Assembly (NCBI RefSeq): GCF_018139625.1
Contig: NZ_JAGSOH010000047.1
Coordinates: 1 to 50,301 of the forward strand
Direction of reading: 5' to 3'
Length of the DNA: 50,301 bases
Source: Actinospica acidithermotolerans
GTDB lineage: Bacteria; Actinomycetota; Actinomycetes; Streptomycetales; Catenulisporaceae
Shown: piece after piece, positions 1 to 50,301 of the stretch
How the letters are laid out: each line of letters starts with the position of its first letter
Position numbering within the stretch: position 1 is the stretch's first letter
The notes under the pieces: model-generated
The model's input: the letters and a program-made list of their open reading frames with translations, nothing else
Database searches by the model: none
Told to the model about the DNA's origin: nothing
Made by a program: the position numbers and the translations under genes

Positions 1-14
1 CACCCACCCCACAG

Positions 15-110
15 CCCAACCGCAGCCGAACCAACACCCCCGGGGCTCTCTGAGCCGGCCCGCCGAAGGCGAATTTGACGTTGACGTTGACGTTACCGTT
101 GACATTGATT
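15..110. repeat. Dispersed repeat, left copy, with TGACGT microsatellite
   Basis: Bases 15-97 are nearly identical, in the same orientation, to 33973-34055, differing by a few substitutions. Both copies end in tandem TTGACG/TGACGT hexamers. The left copy lies at the window edge, so any extension upstream (such as the large hairpin beside the right copy) cannot be seen. One reading frame stays open from the window start to a TGA at 161-163 and would end in PNNYFQYTIRV; this could be the tail of a gene starting outside the window, but I have no support for that. Nothing else is recognised in 98-247. Confidence 0.75.
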
Positions 111-247
111 TCCCGGTGAATCCGCAGCCGAACAACTACTTCCAGTATACGATCCGGGTCTGACAAAGGCGCGGTCTTCCGGCTGTTCTTGAGTGATTTT
201 CAGGATAAGGGGCGAAAATCTCGCGAGCGAACCGATGTCGGGCTGTG

Positions 248-1858
248 TCATTCGTCTCGCGGGGTGTATTCGGCGACGTCGAAATCTGCTGCGTGACCGC
301 CGCCTGTCAGGTCCCACACCCACAGGCCGACGAATGCGCCGGTGAAGCCGAGCGTGCGGATCGCGCCGTCGTCGAATACTTCGGCGTGTCCGTCGGAGAG
401 GACGGTTGCGTCGTACGCGGGACCTATGGGCTCCCAGCCGTCGCCGGCGTCGTAGCGGAAGGTCAGTTTGGCGTCGTCGGCTAGGTCCATGCCGAGCCGC
501 ATCCTGGCGGGGACTGACGGGTCGAACTCGCCGAGCGCAGTGCGGCCGCGGTCGCAGTGTGCGATGCGGAGCACCGGGCGTGCGTTGTCGTCGGCGGTGA
601 CGTGCAGGAAGTACCAGTTCTCGCTGTTGTAGTACGCGGTGATCCCGGCGAGTTGCTGCACGCCGCGGGGCTCGTACTCCATCGTCGCCTCGAAGCCGAA
701 GCGCAGGGCCGTGGCACGGCGTGCGACTAGGCTCGCGCCCATGAGGCTGCGTGGGGAACGGCCGCCGTGCACGCGCAGGTGCGAGGGGCGTTCTGTCAGC
801 GACAGCCAGTCTTCGGACGCGGGACGGCGCAAGGTCGACCACTGCGATCCCAGGGCCTTGGTGTCGAAGCCGTCCGACTCCGCTTTTTTCGGAGAGTGCG
901 GCTGCCGTGGGGGTGGGAGGTTCGGTGCCGGAATCGTGAGGGCGGGTAGGCCGCCTGGGACGCGTGGCCAGCCGTCGTCCGTCCATGTCACCGGCGCCAA
1001 CGCCGTTTCCCGGCCGAGGATGCACGGCCCGCGGCGGCCGTGCGGGCGGGCGGCCAGATATGCGAGGTACCACTCCCCTGAGCCCGTACTCACGAGGCTG
1101 CCGTGGCCCGCCTTCTGCAGCGGGAGGTCGGGGTGATCGCGCGCGGTGAGTAGGGCGCCGTGCGGGTCACGCTCGTATGGACCGAGCAGGCTGCGCGAGC
1201 GGGCGACGGTTACCTGGTGGTCGTATCCGGTGCCGCCGTCGGCGGTGAGCAGGTAGTACCAGTCGCCGATGCGGTAGAGGTTCGGTCCCTCGATCCACCC
1301 GGCCTGCGGCGGCAGCGCGATCTGCTGCGGCTCGCCGAGCGTCCGCAGGGTTCGGCGATCGAAGCGCGTCGCCTCCAGGCCGAGCGAACCGGAGTGGCCG
1401 GGACGCCAGTCGTGCGCGAGGTTGATCAGCCAGCTTTCGTCGCCGTCGTGCAGCAGCGAGGCGTCGAATCCGCGCGCGTGCAGCAAGACGGGATCCGACC
1501 ACGGGCCGTCGATCGTCGGCGCGGTCACGACGTGGTTAGGGCAGTCGGTGAAGCCGCCGGCGTAGGTCGAGACGTTCGAGTAGACGAGGTAGAACCGCTC
1601 GTCGGCGAAGGTCAGGTTGGGTGCCCAGACTCCCCCGGAATCCGGGCAGCCGGCGAGGTCGAGCAGCCGGGTCTCGTCGAGGGCGCCGCCGACCGGGCTC
1701 CAGTTCGCCAGGTCGGCGGAGCGGTGCAGCCGGACCCCGGGGTGCCACTCGAACGTCGAGGTGGCCAGGAAGAACTCACCCCCGACCCGCAGGATGGACG
1801 GGTCGGGGTGCGAGCCCGGCAGCACCGGGTTTCGGATGATCTCTGGACGTGCTTCCAC
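248..1858 (-). CDS. Glycoside hydrolase family 43 protein (beta-xylosidase/arabinofuranosidase-like)
   Basis: This 536-residue protein probably trims xylose or arabinose side units from plant polysaccharide. The N-terminal half is a five-bladed GH43 propeller: the catalytic base sits in GSHPDPSI (D19), the pKa-modulating Asp in FDASLL (D132) and the general acid in WIEGPNLY (E190). The C-terminal part, from about residue 330, is a beta-sandwich of the type that closes the active site in GH43 xylosidases (ITAYYNSENWYFLHV). No signal peptide is seen, so it is probably cytosolic and acts on imported oligosaccharides. I chose the GTG at 1858 because homology begins within ten residues of it; the reading frame continues upstream but that translation is arginine/alanine-rich noise. 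The ribosome site is weak. The exact substrate cannot be told. Confidence 0.85.
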   Translation of the reverse strand: MEARPEIIRNPVLPGSHPDPSILRVGGEFFLATSTFEWHPGVRLHRSADLANWSPVGGALDETRLLDLAGCPDSGGVWAPNLTFADERFYLVYSNVSTYAGGFTDCPNHVVTAPTIDGPWSDPVLLHARGFDASLLHDGDESWLINLAHDWRPGHSGSLGLEATRFDRRTLRTLGEPQQIALPPQAGWIEGPNLYRIGDWYYLLTADGGTGYDHQVTVARSRSLLGPYERDPHGALLTARDHPDLPLQKAGHGSLVSTGSGEWYLAYLAARPHGRRGPCILGRETALAPVTWTDDGWPRVPGGLPALTIPAPNLPPPRQPHSPKKAESDGFDTKALGSQWSTLRRPASEDWLSLTERPSHLRVHGGRSPRSLMGASLVARRATALRFGFEATMEYEPRGVQQLAGITAYYNSENWYFLHVTADDNARPVLRIAHCDRGRTALGEFDPSVPARMRLGMDLADDAKLTFRYDAGDGWEPIGPAYDATVLSDGHAEVFDDGAIRTLGFTGAFVGLWVWDLTGGGHAADFDVAEYTPRDE

Positions 1859-1926
1859 CGGCCTGGACCGTAGTGTCGAACGCGTTCGCGGACAAGGGGC
1901 CCCCGCATGCCGCACCCGGCACTCGG

Positions 1927-2086
1927 CGGCTAGCGGGAGCGGCGCCGGAACCCGCGGCGGGCGTGCGGGCGGACGGGACGTCCGGTGATCGTGGTCACTG
2001 CGGCACCCGCCGGCTAGCGGGAGCGCCGCCGGAACCCGCGGCGGGTGTGCGGGCGGACGGGACGTCCGGTGATCGTGGTCACTGCG
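1927..2086. repeat. 84-bp tandem duplication of a gene 3' end
   Basis: Two copies with 84-bp period: 1927-2002 and 2011-2086. The second copy is the coding end of the neighbouring membrane-protein gene on the minus strand. The first lies just beyond its stop. Read on the minus strand, the extra copy still encodes the same C-terminal peptide (TTITGRPVRPHARRGFRRR, A instead of T at one place) and keeps its own TAG. The two copies differ by only a few bases. Confidence 0.85.
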
Positions 2087-2556
2087 ACCTCCGATTCCGG
2101 GATGTCCTGCGTGCCGCCCTCGGCGGCGCGGATGGCCCGCTCGTAGACGGCGCGGTCGTTCGACGACGGCGCCACGACCACCTGCGGGGTGGCCTGCGAG
2201 GGCGGCGGATCCAGCGGGATCTGCGGCACCTGCGGGCTCTGCGGCAGCGGCTCGACCGCCACCCACTCCTCGCCCGGGGCGGTCGACGGCAGGCTCACCG
2301 GGTTGCCGGCCGCGTCCAGCACCGGGTCTCCCAGCGGTTCGACCACGGCCGCGACGTCCGCGGCGGGCTTGGCCAGCAGCGGGCTGTCCGCGATCACCGT
2401 GCGCACGATGAGGTCGGCGACGCCGCCGAGCAGCACGATGAGCCCGGCCTGCTGCAGGTTGATCCATTGCGGGGTGCCGTTCACGGCGAAGGCCAGCACC
2501 GCGCCTATCGCGACGGCCGCGAGGGCCCCGACAAAACTGGTACGTCTCATGATCAC
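2014..2556 (-). CDS. Small membrane protein with proline-rich tail
   Basis: A 180-residue protein of unknown function. Residues 8-28 and 34-52 form two membrane segments, followed by a hydrophilic, proline-rich region (about 95-140) and a basic C-terminus rich in arginine (RRGFRRRSR). The GTG start at 2556 overlaps the TGA stop of the upstream gene in a GTGA; an ATG six bases downstream (2550) is an equally good start. It is co-transcribed with the four-helix membrane protein upstream. Its last 22 codons are duplicated just downstream of the stop. The layout of N-terminal helices plus disordered cytosolic tail suggests an envelope or stress protein, which is inference only. Confidence 0.6.
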   Translation of the reverse strand: MIMRRTSFVGALAAVAIGAVLAFAVNGTPQWINLQQAGLIVLLGGVADLIVRTVIADSPLLAKPAADVAAVVEPLGDPVLDAAGNPVSLPSTAPGEEWVAVEPLPQSPQVPQIPLDPPPSQATPQVVVAPSSNDRAVYERAIRAAEGGTQDIPESEVAVTTITGRPVRPHTRRGFRRRSR

Positions 2557-3083
2557 CGCTCGTTTCCGATAGACGAATGACGGACGTTCGGCTCCTCGAC
2601 GGCGGCCGGGACGACCACCGTGCGCGCGCCGAGGAAGCCGCCGACCAGCAGCACCACCCCGCCGATGAGCAGCAGCCAGGCTCCGAAGCGCACGTCGTGC
2701 ACGGCCGTGCTGAAGTCGTGCCCGAAGTAGCGGTAGGCCTGCACCGCGTACATCACGAAGACCACGACGGCCGCCGCGCCCGCCAGGCGGGTGAGCCAGC
2801 CGGTGCGGTCGGCCAGGCCGATCAGCGCGACCAGCCCGATTAGGATCGTGAGCCCGCCGACCGTGCGCACGAGGTCTGATTCGGCCGCGAAGTCCGGCTG
2901 GACCAGGGCCTTGATGGTCAGTTTGTCGCCGGTGAGGTCCGGCCTCCAGTCGAGGAACGCGCCTACGACGATCGCGGCGGCACCGATCAGCGTCGCCAGT
3001 AGCCGGGCCATCTGGCGCCCGGCGCTCGCCGCGCGCACCTCGGCCTCGTACGCCCCGTACGATTCATAGTCTTCGTGCGCCAT
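2553..3083 (-). CDS. Four-helix integral membrane protein
   Basis: A 176-residue protein with four clear membrane segments: about residues 28-46, 75-93, 100-118 and 137-158. The N-terminus is short, acidic and tyrosine-rich (MAHEDYESYGAYEAE). The start at 3083 is fixed by a strong AGGAGGTG ribosome site; a longer reading to 3119 has none. It heads a two-gene unit with the downstream small membrane protein (GTGA overlap). No catalytic motif is seen and I do not recognise the family beyond resemblance to actinobacterial hypothetical membrane proteins. Its position among stress-type genes suggests a role in envelope homeostasis, as inference. Confidence 0.65.
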   Translation of the reverse strand: MAHEDYESYGAYEAEVRAASAGRQMARLLATLIGAAAIVVGAFLDWRPDLTGDKLTIKALVQPDFAAESDLVRTVGGLTILIGLVALIGLADRTGWLTRLAGAAAVVVFVMYAVQAYRYFGHDFSTAVHDVRFGAWLLLIGGVVLLVGGFLGARTVVVPAAVEEPNVRHSSIGNER

Positions 3084-3119
3084 TGCCGCACCTCCTGATG
3101 CGTGTGCCGCCCGTTTCAA

Positions 3120-3716
3120 TCAGTGGTCTTGCATGTCCTGGCGGGCCCGGTGAAGCAGGTCCCTGGCCCAGTCGCAGAGCGAAGCGAAGGGCCCGAGCAC
3201 CGCCTGGCCGACCGGCGAGCCGGTCAGCGTCGGGTGCGGATGGCTCGGCGCGAGCTCGATCGCGCGCAGCATCCAGCGGCCGAGCTCCTCCTGCTCGTGC
3301 TCGCTCAGCTCGCCGAGCACGGCCGGGAACTCCTCGGCCTCCTCGTGCACGAAGTGCATCTGCACCTGCTCCTCGAGAATCCGCAGCCGCGGCGCGAACC
3401 CGGGATCGTCCACGTCCAGCTTCTCGAGCTCGGCCAGCTCGCGCGCGGCCGCCTTCTCCTCGTCGTTGCGTGCCCGGATGAGCGCCGCGGGCAGCAGCTT
3501 CCCGGTCACCGGCCGCAGCACGACCTCCTCGGCGGCCTCGTGCCGCGCCAGCATCTCGCGCAGCATGTCGAAGGCCGCCCTGCGGTACTCTCCGTGCAGG
3601 TCGGGCACGATGCCGAACTGGTCCCGCAGTTGCGCGTGCTGCTCGTACAGGATGGAGACGACGTTGGCCTGCGGCAGTCGGGCCGCGGCCATCCGCTCCT
3701 CGCGCGCGGTGCGCAT
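3120..3716 (-). CDS. Hemerythrin-domain (HHE) protein
   Basis: A 198-residue protein with a four-helix hemerythrin fold expected to bind a di-iron centre. Candidate ligands are in YEQHAQLRD, MLARHEAAEE and MHFVHEEAEEFP. The C-terminal module, HPHPTLTGSPVGQAVLGPFA, is shared with the hemerythrin at 44434-45018, so the two are paralogs. Family members bind O2 or NO or act in iron and redox sensing. I took the ATG at 3716, with GAGGA about 12 bases upstream, over one further out. A SigB-type promoter (GTTT-N15-GGGTCA) lies at 3778-3802. It is one of five hemerythrin-type genes in the window. Confidence 0.85.
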   Translation of the reverse strand: MRTAREERMAAARLPQANVVSILYEQHAQLRDQFGIVPDLHGEYRRAAFDMLREMLARHEAAEEVVLRPVTGKLLPAALIRARNDEEKAAARELAELEKLDVDDPGFAPRLRILEEQVQMHFVHEEAEEFPAVLGELSEHEQEELGRWMLRAIELAPSHPHPTLTGSPVGQAVLGPFASLCDWARDLLHRARQDMQDH

Positions 3717-3777
3717 CAAGGACCACTTCCTCACTTCGGTTCGCGCTCGGGGCTCGATAATCGGACTTCGCCTCGGA

Positions 3778-3802
3778 TGACCCGCGGGCCCGATCGCTAA
3801 AC
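3778..3802 (-). promoter_or_regulatory. SigB/SigF-type promoter
   Basis: On the minus strand: GTTT, 15 bases, GGGTCA. It lies about 60 bases upstream of the hemerythrin start at 3716. The GTTT shares bases with the TAG stop of the gene upstream. Confidence 0.5.
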
Positions 3803-4084
3803 GGCGTCCGCCGCCAGGTTCGGCGCGGGCTCCGGCTCCGGGGTGACCGGGCGGTCCGGGTCAGGCCCGATCGGGCGGTCCGGGTCGGGCACCGGGTACG
3901 GCGTCGGGGACGGTACGACCGGCCGGTCCGGATCGGGGACGGGCTCCGGCGGGCCGTCCGGGTCGACCGGGCGCTCCGGGTCCGGCACGATCGGCGGGGC
4001 GGTCGGCGCTTCCTGCGGCGTGGTCGTCGCGAGGCTGCGGGCGGTGGTCTCTGTCATCTCGCTCAACGGCGTCATCTCGCTCAT
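3797..4084 (-). CDS. Proline/aspartate-rich repeat protein
   Basis: A 95-residue low-complexity protein. After about 25 Thr/Ala-rich residues it consists of imperfect copies of PDPDRPV (for example PVPDPDRPVVPSP and PDPDRPIGPDPDRP). No membrane segment or signal peptide is seen, and it is probably disordered. The ATG at 4084 lies exactly 9 bases downstream of a GGGTAG -10 element, implying a leaderless mRNA; in-frame ATGs at 4075 and 4057 are alternatives. It is divergent from the CBS-pair gene, both with SigB-type promoters. Some doubt that it is translated remains because composition alone could keep the frame open, but the promoter spacing supports it. Confidence 0.55.
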   Translation of the reverse strand: MSEMTPLSEMTETTARSLATTTPQEAPTAPPIVPDPERPVDPDGPPEPVPDPDRPVVPSPTPYPVPDPDRPIGPDPDRPVTPEPEPAPNLAADAV

Positions 4085-4093
4085 CGGCCCCGG

Positions 4094-4118
4094 CTACCCA
4101 GGACCCCTCGGCGTATGC
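4094..4118 (-). promoter_or_regulatory. SigB/SigF-type promoter
   Basis: Minus strand GCAT, 15 bases, GGGTAG. It is 9 bases from the ATG at 4084, the spacing of a leaderless transcript. Confidence 0.6.
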
Positions 4119-4120
4119 GC

Positions 4121-4145
4121 GCATGCCCGGGCCGGACCGGGGTAA
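4121..4145 (+). promoter_or_regulatory. SigB/SigF-type promoter
   Basis: Plus strand GCAT, 15 bases, GGGTAA, about 40 bases upstream of the CBS-pair gene. It is back to back with the opposite promoter at 4094-4118. Confidence 0.6.
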
Positions 4146-4185
4146 GCGCGCGTGTCAGCTCACCCGAGGGAAGGAATCTACGACG

Positions 4186-4602
4186 ATGGCGGTGACCGTC
4201 AGCGAGATCATGGCCGACACGCCGATCACGGCGCGGCCGACCACGTCGATCGCGGAGGTCGCGAGGATCATGCGGGACGAGGACGTCGGCGTCGTGCTGA
4301 TCGGCGAGGGCACCGACCTCATCGGCCTGGTGACCGACCGCGACCTGGTAGTGCGTTCGCTGGCCGGCGGGCTCGGACCGGACACGCCGGTGCGGCAGGC
4401 GTGCAGCGACCAGTTGTGGAGCGTGGCCCCGGAGACGGAGGTCGTGCGGGCCGCCGAATTGATGCGGAAGGCGGCGGTGCGCCGGCTGCCGGTCGTCGAG
4501 GATGGCAAGGCGGTGGGCGTGGTGTCGCTCGGCGACATCGCGGTGCTCGGTGCGCCGGACTCCGTCCTCGGCGCCATCAGCGTGGCCTTGCCGAACACCT
4601 GA
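4186..4602 (+). CDS. CBS-pair domain protein
   Basis: A 138-residue protein made of one tandem pair of CBS domains and nothing else. The first spans about residues 5-60 (SEIMADTPITARPTTSIAEV) and the second 70-125 (LMRKAAVRRLPVVEDGKAVG, then SLGDIAVLG). Stand-alone CBS pairs bind adenine nucleotides and often act as energy or stress sensors; actinobacterial members are induced by hypoxia or stationary phase. The start at 4186 has a GAGGGAAGGA ribosome site; a longer frame to 4123 begins upstream of the predicted promoter and is rejected. A SigB-type promoter precedes it. Its partner is unknown. Confidence 0.85.
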   Translation: MAVTVSEIMADTPITARPTTSIAEVARIMRDEDVGVVLIGEGTDLIGLVTDRDLVVRSLAGGLGPDTPVRQACSDQLWSVAPETEVVRAAELMRKAAVRRLPVVEDGKAVGVVSLGDIAVLGAPDSVLGAISVALPNT

Positions 4603-4677
4603 GGGCACGCATCCGAGAGTCATCTCGATAACCGTGCATACTCGACGATCACCTACAGCCGTCCTCGTCACGATGTG

Positions 4678-4932
4678 CTCGGGTACTTCCTCGTGCTGCT
4701 CGACGTGACCATCGTGAAGGTGGCGCTGCCAAGCATCGGGACGAGCCTGCACGTGCAGGTCAGCGGACTGCAATGGGTCGTCGACGGCTAGGCGATTGCC
4801 GGCGAACCCGGTGCGGCCAGGTTTCTGCCCGGCCTGCACGCCTCGGCCCTCGGCGCCGCCGCGCTGTACGTCACGTGTGCCGTGCTGGTTCTTCTCGGAT
4901 CGCGCCGCGATCGGGAAGACGCCCGTGCAACG
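4678..4932 (+). pseudogene. Remnant of an MFS (DHA2-type) drug-efflux transporter
   Basis: Two pieces of a 14-helix efflux transporter survive. The first is the N-terminal helix and loop (LLDVTIVKVALPSIG, then VSGLQWVVDG), ended by a TAG. The second follows almost directly and resembles the last helix and tail (HASALGAAALYVTCAVLVLL, then GSRRDRED). The roughly 400 residues between them are gone, so an internal deletion removed most of the gene. No start or promoter is recognisable. The tail overlaps a small gene on the opposite strand. Confidence 0.7.
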
Positions 4933-5008
4933 CATACCGCTCGAAGCGTTCGAGCAGGAGCATCGCCGGAAGGATCACGGCCGGGGTGAGCAGGAACAGG
5001 GCCACCAT
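4871..5008 (-). CDS. Small membrane protein (45 residues)
   Basis: A short gene with three lines of support. It starts with ATG at 5008 behind a GGAGG ribosome site (TTGGAGGTGCCGTTC). A SigB-type promoter (GTTT-N14-GGGTCA) lies at 5052-5075. The product is a credible single-span membrane peptide: residues 2-19 are hydrophobic (VALFLLTPAVILPAMLLL), followed by charged ERFERYALHG and a hydrophilic tail. It runs antisense to the tail of the MFS remnant, so the reading frame might be a by-product of that sequence, but the promoter and ribosome site argue for expression. Function unknown. Confidence 0.5.
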   Translation of the reverse strand: MVALFLLTPAVILPAMLLLERFERYALHGRLPDRGAIREEPARHT

Positions 5009-5051
5009 GAACGGCACCTCCAAGACGCCTCGGGGGTCAGGCGCCTGCGGG

Positions 5052-5075
5052 TGACCCTGTTCGGTACCGCCAAAC
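5052..5075 (-). promoter_or_regulatory. SigB/SigF-type promoter
   Basis: Minus strand GTTT, 14 bases, GGGTCA. It points at the small membrane-protein gene starting at 5008, and no other gene could use it. Nothing else is recognised between 5009 and 5152. Confidence 0.5.
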
Positions 5076-5152
5076 GGCTCTTGACCGATTCGTCATACAA
5101 GCTGTGGATTCAGCTGCGAATGAGGACTCTGAGCTCTACGGACGGATCCGGC

Positions 5153-5497
5153 TCAGGCCGACGCGGAAGGCCAGTCGGGGGCGTCGATGCCGAAGACGTC
5201 GGGTCCGAGGCGGGTCATCTCGAGCACCCGCTCGACCGCCGGGGAGAGCACGAACGCGAGGCGCACCTCGGCCGCCCGGACGGCGTCCGCGCCGTTGAGC
5301 AGGGCGCGCAGCCCCGCGGAGTCCAGGAAGCCGACGCCCGCGAGGTCGAGCAGCAGCTCGGAGCCGGGATCCATGCCCTCGACGGCGCCGCTGATCCCCG
5401 CTTCGAGCTTCTCGGCGGCGCCGAGGTCCACGTCCCCGACGATGGTCAGCGCGCGCCCGCCGTCACGGACCGTGCTGGAGATCTCGCAGCCGTCCAT
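5153..5497 (-). CDS. STAS-domain anti-sigma factor antagonist
   Basis: A 114-residue single STAS domain of the SpoIIAA/RsbV type. These proteins, when unphosphorylated, bind RsbW-type anti-sigma kinases and free the sigma factor; the kinase switches them off by phosphorylating a conserved serine. That serine is present in FLDSAGLRAL. The fold is otherwise standard: a beta start (RALTIVGDVDLGAAEKL), a central ELLLDLAGVGF strand and a C-terminal helix. The start at 5497 is preferred over 5530 because GGGAGCAGGG precedes it. It stands alone, but three RsbW-type partners and one SigB-type sigma factor are encoded in the window. Confidence 0.85.
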   Translation of the reverse strand: MDGCEISSTVRDGGRALTIVGDVDLGAAEKLEAGISGAVEGMDPGSELLLDLAGVGFLDSAGLRALLNGADAVRAAEVRLAFVLSPAVERVLEMTRLGPDVFGIDAPDWPSASA

Positions 5498-5540
5498 CCC
5501 TGCTCCCGCGTCGCTTCCGCGCTCGGCCACCGCCCGAACC

Positions 5541-5561
5541 GCCCGTCCCGGCGGGACGGGC
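5541..5561. other. Perfect GC palindrome upstream of the STAS gene
   Basis: GCCCGTCCCG and its inverse flank a single G: a 10-bp stem about 45 bases upstream of the STAS start. It could be a terminator for transcription from the right, an operator or a leader structure; the sequence does not decide. Confidence 0.4.
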
Positions 5562-5645
5562 CCACCACTTCAGCTTGTGGACCCCGGCGCCGGCTGTCAA
5601 CGCGTGCGGCCCGGGCGGGGCCAGGCAGGCGAACGGGCCCGCACA

Positions 5646-5905
5646 GGGGCGGCCGTCCGGGCCACGTGCCGATACGCGCTGCGGGCCAGCGCCCCGTACG
5701 GCAAGCGCTGCACGGGCCGCCTACCGGGGGCTCGGGCGTACTGGCCACGTGCCGATACGCGCTGCGGGCCGACGCCCCGTACGCCAAGGGCTGCACGGGC
5801 CGCCTACCGGCGGGCTCGGCCGTACGGGCCACGTGCCGATACGCGCTGCGGGCCGGCGCTCCGTGTGCAAGGGCTGCACGGGCCGCCGACCCGCGGGCTC
5901 GGCCG
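5646..5905. repeat. 83/84-bp tandem repeat, three copies
   Basis: Three copies of a unit containing GCCACGTGCCGATACGCGCT start at about 5661, 5744 and 5828 (periods 83 and 84). This is most of the 389-base gap between the STAS gene and the next gene. All six frames remain partly open through it because of composition, and no frame looks like protein. The unit does not include the end of the neighbouring gene. Function unknown. Confidence 0.85.
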
Positions 5906-5919
5906 TCGGCTCCGGTCGG

Positions 5920-6147
5920 CTACTGCCCCGAGCGGCCCGGCTCGCCGCGGCTGCGGCCCGCCTCCTCGGCGCGGCAGCGCTCGATCAGCTCCCGCTGCTC
6001 GGGCGAGTTCTCGTCCTCCACGGGCTCGGGGTCGTGCCACTCCTCGGTCCGGGTCGGGCGCCCGGACCGCACCAGGCCCTCGACCTCCTTCTTCATCTCG
6101 TCGTCGCGCTGCGCTCCGTGCTTGTCGCTGGATCGCTGGATACTCAA
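5920..6147 (-). CDS. Small hydrophilic protein, sigma-factor operon
   Basis: A 75-residue highly charged protein (RSSDKHGAQRDDEMKKEVEG, then EEWHDPEPVEDENSPEQREL) with no membrane segment or cysteine. It is probably disordered or helical, as in small desiccation or general stress proteins. A TTG start at 6147 follows AGGAG by 10 bases; an internal ATG (residue 18) is the alternative. It is last in a probable operon after DUF5709, six bases downstream. I cannot assign a function; co-expression with the sigma factor is the main clue. Confidence 0.6.
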   Translation of the reverse strand: MSIQRSSDKHGAQRDDEMKKEVEGLVRSGRPTRTEEWHDPEPVEDENSPEQRELIERCRAEEAGRSRGEPGRSGQ

Positions 6148-6153
6148 GCCGCG

Positions 6154-6657
6154 TCAGCTCCTCTCGTCGGCGCCGGCCTCCGGGTCGGGCGACCCGGAGC
6201 CGTTCTCGGGAAACCCCGATTCGTCCTCGGGGACGAGGTGGACGGCGGCCTCCTCGGCGGAGGCCGCGCCGCCGTCGCGCCCGACCTCCCGGGCGAACTG
6301 GCGCGGCGCGGCCGCGTCCACGGAAAGGGCCCCCTCGTCGGCCGCGACCAGGCGCCCGGCGCGCTCGGCGTCGACCGGCGCCGGGTTGCGCGGGTCCTGC
6401 TCGGGCACTTCCTGCGCGAGGCGCTGGTCGAGGGTCTCGCCCTGCCGCGCCTCGGCCTCCGTCACCCCGAAGCGCTCGGAGGCGGGATGCCGCTCGGGCG
6501 GGCTGATCCCGGTGTCGAGCGGGTCCTGCGCCAGATCGTCGCTCTCCAGCGTCTCCGAGGGCTGCAGAACGCCCTCGTCCTCCGGCACGTCCTGGGTCTC
6601 CAGCCCCTCGACGTCCGTGCGCTGCTCCGTCTGGTCGTGCTGATCCTGCGTGCTCAT
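6154..6657 (-). CDS. DUF5709-like acidic protein
   Basis: A 167-residue acidic protein with motifs I recognise from the actinobacterial DUF5709 family: LESDDLAQDPLDTGISPPER, then a GVT...GETLDQRLAQEVPE stretch and an AGRLVA block near residue 120. It lacks membrane segments and catalytic signatures. It lies 52 bases downstream of the sigma-factor gene on the same strand, probably in one transcript. Family members commonly occur next to stress-response genes and their role is not known. The ATG at 6657 is the only reasonable start. Confidence 0.7.
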   Translation of the reverse strand: MSTQDQHDQTEQRTDVEGLETQDVPEDEGVLQPSETLESDDLAQDPLDTGISPPERHPASERFGVTEAEARQGETLDQRLAQEVPEQDPRNPAPVDAERAGRLVAADEGALSVDAAAPRQFAREVGRDGGAASAEEAAVHLVPEDESGFPENGSGSPDPEAGADERS

Positions 6658-6709
6658 GGTGCCACTCCCCGATCACTCCGCCGGTCGCCGGTCGTCGGTC
6701 GCCGGTCGA

Positions 6710-7525
6710 TCAGTCGCCGAATCCGTCCCGCAGCCGGGCGAGTATCTTCGCGATCAGCCGGGAGACCTGCATCTGCGATATGCCGAGCTGCTCGCCGATC
6801 TCGGACTGGGTCATGCCGCGGAAGAAGCGCATCAGCAGGATCCGCTTGTCCCGCTCGCCGAGCTCGTCCACCAGGCCGCGCAGCACCTCGCGGTCGACGG
6901 CCAGGTCGAAGCCGGGGTCCTCGTCGCCGATCATCTCGCCCAGGCTCGCGCCGCCCTCGGCGCTCTCGCGGCCGATCGGGCGGTCCAGCGAGGCGGTGCG
7001 GTAGGCCTCGGAGGCGTCCAGCGCCTCGATCAGCTCCTCCGTCTCGACGCCGAGGCGCTCGGCGAGCTCGGACAGCGACGGTCCGCGGCCCAGCTCGGCG
7101 GTGAGCGCGTCGGCCGCCTTGTGCATGGCGCCGGTCAGCTCCTGCATGTGCCGCGGGACGTGGACGCACCACGTCGCGTCGCGGAAATAGCGTTTGATCT
7201 CGCCGACGATCATCGGGGTCGCGTAGCCGAGGAAGCCCGTGCCGTGCTCGGGATCGAAGTTGTCGACGGCCTTGACCAGGCCGAGGTAGGCGACCTGCTC
7301 GAAGTCCTCGGTCGTGGAACCGCGGGTGCTGTAGCGGCGGGCGATGTGCCGCGCGTACTGCATGTGGTCCTCGACCACCTCGTCGCGCAGGCGCTCCCGC
7401 TCCGGGTCGCCCGCAGGCAGCGCCGCCATCAGCCGAAGCACGCGCATCGTCTCCGCGCGCTGCGCCTCGCGTTCGGCCGGCAACGGCCGGGAAGCGGATA
7501 CCTCTTTCAGGACACCGGTGGTCAC
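6710..7525 (-). CDS. RNA polymerase sigma factor, SigB/SigF/SigG family
   Basis: A 271-residue group 3 sigma factor that should direct RNA polymerase to GTTT-N15-GGGTA promoters. Region 2 spans about residues 55-120 (STTEDFEQVAYLGLVKAVDN, then GYATPMIVGEIKRYFRD), region 3 about 130-185 and region 4 about 215-262 (LLMRFFRGMTQSEIGEQLGI, then SQMQVSRL). The GTG start at 7525 overlaps the Shine-Dalgarno region at the end of the upstream HAD gene (GGAGG), 3 bases from its stop, so the two are one operon. Matching promoters occur upstream of about twenty units here, and a likely one precedes its own operon, suggesting autoregulation. Which SigB paralog it is cannot be told. Confidence 0.93.
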   Translation of the reverse strand: MTTGVLKEVSASRPLPAEREAQRAETMRVLRLMAALPAGDPERERLRDEVVEDHMQYARHIARRYSTRGSTTEDFEQVAYLGLVKAVDNFDPEHGTGFLGYATPMIVGEIKRYFRDATWCVHVPRHMQELTGAMHKAADALTAELGRGPSLSELAERLGVETEELIEALDASEAYRTASLDRPIGRESAEGGASLGEMIGDEDPGFDLAVDREVLRGLVDELGERDKRILLMRFFRGMTQSEIGEQLGISQMQVSRLIAKILARLRDGFGD

Positions 7526-7528
7526 TTT

Positions 7529-8365
7529 TCAGTCCTCCAGGCCCGGCACGCGCCGGGCCGCGGGTTGTGCTCCTGTCGCCGTGCCACTCTGCACCAGCAG
7601 TTCACCGAGCTCACGGACGACCGTGGTCGCTCCGTGCGCTCTCAGTCGCGCGCGATACCCGCCGCCGCCGAGCCGGTCGACGCCCACGATCGCGCCGAAG
7701 CCGCCCGTGCGGGCCGCCTCGACGCCGGGCAGCGACGCGTCGAAGACCGCGGCGTGCCCGGGCTTGACCTCGAGGCCGCGGGCCGCGGCGATGTACACGT
7801 CCGGCGCGGGCTTGCCCAGCAGGCCCAGCGCGGTCGCGAGCCGTCCGTCGATCCGGACGTCGAACAGGTGCGCCACACCCGCGGCCGACAGCAGTGCGTC
7901 GGCGTTGGCGCTGCAGGTGACGACCGCGCAGGACAGGCCCGCGTACCGGGCCTCCCGCACGTAGCGCACCGCGTCGTCATCAAGCCGGGGGCCGTGCGTG
8001 CCGAGCAGCGCGAGGAACTCCGACTGCTTCGCGGCGCCGATGCCGTACATCGTGTCGGTGCCCGGCTTGTCCTCCGGGTCGCCCATCGGCACCTCGATGC
8101 CGCGCGAGCCCAGAAACGCCCGGATGCCGTCCGTGCGCGTCCTGCCGTCGAGATACAACTCGTAGTCGGTCTGCTCGTCGAACGGGGCGGTGTGCCGCGA
8201 GCCGCGCGCATCGTAGGCGGTCAGGAACGCGTCGAACGTCCTTCTCCAGGCCTCCGCATGGATCTCCGCGGCCCTGGTCAGCACTCCGTCCAGGTCGAAG
8301 AGGCAGGCGCGCACAGCCGGATCGAGGCCGATCGCCTCGGCTCCGAGCGGTGTGTCCTCCTGCAT
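7529..8365 (-). CDS. HAD-superfamily hydrolase, beta-phosphoglucomutase-like
   Basis: A 278-residue HAD enzyme with a helical cap (about residues 30-125), the architecture of beta-phosphoglucomutase and sugar phosphatases. Motif I is FDLDGVLT (nucleophile D24, acid/base D26), motif II VVTCSA (T150) and motif III GKPAPDVY (K185). Motif IV is unusual: family members have an acidic pair (VFEDALAG), but here it reads VFDASLPG, leaving D209 followed by A210, so one Mg-ligating acid is missing. The ATG at 8365 has GGAGG 10 bases upstream. It is the first gene of the sigma-factor operon. Activity may be reduced or altered; substrate unknown. Confidence 0.8.
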   Translation of the reverse strand: MQEDTPLGAEAIGLDPAVRACLFDLDGVLTRAAEIHAEAWRRTFDAFLTAYDARGSRHTAPFDEQTDYELYLDGRTRTDGIRAFLGSRGIEVPMGDPEDKPGTDTMYGIGAAKQSEFLALLGTHGPRLDDDAVRYVREARYAGLSCAVVTCSANADALLSAAGVAHLFDVRIDGRLATALGLLGKPAPDVYIAAARGLEVKPGHAAVFDASLPGVEAARTGGFGAIVGVDRLGGGGYRARLRAHGATTVVRELGELLVQSGTATGAQPAARRVPGLED

Positions 8366-8469
8366 GCGGACCAGCCTCCGGGGACGCGAGCGCCGCGGAT
8401 CTCACGACGAGACGGGTCGGGTAACCGATCGGTCACGGCTGAAACGGCCGTTATCGCCCGAGCCGCCGG

Positions 8470-8495
8470 GTTTGCCGCGGCTGAATCCGGCAAAC
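8470..8495. promoter_or_regulatory. Symmetrical promoter-like element between divergent genes
   Basis: GTTTGCCG and its inverse CGGCAAAC flank 10 bases. Read on either strand this gives GTTT, 14 bases, CGGCAA, a one-mismatch version of the SigB-type promoter. Leftward it would serve the HAD/sigma operon and rightward the gene at 8596. The symmetry also fits an operator. Confidence 0.35.
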
Positions 8496-8595
8496 CGGTT
8501 TCCCACGTGGGCGGACGCCGGCAGGCGGACCGCCCTCGGCGTCGCGGATCCGAAATCCGGGCGTAGTGTCGGAAGAAGACCTACGAGGTGGGTGA

Positions 8596-9231
8596 ATGGC
8601 CGGGGAAGTGGAAAAGACGCGCCGCGGCGGTGCCGCGATCAGGCTCTGGCGGTCCGGGACGCCGAGGGCGCTGAACACGTTCTCCCGGCTGGCGCCGCGC
8701 CCGCATGCGCGCAACGCCGAACGACTGCGCACCACGTACCCCGGCATGGCGCCGGACGAGATCGCCGAGTCGCTGGTGGCGGACGCCTCGCGGGTCAGCG
8801 CGGCGGTCGGCGCCGTCGCGGGCTTCTGCGCGCTCGCCCCGCTTCCGCTGGGGGCGCCCATCGCCGCGTTCGGCCACTCCACGGCCGCGTCGGCGCTGCG
8901 GGTGCGGCTGACGGCTGAGCTGCACGAGGTCTACGGCCTGCCGAACCCGAGCCCGGTGAACGCCGGCACGACGGGCTACGTCGCGCAGTGGGCGGCCCGC
9001 GACGAGCAGCAGCCCGACCTCGTCGTCCGCACGGTCCCGGCGGTCGCCTGGGCCGTGGTCCGCACCCTGCCGCGCTCCATCCGCAAGCGCCTGACCAGCC
9101 CGCGCACGCTGCTGGCGAGCACGGCCGTGGCCGCCGGGCTCCGCTCCGGCCGCCGGACCCGCAAGTACGGCGAGAGCCTGCGCCGCGACCTGCGCAAGGA
9201 CCCCTCCGCGCGGCTCGACTGGACGGACTGA
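8596..9231 (+). CDS. Conserved hypothetical protein with hydrophobic centre
   Basis: A 211-residue protein I do not recognise. The N-terminus is basic. Residues about 68-95 are hydrophobic (VGAVAGFCALAPLPLGAPIA) and could span or associate with the membrane. A second less hydrophobic stretch lies near 140-155, and the C-terminal 50 residues are strongly basic (LRSGRRTRKYGESLRRDLRK). A GAGGTGGGTGA ribosome site directly precedes the ATG. It is divergent from the HAD/sigma operon and upstream of the antiporter genes, but has its own space on both sides. The basic tail might contact nucleic acid or lipid head groups; this is speculation. Confidence 0.7.
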   Translation: MAGEVEKTRRGGAAIRLWRSGTPRALNTFSRLAPRPHARNAERLRTTYPGMAPDEIAESLVADASRVSAAVGAVAGFCALAPLPLGAPIAAFGHSTAASALRVRLTAELHEVYGLPNPSPVNAGTTGYVAQWAARDEQQPDLVVRTVPAVAWAVVRTLPRSIRKRLTSPRTLLASTAVAAGLRSGRRTRKYGESLRRDLRKDPSARLDWTD

Positions 9232-9295
9232 CCCGGACGGGTCCACCCGACCGCCGCGCCTGCCGCGGGTGGCAATCCCAAGATCGATCCGCGGC

Positions 9296-9320
9296 GCATT
9301 GATCGCTTCGCCGCGGGTAG
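9296..9320 (+). promoter_or_regulatory. SigB/SigF-type promoter of the antiporter operon
   Basis: GCAT, 15 bases, GGGTAG. The -10 ends 9 bases before the ATG at 9330, so the operon mRNA would be leaderless. Confidence 0.6.
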
Positions 9321-9329
9321 CCGGGGGCC

Positions 9330-9848
9330 ATGATTCGGCGCTCCTGGTTTCCGCTCGCCTGCTGGTGCTTCGTGGTGTGGGTGCTGCTGAGCTGGACCCG
9401 CACCGCCGAGCAACTGCTGTTCGGGGCCGGGATCTCGCTGCTCGTCGGGCTCGCGCTCTCGCCGCTCGGGAATGTCCCCGGCCCCTGGCGGCTGCTCCTG
9501 CCGCGCAACCTCATCGCGGCGCTGCGGGTGCTGGGGACGGCGCTGGTCCGGGTGCCGTCGGCGAACCTGCGGCTGGCCCGGCGGATCTGGTCCCCCCGCC
9601 TGCCGCTGCGCAGCGGGATGGTCGTCGTGCCGACGCAGGAGCGCTCCGACCTGGGCCTGGCCACGGTCGGCCTGGTCACCTCGCTGATCGTGGACAACCA
9701 GATCGTCGACCTCGATCGCGAGCGGCACCTGCTCCAGTACCACGCCGTGGACGTGCCGGACGGCGACAGCCGCACGGCGCGGGCGGCGATCAACGAGCCC
9801 GTGGAGCGATGCCTGGAGGGGCTGAGGACCGACGATGATCAACATTGA
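9330..9848 (+). CDS. mrpE: Mrp/Mbh antiporter subunit E (MrpE/MbhA-like)
   Basis: A 172-residue MnhE-type subunit of a multi-protein cation/proton antiporter. Two N-terminal membrane helices (about 7-24 and 30-45) precede a cytosolic domain with the family pattern SGMVVVPTQERSDLGLATVG, SLIVDNQIVDLD and YHAVDVPD. In Mrp complexes MrpE is needed for assembly of the small-subunit half. First of six overlapping genes in the order E-F-G-(MbhD)-(MbhE+B)-C. Its ATG is 9 bases from a SigB-type -10 element, so salt/pH homeostasis is tied to the stress regulon here. It overlaps mrpF by 14 bases. Confidence 0.85.
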   Translation: MIRRSWFPLACWCFVVWVLLSWTRTAEQLLFGAGISLLVGLALSPLGNVPGPWRLLLPRNLIAALRVLGTALVRVPSANLRLARRIWSPRLPLRSGMVVVPTQERSDLGLATVGLVTSLIVDNQIVDLDRERHLLQYHAVDVPDGDSRTARAAINEPVERCLEGLRTDDDQH

Positions 9849-10104
9849 CCAGCTTTACTTCGCGGTGGCCATCGCAGAGGCCTGCGTCGCCCTGCTGCTC
9901 CTGCCGCGCATCGCGCGCGGGCCGAGCGTGTCCGACCGGATCGTGGCGCTGAACACGGCGTCGACGCAGGCGGCGCTCGCGGTGCTCTTCTACGCGGCGG
10001 GTGCCGATCGGGCCATATATCTGGACGTGGCCATCTGGCTCGTCTCCTTCAGCTATCTCGGCGCGATCGTCTGGGCGCGCTTCTTGGAACGAGGACTGAT
10101 ATGA
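9835..10104 (+). CDS. mrpF: Mrp antiporter subunit F (MrpF/MbhB-like)
   Basis: An 89-residue protein of three membrane helices (about 7-22, 38-55 and 62-80). It has the MrpF signature: an arginine-rich loop followed by SVSDRIVALNTAST, with the usually conserved acidic/arginine pair (D, R). A small structural subunit of the Mrp membrane arm, probably lining the cation path with MrpG and MrpC. It starts inside mrpE and its stop overlaps the mrpG start, indicating translational coupling. Confidence 0.88.
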   Translation: MINIDQLYFAVAIAEACVALLLLPRIARGPSVSDRIVALNTASTQAALAVLFYAAGADRAIYLDVAIWLVSFSYLGAIVWARFLERGLI

Positions 10105-10511
10105 GTACCGTGATCGTCGTGGTCGTAGCCGTGCTGGCGCTGGTCGGGCTCGTGTTCTCGGTCTCCGGCGCGGTCGGGATCCTACGGATGCCGGACGTGT
10201 ACTGCCGGATCCAGTGCTCGTCGAAGACCATCACCATGGGCGCCCTGCCGGCGCTCGTCGCGCTCGTCGTCGGCGAGGGCTTCGAGAGCGCCTACGCGGC
10301 CCGCGCGCTGATCGTCGCCGCGCTGCTGCTGACGGTGAATCCCGCCGCGTCGCACGCGCTGGCCCGCGCCGCGTACCGGGCCGGCGTGCCGATGTGGGAC
10401 GGGGCCGTGCGCGACGACGTGAAGGCGATGAAGGCCGCGGAGGCCGAGGACGCGGATCATCGGCACGGGGACCGGCCAGAGGATCGGCGCGAGGGTGAGC
10501 ACGATGACTGA
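10101..10511 (+). CDS. mrpG: Mrp antiporter subunit G (MrpG/MbhC-like)
   Basis: A 136-residue protein with three membrane helices in the first 90 residues and the MrpG core GAVGILRMPDVYCRIQCSSK, then TMGALPALVAL; the usual text is RFPD.YTRLHAATKA. The hydrophilic C-terminal 40 residues (EAEDADHRHGDRPEDRREGE) are longer than normal and acidic/basic mixed, probably disordered. ATG overlaps the mrpF stop. The end overlaps the next gene. Confidence 0.87.
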   Translation: MSTVIVVVVAVLALVGLVFSVSGAVGILRMPDVYCRIQCSSKTITMGALPALVALVVGEGFESAYAARALIVAALLLTVNPAASHALARAAYRAGVPMWDGAVRDDVKAMKAAEAEDADHRHGDRPEDRREGEHDD

Positions 10512-10815
10512 GTTCTGGATCATCGACTACCTGGTGCTGGCGCTCATCCTCGGCAGCGCGGTGCTCGTGATCCGGATTCCCAACCTGCCCGGCGCCACGA
10601 TGGCGCTCTCGGCGGTCGGCACGTTCCTGTCGCTGCTCTTCGTGATCCTCGGCGCACCCGACGACGCGCACTCCGAGGTGGTGGTCGGCGCGATCGCGCT
10701 GCCGGTGCTGTATCTGGCCGCCATCGCGAAGGTGCGCGCCGACGTACTCGACGAGGGCGAGCTGCGGGAGGAGGGCGAGCAGGATGACGAAGGAGAAGCA
10801 TCCGATCGTCGCTGA
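10504..10815 (+). CDS. DUF4040 / MbhD-like antiporter subunit (MrpA C-terminal part)
   Basis: A 103-residue protein of three membrane helices (about 7-22, 30-48 and 55-75), with GATMALSAVGTFLSLLFVIL and the charged pair APDDAHSEVVVGAIALPVLY. This is the domain found near the C-terminus of MrpA and as the separate subunit MbhD in membrane-bound hydrogenase. It sits between G and the MbhE/B-like gene exactly as in the mbh order. I prefer the ATG at 10504 behind GAGGGTGAG; a GTG at 10495 is possible. The last 30 residues are acidic (DEGELREEGEQDDEGE). Confidence 0.8.
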   Translation: MTEFWIIDYLVLALILGSAVLVIRIPNLPGATMALSAVGTFLSLLFVILGAPDDAHSEVVVGAIALPVLYLAAIAKVRADVLDEGELREEGEQDDEGEASDRR

Positions 10816-11770
10816 CCGCGAGCCCCGGCACCGGCTGTGGCTCGGACTCGTGCTGACACTGGGCACGGCCGTGGCCCTGGGCGCCGCCTACCTGGCCGCC
10901 CCGCGCGAGAACGCGCCGCTGCCGTCGGCCGCCACCTACGCCCTGGTCACGGCGCTGCCGGACTGGAAGCTGCTGGAGCCGGTGAACGAGGTCGTATACG
11001 GCTCGCGCGGCTTCGACACCTTCGGCGAGACGTTCCTGCTGCTGGCCGCCGTCGTCAGCATCGTCGTGCTGACCCGGCCGCGCGAACCGCGACGCGGCTA
11101 CTTCGGCGAGCACACCGCGGGCGAGCGCGAGCAGCAAGAGGTCGACCCCGACGAGCGCGTGGACGAGGAGGAGCGCGCGACCCGCGCCGCCGACACCCGC
11201 GAGCAGGGCAAGATCTCCTCCGGACCCGAGGACCCGGACAGTGCACCGCTCGGCGCGCACGGACCGGAGCGCGCCGAGTCGCTGACCGTCGTCACCCGAA
11301 CCGCGATCCGCGTCGCCGCACCGATCCTCGCCGTGACCGGGTGCTACCTCGTGGCCTGGGGCTACTCCCCCGGCGGCGGATTCCCGGGCGGCGCGGTGCT
11401 GCTCGGTGTGCTGCTGCTCGCCTACGCGGGCTTCGGACGGCGCCGGATCGCGCGCGTGGCCCGGCCGGGTCTCCTGGAGACCGCGGAGATGGCCGGCGCG
11501 CTGCTCATCATCGGCACGGAACTGCTCGGGCTCGTCCTCGTGGGCTCGTTCAGCGGCAACTGGCTGCCGCTGGCCGAACCGGGCACGATCCGCTCCGGCG
11601 GCATCGTGCAGCTCTTCTCGGTCGGCGAGCTGATCGAGGTCGGCACCGGCCTGTCGATCGCCGTCCTCGGCGTGCTCAGCATCAGCAGGGACTGGGCTCC
11701 GGACGAGGAGGGCCAGGAGAGCGACGAGGACGACGGGCAGTCCCCGGACGAGGGCGGCGGCGAGCGATGA
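10784..11770 (+). CDS. Fused MbhE-like + MrpB (MbhF)-like antiporter subunit
   Basis: A 328-residue protein combining two subunits that are usually separate. Residues about 15-100 resemble MbhE: one helix, a periplasmic section and NEVVYGSRGFDTFGETFLLL with a second helix. A charged linker (about 105-165) follows. Residues 170-305 are an MrpB domain: TRTAIRVAAPILAVTGCYLV, then SPGGGFPGGAVLLG, where Mrp proteins have GH..PGGGFVGG, and four helices. The tail is very acidic (EEGQESDEDDGQSPDEGGGE). Overlaps its neighbours at both ends. In Mrp complexes these domains form part of the putative Na+ path. Confidence 0.82.
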   Translation: MTKEKHPIVADREPRHRLWLGLVLTLGTAVALGAAYLAAPRENAPLPSAATYALVTALPDWKLLEPVNEVVYGSRGFDTFGETFLLLAAVVSIVVLTRPREPRRGYFGEHTAGEREQQEVDPDERVDEEERATRAADTREQGKISSGPEDPDSAPLGAHGPERAESLTVVTRTAIRVAAPILAVTGCYLVAWGYSPGGGFPGGAVLLGVLLLAYAGFGRRRIARVARPGLLETAEMAGALLIIGTELLGLVLVGSFSGNWLPLAEPGTIRSGGIVQLFSVGELIEVGTGLSIAVLGVLSISRDWAPDEEGQESDEDDGQSPDEGGGER

Positions 11771-12132
11771 TCGTCGCCAACTACCTCGCGTCCGCGGCGT
11801 TGTTCTGCCTCGGATTGTTCGCCCTGCTCACCCGGCGCAACATGATCAAGATGGTCATGGGCCTGTCGCTGATGGAGGGCTCGACGTACCTGCTGTTCGT
11901 CTCGCTGGCCTATCGCAAGGCGTCCACGGCGCCGGTGCTGGTGGGTCCGCCGCACGGACGCACGCCGACGCAGCTCGCCCACGGCGACGTCGCGGATCCG
12001 GTACTGCAGAACTTCTGCCTGACGGCGATCGTCATCGGCGTGGCCGTCACCGGCGTCTTCCTCGCGGTCGTCCGGATCGCGCAGCACTACCGCACGCTGG
12101 ACAGCGACGAGGTCCGCGAGATGCGCGGTTAG
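11767..12132 (+). CDS. mrpC: Mrp antiporter subunit C (NuoK/MbhG-like)
   Basis: A 121-residue NuoK-family protein with three membrane helices (about 5-22, 28-48 and 85-108). MrpC features are present: LLTRRNMIKMVMGLSLMEGS at the first loop/second helix with the conserved acidic residue (E40), and VLQNFCLTAIVIGVAVTG in helix 3. The ATG overlaps the upstream stop. In both Mrp and Mbh operons the next gene would be mrpD/mbhH. Here the operon ends, and a MrpD homolog appears 13.6 kb away at 25737. Confidence 0.87.
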   Translation: MIVANYLASAALFCLGLFALLTRRNMIKMVMGLSLMEGSTYLLFVSLAYRKASTAPVLVGPPHGRTPTQLAHGDVADPVLQNFCLTAIVIGVAVTGVFLAVVRIAQHYRTLDSDEVREMRG

Positions 12133-12192
12133 CAATGCACGGATAGTCCCTGCTGCACTACCGCTGACATTGACGCCGGGGAGCGGCGGCGG

Positions 12193-12351
12193 CTAGAACG
12201 GCAGCGTCTTGCGCCCGGAGGGCGTGCGCAGGTCCAGCGGCGCGGGTTCGCGGCGGCCGCGGTGGCGGCGGACCGTCACCCGGCGGGTGCCGGTGCGCGG
12301 CGCGGGGGTGCGGGACGCACCCGAACTGTGCGTGCTCGACGAGCGGGCCAT
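12193..12351 (-). CDS. Small very basic protein
   Basis: A 52-residue arginine-rich protein (GTRRVTVRRHRGRREPAPLD) with no membrane segment, probably disordered. The ATG at 12351 follows GAGGTGA by a good distance, and a SigB-type promoter (GTTT-N15-GGGCAC) at 12386-12410 gives a leader of about 27 bases, which together support it as a gene. A longer frame to 12408 would start upstream of the predicted transcript. It converges on the antiporter operon. Function unknown; composition would allow nucleic-acid binding. Confidence 0.55.
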   Translation of the reverse strand: MARSSSTHSSGASRTPAPRTGTRRVTVRRHRGRREPAPLDLRTPSGRKTLPF

Positions 12352-12385
12352 TATGTTCACCTCATAACGCTCGGCTGCACGGCGG

Positions 12386-12410
12386 GTGCCCGTCTTCCGG
12401 CTACCCAAAC
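12386..12410 (-). promoter_or_regulatory. SigB/SigF-type promoter
   Basis: Minus strand GTTT, 15 bases, GGGCAC, directed at the small basic protein gene. A nearby GGGTAG (12401-12406) has no matching -35 and is not used in this call. Confidence 0.55.
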
Positions 12411-12424
12411 GGGAATCCGCGGCA

Positions 12425-14044
12425 TCAACCGGTTAACCGGTCGGCGGCGCGGGCCGCCACGGCCATGATGGTGAGCGCCGGGTTCGCCGAACCCTGTGTC
12501 GGCAGGACGCTGCCGTCGGCGATGTAGAGGTTGCGCACGGCGAAGGTGCGGCAGTCGGAGTCGACGACGCCGTGCCGCTCGTCCGCGGCCATGCGCGCGC
12601 CGCCGACGAGGTGCGCGTAGCGGCCGATGGTGATGACGTCGGCGGCGCCCGCGGCGTGCAGGATCTCCTCCATGACACCGCGTGCCGCCTTCATCAGCAT
12701 CTTGTCGTTGTCGGTCTGGCTGTAGGAGAAGTCGGCGACCGGCAGGCCGTTGCGGTCGGTCTCCCGGGAGAGGGTGACGCGGTTCTCGGCGCTCGGCAGG
12801 AACTCGCACAGCGCGCCGAGGCACGCCCAGTGCACGTAGTCGCTCATCCGCTCGCGCAGATCCGCGCCCCAATGTCCCTGCGCGGCCACGTGCTCGGCCC
12901 AGGTGATCGGCAGCGGCGAGACGGTCTGGATGGCGAAGCCGCGCCGGTACGGCTTGCCCGGGTCGGTTTCGTAGAAGTCCTCGCTCATGACCTCGGGCGG
13001 CGGCGCCTTGTACATCCGGACCTCCTCGTCGAAGCGTCCGGCCGTCTGCGGCGCGCCCTGCACCATCAGGTATCTGCCCACCTGGTCGAAGTCGTTGCAC
13101 AGCCCCTCGGGGAAGCGCTTGGAGGCCGAGTTCAGCAGCAGCCGCGGCGTCTCGATGGAGTAGCCGGCGACGATCACGATGCGGGCGCGCTGGAATCGCC
13201 GCCGGCCGTCCTTGATGTAGTGCACGCCGGTGGCCAGGCCGGTGTGCTCGTCCACCTCGACGCGGGTGACCATGCAGTCGGCGCGGATCTCGGCGCCGTG
13301 CGCGAGGGCGTCGGGGACGTGCGTGATCAGCGGCGAGGCCTTGGCGTTCACCTTGCAGCCCTGGAGGCAGAAACCGCGGTAGATGCAGTGCGGCCGGTTC
13401 CCGAAGCGGCCGTTGGGGATCGCGACCGGGCCCACCTTCGCGGTGATGCCCATCTTCTCGGCGCCGCGCAGGAACACCTCGCCGTTGCCGCTGACCCGGT
13501 GCGGCCGGTGCGGGTAGGGGTGCGGGTCGCCCCACGGCCAGAAGTCGCCGGCGACGGGCAGTTCCTGCTCGATCTCGGTGTAGTACGGGCGCAGCGCCTC
13601 GTACCGGATCGGCCAGTCGGCGCCGACGCCGTCCTGGCTCAGCGTCCTGAAATCGCTCGGGTGGAAGCGCGGGGCGTACCCGGCGAAGTGGACCATCGAG
13701 CCGCCCACGCCGCGCCCGGAGTTGTTCGAGCCCATCGGGACCGGGTCGGAGCCGGAGATCACCCGCGGCTCGGTCCAGTACAGGTGATGCGATCCGGCCT
13801 CGTCGCTGACCCAGTCGGTATCCGGGTCCCAGAACGGCCCGGCGTCGAAGCCGACCACGTGCCAGCCGCGGCGGGCCAGCCGCTGGAGCATCACCGAGCC
13901 GCCCGCGCCGCAGCCGACGACGACGGCGTCGACCTCGTCCGAGTCCTCGAACCTGCGCATGTCGCGGCGCAGCCGGTGGTTGGTGCGCGTGCCGTCGTTC
14001 GGCAGCAGCCAGGCTGAGGCGTTGCGGTCGCGGACGCCGCTCAT
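12425..14044 (-). CDS. GMC-family FAD oxidoreductase (gluconate dehydrogenase large-subunit type)
   Basis: A 539-residue flavoprotein. The FAD-binding Rossmann motif is at about 38-70 (DAVVVGCGAGGSVMLQRLAR), and the C-terminal GMC signature with probable catalytic His is near 500 (GSANPALTIMAVAARAAD, preceded by LVGGARM). A cysteine-containing segment, IYRGFCLQGC, is typical of the bacterial gluconate/2-ketogluconate dehydrogenase subclass. No Tat signal is visible in the large subunit. The start at 14044 overlaps the small-subunit stop (ATGA). It probably oxidises a sugar or polyol with electrons going to a membrane carrier. Last gene of a six-gene operon; the substrate is unknown. Confidence 0.85.
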   Translation of the reverse strand: MSGVRDRNASAWLLPNDGTRTNHRLRRDMRRFEDSDEVDAVVVGCGAGGSVMLQRLARRGWHVVGFDAGPFWDPDTDWVSDEAGSHHLYWTEPRVISGSDPVPMGSNNSGRGVGGSMVHFAGYAPRFHPSDFRTLSQDGVGADWPIRYEALRPYYTEIEQELPVAGDFWPWGDPHPYPHRPHRVSGNGEVFLRGAEKMGITAKVGPVAIPNGRFGNRPHCIYRGFCLQGCKVNAKASPLITHVPDALAHGAEIRADCMVTRVEVDEHTGLATGVHYIKDGRRRFQRARIVIVAGYSIETPRLLLNSASKRFPEGLCNDFDQVGRYLMVQGAPQTAGRFDEEVRMYKAPPPEVMSEDFYETDPGKPYRRGFAIQTVSPLPITWAEHVAAQGHWGADLRERMSDYVHWACLGALCEFLPSAENRVTLSRETDRNGLPVADFSYSQTDNDKMLMKAARGVMEEILHAAGAADVITIGRYAHLVGGARMAADERHGVVDSDCRTFAVRNLYIADGSVLPTQGSANPALTIMAVAARAADRLTG

Positions 14045-14637
14045 GCTCCTCCTTCGTCGGCCTTCTCGCGGGGTTCGCGCGCGTCGAGGCCCAGGTTCTT
14101 GTAGCCGCTCGGGTATGCGGGCCCGGGGAAGCCGATCTCGTTCCAGCCGAACGGATGGCCGTAGAACGCCGTGCACGCGTAGCGCGTCCACAGGCTCCAG
14201 ACGTGGTCCGGGGGCAGGCCGTGCCACGCCTCGGAGCCCAGCTTCCGGACCGCTCCGATGATCGAGTTCTGCGACGGCGGATCCAGTTCGGCGAACGGGA
14301 TCTGGAAGCGGTCCACGGCGTCGGACTTCAGTCCGGCGAGCGAGACGCTCCAGGCCCGGCCGTCCTCGGGCATGTCCTCGTAGCGCCAGCCGTCGGTCTC
14401 CGCCTCGGCCAGCCGCGAGTCGATCATCGCGACGACGTTGACCGGGCAGTCCGGTTCGAGGTCGAGCAGCCGGTCGCACAGGGCGACGGCGGTCGACTGC
14501 TCGTCCGGCGTGAAGTAGCGGAAGGGCGGAGGCGGTCCGAGGCGCTTCATGACGGCGCCCGCGGTCGCGGCGTCCCAGTGCCGCCACTGGGACGCCGCGT
14601 CGAAGCCGGGGAAGCGGTTCGGTCGGGTGGCGGCCAC
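14041..14637 (-). CDS. Gluconate 2-dehydrogenase subunit 3-like protein
   Basis: A 198-residue small-subunit partner for the GMC flavoprotein. The family pattern is visible: FTPDEQSTAVALCDRLLDLE near residue 45, then the VAMIDSRLAEAE helix, a central region and WTRYACTAFYGHPFGWNEIG, then FPGPAYP near the end. Typical members carry a Tat signal and chaperone export of the large subunit, but I see none here, so the pair may be cytosolic. GTG at 14637 overlaps the upstream stop by one base and has GGGAG before it; its stop overlaps the GMC start. Confidence 0.75.
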   Translation of the reverse strand: MAATRPNRFPGFDAASQWRHWDAATAGAVMKRLGPPPPFRYFTPDEQSTAVALCDRLLDLEPDCPVNVVAMIDSRLAEAETDGWRYEDMPEDGRAWSVSLAGLKSDAVDRFQIPFAELDPPSQNSIIGAVRKLGSEAWHGLPPDHVWSLWTRYACTAFYGHPFGWNEIGFPGPAYPSGYKNLGLDAREPREKADEGGA

Positions 14638-15092
14638 TACGACTCCCGCCGCAGGATCGAGGCGAGCAGTCCCATGCCGCCGACCATCGTCACCAGCAGC
14701 GGCGCGAACAGCGGCGGCCCCATCTCCATGTTGTAGCGGGTGTTGGACCAGCCGCCGGGCTTCTGGGAGATGCCGCGTGCGTGCAGGTACGTGCCCTGCA
14801 GCCCGTTGGCGATGATGGCGAGGGACGCGATCGGCAGCACGGTCTTCGCCATGCGCCGGCTCGCGAAACCCGCCGCCCCCGCCGCCGCACCGACGGGGCC
14901 GAGGGCGACCGGCACCCACATCATCTTGTTGCCGAAGCTCGCCGAGTCGTGCTCGAAGTAGATCTCGGCCGCGGTGACCAGCGAGCCGACGCCGGTCAGT
15001 GCGGACAGCGACCGCTCGAAGCGGCCGGTGCGCACGTCGCGCAGCATCCGGTCGATGCCGTGCACGATCTTGGGTTCGACCTTCTTCTTCAT
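14637..15092 (-). CDS. Integral membrane protein of the GMC operon
   Basis: A 151-residue protein with four membrane segments (about 27-45, 56-77, 83-101 and 125-145) and a basic amphipathic N-terminus (MKKKVEPKIVHGIDRMLRDV). A conserved-looking loop, GISQKPGGWSNTRYNMEMGP, precedes the last helix. I know no characterised relative. It lies between the ferritin-like gene and the GMC small subunit with near-zero spacing, so it is probably a membrane anchor or quinone-facing partner for the dehydrogenase. That role is inferred from position only. Confidence 0.7.
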   Translation of the reverse strand: MKKKVEPKIVHGIDRMLRDVRTGRFERSLSALTGVGSLVTAAEIYFEHDSASFGNKMMWVPVALGPVGAAAGAAGFASRRMAKTVLPIASLAIIANGLQGTYLHARGISQKPGGWSNTRYNMEMGPPLFAPLLVTMVGGMGLLASILRRES

Positions 15093-15098
15093 GGCGGA

Positions 15099-15632
15099 TC
15101 AGACCCCGAGCAGGTCCACGATGTCGTCCGCGTGCTCCTCCTCCTCGGCGAGGATCTTCTCCATCAGCCGGCGGGTGGTCGGATCGGCGTCGCCGATCCA
15201 GCGGATGATCTCCTGGTAGGACTCGATGACGATGCGCTCGGCGAGCAGGTTGTCGCGCAGCATCTGCTCGAGGTCGTTCGGCGCGGGCGCGGTGTAGTCG
15301 GTGTGCGCGCGTTCGGCCAGGGTCCCCGGGTCGAAGTCGGGGTCGCCGCCGAGCTGCGAGATCCGCTCGGCCGCCCACATCGCGTGCTGCAGCTCCTCGT
15401 GCGCGTGCTCGGTGAACTCGGCGGTGACCTGCGCGCGGTTGATGCCGCTGGCGGAGATCGCGTGCCGCATGTACCGGGTCCAGCACACGATCTCGGTGGC
15501 GAGCACGTCGTCGAGCACGTTGATGACCTTGTCCACGTCGATGCCGAGCCCCGGGGTGCGCGGGCCGTCGGCCATCTTCTGCTGCGCCTGCATGCGGATG
15601 CGCTCCACGTCGAGCACGAAGTCGTCACTCAT
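15099..15632 (-). CDS. Ferritin-like di-iron protein
   Basis: A 177-residue four-helix bundle of the bacterioferritin/ferritin-like type. Metal-ligand positions can be traced: E47 (LATEIVCWTRYMRH), E80 with H83 (EELQH), E132 (LLAERIVIESYQE) and E164 with H167 (EEEEHADD). The two ExxH patterns fit a di-iron site. Members store iron, detoxify peroxide or perform di-iron oxygen chemistry. The start at 15632 has GGAGG; the stop of the upstream enolase gene overlaps it. In an operon with a flavin oxidase-like enzyme, peroxide removal is a sensible role. Confidence 0.85.
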   Translation of the reverse strand: MSDDFVLDVERIRMQAQQKMADGPRTPGLGIDVDKVINVLDDVLATEIVCWTRYMRHAISASGINRAQVTAEFTEHAHEELQHAMWAAERISQLGGDPDFDPGTLAERAHTDYTAPAPNDLEQMLRDNLLAERIVIESYQEIIRWIGDADPTTRRLMEKILAEEEEHADDIVDLLGV

Positions 15633-16765
15633 CGGTATGCCTCCATCTCGGATAGGCGCGGGGTCAGGCCGTGGCCCGGTGCCTCCGCGCTGGGGGTGAT
15701 CGAGCCGCCCGTCGGATCGAGGGCGCCATCGAAGAACCTTGATTCGATGCGCACGTGGTCGTGGAACCATTCGAGGTGCCGCAGGTTCGGGGTCGCGGCG
15801 GCCACGTGCGCGTGCAGGTGCGGTGAGCAGTGCCCGGATATCTCGAGGTTGTGCGCCGCGGCGACGGCGGCCACGCGCTGCCACTCGGTGATCCCGCCGC
15901 AGCGCGAGGCGTCGGCCTGCAGGCAGTCCACGGCGCCGGCCGCGCACATCCGCTCGAAGTACGCCAGGTCGTAGCCGTACTCCCCCGCGGTGACGTCGGC
16001 GGGTATCGAGTCGCGCACGTCGCGCAGCCCGATGAGGTCGTCCGAGGAGACGGGCTCCTCGAACCAGCGGACGTCCTCCGAGGTCGCCAGCAGCATGACC
16101 CGGATCGCCTGCTTGCGCGTGTAGGCGCCGTTCGCGTCGACGTAGAGTTCCACGTCGGTCCCGATCCGGTTGCGCACCAGGCGGATCCGGGCAAGGTCGC
16201 GCTGCAGGTTGGTGCCCCAGGACTCGCCGATCTTGATCTTCACCCGCGGGATGTCCTGGTGCTCGACCCAGTTCAGCACCTGGTCGACGAGCTGGTTCTC
16301 GTCGTATGTGGTGAACCCGCCGCTGCCGTAGACCGGCACCGTCTCGCGCACCGCGCCGAGCAGCCGGTGCAGCGGCAGGCCGAGCAGTCGCGCCTTGAGG
16401 TCCCAGAGCGCGACGTCCACGGCCGAGATCGCGTAGCCGGCGACGCCGGGCCGGCCCATGTTGCGCACGGCCTTGACCATCGCGTCGAACGTGCCGGGCA
16501 CGTTCATCGGGTCGCTGCCGCGGACGATGCCGGCGAGCGCGTCCTCGACGATCCGCGCGCAGGCGGGGGCGCCGTACGTCCAGCCGGTGCCGGTCGTGCC
16601 ATCTGCGGCGGTGACCTGCACGAGCACCATCGTGGTGGAGCTCCAGGCGAGAGTGCCGTCGGCTTCCGGGAGCTCCGTCGGCACGTTGTACACCGTCGCG
16701 CGCACCGATTCGACGGCCGGAGCTCCGCTGGGCGCCGTGCCCAGGACAGGGGCCTGAAGGGTCAC
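15629..16765 (-). CDS. Enolase-superfamily enzyme, mandelate-racemase type
   Basis: A 378-residue TIM-barrel enzyme. The catalytic pieces are in order: KxK on strand 2 (K176, K178 in RVKIKIGES), metal ligands D210-x-N212 (YVDANG), E236 (WFEEP) and E262 (TAGEYGYD), and D285 and His residues toward the end (ISGHCSPHLHAH, H312-H318). This set fits proton abstraction from an acid sugar or its amide, i.e. a racemase, epimerase or dehydratase. GTG at 16765 follows GGGAGG. It overlaps the SDR gene upstream and the ferritin-like gene downstream. With an SDR and a sugar dehydrogenase, an aldonate pathway is likely; the exact substrate is open. Confidence 0.87.
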   Translation of the reverse strand: MTLQAPVLGTAPSGAPAVESVRATVYNVPTELPEADGTLAWSSTTMVLVQVTAADGTTGTGWTYGAPACARIVEDALAGIVRGSDPMNVPGTFDAMVKAVRNMGRPGVAGYAISAVDVALWDLKARLLGLPLHRLLGAVRETVPVYGSGGFTTYDENQLVDQVLNWVEHQDIPRVKIKIGESWGTNLQRDLARIRLVRNRIGTDVELYVDANGAYTRKQAIRVMLLATSEDVRWFEEPVSSDDLIGLRDVRDSIPADVTAGEYGYDLAYFERMCAAGAVDCLQADASRCGGITEWQRVAAVAAAHNLEISGHCSPHLHAHVAAATPNLRHLEWFHDHVRIESRFFDGALDPTGGSITPSAEAPGHGLTPRLSEMEAYR

Positions 16766-17790
16766 CGCGGCCGCCTCCCTGCTATGGCCAGCGCGGTGAG
16801 GGCGCAGACGCCTCCGGCCGCGGCGAGCAGGCCGTGATGCCGCGAGGCCCACGCCTGGACGCTGCGGTTCTTCGCGGTGTCGTCGAAGCTGCCGTGCGCG
16901 GTGTGGTCGTGGCCGTGCGCGTCGTCGACCGGCTGCCAGAGGTTCTCCTCCCCGCGCGGCCGCGGCCGGTCGGACTGCTGCGAGTTGTAGCCGGTCTTCG
17001 CGAGGTAGCGGTCCAGCACGGCGGGCATGACGGCGTTGGCCATCAGGGTCGCCACCGTGCTGCCCCCGACCCAGTACTCGCGGCGCCGCGGATGGCCGGC
17101 CGCGTGCACGATCGTCTTCGCCGCGATCTCCGGCTGGTAGATCGGCGGCACCGGCTGCGCGGCCTTGCCGAGGCGGGAGAGGACCCAGTCGAACTGCGGC
17201 GTGTTCACGGCGGGCAGCTGAACCATCGTCACCCGCACGTTGCTCTTGTCGTGCAGCAGTTCGCAGCGCAGCGACTCGTTGAAGCCCTGGATCGCGTGCT
17301 TGGCGCCGCAGTACGCGCTCTGCAGCGGGATGCCGCGGTAGGCGAGCGCGGAGCCGACCTGCACGATCGTGCCGCGGTCGCGCCGCGTCATCCGTTGGAG
17401 CGCGGCGCGGGTGCCGTAGACGTAGCCCAGGTAGCTGACCTCGGTCACCCGTTTGAACTCGGCGGGCTCGATCTCCAGGAAGGGCGCGAACACCGACGTG
17501 AAGGCGTCGTTCACCCACACGTCGATCGGGCCGAGCGCGGCCTCGACGTCGCGCACCACGTTCTCCGCCTGCTCGGGGTCGGCCATGTCGGCCTCGAAGG
17601 CTTTCGCCTGGCCGCCGAGCCGCTCGATCTCGGCGAGAGCGCCCTCGAGGCCGGACCGGCCGCGGGCGACGAGCGCCACGCGGGCGCCGCGTTCGGCGAA
17701 GGCCACCGCGGCGGCCCGGCCGACCCCGGCGCTCGCGCCGGTGACGACGACCACCTGGCCCGGCTGGATTCCGTGGTCACTGAACAGCAT
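16762..17790 (-). CDS. Membrane-anchored short-chain dehydrogenase (SDR)
   Basis: A 342-residue NAD(P)-dependent oxidoreductase. The nucleotide motif TGASAGVGRA is at residues 18-27, the structural Asn lies in VNDAFTS, and the active-site Ser and YCGAKHA (Tyr-x3-Lys) are near 150-170. The SDR core ends near 240. The extra 100 residues carry a histidine-rich stretch (DDAHGHDHTAHG) and a final hydrophobic segment (LLAAAGGVCALTALAIAG), probably a tail anchor. It is the first gene of the operon. A weak promoter-like element with -10 CGGCAA lies about 90 bases upstream. Confidence 0.87.
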   Translation of the reverse strand: MLFSDHGIQPGQVVVVTGASAGVGRAAAVAFAERGARVALVARGRSGLEGALAEIERLGGQAKAFEADMADPEQAENVVRDVEAALGPIDVWVNDAFTSVFAPFLEIEPAEFKRVTEVSYLGYVYGTRAALQRMTRRDRGTIVQVGSALAYRGIPLQSAYCGAKHAIQGFNESLRCELLHDKSNVRVTMVQLPAVNTPQFDWVLSRLGKAAQPVPPIYQPEIAAKTIVHAAGHPRRREYWVGGSTVATLMANAVMPAVLDRYLAKTGYNSQQSDRPRPRGEENLWQPVDDAHGHDHTAHGSFDDTAKNRSVQAWASRHHGLLAAAGGVCALTALAIAGRRPR

Positions 17791-17877
17791 GCGAGAAGCC
17801 CTTCGTCCTCGTCGTGAACGCCGACATGATCGCGATCGTGGCCGCCGAGGCGCGGCCGCGATCTTGTGCCACGCGGG

Positions 17878-17901
17878 TTGCCGGACCGCGGCGGGTCAAA
17901 C
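17878..17901 (-). promoter_or_regulatory. Weak SigB-type promoter candidate for the SDR/GMC operon
   Basis: Minus strand GTTT, 14 bases, CGGCAA (one mismatch at the first -10 base). It has the same form as the element at 8470-8495. Confidence 0.3.
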
Positions 17902-17949
17902 GCCGCGCGGCCCGGAAACTCGTCGGGGCGGCCCGCGGCCGAGCGGATG

Positions 17950-18597
17950 TCAGAGGGTCGCGCGCACGAGTGCGGCGGCGAGGTTGGGCAGCCGGGCGGG
18001 CTCGACGAGGGCGGCGAGCCGCTCCGGGTCGCGCGGCAGCCGATTGCGGGCGGCGCCGTCCAGCGTGCGCCGGTCGAAGCAGGGCCGCAACTCGGGCCAG
18101 ACCCCCTGCGCCTCCCGGCAGAAGATCGAGGCGCCGACCGGGCCGATCCGCCGGAACTCCTGAAGCAGCTCCCTGATCCGGCGCGGATCGCCGTCGGCCT
18201 CGGCGCGCAGCCGGCGCAGGTCGCCGTGCCAGCGCTCGACGAGCAGCCGGGCGTCCTCGCCGAGGGCGGTCGCGGTGCTCTCGTCGTAGCGCTTGTAGTG
18301 CGCCCGGCCGAGCGCGTCGACCACGTCCTGCCAGTCCGCGCCGGCCATCGCCTGCGGCGTGCGCCACCCGGCGGCGGACAGTTCGCGGGCCGCGGCGACG
18401 GCGATCGGCGTGCTGATCCGCACCGAGAGCAGCATCGTCAGCACGAGCAGCCGGAACAGCGGCGATGGCGTGTTCGCCAGCCGGATCCCGGCCTGGTGGG
18501 CGAAGGTCTCGCCGCACTCGCCCATCAGCTGCTCGGCCTTGCTCCTGGCCTCGGAGTCCGGGTCTTTGTTCCGTCGAGCTTCCTGTCGAGGTGCCAT
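17950..18597 (-). CDS. Endonuclease III-like (HhH-GPD) protein
   Basis: A 215-residue helical protein resembling the actinobacterial branch of HhH-GPD base-excision enzymes. After an N-terminal helix pair it has NTPSPLFRLLVLTMLLSVRI and ELSAAGWRTPQAM, then FRRIGPVGASIFCREAQGVW as a hairpin-like segment. Classical endonuclease III has a catalytic Lys and Asp and a 4Fe-4S cluster; I see no four-cysteine cluster here and the catalytic residues are not clear, so activity is uncertain. ATG at 18597 lies 9 bases after a GGGTAC -10 element, implying a leaderless mRNA. Confidence 0.65.
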   Translation of the reverse strand: MAPRQEARRNKDPDSEARSKAEQLMGECGETFAHQAGIRLANTPSPLFRLLVLTMLLSVRISTPIAVAAARELSAAGWRTPQAMAGADWQDVVDALGRAHYKRYDESTATALGEDARLLVERWHGDLRRLRAEADGDPRRIRELLQEFRRIGPVGASIFCREAQGVWPELRPCFDRRTLDGAARNRLPRDPERLAALVEPARLPNLAAALVRATL

Positions 18598-18606
18598 GGC
18601 CGCGCG

Positions 18607-18631
18607 GTACCCGGTTGCCCGGGCGTCATGC
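18607..18631 (-). promoter_or_regulatory. SigB/SigF-type promoter
   Basis: Minus strand GCAT, 15 bases, GGGTAC, ending 9 bases before the ATG at 18597. It overlaps the 3' end of the glucoamylase gene. Confidence 0.6.
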
Positions 18632-20404
18632 AGCCAGCCGGCGCGCCGTTTCCAGCAGGATCGCGTGCACGAAGGCCTGCGGCAGGTTGCCGCGCAGCTG
18701 ACGCTGCTCGACGTCGTACTCCTCGGCGAGCAGGCCGGGCGAGCCGCAGGCCGAGCGGCTCCGCTCGAACCAGCGGTTGGCGCGGATGAGATCGCCCTGC
18801 TGCTGGAGTGCCAGGCTGACCGCGAAGCCGCAGAGCAGGAAGGCGCCCTCGCCCTCGCCGAGCGGGAGGTCGTCGACGCGGAAGCGGTAGACGAACTCGT
18901 CCTGGCTCAGCCCGTCGAGCACGGCCTGCAGCGTGGCGCGGGTGCGCGGGTCGTCGGCGGGCAGCGCGCCGCGCACCGGGGGCAGCACGAGCGCGGCGTC
19001 GACGCGTTCGTCGTCGGGGGCGCGCTGCCAGCGGCCGGACGGGTGCAGGCACTCGGCGTCCGCCTCGGCGATGATCTTGTCGGCGAGCGCGCTCCAGTCC
19101 GCCGCCTTGCCGCGCGGCGCGTGGCGGCTGATCGCGCGCAGTCCGGCGGCGCAGGTGAGCCGGGACTGGGCCCAGCGGCGGTCGTCGAGCTCCCAGATGC
19201 CGGCGTCCGGGTCCCCGCGCCGCCGGAGGATGGCGTCCGCGGCGACCTCGGCCGCCCGCCAGTGCGGGCCGTCGAGCCGGTCGTGCCCGGCGGCCGCGGC
19301 GAACAGCAGCAGCGCCTCCCCGAACGCGTCCAGCTGGAACTGGTTCCCGGCCTGGTTGCCGATCACCGGCGGCGCGCCGGGATAGCCAGGCAGATCCAAG
19401 TGCCGTTCCGGCGGGATCGGGCCGCCGCGCACGGTGTACGCCGGGAGCAGCCGGGCACCGTCGTCCAGCAGCCGCTCGGCCACGAACGAGACCGCGGAGT
19501 CGAGCAGCGGGTCCGGCCCGAGCGCGGCGGCGGCCTGTCCGGCGAAGCACTGGTCCCGGATCCAGGCGAACCGGTAGTCGTAGTTGCGTCCCGCCTCGGC
19601 GCGCTCCGGAAGGCAGGTCGTCGCGGCGGCGACCATCGCACCGGTCCGGCTCGTCATCCCCCGCAGCACGGCGTACGCCTGCCGCGCATCGCCGTCGGCG
19701 ACGGTCCCGAAGGTGTCCGGCACTGTTTCGGCCCACGCGCGCTCCGTCGCGTGCCAGAGCGTGTCGGCGGACGGCGGAGCGCCGCGCAGCGGGTCCGTGG
19801 ACACCTCCAGCACGAGATCGTGGCAATCCCCGTCCTCCACCGAGACGTACGTCTCCAGACCGCCGCCGGCGGCTTGCGCGGCTTCGGGCGCACCGGACCA
19901 GCGCACGTACAGCGAGCCGCACCGAGCGGTCCATGTCCCGTCGTCGTGCCTTCGCAGCCGCGTGAGCCGGTGGTGGCCGTAGCCGGCGCGCGGATCGAGC
20001 AGCACGCGCATCCGGGTCGGCCCGTCCACCGCCTCGATCCTGCGCAGCACGATCGCCGTGGCCGGGTCGGCGGGCATGGCCAGCGCCTCCCGGCACTCGA
20101 CGATCTGCGAGCCGGTGACCCAGCGGTTGCGCCAGATCAGCCCGCCGGGCTCATAGTGGCCGCCCCAGACGAACAGCGGGTGGGTCGGAGTGACCGCGTA
20201 GATTCCGGGGCCGCCGAGCAACGCCGAGAACACGGCGTCGGAGTCCCACGCCGGGGCGCACATCCAGGCGTGCTCGCCGCGCGCTCCGACCACGACGCCG
20301 CGCTCCCCGTCGCCGAGCAGGGCATACTCGCGCAGCACGTGCGGAGGGTATTCGTCGGTGTGGTCGCCGCGCTTCACGTGAGCGGCGTGACCGGCGCGTG
20401 TCAT
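18626..20404 (-). CDS. Glycoside hydrolase family 15 (glucoamylase/trehalase-like)
   Basis: A 592-residue cytosolic GH15 enzyme. The N-terminal beta-sandwich ends near residue 240, followed by the (alpha/alpha)6 barrel. Family motifs: AGRNYDYRFAWIRDQC, VIGNQAGNQFQLDAFGEALL, IWELDDRRWAQSRL and, for the catalytic base, GEGAFLLCGF. Bacterial relatives hydrolyse alpha-glucans, maltose or trehalose. No signal peptide is present, so an intracellular storage sugar is the likely target. ATG at 20404 overlaps the stop of the RsbW-like gene (TGATG), so the two are co-transcribed; this links sugar turnover to a stress regulator. Starts further upstream are out of register with homology. Confidence 0.87.
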   Translation of the reverse strand: MTRAGHAAHVKRGDHTDEYPPHVLREYALLGDGERGVVVGARGEHAWMCAPAWDSDAVFSALLGGPGIYAVTPTHPLFVWGGHYEPGGLIWRNRWVTGSQIVECREALAMPADPATAIVLRRIEAVDGPTRMRVLLDPRAGYGHHRLTRLRRHDDGTWTARCGSLYVRWSGAPEAAQAAGGGLETYVSVEDGDCHDLVLEVSTDPLRGAPPSADTLWHATERAWAETVPDTFGTVADGDARQAYAVLRGMTSRTGAMVAAATTCLPERAEAGRNYDYRFAWIRDQCFAGQAAAALGPDPLLDSAVSFVAERLLDDGARLLPAYTVRGGPIPPERHLDLPGYPGAPPVIGNQAGNQFQLDAFGEALLLFAAAAGHDRLDGPHWRAAEVAADAILRRRGDPDAGIWELDDRRWAQSRLTCAAGLRAISRHAPRGKAADWSALADKIIAEADAECLHPSGRWQRAPDDERVDAALVLPPVRGALPADDPRTRATLQAVLDGLSQDEFVYRFRVDDLPLGEGEGAFLLCGFAVSLALQQQGDLIRANRWFERSRSACGSPGLLAEEYDVEQRQLRGNLPQAFVHAILLETARRLAA

Positions 20405-20787
20405 CAAGGCTCCAGGGGTTCGATGAAGGTGAGGGTGCCGATCCCGTCGGCCACTTCGGTGCCCACGCTCGCGGCGACGGCCTGCAGCATCTCCCAGCCG
20501 AGCTCGTCCTGCGCTGGCCACATCGCGGGGGCCGCTCCGCGCACGGTCACCAGCAGGTGGTCCGGGTAGCGGTCGTAGCAGAGGTAGAGCCGGCCGCCCG
20601 AGACCGCGGCGGGTTCCACGCTGCGGCCCGGCGCCGCCACCAGGAACGTGGTGCAGGCCTCGTCCACCGCGAGCCGCAGGTCAGCGACCTGCGGCAGCGG
20701 CAGCTGGAGCAGCGCGGCGACCTGCATGGCGGAGATCCGGGCGAGCGGCAGGTAGTCCTTGTCCGCCAGCACGGTCAGCTCGGCCAT
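20404..20787 (-). CDS. RsbW-like anti-sigma/HATPase protein, degenerate
   Basis: A 127-residue protein with the topology of RsbW-type anti-sigma kinases, paralogous to 45233-45679. The N-box helix reads DLRLAVDEACTTFLVA; the Asn that binds Mg-ATP in active kinases (EACTNA) is Thr here, and no DxGxG box is found, only DELGWEMLQA in the last helix region. ATP-dependent kinase activity is therefore doubtful, and it may act purely by binding. The start at 20787 is chosen because it aligns with the paralog and has GAAAGG upstream; an ATG at 20880 would add 31 Arg-rich residues. Co-transcribed with the glucoamylase. Confidence 0.72.
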   Translation of the reverse strand: MAELTVLADKDYLPLARISAMQVAALLQLPLPQVADLRLAVDEACTTFLVAAPGRSVEPAAVSGGRLYLCYDRYPDHLLVTVRGAAPAMWPAQDELGWEMLQAVAASVGTEVADGIGTLTFIEPLEP

Positions 20788-20921
20788 GCGCAGCCTTTCG
20801 CGGCCGTCGAGGGCCGAGGGCGCCGCGCCCCCGGCCCACGGCCGCGGCCGGCCCGCCGAGCTCCGTCTGCTGAATCTCATAAGGGCTTACCGATTCCGTC
20901 CTGATCACGTCACGCCCCGGC

Positions 20922-20946
20922 TAACCGCAGGCACGGTCGCTGAAAC
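20922..20946 (-). promoter_or_regulatory. Weak SigB-type promoter candidate
   Basis: Minus strand GTTT, 15 bases, CGGTTA (one mismatch in the -10). It is 135 bases upstream of the preferred start of the RsbW-like gene. Confidence 0.3.
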
Positions 20947-20964
20947 CCTTGGGATGCTTCCCGG

Positions 20965-21684
20965 ATGGCTGACATCAGGCGAAGCACGAATCCGGCGGTG
21001 CGGAGCGCGGCGCAGTGGCTGGCGCGGGTCAACGGGCGCCATCCGTGGAGCCACAACGAGCATTTCCACGGCTGGATCCTGCGCAACCTGCCCGCGCGCC
21101 GGCGGACGGCGCTCGACGTCGGCTGCGGGACCGGGGTGCTCGCCGGGAAGCTGGCTGCCCGGTTCGAGCGCGTCATCGGGATCGACGCTGACGCGGGCAT
21201 GGCCGCCGCGGCGGGCGAGCGCTTCGCCGGCGATCCGCGGGTGAGCATCGGGCGGCAGCGGTTCGACGCGTTCCCCGCCGGCACCGACGAGGGCGGCGAG
21301 GGCGGGATCGACCTGGTCACGATGGTGGCCGTGCTGCATCACCTCGACCTGGACGACGCGCTCGCCCGCGTCGCGCGGCTGCTCGCGCCCGGTGGTCGGC
21401 TGCTCGTCGTGGGCCTCGCCAAGGTGGACTCGAAGGCGGACTTCGCGGTGGACATCGCCTCGGCCGTGGCGAACCCGATCATGGGCATGATCAAGCATCC
21501 GCGACCGGTCCGGCCGGGCGAGGAGGCAGGCGAAACCTCGAGCCGGCCCCTCATGCCGGTCCGCGATCCGGCAGAGACGCTCGCCGAGATCGCCGCGGCG
21601 GCCGGAGCGCTCCTGCCGGGCGCGTCCGTCCGCCGCCGGCTGTTCTTCCGCTACTCGCTGCGGTGGGACAAGCCGGGAGGCTAG
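20965..21684 (+). CDS. Class I SAM-dependent methyltransferase
   Basis: A 239-residue methyltransferase. SAM-binding motif I is LDVGCGTGVLAGKLAARFER near residue 52, motif II is VIGIDADAGM, and motif IV/post is GGIDLVTMVAVLHHLDLDDA with LLAPGGRLLVVG. The C-terminal 80 residues vary among relatives and set substrate, which is unknown. Its final codon TAG (21682-21684) is supplied by the left terminal repeat of a short insertion element, so the original C-terminus may have been longer. No strong ribosome site is visible before the ATG. Confidence 0.83.
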   Translation: MADIRRSTNPAVRSAAQWLARVNGRHPWSHNEHFHGWILRNLPARRRTALDVGCGTGVLAGKLAARFERVIGIDADAGMAAAAGERFAGDPRVSIGRQRFDAFPAGTDEGGEGGIDLVTMVAVLHHLDLDDALARVARLLAPGGRLLVVGLAKVDSKADFAVDIASAVANPIMGMIKHPRPVRPGEEAGETSSRPLMPVRDPAETLAEIAAAAGALLPGASVRRRLFFRYSLRWDKPGG

Positions 21685-21847
21685 GGCGTGTTTTGAAACT
21701 ATCGCCGGGTCCGCGACGCCTGCCACGCACGCTCGCCGCGTTGCCGGATCGCCCACGTACGCCCAGTATGCGGACGACCCGGCGCCTTGCGAGCGCCCGC
21801 GTCAGACGCCGCGGCCTGATCCGACGCTAGTTTCAAAACACGCCCTA
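21682..21847. mobile_element. MITE-like element with 20-bp perfect terminal inverted repeats
   Basis: 166 bases bounded by TAGGGCGTGTTTTGAAACTA at 21682-21701 and its exact inverse at 21828-21847. TA at each outer end may be a duplicated target dinucleotide. The interior has no coding potential, and similar terminal sequences border actinobacterial insertion sequences, so this is probably a non-autonomous derivative. It lies between convergent genes and supplies both stop codons (TAG at each end). Confidence 0.7.
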
Positions 21848-22408
21848 ATCGATGCGCGGCGGGCCGATCAGGAACCGGCGCAACCGCGCCCAGAAGCCGT
21901 GTCGCGGCGCCTGCGGCTCGGGCTCCGCGGGCGACACCGAGTTACGTTGAGGGGGTTCGGCCAGCGCCAGCTCGACGGCGCGGTTCAGCTGGCGGCCGAG
22001 CCGGTTGATGTCCTCGATCGGGCAGGCGTCGATGAGCTTGGGCAGCAGTACCGCGTCCTGCCGCCGCACGTGGTCCTGGACGCCGACCACGAGGTGGCTG
22101 ACCAGGACGTCGTACTCGTCGCCGCTCTGCTCGGGCAGCCGCTCGATCGCGCGGATCGTGCGGGCGACGGCGTGCTGGCGCCTGCCCTGGTCGGCCACCT
22201 CCGACCAGCCGCCGGGGACGAAGTGGCGCAGGGCCGGATAGAGGAGGCGCTCCTCGGCGTCGGCATGGGCGAAGAACCGTTCGGCGAGCTCGCCGACGAG
22301 GGCGGTGCGCTCGCGGCCGGGCTCGAGTTCGTCGATCCGGGCGGCGAGGCAGTCGATTTCGGCGTGCTCGCGCGCGAGCTCGGTCGCGGCGTTGGTCTGA
22401 TCCGCCAT
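21845..22408 (-). CDS. Hemerythrin-domain protein (paralog group B)
   Basis: A 187-residue protein with a hemerythrin four-helix domain (about 8-150). Likely iron ligands lie in LAREHAEIDCL, FFAHADAEERLLYPAL, VSHLVVGVQDHVRRQD and the following helix. It is closely similar in layout to 31231-31689 and 41705-42313. The C-terminal 35 residues are proline-rich and end in an amphipathic FWARLRRFLIGPP. ATG at 22408 follows GGAGAGGACGGG; the longer frame is unlikely. The stop is within the MITE terminal repeat. A SigB-like promoter overlaps the end of the gene upstream. Confidence 0.82.
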   Translation of the reverse strand: MADQTNAATELAREHAEIDCLAARIDELEPGRERTALVGELAERFFAHADAEERLLYPALRHFVPGGWSEVADQGRRQHAVARTIRAIERLPEQSGDEYDVLVSHLVVGVQDHVRRQDAVLLPKLIDACPIEDINRLGRQLNRAVELALAEPPQRNSVSPAEPEPQAPRHGFWARLRRFLIGPPRID

Positions 22409-22485
22409 GGTCGGCACCCGTCCTCTCCGTTGCTTCGAAGCGCTCCTCCTTATTTTCACCCCAGTACACACTGGGCGAACCTCGG

Positions 22486-22510
22486 CTACCCGCGGCGGCT
22501 TCCGGCCTGC
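22486..22510 (-). promoter_or_regulatory. SigB/SigF-type promoter overlapping a stop codon
   Basis: Minus strand GCAG, 15 bases, GGGTAG; the TAG is also the stop codon of the DUF3618 gene. It drives the hemerythrin downstream. The -35 has one mismatch. Confidence 0.45.
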
Positions 22511-22758
22511 AGCGCGGCGCGCATCCGGCCCATCATCCGCCGGACGGATTCGCGCACGTCGCGCCAGCGGCGCTCGGCCGCGAGCCGGGCCCGGGCGCGC
22601 ACGTCGGTACGGGCCACCAGCGCGTCGACCGTCGCGGTGAGGCGCGTTCGGGTTTCGCGGATGTCGGCGGCGAGCTGCTCGGCGGTCCGGTCCGCGACCG
22701 GACCAGGCCGGCGGATCTCGATCGAGCCGCTGTGCACCTCGGGTGTCCTCGCGCTCAT
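22486..22758 (-). CDS. DUF3618 family protein
   Basis: A 90-residue protein with the DUF3618 core QLAADIRETRTRLTATVDAL at about 28-47, followed by a basic helix (RARARLAAERRWRDVRESVR) and no clear membrane helix; longer relatives carry one. It follows the holin-like gene with a 4-base overlap, a pairing common in actinobacteria where these small envelope proteins travel together. A strong GAGGAGG site precedes the ATG. Its molecular role is unknown. Confidence 0.78.
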   Translation of the reverse strand: MSARTPEVHSGSIEIRRPGPVADRTAEQLAADIRETRTRLTATVDALVARTDVRARARLAAERRWRDVRESVRRMMGRMRAALQAGSRRG

Positions 22759-23165
22759 CGGTGCAGTCGCCTCCTCACCTCGGTGACGTCGGCTTTCACG
22801 CTGGCCACCACGTCGGGCGGCGCCGAGGGCGAGGCCTTGGTGAACCGCTGCCGGGCCGCGAGGCCGGCGATCCCGGCCATGCCGAGCAGGATCGCGGCGA
22901 CGATCAGCGCGGCGGCCCAGACGGGCACCAAATTGGCGAAGCCGGCGACCGCGGCGCCCACCGCGCACAGCAGCGCGATGAGCGCGAACAGCCCGGCGAC
23001 CGCGCCGACCGCCGAGCCGAGCGCGGCCTGCTTGGCCTTGCGCGTCAGTTCGGCGCGGGCCAGGGCCACCTCCTGGCGGACGATCAGCTGGGTCTGTTCG
23101 ACGGCGAGGTTGACCAGACCGACCGTGGAGATCGAGTCGAGTTCCCTGGCCTGTTCTTCGGACAT
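22755..23165 (-). CDS. Phage-holin-superfamily (DUF1469-like) membrane protein
   Basis: A 136-residue protein with an amphipathic N-terminal helix (LVNLAVEQTQLIVRQEVALA) and two adjacent membrane helices at about 50-72 and 80-102. This is the pattern of the actinobacterial putative holin family, which despite the name is chromosomal and not tied to a prophage. The C-terminus (VVASVKADVTEVRRRL) is a cytosolic helix. ATG at 23165; two codons earlier is a GTG. First of two genes with DUF3618, and likely to influence envelope or membrane stress. Confidence 0.75.
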   Translation of the reverse strand: MSEEQARELDSISTVGLVNLAVEQTQLIVRQEVALARAELTRKAKQAALGSAVGAVAGLFALIALLCAVGAAVAGFANLVPVWAAALIVAAILLGMAGIAGLAARQRFTKASPSAPPDVVASVKADVTEVRRRLHR

Positions 23166-23227
23166 CGTCACGATTCGGATCCGTCCCTTCTCTTTCTCGC
23201 GTTCCGCGGCCGCCCTCGGTGCGCGCG

Positions 23228-23827
23228 TCAGCGCTTCGCCGCGGCGAAGCTGCGCACCAGGGCGTCGCAGAACTCTGGCAGGTCCTGCGGCTTGCGGCTG
23301 GTCACCAGCGTGTTCGGTCCCTGCTCGTCGACGACGACGGGCTCGTCGCGCCAGCGGCCGCCCGCGTTGCCGATGTCGGTGCGCAGGCTCGGCCACGAGG
23401 TCAGCGACCGGTCGCGCACCAGGTCGGCCTCGACCAGCAGCCACGGAGCGTGGCAGATCGCGGCGACCGGCTTGCCGGCGGCGAAGAACGCCCGCACCAG
23501 CCGGGTGGCGTCCTCGTCGAGGCGCAGGAAGTCCGGGTTGGCCACGCCGCCGGGCAGGACGAGCGCGTCGAAGTCGGCGGCGCTCGCGTCGCTCAGCACC
23601 AGGTCGACCGGCATCCGCTGGCCGCGGTCGAGGTGGTCGAACAGCTGGGCCTCGCCCTCCTGCGGGCAGACCAGCACCGCCCGGCCGCCCGCCATGTTCA
23701 CCGCCTCCCAGGGCCGCAAGGTCTCGGACTGCTCGGCACCCTCGGCGGCGATCAGGAACGCGACGTTCCGGTCGGCCAGCGAGGCGCCGTCGAACGCGCG
23801 CTTCGAGTCGGACTGCTGCTGGGTCAT
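23228..23827 (-). CDS. DJ-1/PfpI family protein (type 1 glutamine amidotransferase-like)
   Basis: A 199-residue alpha/beta protein. The nucleophile elbow is AAICHAPWLL with Cys125 and the adjacent His126. The preceding conserved section is DFDALVLPGGVANPDFLR and the acidic residue near 30 (AAEGAEQSE) supplies the usual glutamate partner of the cysteine. Members are proteases, chaperones or deglycases induced by stress. The segment RSLTSWPSLRTDIGNAGG is typical of the PfpI subgroup. Its operon partners are unclear; it stands between two small units on the same strand. Confidence 0.87.
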   Translation of the reverse strand: MTQQQSDSKRAFDGASLADRNVAFLIAAEGAEQSETLRPWEAVNMAGGRAVLVCPQEGEAQLFDHLDRGQRMPVDLVLSDASAADFDALVLPGGVANPDFLRLDEDATRLVRAFFAAGKPVAAICHAPWLLVEADLVRDRSLTSWPSLRTDIGNAGGRWRDEPVVVDEQGPNTLVTSRKPQDLPEFCDALVRSFAAAKR

Positions 23828-23864
23828 GGGGATGTTCCCGTCATCGTGGTCTTCGTAGCTCTCG

Positions 23865-24206
23865 CTACCACCTGTCGCCGTACCCGTATTCGCCGGCCGC
23901 GGGGTACGGCGAGTCCTCCCGCGGCAGGGGGTCGGCCGTCGTGCCGGTGCGCCCGGCCGGGCCGTAAGGCTGCTGATGCGTGCCCGCGGGCCGCACCAGC
24001 ACGGTTTCGTTGGGGACGTAAGCCTGCTGCATCGTCAGTTCGCGCTGCTTGGCGAGCGCGCCGATCCGCAGGGCCAGACTGATGATTCCGACGAGCATCA
24101 GCACGACGCCCACGGCCTGGATACTCAGACCCGTGGCGTGCACGTGCGTGGCGAACGCGAGGATTGCGCCTGCTGTGATGATCGAGATGTTCGCGCCGAT
24201 CGGCAT
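23865..24206 (-). CDS. Small two-helix membrane protein (DUF6458-like)
   Basis: A 113-residue protein with two membrane helices (about 6-22 and 30-48) and a tyrosine/proline-rich cytosolic tail (GTHQQPYGPAGRTG, EYGYGDRW). The pattern GANISIITAGAILAFATHVH is what I recall for DUF6458. GGAAGGAGG precedes the ATG at 24206 and a SigB-type promoter lies at 24242-24266. Function unknown. Confidence 0.68.
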   Translation of the reverse strand: MPIGANISIITAGAILAFATHVHATGLSIQAVGVVLMLVGIISLALRIGALAKQRELTMQQAYVPNETVLVRPAGTHQQPYGPAGRTGTTADPLPREDSPYPAAGEYGYGDRW

Positions 24207-24241
24207 CGGCGTCCTCCTTCCCGGAAGCGGACCCGGTCCCA

Positions 24242-24266
24242 GTGCCCGGCTTTCGCGAGGAGATGC
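24242..24266 (-). promoter_or_regulatory. SigB/SigF-type promoter
   Basis: Minus strand GCAT, 15 bases, GGGCAC, about 36 bases before the start at 24206. Confidence 0.55.
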
Positions 24267-24274
24267 GCGCGGCG

Positions 24275-24706
24275 TCAACTTCGGCCGTACGCGGCCGTCC
24301 ACGCGGAGCGCAGCCGCCTCAGGTCCTGCTCGTTGCGCCGGGTTCTGGCCATGCCCGCCTGGCAGACGGCCTCGAGTTCGGCGTCCACCGAGCACAGCAG
24401 GGCGTTCGCGTGCCCCAGGCTCACCTTCGTCTCCGCCTGGGTCGCGGCCAGCTTGGCGTGCGCCTTGGCGAGCTCGTGCGGGTGGCCGAGCTGCTGCGCC
24501 TTGCGCAGCTTCTCGCGCGCCACGCGCTCGGCCACCCGCACGGCCATGGCCAGCCGCAGCCCCTCGCGCCGCATGTCGTCGAGCTCGGCGATCCAGGCGC
24601 GGGCGACGGCGTCCTCCGCCTCGTCCACGGCCTGCCGGTCGGCCACCTCGGTGAGCGTGCGCTCATACTCGATGACAGCCTCGGCTTCTCGTCCGTCGTC
24701 CGACAA
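24275..24706 (-). CDS. Coiled-coil hypothetical protein
   Basis: A 143-residue, almost entirely helical protein with heptad-like charge patterns (RVAERVAREKLRKAQQLGHP, AKAHAKLAATQAETKV). No membrane segment is seen, and one cysteine pair is spaced far apart. Probably an extended coiled coil. The start is TTG at 24706 with GAGAGGACG upstream; I see no better start. It is divergent from the LigD-type gene. I do not recognise the family. Confidence 0.65.
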   Translation of the reverse strand: MSDDGREAEAVIEYERTLTEVADRQAVDEAEDAVARAWIAELDDMRREGLRLAMAVRVAERVAREKLRKAQQLGHPHELAKAHAKLAATQAETKVSLGHANALLCSVDAELEAVCQAGMARTRRNEQDLRRLRSAWTAAYGRS

Positions 24707-24797
24707 GATCGTTCACGTCCTCTCACGTCGGTCCTACGCCGTTCGGGCGGCCCAGTTGCCCCAGCGGCGCCGAACGAAACAGGTTCCCGGCACGCTT

Positions 24798-24822
24798 GAT
24801 TGGCGGCGGCCCGAACGGGCAA
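24798..24822 (+). promoter_or_regulatory. SigB/SigF-type promoter candidate for the ligD-like/mrpD unit
   Basis: GATT, 15 bases, GGGCAA, 33 bases before the ATG at 24856. The -35 fits the looser GNNT form only. Confidence 0.4.
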
Positions 24823-24855
24823 CCGGGGGCGTCCGCGAGCTGGAAGGAGTCCGCG

Positions 24856-25740
24856 ATGCCCGCCACGCAGATCAAGTTGTCCCACCTGGACAAGGTGATG
24901 TTCCCGCAGGACCGGATCACCAAGGGCGAACTGGTCGAGCACTACCGGGCCGTGGCCGGCCGGATGGTGCCGCGGCTGCGGGACCGGCCGCTGGCCGTGG
25001 CCCGCTATCCCGACGGGATCGAGGGCACCTCGTTCTTCCAGCAGGCAGCGCCGAAGCACACGCCCTCGTGGGTCAGGACCGCGACGCTGCCCAAGGAGGA
25101 GGGCGAGATCTCGCACCTGCTGTGCCAGGACGAGCGGACGCTGATCTACCTCGCCAACCAGGCCGCGATCACCGTGCACACGTGGCTGGCCCGGGTCGAC
25201 CGGCCGGACCGCCCGGACGAGGTGCTGTTCGACCTCGATCCCTCGGGCGGCGACTTCGCCGAGGCCAGGGAAGCGGCCCGCGCCGTGCACGGGGTGCTCG
25301 ACGAGCTCGGGCTGCCCAGCCTGGTGAAGACGACCGGCGGTCGCGGCCTGCACGTGAGCGTCCCGGTCAAGCGCCTGTACGACGCCGACGAGCTGCGCGC
25401 GTTCGCCCGCAGCGTGTGCGCGGTCCTCACCGCCCGCGAGCCGGACCGGTACACGACCGAGATCCGCAAGAACAAGCGCGCGGGACGGCTGTTCCTCGAC
25501 ACCACGCGCAACGCCTACGCCCAGCTCATCGTCGCGCCGTACACCGTCCGGGCCGTCCCGGAGGCGCGCGTGGCGACGCCGCTGGCGTGGAGCGAGCTCG
25601 ACGACGAGTCGCTGGTGCCCGGCCGGTTCACGCTGCGCACGATGCCCGACCGGCTCGGCGAGCCGGACCCCTGGCGTGACCCGCCGGCCCCGGCCTCGCT
25701 CGGCGAGGCCCGTCAGCGCGTCGGCGAACTCCCTCGATGA
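24856..25740 (+). CDS. LigD polymerase-domain (AEP primase-polymerase) protein
   Basis: A 294-residue stand-alone polymerase domain of the LigD type used in non-homologous end joining. Metal-binding acids lie in EVLFDLDPSGGD, the phosphate-binding loop is TTGGRGLHVSVPV, and a further family motif is LFLDTTRNAYAQ. No ligase or nuclease domain is attached, and no Ku gene lies in the window. The start at 24856 has GGAAGGAG; an upstream ATG at 24796 lacks a site. Its stop overlaps the start of the mrpD-like gene (ATGA), so a DNA-repair enzyme and an antiporter subunit are translated together. It fills gaps at breaks or makes short primers. Confidence 0.9.
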   Translation: MPATQIKLSHLDKVMFPQDRITKGELVEHYRAVAGRMVPRLRDRPLAVARYPDGIEGTSFFQQAAPKHTPSWVRTATLPKEEGEISHLLCQDERTLIYLANQAAITVHTWLARVDRPDRPDEVLFDLDPSGGDFAEAREAARAVHGVLDELGLPSLVKTTGGRGLHVSVPVKRLYDADELRAFARSVCAVLTAREPDRYTTEIRKNKRAGRLFLDTTRNAYAQLIVAPYTVRAVPEARVATPLAWSELDDESLVPGRFTLRTMPDRLGEPDPWRDPPAPASLGEARQRVGELPR

Positions 25741-27563
25741 CGGTGCCCGTGACCGCGTCGGCGCTGTCGGTCTCGACCCCGGCGCTCGCGGCGCTGCTGC
25801 CGCTCGCGGTGGCGATTCCGCTGACGGGCGCCGTGCTGGCGCCGCTGCTGGCCCGGTGGACGAACAAGGCCGCGCTGGGCGGTTGCCTGGTGACGATGGC
25901 CTGCTCGCTCGCCGTGCTGATCCTCGCGGCGCCGCGGGTGTTCGGCGGCAGGATCCTGGTGCACTACCTGGGCGGCTGGCGGCCGAGCGGCGGCACGGTG
26001 CTCGGCATCGCGTTCGCCGCCGACCCCTTCGGCCTGCTGATCGCGCTCGTCGTCGCGGGCGTGGGCCTGCTGCTCCTGCTGTATACGCTCTCCGAGCTGG
26101 GCGGCCTCGGCGCGCGCGAATGCGGCGGCTTCGCCTGCCTGTTCCAGCTGCTGCTGTCCGCGCTGATCGGGGCGGCGCTGACCGGGGACCTGTTCGACCT
26201 GTTCGTCTGGTTCCAGGTGGCCGCGCTCTCCAGCTACGGGCTGACCGGGTTCTTCCTGGAGCGGCCGATCGCGCTGGAGGCGGCGTTCAAGATCCTGGTG
26301 CTGACCACGATGGCGGGCTTCACCGTCTTCCTCGGCGCCGGCCTGCTCTACGCGCACACCGGCGCGCTGAACCTCGGCCAGCTGCACGTGCGGCTGGCCG
26401 CGCCGGCCGGGGTGCTCGACGCGGTCGCGCTCGGCCTGCTGATCGCGGGCTTCGCCACGAAGGCGGCCCTGCTGCCGTTCCACGGCTGGCTCGCCGACGC
26501 GCACACGGCCGCTCCCGGGCCGGTGTCAGCGCTCTTCTCCGGCCTGATGGTCATCCTCGGCCTGATCGGCATCTCGCGCCTGGCGCTCCAGGTGTTCCCG
26601 GGCTCCGGCCTGCCGGTGCTCGGCGCGCTGATGGTGCTCGGCCTGGCCACCGCCGTCTGCGGCGCCGCGCTCGCCCTCGCGCAGGACGACTTCAAACGGG
26701 TGCTGGCGTACGACACCGTCTCTCAGATGGGCGTCATCACGGTCGGTTTCGCCACGGGCAACGCGGCGGGCGTCACCGGCGCCGTCTACCACCTGGTCAA
26801 CCACGCGCTGTTCAAGGCTCTGCTGTTCCTGTGCGCTGGTGCCGTCGTGCACCGCACCGGACAGACCTCGCTGCGCGCGCTCGGCGGTCTGGCGAAGCGG
26901 TTCCCCGCCGTGACCGTCGCGTTCACGGTCGGTGCCGCGTCCATCGCCGGAATACCTCCGTTCAACGGATACGTCTCGCTCAGCCTGATCCACGAGGGCC
27001 TGACGAGCAGTCATCAGGACGTGCCGTACGCCGTCATGCTGCTCGCCCAGCTGCTGACCGTCGCCGCCCTCGGCCGCGCCGCGTGGCTCGCCTTCTACCG
27101 GCCCGCCGAGCACGCCGAGGACCTCGACGCCCCGCTCCAGCCGCACGAATCCCTCAGGACCGGCATGGCCGCCGGGCTGATCGGCCTCGGCGGCTGCTGC
27201 GTCGCCTTCGGCGTCTTCCCGCAGCAGATCCTCAGGATGCTGATGGAGCCGGCCGCGGGCGGGCTGCTCGAGGCGGCCCGCTACAGCGCGGCCCAACTCC
27301 GCGTCGGCGCTGCCGGCGGCAGCGTGGTCCCCGCGCACGTCTCGTTCGAGTACGCGAACTGGGTCGAGATCCTCGTCACCGTCGTCACACTGCTGGTCGC
27401 GGCGGCCGGCGTGCGCTGGTACCTGCGGCTGCGCCGCGATCCGCAACCCATCAGCGGGCTGCGGGCCCTGCACACCGGCTCGGCCAACGACTACGCCGCG
27501 TACGCCGTCGTCGGCCTGCTCGCGCTCGTCGCCGCGTTCACCGGCGGCATGCCGGGAGGCTGA
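25737..27563 (+). CDS. mrpD: MrpD/MbhH-like proton-pumping membrane subunit
   Basis: A 608-residue antiporter-type subunit of the NuoL/M/N superfamily with about 14 membrane helices. The helix-7 lysine is intact (K242 in AGFATKAALLPFHGWLADAH), as is the distal lysine (YHLVNHALFKALLFL). The near-universal glutamate of helix 5 (FxxFEVxxLxSY) is Gln160: FVWFQVAALSSYGL. That residue is needed for transport in Mrp systems, so coupling is likely altered. It would complete the Mrp/Mbh set at 9330-12132 but lies 13.6 kb away. A terminator-like hairpin overlaps its stop. It could also serve another complex. Confidence 0.85.
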   Translation: MTVPVTASALSVSTPALAALLPLAVAIPLTGAVLAPLLARWTNKAALGGCLVTMACSLAVLILAAPRVFGGRILVHYLGGWRPSGGTVLGIAFAADPFGLLIALVVAGVGLLLLLYTLSELGGLGARECGGFACLFQLLLSALIGAALTGDLFDLFVWFQVAALSSYGLTGFFLERPIALEAAFKILVLTTMAGFTVFLGAGLLYAHTGALNLGQLHVRLAAPAGVLDAVALGLLIAGFATKAALLPFHGWLADAHTAAPGPVSALFSGLMVILGLIGISRLALQVFPGSGLPVLGALMVLGLATAVCGAALALAQDDFKRVLAYDTVSQMGVITVGFATGNAAGVTGAVYHLVNHALFKALLFLCAGAVVHRTGQTSLRALGGLAKRFPAVTVAFTVGAASIAGIPPFNGYVSLSLIHEGLTSSHQDVPYAVMLLAQLLTVAALGRAAWLAFYRPAEHAEDLDAPLQPHESLRTGMAAGLIGLGGCCVAFGVFPQQILRMLMEPAAGGLLEAARYSAAQLRVGAAGGSVVPAHVSFEYANWVEILVTVVTLLVAAAGVRWYLRLRRDPQPISGLRALHTGSANDYAAYAVVGLLALVAAFTGGMPGG

Positions 27564-27591
27564 CCGGCCCCGGTCAGCCTCCCGGCATGCC
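27546..27591. terminator. Perfect 22-bp hairpin terminator
   Basis: A 22-bp perfect stem with a two-base loop, overlapping the stop codon (27561-27563) of the mrpD-like gene. The gene on the other strand ends at 27621, so it can terminate both directions. No U-tract, as usual at this GC. Confidence 0.75.
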
Positions 27592-27620
27592 CACCGCCTA
27601 CGCGTGCCCGCTACTTCTTG

Positions 27621-29432
27621 TCACTTCTTGTCGCCGCGCAGCGCGCCGGGCAGGTGCGGCACGACCTCCTGGATCTTCGCCTTCACGCCCTGGCGGACCA
27701 TGCCCTCGCGGTCCGCGTCGCCGTGCAGGACGGCGGAGGCCGCGTTCTGGATCTGCTCCAGCGTCGCGTGCGGCGGGATCGGCGGGACGGCCGGGTCGGT
27801 GCGGAAGTCGATCACGTACGGCCGGTCCGCGGCGAGCGCGGCCTGCCAGGCGCCGGCCACGGCGCCCCGCTCCTCCACGCGCACGCCGTCGAGCCCGAAG
27901 TGCTGCGCGATCGTCGCGTACGGCAGGTCGGGCAGGGACTGCGAGGCCTCGAAGGACGGTGCGCCCTGCATCGCCCGCATCTCCCAGGTGACCTGGTTCA
28001 GGTCGTGGTTGTTGAGCACCGCGACGATGAGCCGCCGGTCGCTCCACTGACCGCAGTACTTGGCGGCGGTGACCAGCTCGGCCAGGCCGTTCATCTGCAT
28101 CGCGCCGTCGCCGACGATCGCGATCGCGGGCCGGTCCGGGTGGGCGAACTTGGCGCCGATCGCGTACGGCACGCCCGGGCCCATCGTGGCCAGCGTCCCG
28201 GAGAGCGAGCCGCGCATCTCGCCGCGCATCCGCAGGTGCCGCGCGTACCAGTTCGCGGCCGAGCCGGAGTCGGCGCAGACGATCGCGTTCTCCGGCACCA
28301 TGGCGTCGAGGGCGTGCACGACGTACTCGGGGTTGATCGGGTCGGCCTCGACGTCGGCGCGGCGGTCCATCACCTCGTGCCACTTGCGGACGCCGTCCTC
28401 GATCTTCTCCCGCCAGGAGCGGTCCTGCTTGCGCTCGATCCTGGTGATCAGCCGGTCCAGGGTGGCCGCGGAGTCGCCGACGAGTTCGACCTCGAAGGGG
28501 TAGCGCAGTCCGATCATGGACGGGTCCATGTCGATCTGCACGGCGCGCACGTCCTCGAACCCGGGCAGGAACTGCGTGTAGGGGAAGCTGGATCCGACGA
28601 CCAGCAGCGTGTCGCAGCCCTGCATCAGGTCGTAGGACGGACGGGTGCCGAGCAGGCCGATCGAGCCGGTGACGTACGGCAGGTCGTCGGAGAGCACGTC
28701 CTTGCCGAGCAGCGCCTTCGCGACGCCGGCGCCGAGCAGTTCGGCGATCCGCTCGACCTGGGGCCGCGCGTTGCGGGCGCCCTGGCCGACGAGCATGGCG
28801 ACCTTGCCGCCCTCGTTGAGCACGCGCGCGGCGCGGTCGATCTCGGAGTCCGGGGGCACGGCGTCGAAGCGCGGGTGGCCGATCGAGGACGGCACCATCT
28901 TGAACGCGTGCTCCGGCGGCTCGTAGTCGAGCTCCTGCACGTCGGCCGGGATGATCACGGCGGTCGGGGCGTGCCTGGCCTTGGCGATGCGCATCGCGCG
29001 GTCGAGCACGTTCGGCAGCTGCTGCGGGACGGTGACCATCTCGCAGTACTCGGAGGCGACGTCCTTGTAGAGGCTGAGCAGGTCCACCTCCTGCTGGTAG
29101 GACCCGCCCATCGCGGTCCGGTCGGTCTGGCCCACGATGGCGACGACCGGCACGTGGTCGAGCTTGGCGTCGTAGAGGCCGTTGAGCAGGTGGATGGCGC
29201 CCGGCCCCGACGTGGCCGCGCAGACCCCGACCTGGCCGGAGAACTTCGCGTACCCGACGGCCTCGAACGCCGCCATCTCCTCGTGCCTGGCCTGCACGAA
29301 CATCGGCTTGTTCTCGGCGCGGCCCCAGGCGGCCAGCAGGCCGTTGATTCCGTCTCCGGGATACGCGAAGACGTGCTCGACTCCCCACTCGCGCAGCCGG
29401 GAGAGCAGGAAGTCGGAAACCTTGGTGGACAT
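27621..29432 (-). CDS. ThDP-dependent pyruvate oxidase/dehydrogenase-like enzyme
   Basis: A 603-residue enzyme of the pyruvate oxidase / acetolactate synthase family, with three domains: Pyr (about 1-180), central (190-330) and PP (360-540). The catalytic glutamate region is TSGPGAIHLLNGLYDAKLDH, and the Mg/ThDP motif is VGDGAMQMNGLAELVTAAKY with NNHDLN about 30 residues later. The C-terminus (VKAKIQEVVPHLPG) is a possible membrane-associating helix, as in PoxB. It may feed acetate and a quinone from pyruvate, or decarboxylate another 2-oxo acid. The start at 29432 has AGGAGGT; the gene is convergent with the mrpD-like gene. No SigB-type promoter was convincing. Confidence 0.85.
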   Translation of the reverse strand: MSTKVSDFLLSRLREWGVEHVFAYPGDGINGLLAAWGRAENKPMFVQARHEEMAAFEAVGYAKFSGQVGVCAATSGPGAIHLLNGLYDAKLDHVPVVAIVGQTDRTAMGGSYQQEVDLLSLYKDVASEYCEMVTVPQQLPNVLDRAMRIAKARHAPTAVIIPADVQELDYEPPEHAFKMVPSSIGHPRFDAVPPDSEIDRAARVLNEGGKVAMLVGQGARNARPQVERIAELLGAGVAKALLGKDVLSDDLPYVTGSIGLLGTRPSYDLMQGCDTLLVVGSSFPYTQFLPGFEDVRAVQIDMDPSMIGLRYPFEVELVGDSAATLDRLITRIERKQDRSWREKIEDGVRKWHEVMDRRADVEADPINPEYVVHALDAMVPENAIVCADSGSAANWYARHLRMRGEMRGSLSGTLATMGPGVPYAIGAKFAHPDRPAIAIVGDGAMQMNGLAELVTAAKYCGQWSDRRLIVAVLNNHDLNQVTWEMRAMQGAPSFEASQSLPDLPYATIAQHFGLDGVRVEERGAVAGAWQAALAADRPYVIDFRTDPAVPPIPPHATLEQIQNAASAVLHGDADREGMVRQGVKAKIQEVVPHLPGALRGDKK

Positions 29433-29563
29433 GGGAGGGAACCTCCTCGGATCGGTCACTCGGGTGATGAGCGGCAGGTCGCAGGCCCCGCGGGCCGCCG
29501 TGACCGCCGCGTCGGCCGTCGCCGCCGTCTACCCGGTTCCGCGATGTTCACCGGTCCGCGGGC

Positions 29564-29587
29564 GGTTTTTATCCGCGAAACGGGTTA
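29564..29587 (+). promoter_or_regulatory. SigB/SigF-type promoter
   Basis: GGTT, 14 bases, GGGTTA, with the gene start at 29626 and a good ribosome site (AAGGAGGAG) between. The rest of 29433-29625 shows nothing else I can name. Confidence 0.45.
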
Positions 29588-29625
29588 CTGCGGGCAGCAG
29601 TCCCGAGCCAAGGAGGAGTACGGCC

Positions 29626-29880
29626 ATGTCCGACACCGAGAACGAGCAGCGGCGCGCCGCGCAGGACGTGCGCGACATCGAGGAGGCCGCCGAGCACCTC
29701 GAGCAGACCGTCGACCGGGCGCGCGAGGCGGTCCGGCGGGCGAACGACGCCGACTCGATGGCGATGCCGGGCGGGAGCGACGTCGTGTCGGAGGCCGAGC
29801 CGGCCCGCCACGAGGACCAGGACCCGGACCCCGACCTGCGCCGGGGAACGCGGACGGAGACCGAGACGGAGGACCGATAG
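29626..29880 (+). CDS. Small acidic helical protein
   Basis: An 84-residue, highly charged protein. The first half is a helix (VRDIEEAAEHLEQTVDRARE) and the second is low in complexity and acidic. No membrane segment or cysteine is seen. It sits behind AAGGAGGAG and a SigB-type promoter, with the DUF1360 gene starting 2 bases after its stop. Composition resembles small stress proteins; function unknown. Confidence 0.65.
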   Translation: MSDTENEQRRAAQDVRDIEEAAEHLEQTVDRAREAVRRANDADSMAMPGGSDVVSEAEPARHEDQDPDPDLRRGTRTETETEDR

Positions 29881-29882
29881 CC

Positions 29883-30380
29883 GTGTCAGAACACGTGCAT
29901 CCACTCGAACGGATCGCCGACGGGTATGCCCCGGGCGAGGACTTCCCCCTCGGGGGCTACCTGGGCGCCATGGGCGTCTACAGCGCGAGCGTGGGGACGC
30001 TGGCCGTCCTCGCGCGGGTCACCAAGCGGACCGTCGAGCCGCCGAGTCCGTGGGATGTCGTCGTCGGCGCGGCGGCGACGCACACGCTCAGCCGCATCGT
30101 CTCCCGTGACCCGGTGACGAGCCCGCTGCGCGCGCCGTTCACCCGGTTCGAGGGCACGGCCGGTCCGGCCGAACTCAAGGAGGAGGTGCGCGGCGAGGGC
30201 GCCCGGCGGACCCTCGGCGAGATGCTCACCTGCCCGTTCTGCACCGGGATGTGGGTCGCCACCGCGCTGTCCGCGGGCTACGTCTTCGCGCCGCGGGCCA
30301 CCAGGCTGGCCGCCGCCGGACTGGCCTCGCTGGCCGGCTCGGACTTCCTGCAGTTCGCCCGCGCCAAGCTGAACGGCTGA
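29883..30380 (+). CDS. DUF1360 family membrane protein
   Basis: A 165-residue protein matching DUF1360 as I recall it: an N-terminal section with GGYLGAMGVYSASVGTLAVL, the central ATHTLSRIVSRDPVTSPLRA, and the signature LGEMLTCPFCTGMWVATALS with its CxxC. Two or three membrane segments are likely. GTG at 29883 directly follows the small acidic gene, so the two are co-transcribed. Family members occur in sporulation and stress loci; the CPFC pair could bind metal or be redox-active. Function unknown. Confidence 0.8.
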   Translation: MSEHVHPLERIADGYAPGEDFPLGGYLGAMGVYSASVGTLAVLARVTKRTVEPPSPWDVVVGAAATHTLSRIVSRDPVTSPLRAPFTRFEGTAGPAELKEEVRGEGARRTLGEMLTCPFCTGMWVATALSAGYVFAPRATRLAAAGLASLAGSDFLQFARAKLNG

Positions 30381-30403
30381 GCCGAACGGCGCGAGACGTG
30401 CGC

Positions 30404-30431
30404 GGCCGCCCGACCGGAAGGTCGGGCGGCC
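30404..30431. terminator. Hairpin terminator
   Basis: A 12-bp perfect stem (GGCCGCCCGACC) with a GGAA loop, between convergent genes ending at 30380 and 30448. It can serve both. Confidence 0.75.
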
Positions 30432-30447
30432 CGGCGTTTCAGCGGTC

Positions 30448-31173
30448 TCAGCCGACGGTCCAATCGGGGGACGGGCCGACCGCCGCCGCCATCACGGCGG
30501 AGTTCGGGATCAGCACCGGTCCCACCTTCGTCACCACGCGCACGTAGGTGAGCGTCATCCCGGTGACCCGGCCGACGATCGGGCCGCCGAGCGCACCGGA
30601 GCGGATCTGCAGTTCGTCGCCCACCGTGAAGGGCCGGGCGAACAGGAGCATGATCCCGGCGAACACGTTCGCGAGCACCTGCTGCGCCGCGATACCGAGG
30701 ATCACACCGGTCAGCACGCCGCCTAGCAGCAGGTGCTGCACCGGGACATGCAGCAGGCTCAGCGCGCACAGCACCGTCAGCGTGTAACCGAACAGCAGGC
30801 AGACCACCCGGAAGGTGCTCGCCCTCGCGTCGCCGAGCCGGCCCGGCACGTGCACCAGGCCGATCACGTCGCTGGTGCCGCTGCGTACCGCGATCACCGC
30901 GCTCACCAGGAAGACGACCGCGCCGACGGCGGCGATCATCTCGTGCAGCGCCTGATAGCGGCCCGTCTCGAGCACGCCGCCGTAGTGGTACGAGACGACC
31001 AGCGCGGCCACCGCCACGACGGTGGCGATCAGCGCCCTCCTGCGCAGCCAGCCCAGCACGCTGCCGCGCACGCGGCGCGACGAGGGTTCGGACGGTCCGG
31101 CCTGTTCGGGGACGGCGGCCACGGTGAGCGGCTCCTCCGTGTCCGGGTGGATCAGCGTTTGGGCACGATCCAC
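30448..31173 (-). CDS. MscS-family mechanosensitive channel protein
   Basis: A 241-residue short MscS-like channel. Four membrane helices lie at about 47-65, 80-100, 125-142 and 145-175. The pore-lining helix and beta domain entrance are recognisable: LGGVLTGVILGIAAQQVLAN, FAGIMLLFARPFTVGDELQI, then TLTYVRVVTKVGPVLIPNS. The protein stops soon after the beta domain and lacks the C-terminal cage of E. coli MscS. GTG at 31173 with GGAAAGG upstream. It protects against osmotic downshift, in line with the stress theme. Confidence 0.87.
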   Translation of the reverse strand: MDRAQTLIHPDTEEPLTVAAVPEQAGPSEPSSRRVRGSVLGWLRRRALIATVVAVAALVVSYHYGGVLETGRYQALHEMIAAVGAVVFLVSAVIAVRSGTSDVIGLVHVPGRLGDARASTFRVVCLLFGYTLTVLCALSLLHVPVQHLLLGGVLTGVILGIAAQQVLANVFAGIMLLFARPFTVGDELQIRSGALGGPIVGRVTGMTLTYVRVVTKVGPVLIPNSAVMAAAVGPSPDWTVG

Positions 31174-31230
31174 GTGCCATCATCCTTTCCTTCGGGATCG
31201 TTCGGGGGGCGGCGGCGGATCGCCCGCCGC

Positions 31231-31689
31231 TCAGGCGTCGCCCTCGCGCTCGTCGGCCAGGCCCGCGCGCAGCTGTCGGCCGAGGTTGTTCAGATCCTCC
31301 GGCGGACAGGTGTCGAGCAGGGTCGGCAGCAGCACCGTCTCCTGCGTCGCGACGTGCCGCTGGATGTCCAGCATCAGCTGATTGACCAGGGCCTCGTAGG
31401 CGTCGGAGTCCTCGCCGGCGCGATCGATGCTGAGCGCGATCTGCTCGGCCGCGTCGTCCTGCCGCGTCTGCTCGACCGCGTCGCTCCCCCCGGCGGGCAG
31501 GTACCGGCGCAGCGCGGGGTAGAGGAAGCGCTGCTCGGCCCGGGCGTGGGTGAGGAACCGGCTGGCGACCTCGTGCACCAGCCGGGCGCGTTCCGGGCAC
31601 GGCTCGAGGCTGGCGACCCGGGCGGCCATGGCCTCCATCGCGTCGTGCTCGCGGCGCAGTTCGGTGACGGCGTTCGCTCCTTCGGGCAT
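31231..31689 (-). CDS. Hemerythrin-domain protein (paralog group B)
   Basis: A 152-residue hemerythrin four-helix protein, shorter than its two close relatives and without their C-terminal extension. Ligand-bearing segments: LRREHDAMEAM, FLTHARAEQRFLYPALRRYL, and IQRHVATQETVLLPTLLD. The start at 31689 follows GAGGGAGTG. Its promoter (GCAT-N15-GGGTAC at 31751-31775) is back to back with that of the universal stress gene. Likely O2/NO/redox sensing or iron handling. Confidence 0.82.
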   Translation of the reverse strand: MPEGANAVTELRREHDAMEAMAARVASLEPCPERARLVHEVASRFLTHARAEQRFLYPALRRYLPAGGSDAVEQTRQDDAAEQIALSIDRAGEDSDAYEALVNQLMLDIQRHVATQETVLLPTLLDTCPPEDLNNLGRQLRAGLADEREGDA

Positions 31690-31750
31690 TTCGGGCACTC
31701 CCTCGCTCGGTTCCGTCGTCGTTCGGTGCGTCATCGCACGGTCTGCCGCC

Positions 31751-31775
31751 GTACCCGCCGAACGGCCGGGCATGC
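31751..31775 (-). promoter_or_regulatory. SigB/SigF-type promoter
   Basis: Minus strand GCAT, 15 bases, GGGTAC, upstream of the hemerythrin starting at 31689. It is 24 bases from the divergent promoter at 31799. Confidence 0.65.
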
Positions 31776-31798
31776 ATTCCGATCGGGACGAATCGGCA

Positions 31799-31823
31799 GT
31801 TTCCGCGGTGGGCGCCCGGGTAC
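31799..31823 (+). promoter_or_regulatory. SigB/SigF-type promoter (consensus match)
   Basis: GTTT, 15 bases, GGGTAC: full match to the recognised type. It lies 29 bases before the universal stress gene, with AAGGAG in between. Confidence 0.7.
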
Positions 31824-31852
31824 CCGGCGATCGACTGGACAAGGAGTCGATC

Positions 31853-32797
31853 ATGGCGGCTGGCGCCACCGGTCACGCGATACGCCGGATCATCGCGGGT
31901 GTCGACGGCTCGGACAGCGCGATGCACGCGGCACTCTGGGCCGCGCGAGAGGCGCGGTGCCGAGGCGTACCACTGCTGCTGACGCACGCGCTGCACATGC
32001 CCGAGGTGGCGGTGCCGCCGATCGAGCCCGCGGACTACGCGCAGAAGCAGCAGCGGGCCGGCAGCAAGCTGGTCACCGAGACCGCCGCGAAGGTCAGCAC
32101 GCAGTTCCCCGACGTGGTGGTGGAGGCCGAGACCTCGCTACTCTCCCCCGTGCACCGGCTCAGCGACGTGAGCGCGCCGGATCAACTGGTCGTCACCGGC
32201 ACCCGCGGGCACGGCGGGTTCGTCGGCATGCTGATCGGCTCGGTCAGCCGAGCCCTCGCCATGCACGCGAGGGGTCCGATCGTCGTCGTGCGCGGCCCGG
32301 AGCCGGAGCACGCCAACGGCCCTGTCGTGCTCGGCGTGGGCCTGGACCCGAACGACTCGGCGATCGAGTTCGCCTTCGAGGCGGCCCGCTGCTACGGCGC
32401 CCCGCTGCGCGTGGTGCGCGCCTGGGTGCCGCCGATGCCGGTGGCCGGCCTCGGCCTGCCCGGCGCCGCGGCGATGGGGATGGCCGGCGGCCCCGGCGCA
32501 CTGCCGACGCCGTCCACGATGGAGGACAGCGACGAGCAGGAGGCCGACGACGCCATGCGAGCCGTCGAGCCGTTCCGGAGGCGCTACCCGGACGTCCAGA
32601 CCGAGATCGTGGCACATATCGGCAACGCGGTGCCGGTGCTGACCGGCCAGTGCGCGGCCACTCGGCTCATAGTCGTCGGCGCTCACCGCAGGCACGGTCC
32701 GTTCGCGGTCGGCGCCGGGTATGTGGTGGAGGGACTGCTCGCGCACTCGCCGGTCCCGGTCGCCGTCGTACCGGTCTGCGCGTCCGACGGCGGGTGA
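31853..32797 (+). CDS. Universal stress protein, two UspA domains
   Basis: A 314-residue tandem UspA protein. Domain 1 (about 10-145) has the ATP-binding pattern GTRGHGG followed nine residues on by GSVSRAL. Domain 2 (155-312) has a weakened pattern (GAHRRHG...GYVVEGL), so only the first half may bind nucleotide. The domain 2 insertion (PVAGLGLPGAAAMGMAGGPG) is low complexity. ATG at 31853 with AAGGAG and a consensus SigB-type promoter. Tandem Usp proteins are typical of dormancy and hypoxia regulons in actinobacteria. Confidence 0.9.
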   Translation: MAAGATGHAIRRIIAGVDGSDSAMHAALWAAREARCRGVPLLLTHALHMPEVAVPPIEPADYAQKQQRAGSKLVTETAAKVSTQFPDVVVEAETSLLSPVHRLSDVSAPDQLVVTGTRGHGGFVGMLIGSVSRALAMHARGPIVVVRGPEPEHANGPVVLGVGLDPNDSAIEFAFEAARCYGAPLRVVRAWVPPMPVAGLGLPGAAAMGMAGGPGALPTPSTMEDSDEQEADDAMRAVEPFRRRYPDVQTEIVAHIGNAVPVLTGQCAATRLIVVGAHRRHGPFAVGAGYVVEGLLAHSPVPVAVVPVCASDGG

Positions 32798-32805
32798 CCC
32801 GAACC

Positions 32806-32830
32806 GTTTAGGGAGCTCGGGCCGGGGCAC
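32806..32830 (+). promoter_or_regulatory. SigB/SigF-type promoter
   Basis: GTTT, 15 bases, GGGCAC, about 41 bases before the GmhB-like gene at 32872. Confidence 0.55.
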
Positions 32831-32871
32831 TCGGCGCCTCCGATCAAGAACGCCGTGCCCAGAGGACCCCG

Positions 32872-33498
32872 ATGACCGCCTTCGTCTCCCCGCCCCGCCC
32901 GACCTTCGCCAAGCGCGCGCCCCTGCCGGACCGGCTCTGGGCACGCACTCGCGGCGTGCTCGGGCGGCACGACCGGGGACCCAGGCCGTTGCCCCTCGCG
33001 GTGCTGCTCGACGTCGACGGCACCCTGGTGCGCGAAGTGCCCTACAACGCCGATCCCGCGGCGGTCGAGCCGATTCCGGGCGTCCGCGAGGCGCTCGACC
33101 TGCTGCGCGCGGCAGGCATCCGGCTCGGCGTGGTCGCCAACCAGTCGGGCATCGGCCGCGGCCTGCTGACCGAGACCGAGGCCGCGACCGTCAACCACCG
33201 CATCGAGGAACTGCTCGGCCCGTTCGACGTCTGGGCGCTGTGCCCGCACAGCCCGGTCGAGGGCTGCGCCTGCCGCAAGCCGCGCCCCGGCCTCATCCAC
33301 GAGGCCGCCCGCCGCCTAGGCATCGAACCGCGCTCCTGCGTCGTCGTCGGCGACGTCCTCGGCGACGCCGTAGCCGCCCGAGGCGCCGGAGCCCGCTCCC
33401 TGCTCGTGGCACCCCTGCGCCCCCTCGGCCCCGAGTTCGCCCACCACGAATGGGCACCGGACCTAACGTCCGCCGCCCGCCTGATCCTCGGCACGTAG
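32872..33498 (+). CDS. HAD-IIIA phosphatase, GmhB/HisB-N-like
   Basis: A 208-residue HAD-IIIA hydrolase. The nucleophile motif is VLLDVDGTLVRE (Asp47/Asp49 region), motif II is VVANQSGIGRGLL and motif IV is VVGDVLGDAVAA. A zinc-binding loop CPHSPVEGCACRKP matches GmhB and HisB, which dephosphorylate heptose bisphosphate or histidinol phosphate. Actinobacteria lack LPS, so a nucleotide-sugar or small-sugar phosphate is more likely. Leader residues 1-40 (RPTFAKRAPLPDRLWARTRG) are basic and unusual for the family. The gene ends next to the repeat-rich region. Confidence 0.85.
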   Translation: MTAFVSPPRPTFAKRAPLPDRLWARTRGVLGRHDRGPRPLPLAVLLDVDGTLVREVPYNADPAAVEPIPGVREALDLLRAAGIRLGVVANQSGIGRGLLTETEAATVNHRIEELLGPFDVWALCPHSPVEGCACRKPRPGLIHEAARRLGIEPRSCVVVGDVLGDAVAARGAGARSLLVAPLRPLGPEFAHHEWAPDLTSAARLILGT

Positions 33499-33551
33499 TT
33501 CTCGCAAAAGCGAAGCAAGAATCCGCACCGACCCGGGACCCAAGGACGAGG

Positions 33552-33726
33552 CGAATATCGACACCAGCCCGGTCAGAGGGCGAGGTGAAATTTCGCACGA
33601 GCCCCGAGCCAGAGAACGAAGTGAAATATTGCACCAGCCCCGAGCCACATGGCTGGGTGAAATTTCGCATCGGCAATCACCGAACCTAGCCTGAGACCGT
33701 GACCGTACGCGAGGCGAAATTTCGCA
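33552..33726. repeat. Array of GAAATTTC palindrome-containing repeats
   Basis: TGAAATTTCGCA or close variants start at 33586, 33622, 33658 and 33715, plus a degraded one at 33552. The first intervals are 34, 36 and 36 bases. Each is embedded in a longer shared unit containing GCACCAGCCCCGAGCCA. The core is palindromic (GCGAAATTTCGC at 33714-33725). This is unlike a CRISPR, since the whole period is repeat. It may be an operator array or decayed tandem repeat. It falls in the 618-base gap 33499-34116. Confidence 0.75.
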
Positions 33727-33792
33727 TCGGGCACGCGACTGCTGGCCGAAGGTTTCGGTCGAGTCGAGCACCACGCACACACCTCCGCCGAG

Positions 33793-33951
33793 GTCGTGGT
33801 GCTCTCCTCGCCTGGCAGGCGCAGCCCAACCAGGGTTCCGGCGGGGGCACAAGCGGCGCAGCGAAAAAACGCACCAACCAACACCACCGCCGCTTGTGCC
33901 CCCGCCGGGTTCCTGGTCGCCTCCGGTGCCAGGCGAGGAGAGCACCACGAC
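33793..33951. repeat. Very large inverted repeat (arms about 65 bp)
   Basis: Left arm 33793-33858 and right arm 33888-33951 are near-perfect inverse copies (small mismatch blocks in the middle), beginning GTCGTGGTGCTCTCCTCGCC and ending in its complement. The 29-base loop has an A-run. Convergent neighbours end at 33498 and 34117. It could be a strong bidirectional terminator, a structured RNA or a cruciform; at this size it exceeds an ordinary terminator. Confidence 0.85.
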
Positions 33952-33972
33952 CGGACCCCACCCACCAACAAC

Positions 33973-34085
33973 CCCAACCGCAGCCGAACCAGCATCCCCC
34001 GGGGCTCTCTGAGCCGGCCCGCCGGAGGCGAATTTGACGTTGACTTTAGGACGTTGACGTTGACTTTAGGACGTTGACGTTGACG
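33973..34085. repeat. Dispersed repeat, right copy, with TGACGT/TTTAGGACG repeats
   Basis: Bases 33973-34055 match 15-97. This copy is followed by a duplicated block TTGACTTTAGGACG and further TGACGT hexamers up to 34085. It lies beside the large hairpin and just before the end of the AI-2E transporter gene. Confidence 0.75.
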
Positions 34086-34116
34086 CTCGAGCTCTGACGT
34101 CGAGCCCCAGCCGCGA

Positions 34117-35247
34117 CTACGGAATCTCGTCCGTCTCGATCTCCGGCCCTATCTCCGTCCCTATCTCCGGCCCTATCTCCGTCTCCGTGTCCGTCGGCGG
34201 CTCGGTTCGCGCTGCGCGGAGCTCGCCGACGACGGCCCAGACGATCGAGACGAAGGGGACGGCGACGACGGCGCCGACGAGGCCGGCCGCGATCGTGCCG
34301 GCGATGACGGTGACGGCGACGACCACCGGGTGCAGGCGGACGGCCCAGCCCATCACGAAGGGCTGCAGCACGTGGCCTTCGATCTCGCCGGAGACGACGA
34401 TCAGCGCGAGCACGAGGATGGCCGTCGGGACTCCGCGGGAGGCGAGTGCCACGAGCGTCGCCACGGCCAGGGCGATCGGTGAGCCGATCAGCGGGACGAA
34501 GCTGAGGAAGAACTCGACCAGCACCAACGGGAGTACGAGCGGCACGCGCAGGATCGCGAGTGCGATGCCGACGATGACGGCGTTGGTGGCGGCGATCAGG
34601 ATCACGCCGCGCGTGTAGCCGGCGAAGGTGCGCCAGGCCGCCGCGCCGCAGCGGCGCCAGATCGGCTGCACTCGGTCCGGCAGCTGTCGCTGGAACCACT
34701 CCCACATCTGCTCGCCCGAATGCGTGAAGAAGAAGCTGCAGAACACGGCGAGCGCCAGGACGGTCAGCACCTCGGCCGCGCGTCCGGCGCTGTTGAGCGC
34801 CTGGCTCAGCAGCGTGCTGCGGTGGGCGGAGAGGTAGTCGCCGATCTTGCTCTGCAGGTTGGTGAGCGTGCCCGGGTGGACGTGGAACGGACGACCCTCC
34901 AACCACGTCTCGACGCGCTGGATTCCGCCGCGGAACTCGCTGCCGAGGTTCGGCGCGTTGCTGGCCACCCGTTCGCCGACCAGGAAGAACACGCCCGCGA
35001 GCACGCAGATCTCGCCGATGACGGCGACCGCGACGGCGAGCGGGCGCGGCACGAGGCGGGCGAGCACGTTGGCCGGGGGCCGGAGCAGCGCGGTGAACAC
35101 CATGGCGAGGAAGATCGCGATGATGATCGTCTCGAAGCGCATCGCCAGCCGGAACAGGACGTAGACGGCGGCACCCAGCACGAGCAGGCGCCAGGCGTAA
35201 TCGGACGCCAGGCGCACTCGCGGTTCCACTCCGGACGGCTGCTGCAT
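34117..35247 (-). CDS. AI-2E family transporter
   Basis: A 376-residue membrane protein with about eight helices in the family pattern: an N-terminal pair near 20-55 and 65-90, a soluble coiled segment, and the C-terminal half with LPLVLVEFFLSFVPLIGSPI and EGHVLQPFVMGWAVRLHPVV. Relatives (YdiK, TqsA, YhhT) export autoinducer-2 or small ions; actinobacterial ones are uncharacterised. The C-terminal tail is a short repeat (EIGPEIGTEIGPEIETD) from an 18-bp tandem repeat at 34140-34190. It starts 6 bases after the BrkB-like gene, so they form one transcript. Confidence 0.87.
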   Translation of the reverse strand: MQQPSGVEPRVRLASDYAWRLLVLGAAVYVLFRLAMRFETIIIAIFLAMVFTALLRPPANVLARLVPRPLAVAVAVIGEICVLAGVFFLVGERVASNAPNLGSEFRGGIQRVETWLEGRPFHVHPGTLTNLQSKIGDYLSAHRSTLLSQALNSAGRAAEVLTVLALAVFCSFFFTHSGEQMWEWFQRQLPDRVQPIWRRCGAAAWRTFAGYTRGVILIAATNAVIVGIALAILRVPLVLPLVLVEFFLSFVPLIGSPIALAVATLVALASRGVPTAILVLALIVVSGEIEGHVLQPFVMGWAVRLHPVVVAVTVIAGTIAAGLVGAVVAVPFVSIVWAVVGELRAARTEPPTDTETEIGPEIGTEIGPEIETDEIP

Positions 35248-35253
35248 CGGGGA

Positions 35254-36237
35254 TCAGGCGTCCTTGGCGGTCGGTGCTTCGTCGGGCTCGTGGAAGTGCG
35301 TCTCGACCCGGACCTCCGGCCGACGCTCCTCCACCTGCGCGTACGAGCGCATCGCCTCGCGGTCCTCGCGGGTGAGCGGCGGCGGGAACAGGCTGCGCGG
35401 CCACATCTTCCGGGCGCGCACCACGTCCGCCTCCACGGCGTAGAGCGTGAGCTGGGCCTGGAGGTGGAACCAGGCGAGCAGGCCGAGGACGAGGCCGAAG
35501 GTGCCGTACGTCGCAGACGCGTGCCGCAGCGTGTGCGCCACCACGTAGCCGCCGATGTATTGCAGTATCTGCCACACGACCGCCGAGAGGATGGCGCCGA
35601 CGCGCAGCTGACGCCACGTCACCCTGGCCGTCGTGGCCACGCGCAGGCCGAGCCAGAACAGCCCGATGTTCAGCAGCAGCGACAAAGCGATGCCGATGAC
35701 CTTGCCCCACGCGCCGAGGAACGTGTGCCCGCTCCAGGAGCCGACGCCGGAGAGCACGGTCGTGACGATCACGCCGAGCCCGATGATCGCGATCAGCGCG
35801 AAGCTGCGCAGCCAGGAGCCCGGGAAGCCGGGGCGCTCGCGGCGCGGGACCTCCCAGACCTCGTTCATGGCGTTCTGCATGGCGTTCGCGACGCCGCGGG
35901 CGCCGATGAGCGTGAACACCAGCCCGATGACGAGCCCGATTCCGCTGCGGCCCAGGGAGTGCACGTTCGAGCGCAGCTGCTGGCCGATGACCGGGAACTC
36001 GGAGAGCGCGGAGTTCAGCACGTCCTGCTGCAGATGCGGGTTGCCGGACAGCACCATGCCGAGCACGGTGACCAGTACGAGCAGCAGCGGGAAGGTGGAG
36101 AGGAACGCGTAGTACGCGACCAGCGCGGCGAGGTTTCCCGCCTGGTCGTCGCTGAACTTGCGCCACACGGCGATCGGGAAAGCGATCGCGCGATGGCGCT
36201 GCTGGAACGCGTCGAGCGAGTTGATCAATCTGCCCAC
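35254..36237 (-). CDS. YihY/virulence factor BrkB family protein
   Basis: A 327-residue membrane protein of the YihY/BrkB family with six helices. Signatures: DQAGNLAALVAYYAFLSTFP at the first helix, then FTLIGARGVANAMQNAMNEV, and RVTWRQLRVGAILSAVVWQI, then YGTFGLVLGLLAWFHLQAQL. The C-terminal 60 residues are hydrophilic. Formerly mis-assigned as RNase BN; the function is probably lipid or small-molecule transport. GTG at 36237 with a weak site. A SigB-type promoter candidate lies at 36280-36303. First of two genes with the AI-2E transporter. Confidence 0.87.
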   Translation of the reverse strand: MGRLINSLDAFQQRHRAIAFPIAVWRKFSDDQAGNLAALVAYYAFLSTFPLLLVLVTVLGMVLSGNPHLQQDVLNSALSEFPVIGQQLRSNVHSLGRSGIGLVIGLVFTLIGARGVANAMQNAMNEVWEVPRRERPGFPGSWLRSFALIAIIGLGVIVTTVLSGVGSWSGHTFLGAWGKVIGIALSLLLNIGLFWLGLRVATTARVTWRQLRVGAILSAVVWQILQYIGGYVVAHTLRHASATYGTFGLVLGLLAWFHLQAQLTLYAVEADVVRARKMWPRSLFPPPLTREDREAMRSYAQVEERRPEVRVETHFHEPDEAPTAKDA

Positions 36238-36279
36238 GGCTCAGCTCACCCCATTCGTCGGCCTTCGGCTCACCCCTGG

Positions 36280-36303
36280 TATCCCGAAACGCCCGGTCGA
36301 TGC
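36280..36303 (-). promoter_or_regulatory. SigB/SigF-type promoter candidate
   Basis: Minus strand GCAT, 14 bases, GGGATA. The -10 is one base from consensus. It lies 43 bases before the BrkB-like start. Confidence 0.4.
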
Positions 36304-36414
36304 GCCGCGGAGGCGATGCGACACGGTCGGCTCAATCGGCGCATCGCGGCGACTAAGCCGGCGCGAAACGGGCACCCGTCGAGATCCGCGCGTGTGAATG
36401 AGGAGGAACACGAC

Positions 36415-36675
36415 ATGACGGACATGCAGCACGCCCACCACCCGCCGAGCGACCTCGGCGAGTCGTACGACCCGTTCCGGGCGACGCACCCGACCGTGCT
36501 CGTGCACGACACGAGCGTGGAGGTATTCGAGCGGGCGTGGGACGACAGCGACTCGCGCTGCCCGCAGTGCCGCCGCGGCACAGCGGCCGAACGCGGCACC
36601 GCCCCGCTCGACCAACGCCGCTGGGTGCGCTTCACCTGCGGAGACGTGATCGCGGTGGAGCACACCGCGGGCTGA
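36415..36675 (+). CDS. Small CxxC protein
   Basis: An 86-residue hydrophilic protein with CPQCRRGTA near residue 51 and a second cysteine 26 residues later (RFTCGDVIAVEH). The first 12 residues are His-rich (MQHAHHPP). The cysteines and histidines could hold a metal. The start is fixed by GAGGAGGAACACGAC before ATG. A weak SigB-type element (GACT-N15-GGGCAC) lies upstream. Not a family I recognise. It converges with the STAS gene downstream. Confidence 0.65.
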   Translation: MTDMQHAHHPPSDLGESYDPFRATHPTVLVHDTSVEVFERAWDDSDSRCPQCRRGTAAERGTAPLDQRRWVRFTCGDVIAVEHTAG

Positions 36676-36705
36676 GGGCACGCAGCAGGCAACGGCCCGG
36701 CGGGC

Positions 36706-37065
36706 TCACCGGTTCAGCGCTGAGTCCACGTCGGGGAAGATCTCGAGCATCTGGTCCAGATTCGTCAGGTCGAGCACCCGGCGGACGGCGTCCGACGGCG
36801 CGGCGATGCGGAACGCACCGCCGCTGCCGCGGGCGCTGCGCTCAGCCTCCACCAGAACGCGTATCCCGCCGGAGTCGCAGAAGCTGACGCCCGCCATGTC
36901 GAGCACGACGGTGCCGTGCTCGGTGGCCGGCAGCAGCCGGGAGCGCAGCCGCCCCACCGCGGCGAAGTCGAGCTCCCCGCTCACCTCGATCACGACGCGG
37001 GCGTGCGCTCCGTGCTGCTCGCGGACCGTCAGTCCGGGCGGCTGCCATGGCTGGGCGGCGTCCAT
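36706..37065 (-). CDS. STAS-domain anti-sigma factor antagonist
   Basis: A 119-residue STAS domain. The phospho-acceptor site is VSFCDSGGIRVLVEA with the expected Ser; the usual DSSGL becomes DSGGI. Residues GSGGAFRIAAPSDAVRRVLD form the last beta/alpha unit. Third gene of an operon after the large kinase fusion and another STAS gene (6 bases away). Expected to bind the HATPase of that fusion when unphosphorylated and release a sigma factor. Confidence 0.88.
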   Translation of the reverse strand: MDAAQPWQPPGLTVREQHGAHARVVIEVSGELDFAAVGRLRSRLLPATEHGTVVLDMAGVSFCDSGGIRVLVEAERSARGSGGAFRIAAPSDAVRRVLDLTNLDQMLEIFPDVDSALNR

Positions 37066-37071
37066 CGAATC

Positions 37072-37395
37072 TCACTCCGTTCCCGGCGAGCCGGCCGCGG
37101 TACGGACCGGAATCACCGTGTCGAGCCCGCTGATGGCGAGGATCGGTGCCAGCAGCGGCGGTACGACGACCTCGATGTCGTCGGCATGCGCGAACAGCAC
37201 GCTCAAGCCCGCGCTGTCCAGGTAAACGACTTCGGAGAGGTCGACGACGAGCAGACCGGCCGAGGGGTCGAGGCCGGCCCGGACGGCAGCGTCGAACTCG
37301 GCGCTGTTGCCGCGGTCGATCTCGCCGACCACGCGCAGCACGGGAGCGCCAGAGGTCGTGCGCGACGTGGAAAGACCGAGACCGGCACCCATCAT
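37072..37395 (-). CDS. STAS-domain anti-sigma factor antagonist
   Basis: A 107-residue STAS protein with EVVYLDSAGLSVLFAHADDI holding the phosphorylatable serine, and VLRVVGEIDRGNSAEFDAAV at the start. Its ATG overlaps the stop of the kinase fusion, so it is translationally coupled to its probable regulator. The two STAS proteins in tandem may have different affinities for the RsbW-type domains. The C-terminus (IPVRTAAGSPGTE) is short of the usual last helix. Confidence 0.88.
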   Translation of the reverse strand: MMGAGLGLSTSRTTSGAPVLRVVGEIDRGNSAEFDAAVRAGLDPSAGLLVVDLSEVVYLDSAGLSVLFAHADDIEVVVPPLLAPILAISGLDTVIPVRTAAGSPGTE

Positions 37396-40300
37396 TCGAC
37401 CTCGATCCTCAGCGAGACGACCGTTCCCTCGTCGCCGCTGTCGACCGACACGTCGTCGACCATCCCGCGCATGACCTCGATGCCGCGGCCGCGGATCCCG
37501 TCGCGGGGACGGCGCGGACTGCGCCAGCTCCCGTCGTCAGCGACACTGACCAGGATGTGCTCGGCGAACGCCTCGGTGCACAGGCGCACGAATCCGTCAG
37601 GGCGGCCGACGTGCGCGTGCTCCACGGCGTTCGCGCAGGCCTCCCCCGCAGCCACCAGCACCCGCTGCGTCGTCTCCCCCGACAGGCCGCAGCGCTCGAG
37701 CCAGCCGCGCAGCCCGTCGCGGACCTGCGCGAGCCGCTCGGCCCGCGCCGGGAAGACCGTCTCGAAGGGGCCGGGGTGCCGGTAGAGCAGGACGGCCACG
37801 TCGTCCTCGTATCCGTCGTGCGGCCGCATCCGCGCCATCACCCGCGCCGCCAGCTCCTCGACGCCGGTGTCCCGCTCCTCGCGCAGGGCCAGGCCCGCCT
37901 TGGCGATCCCGCCGTTGAGCGAGTGCCGGCGGCGCTCGACGAGGCCGTCGGTGTAGAGCAGTAGCGTGGCGCGCGGCGGCACGAGCTCGGAGGCGCACGG
38001 CCGCGGCGCGGCCGGACGCACGGCGAGCGGGAACGAACGCGCCTGCTCCAGCAGGTCCATCCCGCCGTCCGCGCGGGCGAGGATGCCCGGCGGGTGACCC
38101 GCGCTGGAGTAGGTGAGCAATCCGGTGAGCGGGTCGAGCACGGCGCAGAACACGGTGGTGCACAGCGCGCCGGAGACCCCTGCGGCGAAGCGGTCGAGCG
38201 CGTTCAGCACGCGACCCGGATTCTCCGGGTCCTGCAGCAGGAGCGCCCGGCAGGCGCTGCGCAGCTGGCCCATCACGGTGGCCGCCTCGAGCCCGCGGCC
38301 GACGCAGTCCCCGACGACGACGCCGATCCGGCCGTCCGGCAGTTCGACCGTGTCGTACCAGTCGCCGCCGACCTCCAGCGGCCGGGCGGCCGGCTCATAC
38401 CGGACGGCGAACCCGGGTGGCAGCGCGGACGGGCCGAGGATCGCGCGTTGCAGGGCGAGGGCCGTCTCGCGCTGCTCGTCGATCTGGTGCGCGCGGCGCA
38501 GACCCTGGGTCAGGTGCCCGGCCAGCACGGACAGCAGCAGCCGGTCCTGCTCGCTGAACGGGCGGCGGTCGATGGCGAGCCAGAGCACGAGGATGCCGCG
38601 CGGCCCCTCCAGCGAGACGCCGACGCCGCCCTGCGCCCGCAGGTCCCTGCGGGCCACCAGGGGCGGGCCGTCGCGCAGGTCGATCAGCGTGTCGCGCAGG
38701 CCGCCTTCGAGCGTCTCCCAGCCCACGCCGGCGGGCGCCGCGGTGATGGTCGGCACGTCGCTGCCCGGCGGGAAGAGCGCGCCCAGCACGCGTTCCGCGC
38801 CCCAGAGCGTGCGGACCTCCTCGACCGCGCCGCGCAGCGCCTGGTCGAGGTCGCCGGAGCGGGAGAGTCGCAGGCTGACGGCGGCCACCGCGGCGTCGCG
38901 CTGGACCGCGTAGTGCTCCGCGGTCACGTCGCGGAAGGTGCCGACGCTCATCCGGCGGCCGTTCTCCGGGTCGACGATCCCGGTGAAGGTCGCGGCGACC
39001 CACAGACGCCGGCCGTCCCGATGGGTGACCGGCACGGTGCAGCTGCCCGAGTCCTCGTTCAGGAAGCGGGCGATCGCGTCGCCGAAGAGCCGGTCGGCCT
39101 CCGCGTCGACCTCCGGATCGGGCCACCACGGGTAGCGCGCGCGATAGGGCAGGCCCTCCGGTCCGTAGCCCAGGATCTCGGTGAAGGCCGCGTTCGTCTC
39201 CATGATCGTGCCGTCCTCGTCGGCGACGAAGAACGCGTCGTGCAGCGTCTCGACCAGCGCGTTGCGCCAGCGGGCGTGGTGGCCGCGCAGCCGCGCGAGC
39301 TCGATGATCGCGCGCACTCGGGCCAGCAGCTCGGCAGCGCTGAACGGCTTGGTCAGATAATCGTCGGCGCCGGCCTCGAGGCCCTCGATCGACGCCTCGG
39401 GTTCGGCGAGCGCGGACAGCAGCAGCACCGGGACACTCGTCGTGCGCTGCTCCCGGCGGAGCGCGGCGACGATGTCGAGCCCGCTCACGCCCGCCATCAT
39501 CACGTCGCTGACGACCAGGTCGGGCTTCCAGTGCCTGAGCGCTTCGAGGGCGCTCGCGCCGTCGCCGAGCGCGCTGACCTGGTAGCCGGCTCCGCTCAGC
39601 AGCCGGGCGAGGTACTCGCGCATGTCGGCGTTGTCGTCGACGCCAAGGACGTGCGCCGGCACCGCCGTCCCGGCGACGGCGGACACGACCGGCTCGGCCT
39701 CCTCGACCTCCGGCAGCCAGCGCAGCGCCTCGTGGACGAACGCGTCGGCGGTCGAGTCGCCCGGCGCCGCCCCGGCCTCGTCCGCCGCGGCCACCGCGTC
39801 CGGGGGCAGGTGGACCCGCCCGAACGGGATGCAGACGGTGAACTCGGTGCCCACGCCCTCGGCGGAGGTCGCCGAGATGGTGCCGCCGTGCAGCGCCACG
39901 AGTTCCTTGACCAGCGCGAGGCCGATGCCGCTGCCCTCGTTCGAGCGGGACCTGGCGCTCTCGATCCGGTGGAAGCGCTCGAACAGGCGCGGCAGCTCGT
40001 GCTCGGGGACGCCGATGCCGGTATCCGCGACCGTCACCAGCGCGTGGCCGCCCTCGGCGCGCACCGCGACCCGGACCGAGCCGTCGAAGGTGAACTTCAG
40101 CGCGTTGCTGAGCAGATTGAGGACGATCTTCTCCCACAGCGCGCGGTCCACGTAGACCGGCTCGGGCAGCGGCGGGCAGTCCACCTCGAAGCCGAGCCCG
40201 CCCCGCTCCATCGCCGAGCGGAACACGCTGGCCAGCTCCGCGGTGAGCGCGGACAGGTCGACCGGGGCGAAGCGCGCGCCCATCCGGCCGGCCTCGATCC

Positions 40301-41531
40301 GCGAGAAGTCGAGCAGGGTGTTGACGAGCTTGCCGAGCCGCAGGCCGTTGCGGCGCACCATCTCGAGTTCCTCGCGGGTGCGCGGATCCGCGTCGGCCAG
40401 CCGGGTGCGCAGCTCCTCGACCGGGCCCATGATCAGGGTGAGCGGGGTGCGGAACTCGTGGCTGACGTTCGAGAAGAACGCGGTCTTCGCCGTGTCGAGC
40501 ACGGTCAGCTCCTCGGCGCGCCGCTGCTGGGCCAGGGAGGTCCGGGCGGTGGCGATCCCGGTGGCGACGTGACCGGCCGTCAGCTCGATGAAGGAGCGGT
40601 ACGCCTTGTCCAGCGGCCGGTAGCGGTTGACCGCGGCGACCAGGAAGCCGATGGGCTCGCCGCCGCGGCCCGGCAGCGGCTGCACGATTGCGCGAACCGG
40701 CGGCTCGCTCCAGCCGCCGGTGGGCAGCGGCTCAGGACCGCGGTCTTCGAGCTCGACGACGCTCGCCTCGCCCTTGGCCGCCGCGGCCGCCGGCCAGGCC
40801 GCCCCCGTGTCGGTGAGCGGGAGCACCGTGGGCGCCGACGGGTGGTTCGGGGCGATGCCGCTGGTCGCGGCGAGCCGCGCGGCGCCGTCGTCGAACAGGT
40901 AGAAGAGGGCGAACGGGAAGCTGCGGTCGTAGCGCCCGAACTGCTGGGCCGCGAAGGTGAGCATCTCCTGCTCGGAGCGCACCGCGGAGGCCGCGCCGAG
41001 GTCGCGCAGCATCGCCATCCGCCGCTCGCCGACGACCCGCTCGGTCTCCTCGCTGACCACGCAAAGCATCCCGACGACGGCGTCCTCGTCGTCGCGCAGC
41101 GGGCTGTAGGAGAAGGTGTGGTAGGTCTCCTCGCGGAAGCCGGACCGCTCCAGGAACAGCAGCAGTGCCTCGTCCCAGGTCGACGCGCCGGTCTCCAGGA
41201 CGCTGCGGATCCGCGGCCAGACCTCCGGCCACACCTCGGCCCACACCTCGTTGGCCGGGCGCCCGAGCGCCCAGGGGTACTTGCGGCCGAGGGTGTCGTG
41301 CCGGTACGCGGCGTTGCAGAAAAAGGTCAGCTCAGGACCCCAGGCCATCCACATCGGGAAGCGCGAGGTCAGCAGGATGCCGAGCGCGGTGCGCAGGCTC
41401 TGCGGCCAGCCCTCGGGCGCCCCGAGCCCGGTGGCCGCCCAGTCGACCGCCGCGAGGTCGGGGCCCACCACGTCGTCGAGGGAGAAGATGTCGAGCCGCG
41501 CGGCATCCTCTTCCCCGGCGCTATCCGGCAT
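37392..41531 (-). CDS. Hybrid sensor kinase / PP2C phosphatase / anti-sigma kinase fusion
   Basis: A 1379-residue cytosolic protein joining two signalling schemes. In order: PAS-like domain (1-165), GAF-like (185-330), HisKA with H358 (NVSHEFRTPLTLIMG), HATPase (N476, DTGIGVPE, GSGIGLALVK; 460-570), a receiver with D676 and K728 (628-742), PAS (755-875), GAF (880-1010), SpoIIE/PP2C phosphatase (1020-1250, D1057 in GGDWYD, D1075, D1195 in YTDGL, D1243-1244) and an RsbW-type HATPase (1260-1379, N1301 in EACANAVEHA). All key residues are present. A weak SigB-type promoter lies at 41631. Expected to act on the two STAS proteins encoded next. Confidence 0.93.
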   Translation of the reverse strand: MPDSAGEEDAARLDIFSLDDVVGPDLAAVDWAATGLGAPEGWPQSLRTALGILLTSRFPMWMAWGPELTFFCNAAYRHDTLGRKYPWALGRPANEVWAEVWPEVWPRIRSVLETGASTWDEALLLFLERSGFREETYHTFSYSPLRDDEDAVVGMLCVVSEETERVVGERRMAMLRDLGAASAVRSEQEMLTFAAQQFGRYDRSFPFALFYLFDDGAARLAATSGIAPNHPSAPTVLPLTDTGAAWPAAAAAKGEASVVELEDRGPEPLPTGGWSEPPVRAIVQPLPGRGGEPIGFLVAAVNRYRPLDKAYRSFIELTAGHVATGIATARTSLAQQRRAEELTVLDTAKTAFFSNVSHEFRTPLTLIMGPVEELRTRLADADPRTREELEMVRRNGLRLGKLVNTLLDFSRIEAGRMGARFAPVDLSALTAELASVFRSAMERGGLGFEVDCPPLPEPVYVDRALWEKIVLNLLSNALKFTFDGSVRVAVRAEGGHALVTVADTGIGVPEHELPRLFERFHRIESARSRSNEGSGIGLALVKELVALHGGTISATSAEGVGTEFTVCIPFGRVHLPPDAVAAADEAGAAPGDSTADAFVHEALRWLPEVEEAEPVVSAVAGTAVPAHVLGVDDNADMREYLARLLSGAGYQVSALGDGASALEALRHWKPDLVVSDVMMAGVSGLDIVAALRREQRTTSVPVLLLSALAEPEASIEGLEAGADDYLTKPFSAAELLARVRAIIELARLRGHHARWRNALVETLHDAFFVADEDGTIMETNAAFTEILGYGPEGLPYRARYPWWPDPEVDAEADRLFGDAIARFLNEDSGSCTVPVTHRDGRRLWVAATFTGIVDPENGRRMSVGTFRDVTAEHYAVQRDAAVAAVSLRLSRSGDLDQALRGAVEEVRTLWGAERVLGALFPPGSDVPTITAAPAGVGWETLEGGLRDTLIDLRDGPPLVARRDLRAQGGVGVSLEGPRGILVLWLAIDRRPFSEQDRLLLSVLAGHLTQGLRRAHQIDEQRETALALQRAILGPSALPPGFAVRYEPAARPLEVGGDWYDTVELPDGRIGVVVGDCVGRGLEAATVMGQLRSACRALLLQDPENPGRVLNALDRFAAGVSGALCTTVFCAVLDPLTGLLTYSSAGHPPGILARADGGMDLLEQARSFPLAVRPAAPRPCASELVPPRATLLLYTDGLVERRRHSLNGGIAKAGLALREERDTGVEELAARVMARMRPHDGYEDDVAVLLYRHPGPFETVFPARAERLAQVRDGLRGWLERCGLSGETTQRVLVAAGEACANAVEHAHVGRPDGFVRLCTEAFAEHILVSVADDGSWRSPRRPRDGIRGRGIEVMRGMVDDVSVDSGDEGTVVSLRIEVE

Positions 41532-41630
41532 CTTCCCCAGCCTCCAACGGGTCCGCTTTTCGACGCCTGCGCCGCCGCCTGCCGCCGGGATCCCGGCGAG
41601 GGGCGGCGGAGTGATCGTCGGGCGCCCGAG

Positions 41631-41654
41631 TGCCCGGTGCGCGCCTGCTCAAAC
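41631..41654 (-). promoter_or_regulatory. SigB/SigF-type promoter for the kinase/STAS operon
   Basis: Minus strand GTTT, 14 bases, GGGCAC, about 100 bases before the fusion-kinase start, consistent with feedback by the sigma factor it controls. Confidence 0.45.
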
Positions 41655-41704
41655 CGCACCGGAGAATCGACCCGGCGCTCTTGGAGTCAGCGGCCGGTGC
41701 GCCT

Positions 41705-42313
41705 TCAGGCCGTTGCCGCGCTGTGCGCCTCCGTGCGCGCGATGTGCCGGAGCAGCGCCCGGAACCCGCTGCGGTACGGCTCGGCCTCCGCGTCGGCGGA
41801 CGGCGTGTCACTGCTCTCGGCCTGCTCACAGGCCCGCATCCCGGCGCGCACCGCGGCGTCCTTGGCCATGCGCAATCCGAGGCGAAGCTGCTCGCCGAGA
41901 TGGTCGATCTCGTCGATCGGACATACCTCGATCAGCGCGGGCAGCAGCAGGGCGTCCTGCCGGGCCACGTGCCCGCGGATGCCGTCGAGCAGACGTGCGA
42001 CGAGTTCCTCCGAATCCGGGCCGGCCGCCGTGCTGTTCTCCACTCTGGCGACGATGCGGGCCACGCCGCGGTCGGCACGGTGCTGGGTGTCCGCGATGCA
42101 CGCGCCTTCAGGCAGCAGCCGGCGCAGCGTCGGGTAGACGTGGCGCTCCTCGGCCTGCGCGTGGATCATGAAGCGGGCGCACAGCTCGTGGAGCAGCGAG
42201 GTCCGCTCGCCGCCGCGGCCCAGGGACATGACACGGGTGACGAGGGTCGCGATCTCGTCGTGCTCGCGGGCGATCTCCGTCGCCGCATTCGCCGTTCCCG
42301 CCATGCCCACCAT
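41705..42313 (-). CDS. Hemerythrin-domain protein (paralog group B)
   Basis: A 202-residue hemerythrin with segments IAREHDEIATLVTRV, FMIHAQAEERHVYPTLRRLL and IRGHVARQDALLLPALIEV providing His/Glu ligands. A C-terminal extension of about 50 residues ends in a basic helix (YRSGFRALLRHIARTEAH). It lies between the RsbA-like gene and the fusion kinase on the same strand, with its own SigB-type promoter. A role as O2/NO input to the partner switch would fit the position, but is untested. Confidence 0.82.
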   Translation of the reverse strand: MVGMAGTANAATEIAREHDEIATLVTRVMSLGRGGERTSLLHELCARFMIHAQAEERHVYPTLRRLLPEGACIADTQHRADRGVARIVARVENSTAAGPDSEELVARLLDGIRGHVARQDALLLPALIEVCPIDEIDHLGEQLRLGLRMAKDAAVRAGMRACEQAESSDTPSADAEAEPYRSGFRALLRHIARTEAHSAATA

Positions 42314-42351
42314 GGTCTCGCACTCCCGTCGCTTTCTCGCGGAACCGACGG

Positions 42352-42376
42352 CTACCCGTTCAATGACGGTACATGC
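42352..42376 (-). promoter_or_regulatory. SigB/SigF-type promoter overlapping a stop codon
   Basis: Minus strand GCAT, 15 bases, GGGTAG; its TAG is the stop of the RsbA-like gene. It drives the hemerythrin at 42313. The same arrangement occurs at 22486. Confidence 0.6.
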
Positions 42377-43323
42377 GCCTGTTCAGGCGAACCGGTGTCG
42401 AGGTACGCCCGGACGGCGGTGCCACCAGGGCCGGTCGAGTGAATGATCAGCAGATCGCAGAGCTGGTTCACGCTCCACAGCCCGGCGCCGCCGTTCGCGG
42501 ACCGCAGATCGGGCCGGCGCCGCCCGACGAGCGGATCCCGGATCACACCCTCGTCGCGCACCTCACACACGGCGTGTCGCGCGCAGCCCCACACCGCCAG
42601 GCTGCCGCCCCCGCCGCCGTGCCGCACGCTGTTGCCCGCCAGCTCGTCCGCCACCAGAACGAAGTCGGCCAGACGCTCGCCATGCAGCCCGAGCCCGGCG
42701 GCGCGCCGACGGATCTCCGCGCGCAGCAGCGGCAACTCGTCGAGTCCGAAGTCGGTGCGGTACAGCGGTGGTCCGAGTCTCGGAAGCGGGGCGTCGAAGC
42801 AGGCGGTCCCGCCGTCCGGATCGAACCGCCCGCACGCGGCCGGTGGGGCGCAGCCGCGCAGCTCCGGATGCGAAGCGGTCACGCCGGCGAGCACGGGTTC
42901 GGGAAGGGCCGCGTCGTAGGGACAGAGCAGCCGCCACGGCGGCCCGGCCTCGAAAGCGGGGTTGACCAGGTGCTCGTGGACCCGGCACTCGCGCAGCTCG
43001 AGCTCGGAGCGGCCGGGCCACGCCAGCTCCCCGACGCCGCGGCACGCCGTGCCGCGCACGGTGTTGCGCTCCACCCAGTCCCGCCAGGCCGGGATGATCC
43101 TGGCCGGGTTGCGGCCGACCGAATCCATGTCCAGATACTCCACGCCCGCCGCCTCGCCCAGCTCCTCCCGCAGCGGCCCCGCGTGCTCCGCGACCGCCGC
43201 GACCATGACGGCCTCCCCGGCCCGCAGCCCCTCGCGCACGAACGATGAGGTCTCCGCGACGAATCCGGCCAGGCCTTCGTAGAGCAGCGCCTCGTGGCGG
43301 AACCGCGACGGCGTCGACGCCAT
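42352..43323 (-). CDS. RsbA-type anti-sigma regulator (MEDS domain + HATPase)
   Basis: A 323-residue protein. The MEDS domain (about 10-165, FRHEALLYEGLAGFVAETSS, then EYLDMDSVGRNPARII and a PYDAALPEPVL section) is a sensing domain first described in methanogen/methylotroph regulators. The C-terminal RsbW-like HATPase (about 205-310) keeps the N-box Asn (ELAGNSVRHG), the G-box (DEGVIRDP) and GGAGLWSVNQLC. Called RsbA-family in actinobacteria: it binds a SigB-type sigma factor and phosphorylates antagonists. The start at 43323 has GGAGGGACGGG. Likely partners are the STAS proteins at 5153 and 36706-37395. Confidence 0.87.
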   Translation of the reverse strand: MASTPSRFRHEALLYEGLAGFVAETSSFVREGLRAGEAVMVAAVAEHAGPLREELGEAAGVEYLDMDSVGRNPARIIPAWRDWVERNTVRGTACRGVGELAWPGRSELELRECRVHEHLVNPAFEAGPPWRLLCPYDAALPEPVLAGVTASHPELRGCAPPAACGRFDPDGGTACFDAPLPRLGPPLYRTDFGLDELPLLRAEIRRRAAGLGLHGERLADFVLVADELAGNSVRHGGGGGSLAVWGCARHAVCEVRDEGVIRDPLVGRRRPDLRSANGGAGLWSVNQLCDLLIIHSTGPGGTAVRAYLDTGSPEQAHVPSLNG

Positions 43324-43346
43324 GGAGCCCGTCCCTCCGTTGCCCG

Positions 43347-43376
43347 GCGCCCCCGGGGCCCGGATCCCGGGGGCGC
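43347..43376 (-). other. Leader hairpin of the RsbA-type gene
   Basis: An 11-bp perfect GC stem (GCGCCCCCGGG and its inverse) with an 8-base loop, between the predicted promoter (43384-43408) and the start codon (43323). It would form at the 5' end of the mRNA and may stabilise it or modulate translation. Confidence 0.5.
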
Positions 43377-43383
43377 GCGCCGG

Positions 43384-43408
43384 GTGCCCGGCTCTCGCCG
43401 CGGCAAAC
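43384..43408 (-). promoter_or_regulatory. SigB/SigF-type promoter of the RsbA-type gene
   Basis: Minus strand GTTT, 15 bases, GGGCAC. Confidence 0.55.
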
Positions 43409-43426
43409 CCGCATGGGCCGGAGGCG

Positions 43427-43698
43427 GAGCGGGCCGCGGCCGGGCGACCAGGCCTCATCCGGCCGGTCGGACCCGTCGATCGAGCGGCCGATCGAGGAGG
43501 CGGCACGCGGCGCTTCCCCGCATGGTTGGGCCGGGCGCGGCCGGGCAACCAGGCCTCATCCAGCCGGTCGGACCCGTCGATCGAGCGGCCCATCGAGGAG
43601 GCGGCACGCGGCGCTCCCCCACATGGTTGGGCCGGGCGCGGTCGGGTAACCGGGGCTCCGCCGGCCGGTCGGACCAGTCGATCCAGGAGGTGGCCATG
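43427..43698. repeat. 101-bp tandem repeat carrying promoter and ribosome-site copies
   Basis: Nearly three copies with a 101-bp period (for example ACCAGGCCTCATCC at about 43448 and 43549). The last copy contains the working promoter and ribosome site of the DUF3040 gene; earlier copies hold decayed versions (GGTT-N15-GGGCAA and GAGGAGGCGGC). It occupies most of the 372-base gap 43324-43695. Confidence 0.85.
43625..43649 (+). promoter_or_regulatory. SigB/SigF-type promoter
   Basis: GGTT, 15 bases, GGGTAA, in the third 101-bp repeat, 46 bases before the DUF3040 start. Confidence 0.5.
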
Positions 43699-44010
43699 GC
43701 GCTCTCGGCCCGGGACCGGCGGATCATCTCCGCCATCGAGCAGCAGCTCGTCGACCGCGATCCGGCGTGGGCGAAACGCTTCGGGCGCAGGCTGCGCCGC
43801 TTCGATCGTCGCGAGAGCGCCGAGCGGCACCCGGCCCGGCGCGTCGCGGGGCTGACCGCGCTGGGTATCGGCTGGTTCATTCTGCTCTGCGTCTGCTCGG
43901 CGCACGGCTTCACCCGGCCGTGGGCGACGGTCGCCGTGGTGGGCACGGGGGCGGCGGTCGGGACGGTGCAGGCGGTGGTGCGCCGCAGGCGCGGGGGCCG
44001 TGGGGTTTGA
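43696..44010 (+). CDS. DUF3040-like membrane protein
   Basis: A 104-residue protein with N-terminal MALSARDRRIISAIEQQLVD, the hallmark opening of DUF3040 (usually LSEREQRLLEEIE..L). A basic linker is followed by two membrane helices at about 50-66 and 74-92, ending in a basic tail. GGAGG precedes the ATG. Typically a small cell-envelope protein of actinobacteria; function unknown. The gene end carries the -35 of the next promoter. Confidence 0.8.
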   Translation: MALSARDRRIISAIEQQLVDRDPAWAKRFGRRLRRFDRRESAERHPARRVAGLTALGIGWFILLCVCSAHGFTRPWATVAVVGTGAAVGTVQAVVRRRRGGRGV

Positions 44011-44028
44011 TCCCGGGCAGCCGGGCAA
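44005..44028 (+). promoter_or_regulatory. SigB/SigF-type promoter
   Basis: GTTT, 14 bases, GGGCAA; the -35 overlaps the last codons of DUF3040. It drives the small hydrophobic protein at 44117. Confidence 0.5.
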
Positions 44029-44116
44029 CCCGCGAGCTGCGGATTCGAACCGATTTTCGGACCCGCACCCCGGCCGTCCGCGTTCGGGCGGCCACCGAAG
44101 GCAAAGGAGTGCCGAA

Positions 44117-44290
44117 ATGGGTGTCATCCTGCTCGTCCTGCTGCTCGCCCTCGTGCTCGGCGGACTCGGATTCGCCGTGCACGTGCTGTGGTGGATAGCA
44201 CTGGCCGTCCTCGTCGTCTGGCTGATCGGCTTCGTCGTCGAACGCGGAGCCGCGTCCGGCAGTCGTCGGCGCTGGTACGGCAGGTGGTAG
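44117..44290 (+). CDS. Small hydrophobic membrane protein
   Basis: A 57-residue protein that is nearly all membrane (about 2-42: VILLVLLLALVLGGLGFAVH, then WWIALAVLVVWLIGFV), ending in a short basic tail. Small proteins of this type are common in Streptomyces and relatives. The AAAGGAG site precedes the ATG. Function unknown; it could be an envelope stress peptide. It follows a SigB-type promoter and is separate from the hemerythrin downstream. Confidence 0.75.
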   Translation: MGVILLVLLLALVLGGLGFAVHVLWWIALAVLVVWLIGFVVERGAASGSRRRWYGRW

Positions 44291-44433
44291 CAGTGGAGGG
44301 CGGTCCCGCGGACCCGACGTAAAATGCGGATGAAACGGGTGTTTTGCCCGCGAGCGCCGGGACTGCCGGGCCGCCGCCCACGCTCCCGCCGCGCGGGCGG
44401 CCCGGAGCATCGGCTCTCAAGGAGGTGAACTGG

Positions 44434-45018
44434 ATGACTCAGGCGCATCAGGAACGACTGCAGGCCGACGAACTGCCCGCGGGCAGCGTCGTCTCCGTGC
44501 TGCTGGAACAGCACGCGAAGATCAGGGAACTGTTCGAGCAGACCGCCGAGGCGCGCGGTGCGGCCCGCCGTCGGGCCTTCGACGAACTGCGCGAGCTGCT
44601 CGCGGTGCACGAGGCCGGGGAGGAGATCGTGGTGCGGCCGGTGACGAAGGCCGCCGCGGACGGCAAGATCGCCGACGAGCGCAACCACGAGGAGAAGGAG
44701 GCGGCCAAGGAGCTCGCCGAGCTCGAGAGCCGCGACATCTCCAGCCGCGGGTTCGCCGAATCGCTGGCCGAACTCGAGTCCGACGTATCGGATCACGCCG
44801 ACGCGGAGGAACGTGACGAGTTCCCGTACCTGCTGTCGGCGGTCGATCAGGACACGCAGATGAAGATGGGTGCGCGGCTGCTGAAGGTGCAGCGCGCGGC
44901 GCCGACGCATCCGCACCCGACCGCGGCCGGATCCCCCACCGCGCAGGCGGTCCTCGGACCGTTCGCCGCACTGCTGGACCGTGCCCGCGACGCCTTCCGC
45001 AAGCCGGCCGACGGCTGA
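44434..45018 (+). CDS. Hemerythrin-domain (HHE) protein
   Basis: A 194-residue HHE protein paralogous to 3120-3716. Ligand segments: LLEQHAKIRELFEQTA, LAVHEAGEEIVVRPVT, ERNHEEKEAAKELAELE and DHADAEERDEFPYLL. The C-terminus shares THPHPTAAGSPTAQAVLGPF with the paralog. AAGGAGGTGAAC is an optimal ribosome site. The 3' end is duplicated twice downstream (92-bp repeats), each copy keeping a stop. Upstream A/T-rich bases 44320-44340 may hold a promoter, but no clear SigB-type motif. Confidence 0.88.
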   Translation: MTQAHQERLQADELPAGSVVSVLLEQHAKIRELFEQTAEARGAARRRAFDELRELLAVHEAGEEIVVRPVTKAAADGKIADERNHEEKEAAKELAELESRDISSRGFAESLAELESDVSDHADAEERDEFPYLLSAVDQDTQMKMGARLLKVQRAAPTHPHPTAAGSPTAQAVLGPFAALLDRARDAFRKPADG

Positions 45019-45205
45019 GCCTCCGCGTATCCCGCAGGCCGGTCCTCGGACCGTTCGCCGCACTGCTGGACCGTGCCCGCGACGCCCTCCGCACGCCGAC
45101 CGAGAGCTGAGCGTGCGCGTATCGCGCAGGCCGGTCCTCGGACCATTCGCCGCACTGCTGGACCGGGCCCGCGACGCCCTCCGCAAGCCGACCGAGGGCT
45201 GAGCG
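44945..45205. repeat. 92-bp tandem triplication of a gene 3' end
   Basis: Three copies with a 92-bp period. The first is the coding end of the hemerythrin gene; the others lie beyond its stop. In each copy the same frame still encodes VLGPFAALLDRARDA and a variant tail (FRKPADG, LRTPTES, LRKPTEG) followed by TGA. The period is not a multiple of three. Confidence 0.85.
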
Positions 45206-45232
45206 TCCCCGTATCGCGCGGACTGCGGGCGG

Positions 45233-45679
45233 TCAGCCGGGCGTCGCCGTTGCCGTCGGCAGGGGCTCGATGAGCGTCAGCGTGCCGATTCCCTCCTTCA
45301 CGCCGACCTGCACGTCGCCGACCAGGCTGGAGAGCATCGCCCAGCCGAGCTCGTCGCGGATCGGCCAGCCGAGCGGCGCCCGGGCCCGCACGGTCACGTG
45401 CAGCTCGGCCGGGTACCGGTCGTAGGTCAGCTCCATCGTCTCGGTCGTCGCGGCGGCCGGGACGTCGGCGGCCTGCGCCTCGGCAGCCTGGAAGAACGAG
45501 CTGCACGCCTCGTCCACCGCCAGCCGGAGATCGTTGACCTGCGGCAGCGGCAGGAACAGCAGCGCCCCGACGTGCATGGCCGAGGTGCGGACGAGGGCGA
45601 GGAAGTCCTGATCGGCCAGAAAGGTGATCTGGACCATCCGCACCGGCTCGCCCTCGTCCGCCTCCTGCGTGAAACCCAT
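45233..45679 (-). CDS. RsbW-like anti-sigma/HATPase protein, degenerate
   Basis: A 148-residue paralog of 20404-20787 (shared LPLPQVNDLRLAVDEAC, DELGWAML and GIGTLTLIEPLP). The N-box Asn is replaced (DEACSSFF) and no DxGxG motif is visible, so ATP-dependent kinase activity is doubtful. Start at 45679 gives 14 hydrophilic extra residues; an ATG at 45637 aligns better with the paralog. It probably binds a sigma factor or STAS partner. It converges with the hemerythrin gene and its repeats. Confidence 0.72.
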   Translation of the reverse strand: MGFTQEADEGEPVRMVQITFLADQDFLALVRTSAMHVGALLFLPLPQVNDLRLAVDEACSSFFQAAEAQAADVPAAATTETMELTYDRYPAELHVTVRARAPLGWPIRDELGWAMLSSLVGDVQVGVKEGIGTLTLIEPLPTATATPG

Positions 45680-45761
45680 CGCCTCGCGTCACTCCTCGCC
45701 GTGGTCCGCCGCGGTGATTATCCTGCAGATCCGCCTTCCGTTCCGGCACCGCCCCGGCGTG

Positions 45762-46793
45762 TCAGGGCACGAGCACCGCGGCGCCGTTGACCCGGTCTGC
45801 GGCCAGGTCGGTGAGCGCGAGGTCGGCGTGCGCCATCGGATACGGCTGCGTCCGGACCCGGATCCGCACACGCTCGAGGAGATCGAACAGCTCGCGCCCG
45901 TCCTGGCGGGTGTTCGCGGTGACGCTGCGCACCGAGCGCTCCTGGAAGAGGTGCTTCGCGTAGTCCAGCCGGGGGATGGCGCTCAGGTGGATCCCGGCGA
46001 TCGCCAGCGTGCCGCCGGGAGCGAGCGCCTCGAGCGCGGTCGGGACGAGATCCCCGGCCGGGGCGAACAGGATCGCGCTGTCCAGCGGCTCCGGCGGCGC
46101 GTCGTGCGAGCCGGCCGCGGAGGCGCAGCCGAGGTCCAGCGCCAGCTTCCGTGCCTCGGCCGAACGGGTGAGCACGTGTACGGTCGCGCCCTGGGCCATC
46201 GCGATCTGCGCGGTCAGGTGGGCGGACGCGCCGAAGCCGTAGATCCCGAGGCGACCGCCGCGCGGCAGTTCGGCCCGCTTGAGCGCGCGGTAGCCGATGA
46301 TCCCGGCGCACAGCAGCGGGGCGAGTTCGGCGGCCGGCGGCGAGCTCGGCAGACGGTAGGCGTAGGCGGCGTTCACGGTGAGATACGGCGCGTAGCCTCC
46401 GTCCACGTCCCAGCCGGTGTACGTGGAGTGCGGGCACAGGTTCTCGGCGCCGCGGCGGCAGTACCCGCATTCGCCGCAGGTGCCGCCGAGCCAGGCGACG
46501 CCGACCCGGTCCCCGCGCGCGTAGCCCGCGACCTGCGAGCCCTCCGCGACGATGTGCCCGACCACCTCGTGCCCGGGAACGCAGCGCTCGCGGTGCGGCG
46601 GCAGGTCGCCCTCGGCCAGGTGCAGATCGGTGCGGCACACGCCGCAGGCCTCGACCTGCACGAGAAGCTGGCGCGGCCCCGGCGCGGGCACCACCCGCTC
46701 CACGCGCTCGACGCGCACACCGCCGCCGGGCACCGGGTCGGCCACGGCCCAGGCGTGCATGGTCTCCGGAATCGTCTCCACACCGCGCTCCAT
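45762..46793 (-). CDS. Zinc-dependent alcohol dehydrogenase
   Basis: A 343-residue medium-chain dehydrogenase. Catalytic zinc ligands: [15 protein letters not shown] (Cys) and [11 protein letters not shown] (His-Glu). The structural-zinc lobe is [17 protein letters not shown]. The NAD(P) site is [17 protein letters not shown]. This is the AdhA type of actinobacteria, acting on primary alcohols or aldehydes. I chose the ATG at 46793 (GGGGGCG upstream); longer starts add proline-rich residues. Its link to the adjacent electron-transfer genes is not obvious. The gene stands alone on the minus strand. Confidence 0.88.
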
Positions 46794-46898
46794 TCGCCCG
46801 CCCCCAGGGGCGACGCTAGCCGATGGAGGCGGCTTCGGCATGCCCTGCGGGCCGGCCGCCGGGCGCACGTACGGCGCGCGTGCGGCGTACCTCCCCGC

Positions 46899-47594
46899 TC
46901 AGTTCCCGGACTCGGCCGCGGGGATCAGCCGGAAGCCGTGGCCGTACACGGTCTCGATCAGCCCGTCGATCGCGAGCTTGCGGCGCAGCGCCGCCACGTG
47001 CACGTCGAGCACGCGGGTCGGTCCGTACCAGTTGTCGTCCCACACGCGGGTGAGCAGCTCGTGCCGGGAGATCGCGCGGCCGGGGTCGGCGACGAGGCAT
47101 TCGAGGATGTCGAACTCCTTCGGGGTGAGCGGCACCTCCGCACCGCCGACCGTGACCCGCCGGGTGCGCGGATCGACCGTGAGCAGGCCGACGGTGTAGT
47201 GCGTGCGCCCGGGGTTCACCCTCCGGAGCACGGCGCGGATCCGCGCCTCGAGCTCGGCCAGTCCGAAGGGCTTGACCAGGTAGTCGTCCGCGCCGTCGTC
47301 CAGCGCCGCGACCCGGTCGCCCTCCGCGCTGCGCACCGTCACCACGATCACCGCCGCGTCGCTGTACGCGCGCAGCCGGCGGCACACCTCCAGCCCGTCC
47401 AGGTCGGGAAGCCCCAGGTCGAGCAGTACGACGTCGGCAGGTCCGGCCTCCAGCGCGGCGCGCCCGCTGGCGACGGTCTGCACCGCGTAGCCCGAGCGCG
47501 ACAGGCCGCGGCGCAGCGGCGACGCGATACCCTCGTCGTCCTCGACGACGAGCACGCGGACCGGCTGGTCGGCCACGGCGGCGTTCGATGTCAC
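46899..47594 (-). CDS. OmpR/PhoB-family response regulator
   Basis: A 231-residue regulator. Receiver domain (about 12-125): VRVLVVEDDEGIASPLRRGL with the acidic pair, phospho-acceptor Asp in VVLLDLGLPDLDGLEV, and Lys in DDYLVKPFGLAELEAR. DNA-binding winged helix (about 135-228): VPLTPKEFDILECLVADPGR, then GPTRVLDVHVAALRRKL and GHGFRL. No sensor kinase gene is next to it. GTG at 47594 is chosen; a longer frame to 47633 is possible. It is divergent from the electron-transfer operon, which it may control. Confidence 0.88.
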   Translation of the reverse strand: MTSNAAVADQPVRVLVVEDDEGIASPLRRGLSRSGYAVQTVASGRAALEAGPADVVLLDLGLPDLDGLEVCRRLRAYSDAAVIVVTVRSAEGDRVAALDDGADDYLVKPFGLAELEARIRAVLRRVNPGRTHYTVGLLTVDPRTRRVTVGGAEVPLTPKEFDILECLVADPGRAISRHELLTRVWDDNWYGPTRVLDVHVAALRRKLAIDGLIETVYGHGFRLIPAAESGN

Positions 47595-47751
47595 GCGATC
47601 ACGGTAACAATGCGCGCGCAACAGCTTCGCCACAGCGGCCCGCCCTTACGGGATCTGAACAATCCCCTTGCAGATTCCGAACCGGTGATCGGTGAGGCTT
47701 GGTTCCGGGTCGTCGATGCGGCGGCCCCGGAACCGACCGAGGAGGCCGACC

Positions 47752-48159
47752 TTGCCGCACCGGACGACCGATGACGCCAGGAACCGCGTCGACGCACGCG
47801 ACCGCGGACTGCGCCGGGTGCGCACAGCCACCGGCTGGATCACCGTCGCGTCCGCGGCGGGCGCCGTGGTGCTCGCCGGCGGATACGCCCAGGCACTGCC
47901 CGGAAAGACCAGTGCGAACAGCACGCCGGCCAAGGCGCCGGGCACGGCCGCGCACGCGACCCCGTCGGCCGCGGCGAGCACCGGTGCGCCGGCCGCGACC
48001 ACCGCCGGCGGTTCCGCGGCGAGGACCACCGCGGCGACGCAGGCGTCCACGACCGCCGCGAGCGCGCCGACGACCTCGTCCGCACCCGCCCTCCAGGCCC
48101 CCACGCAGGCTCCGACCACGGCGGCCACCACCGCGCAGACGACCTCGGGCGGGTCATGA
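47752..48159 (+). CDS. Membrane-anchored Ala/Thr-rich protein
   Basis: A 135-residue protein with a basic start, one membrane helix (about 29-50: GWITVASAAGAVVLAGGYAQ) and a long outer Ala/Thr/Ser-rich tail (TTAASAPTTSSAPALQAPTQ) ending in TTSGGS. Similar proteins usually precede an FMN-binding domain; here only the linker is present. The TTG start at 47752 is directly supported by GAGGAGG; an upstream ATG would shift it 12 residues. Its stop overlaps the cytochrome-b-like gene. Probably a periplasmic spacer for the complex. Confidence 0.6.
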   Translation: MPHRTTDDARNRVDARDRGLRRVRTATGWITVASAAGAVVLAGGYAQALPGKTSANSTPAKAPGTAAHATPSAAASTGAPAATTAGGSAARTTAATQASTTAASAPTTSSAPALQAPTQAPTTAATTAQTTSGGS

Positions 48160-48719
48160 CCGCGCTGCTCGGCAATCCGCTCTGGTTCACCACCCGCGCC
48201 ACCGGCACGATCGCGCTCATCCTGCTGACCGTGACGGTCGTGATCGGCGTCGCGGGTGCGGGCCGCTACGCGCCGTCGGCCGTCGGCCGCTTCGAGATCA
48301 ACGCGCTGCACCGCAACCTCTCGCTGCTGTGCCTCGCGCTGCTCGCCGTGCACCTCGGCACGACGCTGGCGGACAGCTACGTCCCGATCGGCTTGGTCTC
48401 GGCGCTGGTCCCCTTCGTCTCACCGTACCGAACGCTGTGGGTGGCGTTCGGTACGGTGGCTTTCGACCTGCTGCTCGCCGTCGCGCTGACCAGCGCGGTA
48501 CGGCTGCGCATGGGCCTGCGGCGCTGGAAGGCCGTGCACTACCTGGCGTACGCGGCCTGGCCGGCGGCCGTCCTGCACGGCTTCAACACGGGTACCGACT
48601 CGAAGCTCGGCGCGCAGCAGTTGCTGTACGTGCTCTGCGTCGTGTGCTTCGTGGTGGCGGGCTCCTGGCGGCTCTACCGCCGGGCCGCGGCCGGCCGTTT
48701 CGCCGGAGGTGACGCATGA
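48156..48719 (+). CDS. Ferric-reductase-like transmembrane cytochrome b
   Basis: A 187-residue protein with five or six helices. Two pairs of histidines are spaced as in the ferric reductase-like family: INALHRNLSLLCLALLAVHL and VHYLAYAAWPAAVLHGFNTG, suitable for two hemes across the membrane. It should pass electrons from the cytosol to an outer acceptor. ATG overlaps the upstream stop and the stop overlaps the NuoF-like gene, so the subunits are made together. The electron donor is presumably the flavoprotein and ferredoxin encoded next. Confidence 0.83.
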   Translation: MTALLGNPLWFTTRATGTIALILLTVTVVIGVAGAGRYAPSAVGRFEINALHRNLSLLCLALLAVHLGTTLADSYVPIGLVSALVPFVSPYRTLWVAFGTVAFDLLLAVALTSAVRLRMGLRRWKAVHYLAYAAWPAAVLHGFNTGTDSKLGAQQLLYVLCVVCFVVAGSWRLYRRAAAGRFAGGDA

Positions 48720-50071
48720 CGACGGACACGCAGACGGCGGGCCGGCGGGGCTACGGACGCCGCCGCGCCCCGCTCGCGCCCGAGGGTCCGTACGGCGAGC
48801 GGCTTTTCGCCGGTTGGATGGCGACCGGTCAGCCGGCCGACCTTCCCGAGCATCTGGCGCGGTACGGCGCCATGCCGTCCTTCGCGCGGACCGGCGAGCA
48901 CACGCTGATCGACGCCGTGGCGCGGTCCGGGTTGACGGGCCGCGGCGGCGCGGCCTTCCCGACCGCCGCGAAGCTGCGTGCCGTCGCGCGTGCCAAGCGG
49001 CCGGAGCGCGTGGTCGTGGCGAACGGCATGGAGAGCGAGCCCGCCGCCAGGAAGGACAAGGCTCTGCTGCGCCTTGCCCCGCACCTCGTGCTCGACGGCA
49101 TCCTCCTCGCCGCCGACGCGGTCGGCGCGAGCGAGGCGTACCTGTGCGTGGCCGAGAGCCGTTCGGGGCTCGAGCGGGAGCTGCGCGAGCTGATCGCCGA
49201 ACGCCGCTACCAGGGATTCGACCCCATCGAGATCCAGGTACGCACGCCGCCGCACAACTACGTCTCCAGCGAGGCGTCCGCGCTGGCGAACTGGTTGAGC
49301 GGCAACGACGCCAAGCCGACCACGACGCCGCCGCGCACCGCCGAGCGCGGCGTGGGCGGTCTGCCGACGCTCGTCGACAACGTCGAGACCCTGGCTCACC
49401 TCGCGTTGATCGCGCGCTACGGCCCGGACTGGTTCCGGATGCGCGGCACGGCCGAGAGCCCGGGAACGTCGCTGGTCTCGCTCGCGGGCGCCGTGCCGGC
49501 TCCAGGCGTGTACGAGGTCGCATACGGTACGCCGTTGCGCGACGTGATCTCGCTCGGCGGGGCGCTGCACGACGTGCAGGCCGTGCTGATCGGCGGCTAT
49601 TTCGGCACGTGGGTGCCCGCTGGCCAGGCCGCGGAACTCGAATACAGCGGCCCGGGGCTGGCGATGGTCGGCGCCGCGCCGGGTGCCGGGGTGCTGGCCG
49701 CCCTCCCCTCGACGTCGTGCGGCCTGGCCGAGACCGCGCGCATCCTCGACTACCTCGCCGGTCAGAGCGCGCGCCAGTGCGGACCGTGCCGCTTCGGATT
49801 GCCCGCCGCCGCCGAGGATTTCGCGCAGCTCGCGTTCGGGGTGCACGACCGGGCCGTGCAGGAGCGGCTGGAGCGGCGCGTCTCCGAGCTCAACGGCCGA
49901 GGAGCCTGCAAGCACCCCGACGGCGCCGCGCGGCTCGCGGCGTCCGCGCTGCGCACCTTCGCGTACGAGGTGCACCGGCACCTGACAGCCGGACCGTGCC
50001 CCGCCGCGCTGCAGGCGCCGCGGCTGCTGCCGACGCCGACGGCCCCGATCGGGGACGGTGACTGGCGATGA
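48716..50071 (+). CDS. NuoF-like NADH-binding flavoprotein (SLBB/4Fe-4S)
   Basis: A 451-residue homolog of the 51-kDa subunit of complex I. It has the FMN/NADH region (VARSGLTGRGGAAFPTAAKL, VVANGMESEPAARKDKALL, LVDNVETLAHLALIARY), an SLBB-like section (GVYEVAYGTPLRDVI) and a C-terminal 4Fe-4S domain: SARQCGPCRFGLP with GRGACKHPDGAA. That shows a Cys pair plus a Cys about 40 residues later, with one ligand not identified. Relatives in actinobacteria pair with ferric-reductase-like membrane proteins. It probably oxidises NAD(P)H for the cytochrome b partner. Confidence 0.85.
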   Translation: MTTDTQTAGRRGYGRRRAPLAPEGPYGERLFAGWMATGQPADLPEHLARYGAMPSFARTGEHTLIDAVARSGLTGRGGAAFPTAAKLRAVARAKRPERVVVANGMESEPAARKDKALLRLAPHLVLDGILLAADAVGASEAYLCVAESRSGLERELRELIAERRYQGFDPIEIQVRTPPHNYVSSEASALANWLSGNDAKPTTTPPRTAERGVGGLPTLVDNVETLAHLALIARYGPDWFRMRGTAESPGTSLVSLAGAVPAPGVYEVAYGTPLRDVISLGGALHDVQAVLIGGYFGTWVPAGQAAELEYSGPGLAMVGAAPGAGVLAALPSTSCGLAETARILDYLAGQSARQCGPCRFGLPAAAEDFAQLAFGVHDRAVQERLERRVSELNGRGACKHPDGAARLAASALRTFAYEVHRHLTAGPCPAALQAPRLLPTPTAPIGDGDWR

Positions 50072-50301
50072 GCCGCGCGCACCGCCTCGTCATCGACCGC
50101 ATCGCGTGCACCGGCCACGGCCTGTGCGCCGAACTGCTGCCGGAGCACGTGGCCCTGGACGAGTGGGGTTACCCGATACAGTCTCCCGGCCCGATTCCCG
50201 GCAGCCTGACCCGCCACGCGCGCCGCGCGGTCGCCGCGTGCCCCGCGCTCGCCATGCGGCTGGAGCCCGCGCGCACCCGCGACGCCGCCCCGGCCCCCCA
50301 T
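50068..50301 (+). CDS. Ferredoxin (partial, runs off the window)
   Basis: The first 78 codons of a small ferredoxin, open at the window end. Cluster ligands visible: RIACTGHGLCAELLPEHVAL with two Cys five residues apart and ACPALAM after about 45 residues, as in single-cluster (3Fe-4S type) actinobacterial ferredoxins. ATG overlaps the NuoF-like stop. It presumably shuttles electrons within the same complex. Confidence 0.78.
   Translation, partial: MSRAHRLVIDRIACTGHGLCAELLPEHVALDEWGYPIQSPGPIPGSLTRHARRAVAACPALAMRLEPARTRDAAPAPH

Follow-up and report, generated by a model that had tools for sequence, protein, structure and literature searches.

A predicted partner-switch protein of Actinospica with histidine kinase, receiver, PP2C phosphatase and RsbW-type kinase on one chain recurs in many actinomycetes

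The Mycobacterium tuberculosis protein Rv1364c (structure 3ke6) joins a PP2C phosphatase to an RsbW-type kinase. As described, its only sensor is a PAS domain, histidine kinase and receiver are absent, and the STAS domain lies on the protein's own chain. Pseudomonas aeruginosa HsbR and Shewanella CrsR are described as carrying a receiver (REC), a PP2C and an RsbW-type domain on one chain, which acts on an anti-sigma antagonist (PMC6482189). In its unphosphorylated state HsbR phosphorylates HsbA, in its phosphorylated state it dephosphorylates HsbA, and the phosphate is reported to arrive through separate hybrid kinases and HptB (PMC6482189). Vibrio fischeri SypE, which acts on SypA, is likewise reported to combine a serine kinase, a receiver and a serine phosphatase on one chain (PMC3610818); its kinase domain is N-terminal, its receiver central, and it has no histidine kinase. 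Signalling from a histidine kinase to a receiver-PP2C protein and on to a STAS protein is known from Bacillus cereus RsbK-RsbY and Mycobacterium smegmatis RsfS-RsfR. Here kinase and phosphatase are separate proteins, and the descriptions of RsfR and RsbY mention no RsbW domain. The two systems are reported to have opposite signs, as phosphorylation lowers the phosphatase activity of RsfR and raises that of RsbY (PMC10950880). The receiver of the hybrid kinase RsbK itself is described as inhibitory and not as a relay step (PMC4574943).

Three hybrid kinases of Streptomyces coelicolor have signalling cascades that have been termed unclear, and SCO7327 is among them (PMC9739842). It is also listed as OsaD, with a presumed part in osmotic sensing (PMC9739823). 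Two locus tags away lies SCO7325, an RsbV homologue with a reported part in SigB activation (PMC8346170). From kinase type, position and neighbouring gene, SCO7327/OsaD is probably the nearest named relative of the protein described below, a likeness of description and not of sequence, in which orthology and a PP2C/RsbW tail are presumed.

The analysed window is a stretch of 50,301 nucleotides from Actinospica acidithermotolerans (contig NZ_JAGSOH010000047.1). It contains a single open frame of 1379 aa with an ATG start on the minus strand, with the following parts:

37392..41531, minus strand: fusion protein with PAS-like, GAF, HisKA, HATPase, REC, PAS, GAF-like, PP2C and RsbW-type kinase domains (Pfam, motifs, GC3)
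Residues 185-326 of the fusion: GAF domain (Pfam GAF_2)
Residues 348-415 of the fusion: HisKA domain (Pfam, E 6e-18)
Residues 465-570 of the fusion: HATPase_c domain (Pfam, E 5e-33)
39822..40490, minus strand: histidine kinase core, residues 348-570, with H358 (Pfam HisKA and HATPase_c; H358 in 80/80 homologues)
39312..39650, minus strand: receiver, residues 628-740, with D676 (Pfam Response_reg, E 3e-26; motif residues in 80/80 homologues)
Residues 761-873 of the fusion: second PAS domain (best stretch of Pfam PAS_4)
38436..38552, minus strand: predicted 39-residue helix, residues 994-1032, leading from the GAF-like domain to the phosphatase (AlphaFold2 model)
37776..38339, minus strand: SpoIIE/PP2C phosphatase, residues 1065-1252 (Pfam E 2e-41; phmmer to 3ke6 E 1e-24)
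37407..37754, minus strand: RsbW-type serine kinase/anti-sigma domain, residues 1260-1375 (Pfam HATPase_c_2, E 1e-32; RsbW structure 6m36)

All Pfam domains exceeded their curated cut-offs. The domain search agreed with the initial annotation, which had proposed a complete hybrid kinase (H358, receiver D676) joined to a SpoIIE-type phosphatase and an RsbW-type kinase on a 1379-residue chain, with the receiver between histidine kinase and phosphatase; that annotation gave no strand, which is the minus strand. To the domains named there the search adds a PAS-like N-terminus, the GAF that follows it, a second PAS and a GAF-like domain before the phosphatase. PAS_4 matched two stretches of the fusion. 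The N-terminus is called PAS-like because the best PAS_4 stretch falls at residues 85-181 in the homologue L091 and at 92-185 in the relative L093; residues 884-1025 are called GAF-like because the AlphaFold2 model is folded there and GAF_2 matches the corresponding residues 1137-1284 of the homologue L090. The GGDWYD motif of the phosphatase (D1057/D1060) lies just N-terminal of the Pfam SpoIIE match. In contrast to the RsbK hybrid kinases with their CHASE3 sensor and C-terminal receiver, the fusion continues for 639 residues after the receiver, and a Pfam search at E 0.01 found no CHASE3 domain in it. The Pfam matches include no membrane domain, and the protein is probably cytosolic. Since a 1347-aa frame is also open on the opposite strand, ORF length alone proves nothing here. 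The domain scores, the third-position G+C content (GC3) of 0.96 and the homologues all favour the minus-strand frame, and an artefact of high G+C content was rejected.

The order REC-PP2C-RsbW of HsbR and CrsR is thus present in the fusion, with PAS and GAF-like domains interposed, and the PP2C-RsbW pair is that of Rv1364c. The fusion differs from HsbR and CrsR in that HisKA and HATPase_c also belong to its chain. A kinase and a phosphatase on one chain (Rv1364c) and a receiver choosing between them (HsbR) are already known; the fusion adds to this a histidine kinase in the same polypeptide. Among the papers listed by literature searches, in part the top matches only, none was found to describe precisely this architecture. 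De Been et al. (2011) treated complex hybrid histidine kinases of sigma-B modules; the paper reportedly includes RsbK-type kinases of actinobacteria that vary in their C-terminal domains, so that the architecture may have been described before.

To assess the catalytic sites, we aligned the window protein with 80 full-length homologues, which are the closest matches except for the genomes sampled up to order level. Twenty-five positions, picked from known family motifs, were inspected and 23 were invariant. In the histidine kinase H358, N476 and D503 were found in all 80 homologues and G533 in 79. Equally invariant were D632, D633, D676, S706 and K728 of the receiver, D1057, D1060, D1075, G1078, G1145, D1195, D1243 and D1244 of the PP2C domain, and E1297, N1301, E1304, D1332, G1334, G1348 and G1350 of the RsbW-type kinase. 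The variable position was D1333, residue 2 of the kinase G1 motif, which is Thr in 38 and Ser in 37 of the 80 homologues. The view that the catalytic residues are in place was therefore borne out for the motif residues, and inactive phosphatase or kinase domains, named beforehand as what would refute the idea, were looked for at this level and not found; a degenerate phosphatase or kinase was rejected, as the positions checked show no loss. These conservation figures are biased upward, because most loci come from the 80 highest-ranking of 588 relatives. By segment, identity to the window protein averaged 69.3% for the N-terminal part, 50.4% for GAF, 75.1% for the histidine kinase, 38.1% for the linker 571-625, 69.0% for the receiver, 56.6% for the second PAS, 44.7% for GAF-like, 82.0% for residues 1026-1064, 65.6% for PP2C and 45.5% for RsbW, which together with the GAF-like domain is among the less conserved segments. 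A linker function could not be read from the 82% of residues 1026-1064, as this stretch contains the GGDWYD phosphatase motif.

An AlphaFold2 model of residues 745-1379, computed as a single chain with 38 homologues, had a mean pLDDT of 89.3 and a pTM of 0.69 and placed the 39-residue helix ahead of the PP2C domain. Its best PDB match was 3ke6, the RsbU-RsbW pair of Rv1364c (Foldseek E 1.6e-23; Z 28.3, 332 aligned residues, rmsd 11.5); given this large rmsd, the two domains probably match singly and are placed differently. The last domain of the model fitted Bacillus subtilis RsbW (6m37) with Z 18.6 and rmsd 1.5 over 115 aligned residues. Further matches were SpoIIE, RsbX, RsbW and SpoIIAB structures. 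In phmmer searches, 3ke6 was the top match for the PP2C domain and the second for the kinase domain. A helical-linker mechanism has been proposed for the control of a phosphatase (PMC12143880).

Two STAS genes directly follow the fusion gene, as had been noted from the sequence:

37072..37395, minus strand: STAS antagonist 1, 107 aa, predicted phosphoserine Ser61 (Pfam; ATGA overlap with the fusion stop)
36706..37065, minus strand: STAS antagonist 2, 119 aa, predicted phosphoserine Ser65 (Pfam; 6 nt past STAS 1)

The ATG of STAS 1 overlaps the TGA stop of the fusion, and both proteins have a phosphorylatable Ser in the motifs DSAG (Ser61) and DSGG (Ser65). Compared with Rv1364c, the STAS domain is here encoded in a separate ORF. 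For the distribution of this arrangement we used the 81 of 100 loci (own included) that passed the full-length cut of our script, with colinear homology over all domains; the other 19 were excluded from the counts. A STAS frame on the same strand was found within 2.5 kb downstream in 77/81 loci (own included), and two or more in 17/81. In 73 of these 77 loci a start codon of the STAS frame overlaps the fusion stop, by 4 nt in 41 (ATGA 28, GTGA 11, TTGA 2) and by 1 nt in 32, where the ATG begins on the final base of the stop. The predicted phosphosite Asp-Ser is present in 76 of the 77 first STAS proteins, the remaining one (L015) being incomplete. Seventy-six first STAS proteins are nearer to STAS 1 than to STAS 2. 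Four of the 81 loci have no separate downstream STAS frame on the same strand. Two of them, L090 from Geodermatophilus (1789 aa) and L091 from Blastococcus (1729 aa), have a STAS domain as the C-terminal part of the fusion frame itself, with the Ser kept and the preceding Asp replaced by Ala. L054 has a STAS frame immediately upstream instead, and none was found at the L061 locus. The 18 non-first STAS matches are heterogeneous (phosphosite Ser in 16, Thr in 1, Ala in 1), and STAS 2 is therefore not claimed as a conserved partner. Gene linkage and occasional fusion strongly support STAS 1 as the predicted substrate. Taken together with the motif conservation, they suggest that the protein most likely acts on the adjacent STAS protein as both kinase and phosphatase, under the control of a histidine-aspartate step in cis.

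That the fusion is peculiar to this genome was rejected by homologues in relatives. We searched 98 relatives, reaching up to the level of the order, and 16 of them had full-length matches. In 14 the match was uninterrupted, and in G008 and G063 it was split into two adjoining parts; a more divergent match, in two parts within one frame, was present in addition in G004 and G008. Identity of full-length homologues was 60-65% in these 98 relatives and, counted on the best segment, about 54-64% for most of those among the 80 highest-ranking of 588 relatives. When 295 other genomes, sampled evenly from the phylum, were searched, a continuous full-length match was found in 6, all of the same class (6/25), three of which are also counted among the 98 relatives, and in 0/270 genomes outside the class. 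One genome of another class (G217, locus L112) has a more divergent protein with the order HK-REC-PP2C-RsbW. Hosts of the fusion include Streptomyces, Actinoplanes, Micromonospora, Lentzea, Amycolatopsis, Mycolicibacterium and Mycobacterium. The complete domain order was present in 87/106 frames with histidine kinase ATPase and receiver (2 with an added STAS, 1 with an extra GAF), as judged with domain models built from those same sequences. Relatives of the front half alone, L093-L096, L098 and L099 from Roseococcus, Azospirillum, Caulobacterales, Acidobacteria, Verrucomicrobia and Planctomycetales bacteria, are 48-54% identical (best segment) over approximately residues 20-800 and end in a second kinase module, of which only the ATPase was recognised in L094. 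The actinomycete proteins L018 and L088 have PP2C at the end and no RsbW domain. As the front half is combined with other endings, the fusion looks as if a shared sensor module had been fitted with a different output. Judged from sequence comparison, this domain fusion is found again in many actinomycetes; it is a real, conserved protein family and a clear, little-studied variant of the known partner switches of the stress response.

Other features beside the locus and elsewhere in the window are:

41705..42313, minus strand: hemerythrin-domain protein, upstream neighbour (Pfam)
42352..43323, minus strand: RsbA-family anti-sigma protein with MEDS and HATPase_c_2, neighbour (NF041045 above cut-off)
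6713..7525, minus strand: SigB/SigF/SigG-family sigma factor, possible target ~30 kb off (TIGR02980, 272 bits against a cut-off of 234)
41630..41655, minus strand: SigB/SigF-type promoter-like site GGTTT-N15-GGGCAC, starting 124 nt upstream of the ATG (weak match)

A profile search of the genome found no SigB-family gene adjoining the fusion locus. Seven matches to the SigB/F/G families exceed the cut-off in the genome, and the one within the window is a possible downstream target. Phmmer detected a hemerythrin neighbour in 2/100 loci and an RsbA neighbour in 6/100, counts that possibly include the locus itself and for which the flanks of L001-L020 were limited to about 1.5 kb. The window also carries stress-type gene families, namely hemerythrins, RsbA, an MscS-type channel and a PfpI-type protein; these neighbours fit a role in stress and prove nothing. 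The promoter-like site upstream of the fusion is a weak candidate, found with what we take to be the SigB/SigF consensus, and is not used as evidence. In 82 upstream regions, which include this locus twice (as L001 and from the window), a strict motif occurred in 3 (shuffled mean 0.14), this locus not among them, and a looser motif in 8 including this locus (shuffled mean 1.82, maximum 4).

In the mechanism we propose, the PAS/GAF front would sense a signal and set the autophosphorylation of H358, from which the phosphoryl group would pass to D676, either of the same chain or of the partner in a dimer. The receiver would then act on the PP2C domain via the helix of 39 residues and the PAS and GAF-like domains that precede it, and would decide between dephosphorylation of STAS 1 Ser61 by PP2C and its phosphorylation by the RsbW-type domain. 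In the direction we presume, a phosphorylated receiver would turn the phosphatase on, and free STAS would release a SigB-family sigma factor; the second STAS gene may be an accessory or serve a second branch. The initial annotation had suggested such a histidine-to-serine switch governed by the receiver, which is plausible by analogy with published precedents and of moderate novelty. On balance we favour a self-contained partner-switch controller of this kind, with a phosphorylated receiver activating the phosphatase, as a family recurring in Actinomycetes. More tentatively, and with rather less confidence than an even chance, a single polypeptide may perform the full histidine-to-aspartate-to-serine conversion, such that phosphorylation of D676 swaps which serine enzyme reaches the co-translated STAS protein and that sensing, relay and both serine directions are united in one dimer.

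The sign of the switch is slightly in favour of a phosphatase activated by receiver phosphorylation, by analogy with HsbR and RsbY. Phosphorylation of the receiver could instead lower phosphatase activity, and a loss of histidine kinase activity under stress would then free STAS and sigma factor. RsfR of M. smegmatis, a receiver-PP2C protein of an actinomycete, is reported to act in this way (PMC10950880), but it is described as receiver and PP2C only, and the other sign is reported for HsbR and RsbY, which makes this direction rather unlikely for the fusion. Less probable still is a receiver that only gates or drains the histidine kinase as in RsbK, with PAS and GAF-like domains setting the balance of phosphatase and kinase and with no histidine-to-serine coupling. 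The inhibitory RsbK receiver (PMC4574943) would be a precedent, the second PAS and the GAF-like domain do lie between receiver and phosphatase, and the RsbP phosphatase is described as being controlled from a PAS domain in the absence of a receiver (PMC12143880). Indirectly, the sharing of one chain by receiver and phosphatase, with motif residues in 80/80 full-length homologues, argues against it, and receiver-controlled PP2C proteins have been described.

The role of the last domain in the favoured mechanism is nearly balanced, with chances just short of even that it is a STAS kinase only and that a separate anti-sigma factor, for example the RsbA-family protein encoded upstream, holds the sigma factor. 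Since M. smegmatis RsbW2 is reported to phosphorylate RsfB without binding SigF, the RsbW domain of the fusion may not be an anti-sigma factor, and the distance to the SigB-family gene of the window points the same way. Against this stand the D3 domains of HsbR and CrsR, which are reported to bind RpoS in two-hybrid assays (PMC6482189), and the rarity of RsbA neighbours. An output other than a sigma factor, in which STAS would control for example a cyclase or a polysaccharide system, appears improbable, the least so favoured of these readings. It would agree with SypA, whose target is not a known one, and with HsbA, which is reported to bind also a diguanylate cyclase (PMC6482189); it is at odds with the reported part of SCO7325, near SCO7327, in SigB activation (PMC8346170), if the presumed orthology holds.

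With a two-component sensor and both partner-switch enzymes on one chain, the way in which a receiver would set the kinase/phosphatase balance could be tested with one purified protein and one small substrate. The family would supply a working model for those actinomycete hybrid kinases whose signalling has been termed unclear (PMC9739842), and the basic picture of partner switching is unchanged. If a single polypeptide does perform the full conversion, a one-molecule signalling cascade would be conserved in Actinomycetes and would be the working mode of the SCO7327/OsaD class; in Geodermatophilus and Blastococcus the substrate would also be on the chain.

The initial statement that kinase and phosphatase normally belong to separate proteins found no support, for Rv1364c has both, and 12/29 SpoIIE matches in this genome share an open frame with HATPase_c_2, as matched by contig, strand and frame length. 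A fusion of kinase and phosphatase is therefore ordinary here, and histidine kinase and receiver are the distinctive part. A receiver shares the frame in 3/29 SpoIIE matches, and SpoIIE, HATPase_c_2 and receiver were found in one frame only at this locus in the genome.

Two homologues of the fusion protein carry the STAS domain, its predicted substrate, on the same chain:

L090 (Geodermatophilus), 5758-11124: fusion homologue with a C-terminal STAS domain
L091 (Blastococcus), 5914-11100: fusion homologue with a C-terminal STAS domain

Both chains contain an insertion of about 165-175 residues with an extra GAF domain. In these proteins, about 1750 residues thus unite the sensor, the relay, the PP2C phosphatase and RsbW-type kinase, and, likely, their substrate. 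The first STAS match of L015 consists of two short pieces adjoining an intact fusion gene, possibly owing to a frameshift or sequencing error, and in the mycobacterial locus L054 the STAS frame (5606-5965) is found just upstream of the fusion gene, not downstream.

The front half, made up of sensor, kinase and receiver, recurs at about 50% identity in relatives from several phyla outside the actinomycetes (L093-L096, L098, L099), in which the C-terminal end is a second kinase module. This shared front half with a different C-terminal end suggests that output modules have been exchanged behind it.

Elsewhere in the window, a SigB/F/G-family sigma factor gene and an adjoining DUF5709 gene (6157-7525) lie about 30 kb from the fusion gene. 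The region upstream of the latter (41705-45679) holds genes of stress type, which encode two hemerythrin-domain proteins, one RsbA-family anti-sigma protein and an RsbW-like protein (45233-45679) with a weak match below the Pfam cut-off.

Antisense to the fusion gene, a frame of 1347 aa is open (38094-42137), which cautions against relying on ORF length at the G+C content of the window.

The window also contains repeats, with 90-91% matches across the two tandem arrays:

43430-43683: tandem array, unit of about 101 nt, 2.5 copies
44940-45219: tandem array, unit of about 92 nt, 3.1 copies
33540-33738: 36-nt unit, present five times in degenerate form, 61-83% likeness to the reference copy

Several of the 36-nt copies share a GAAATTTCGCA core.
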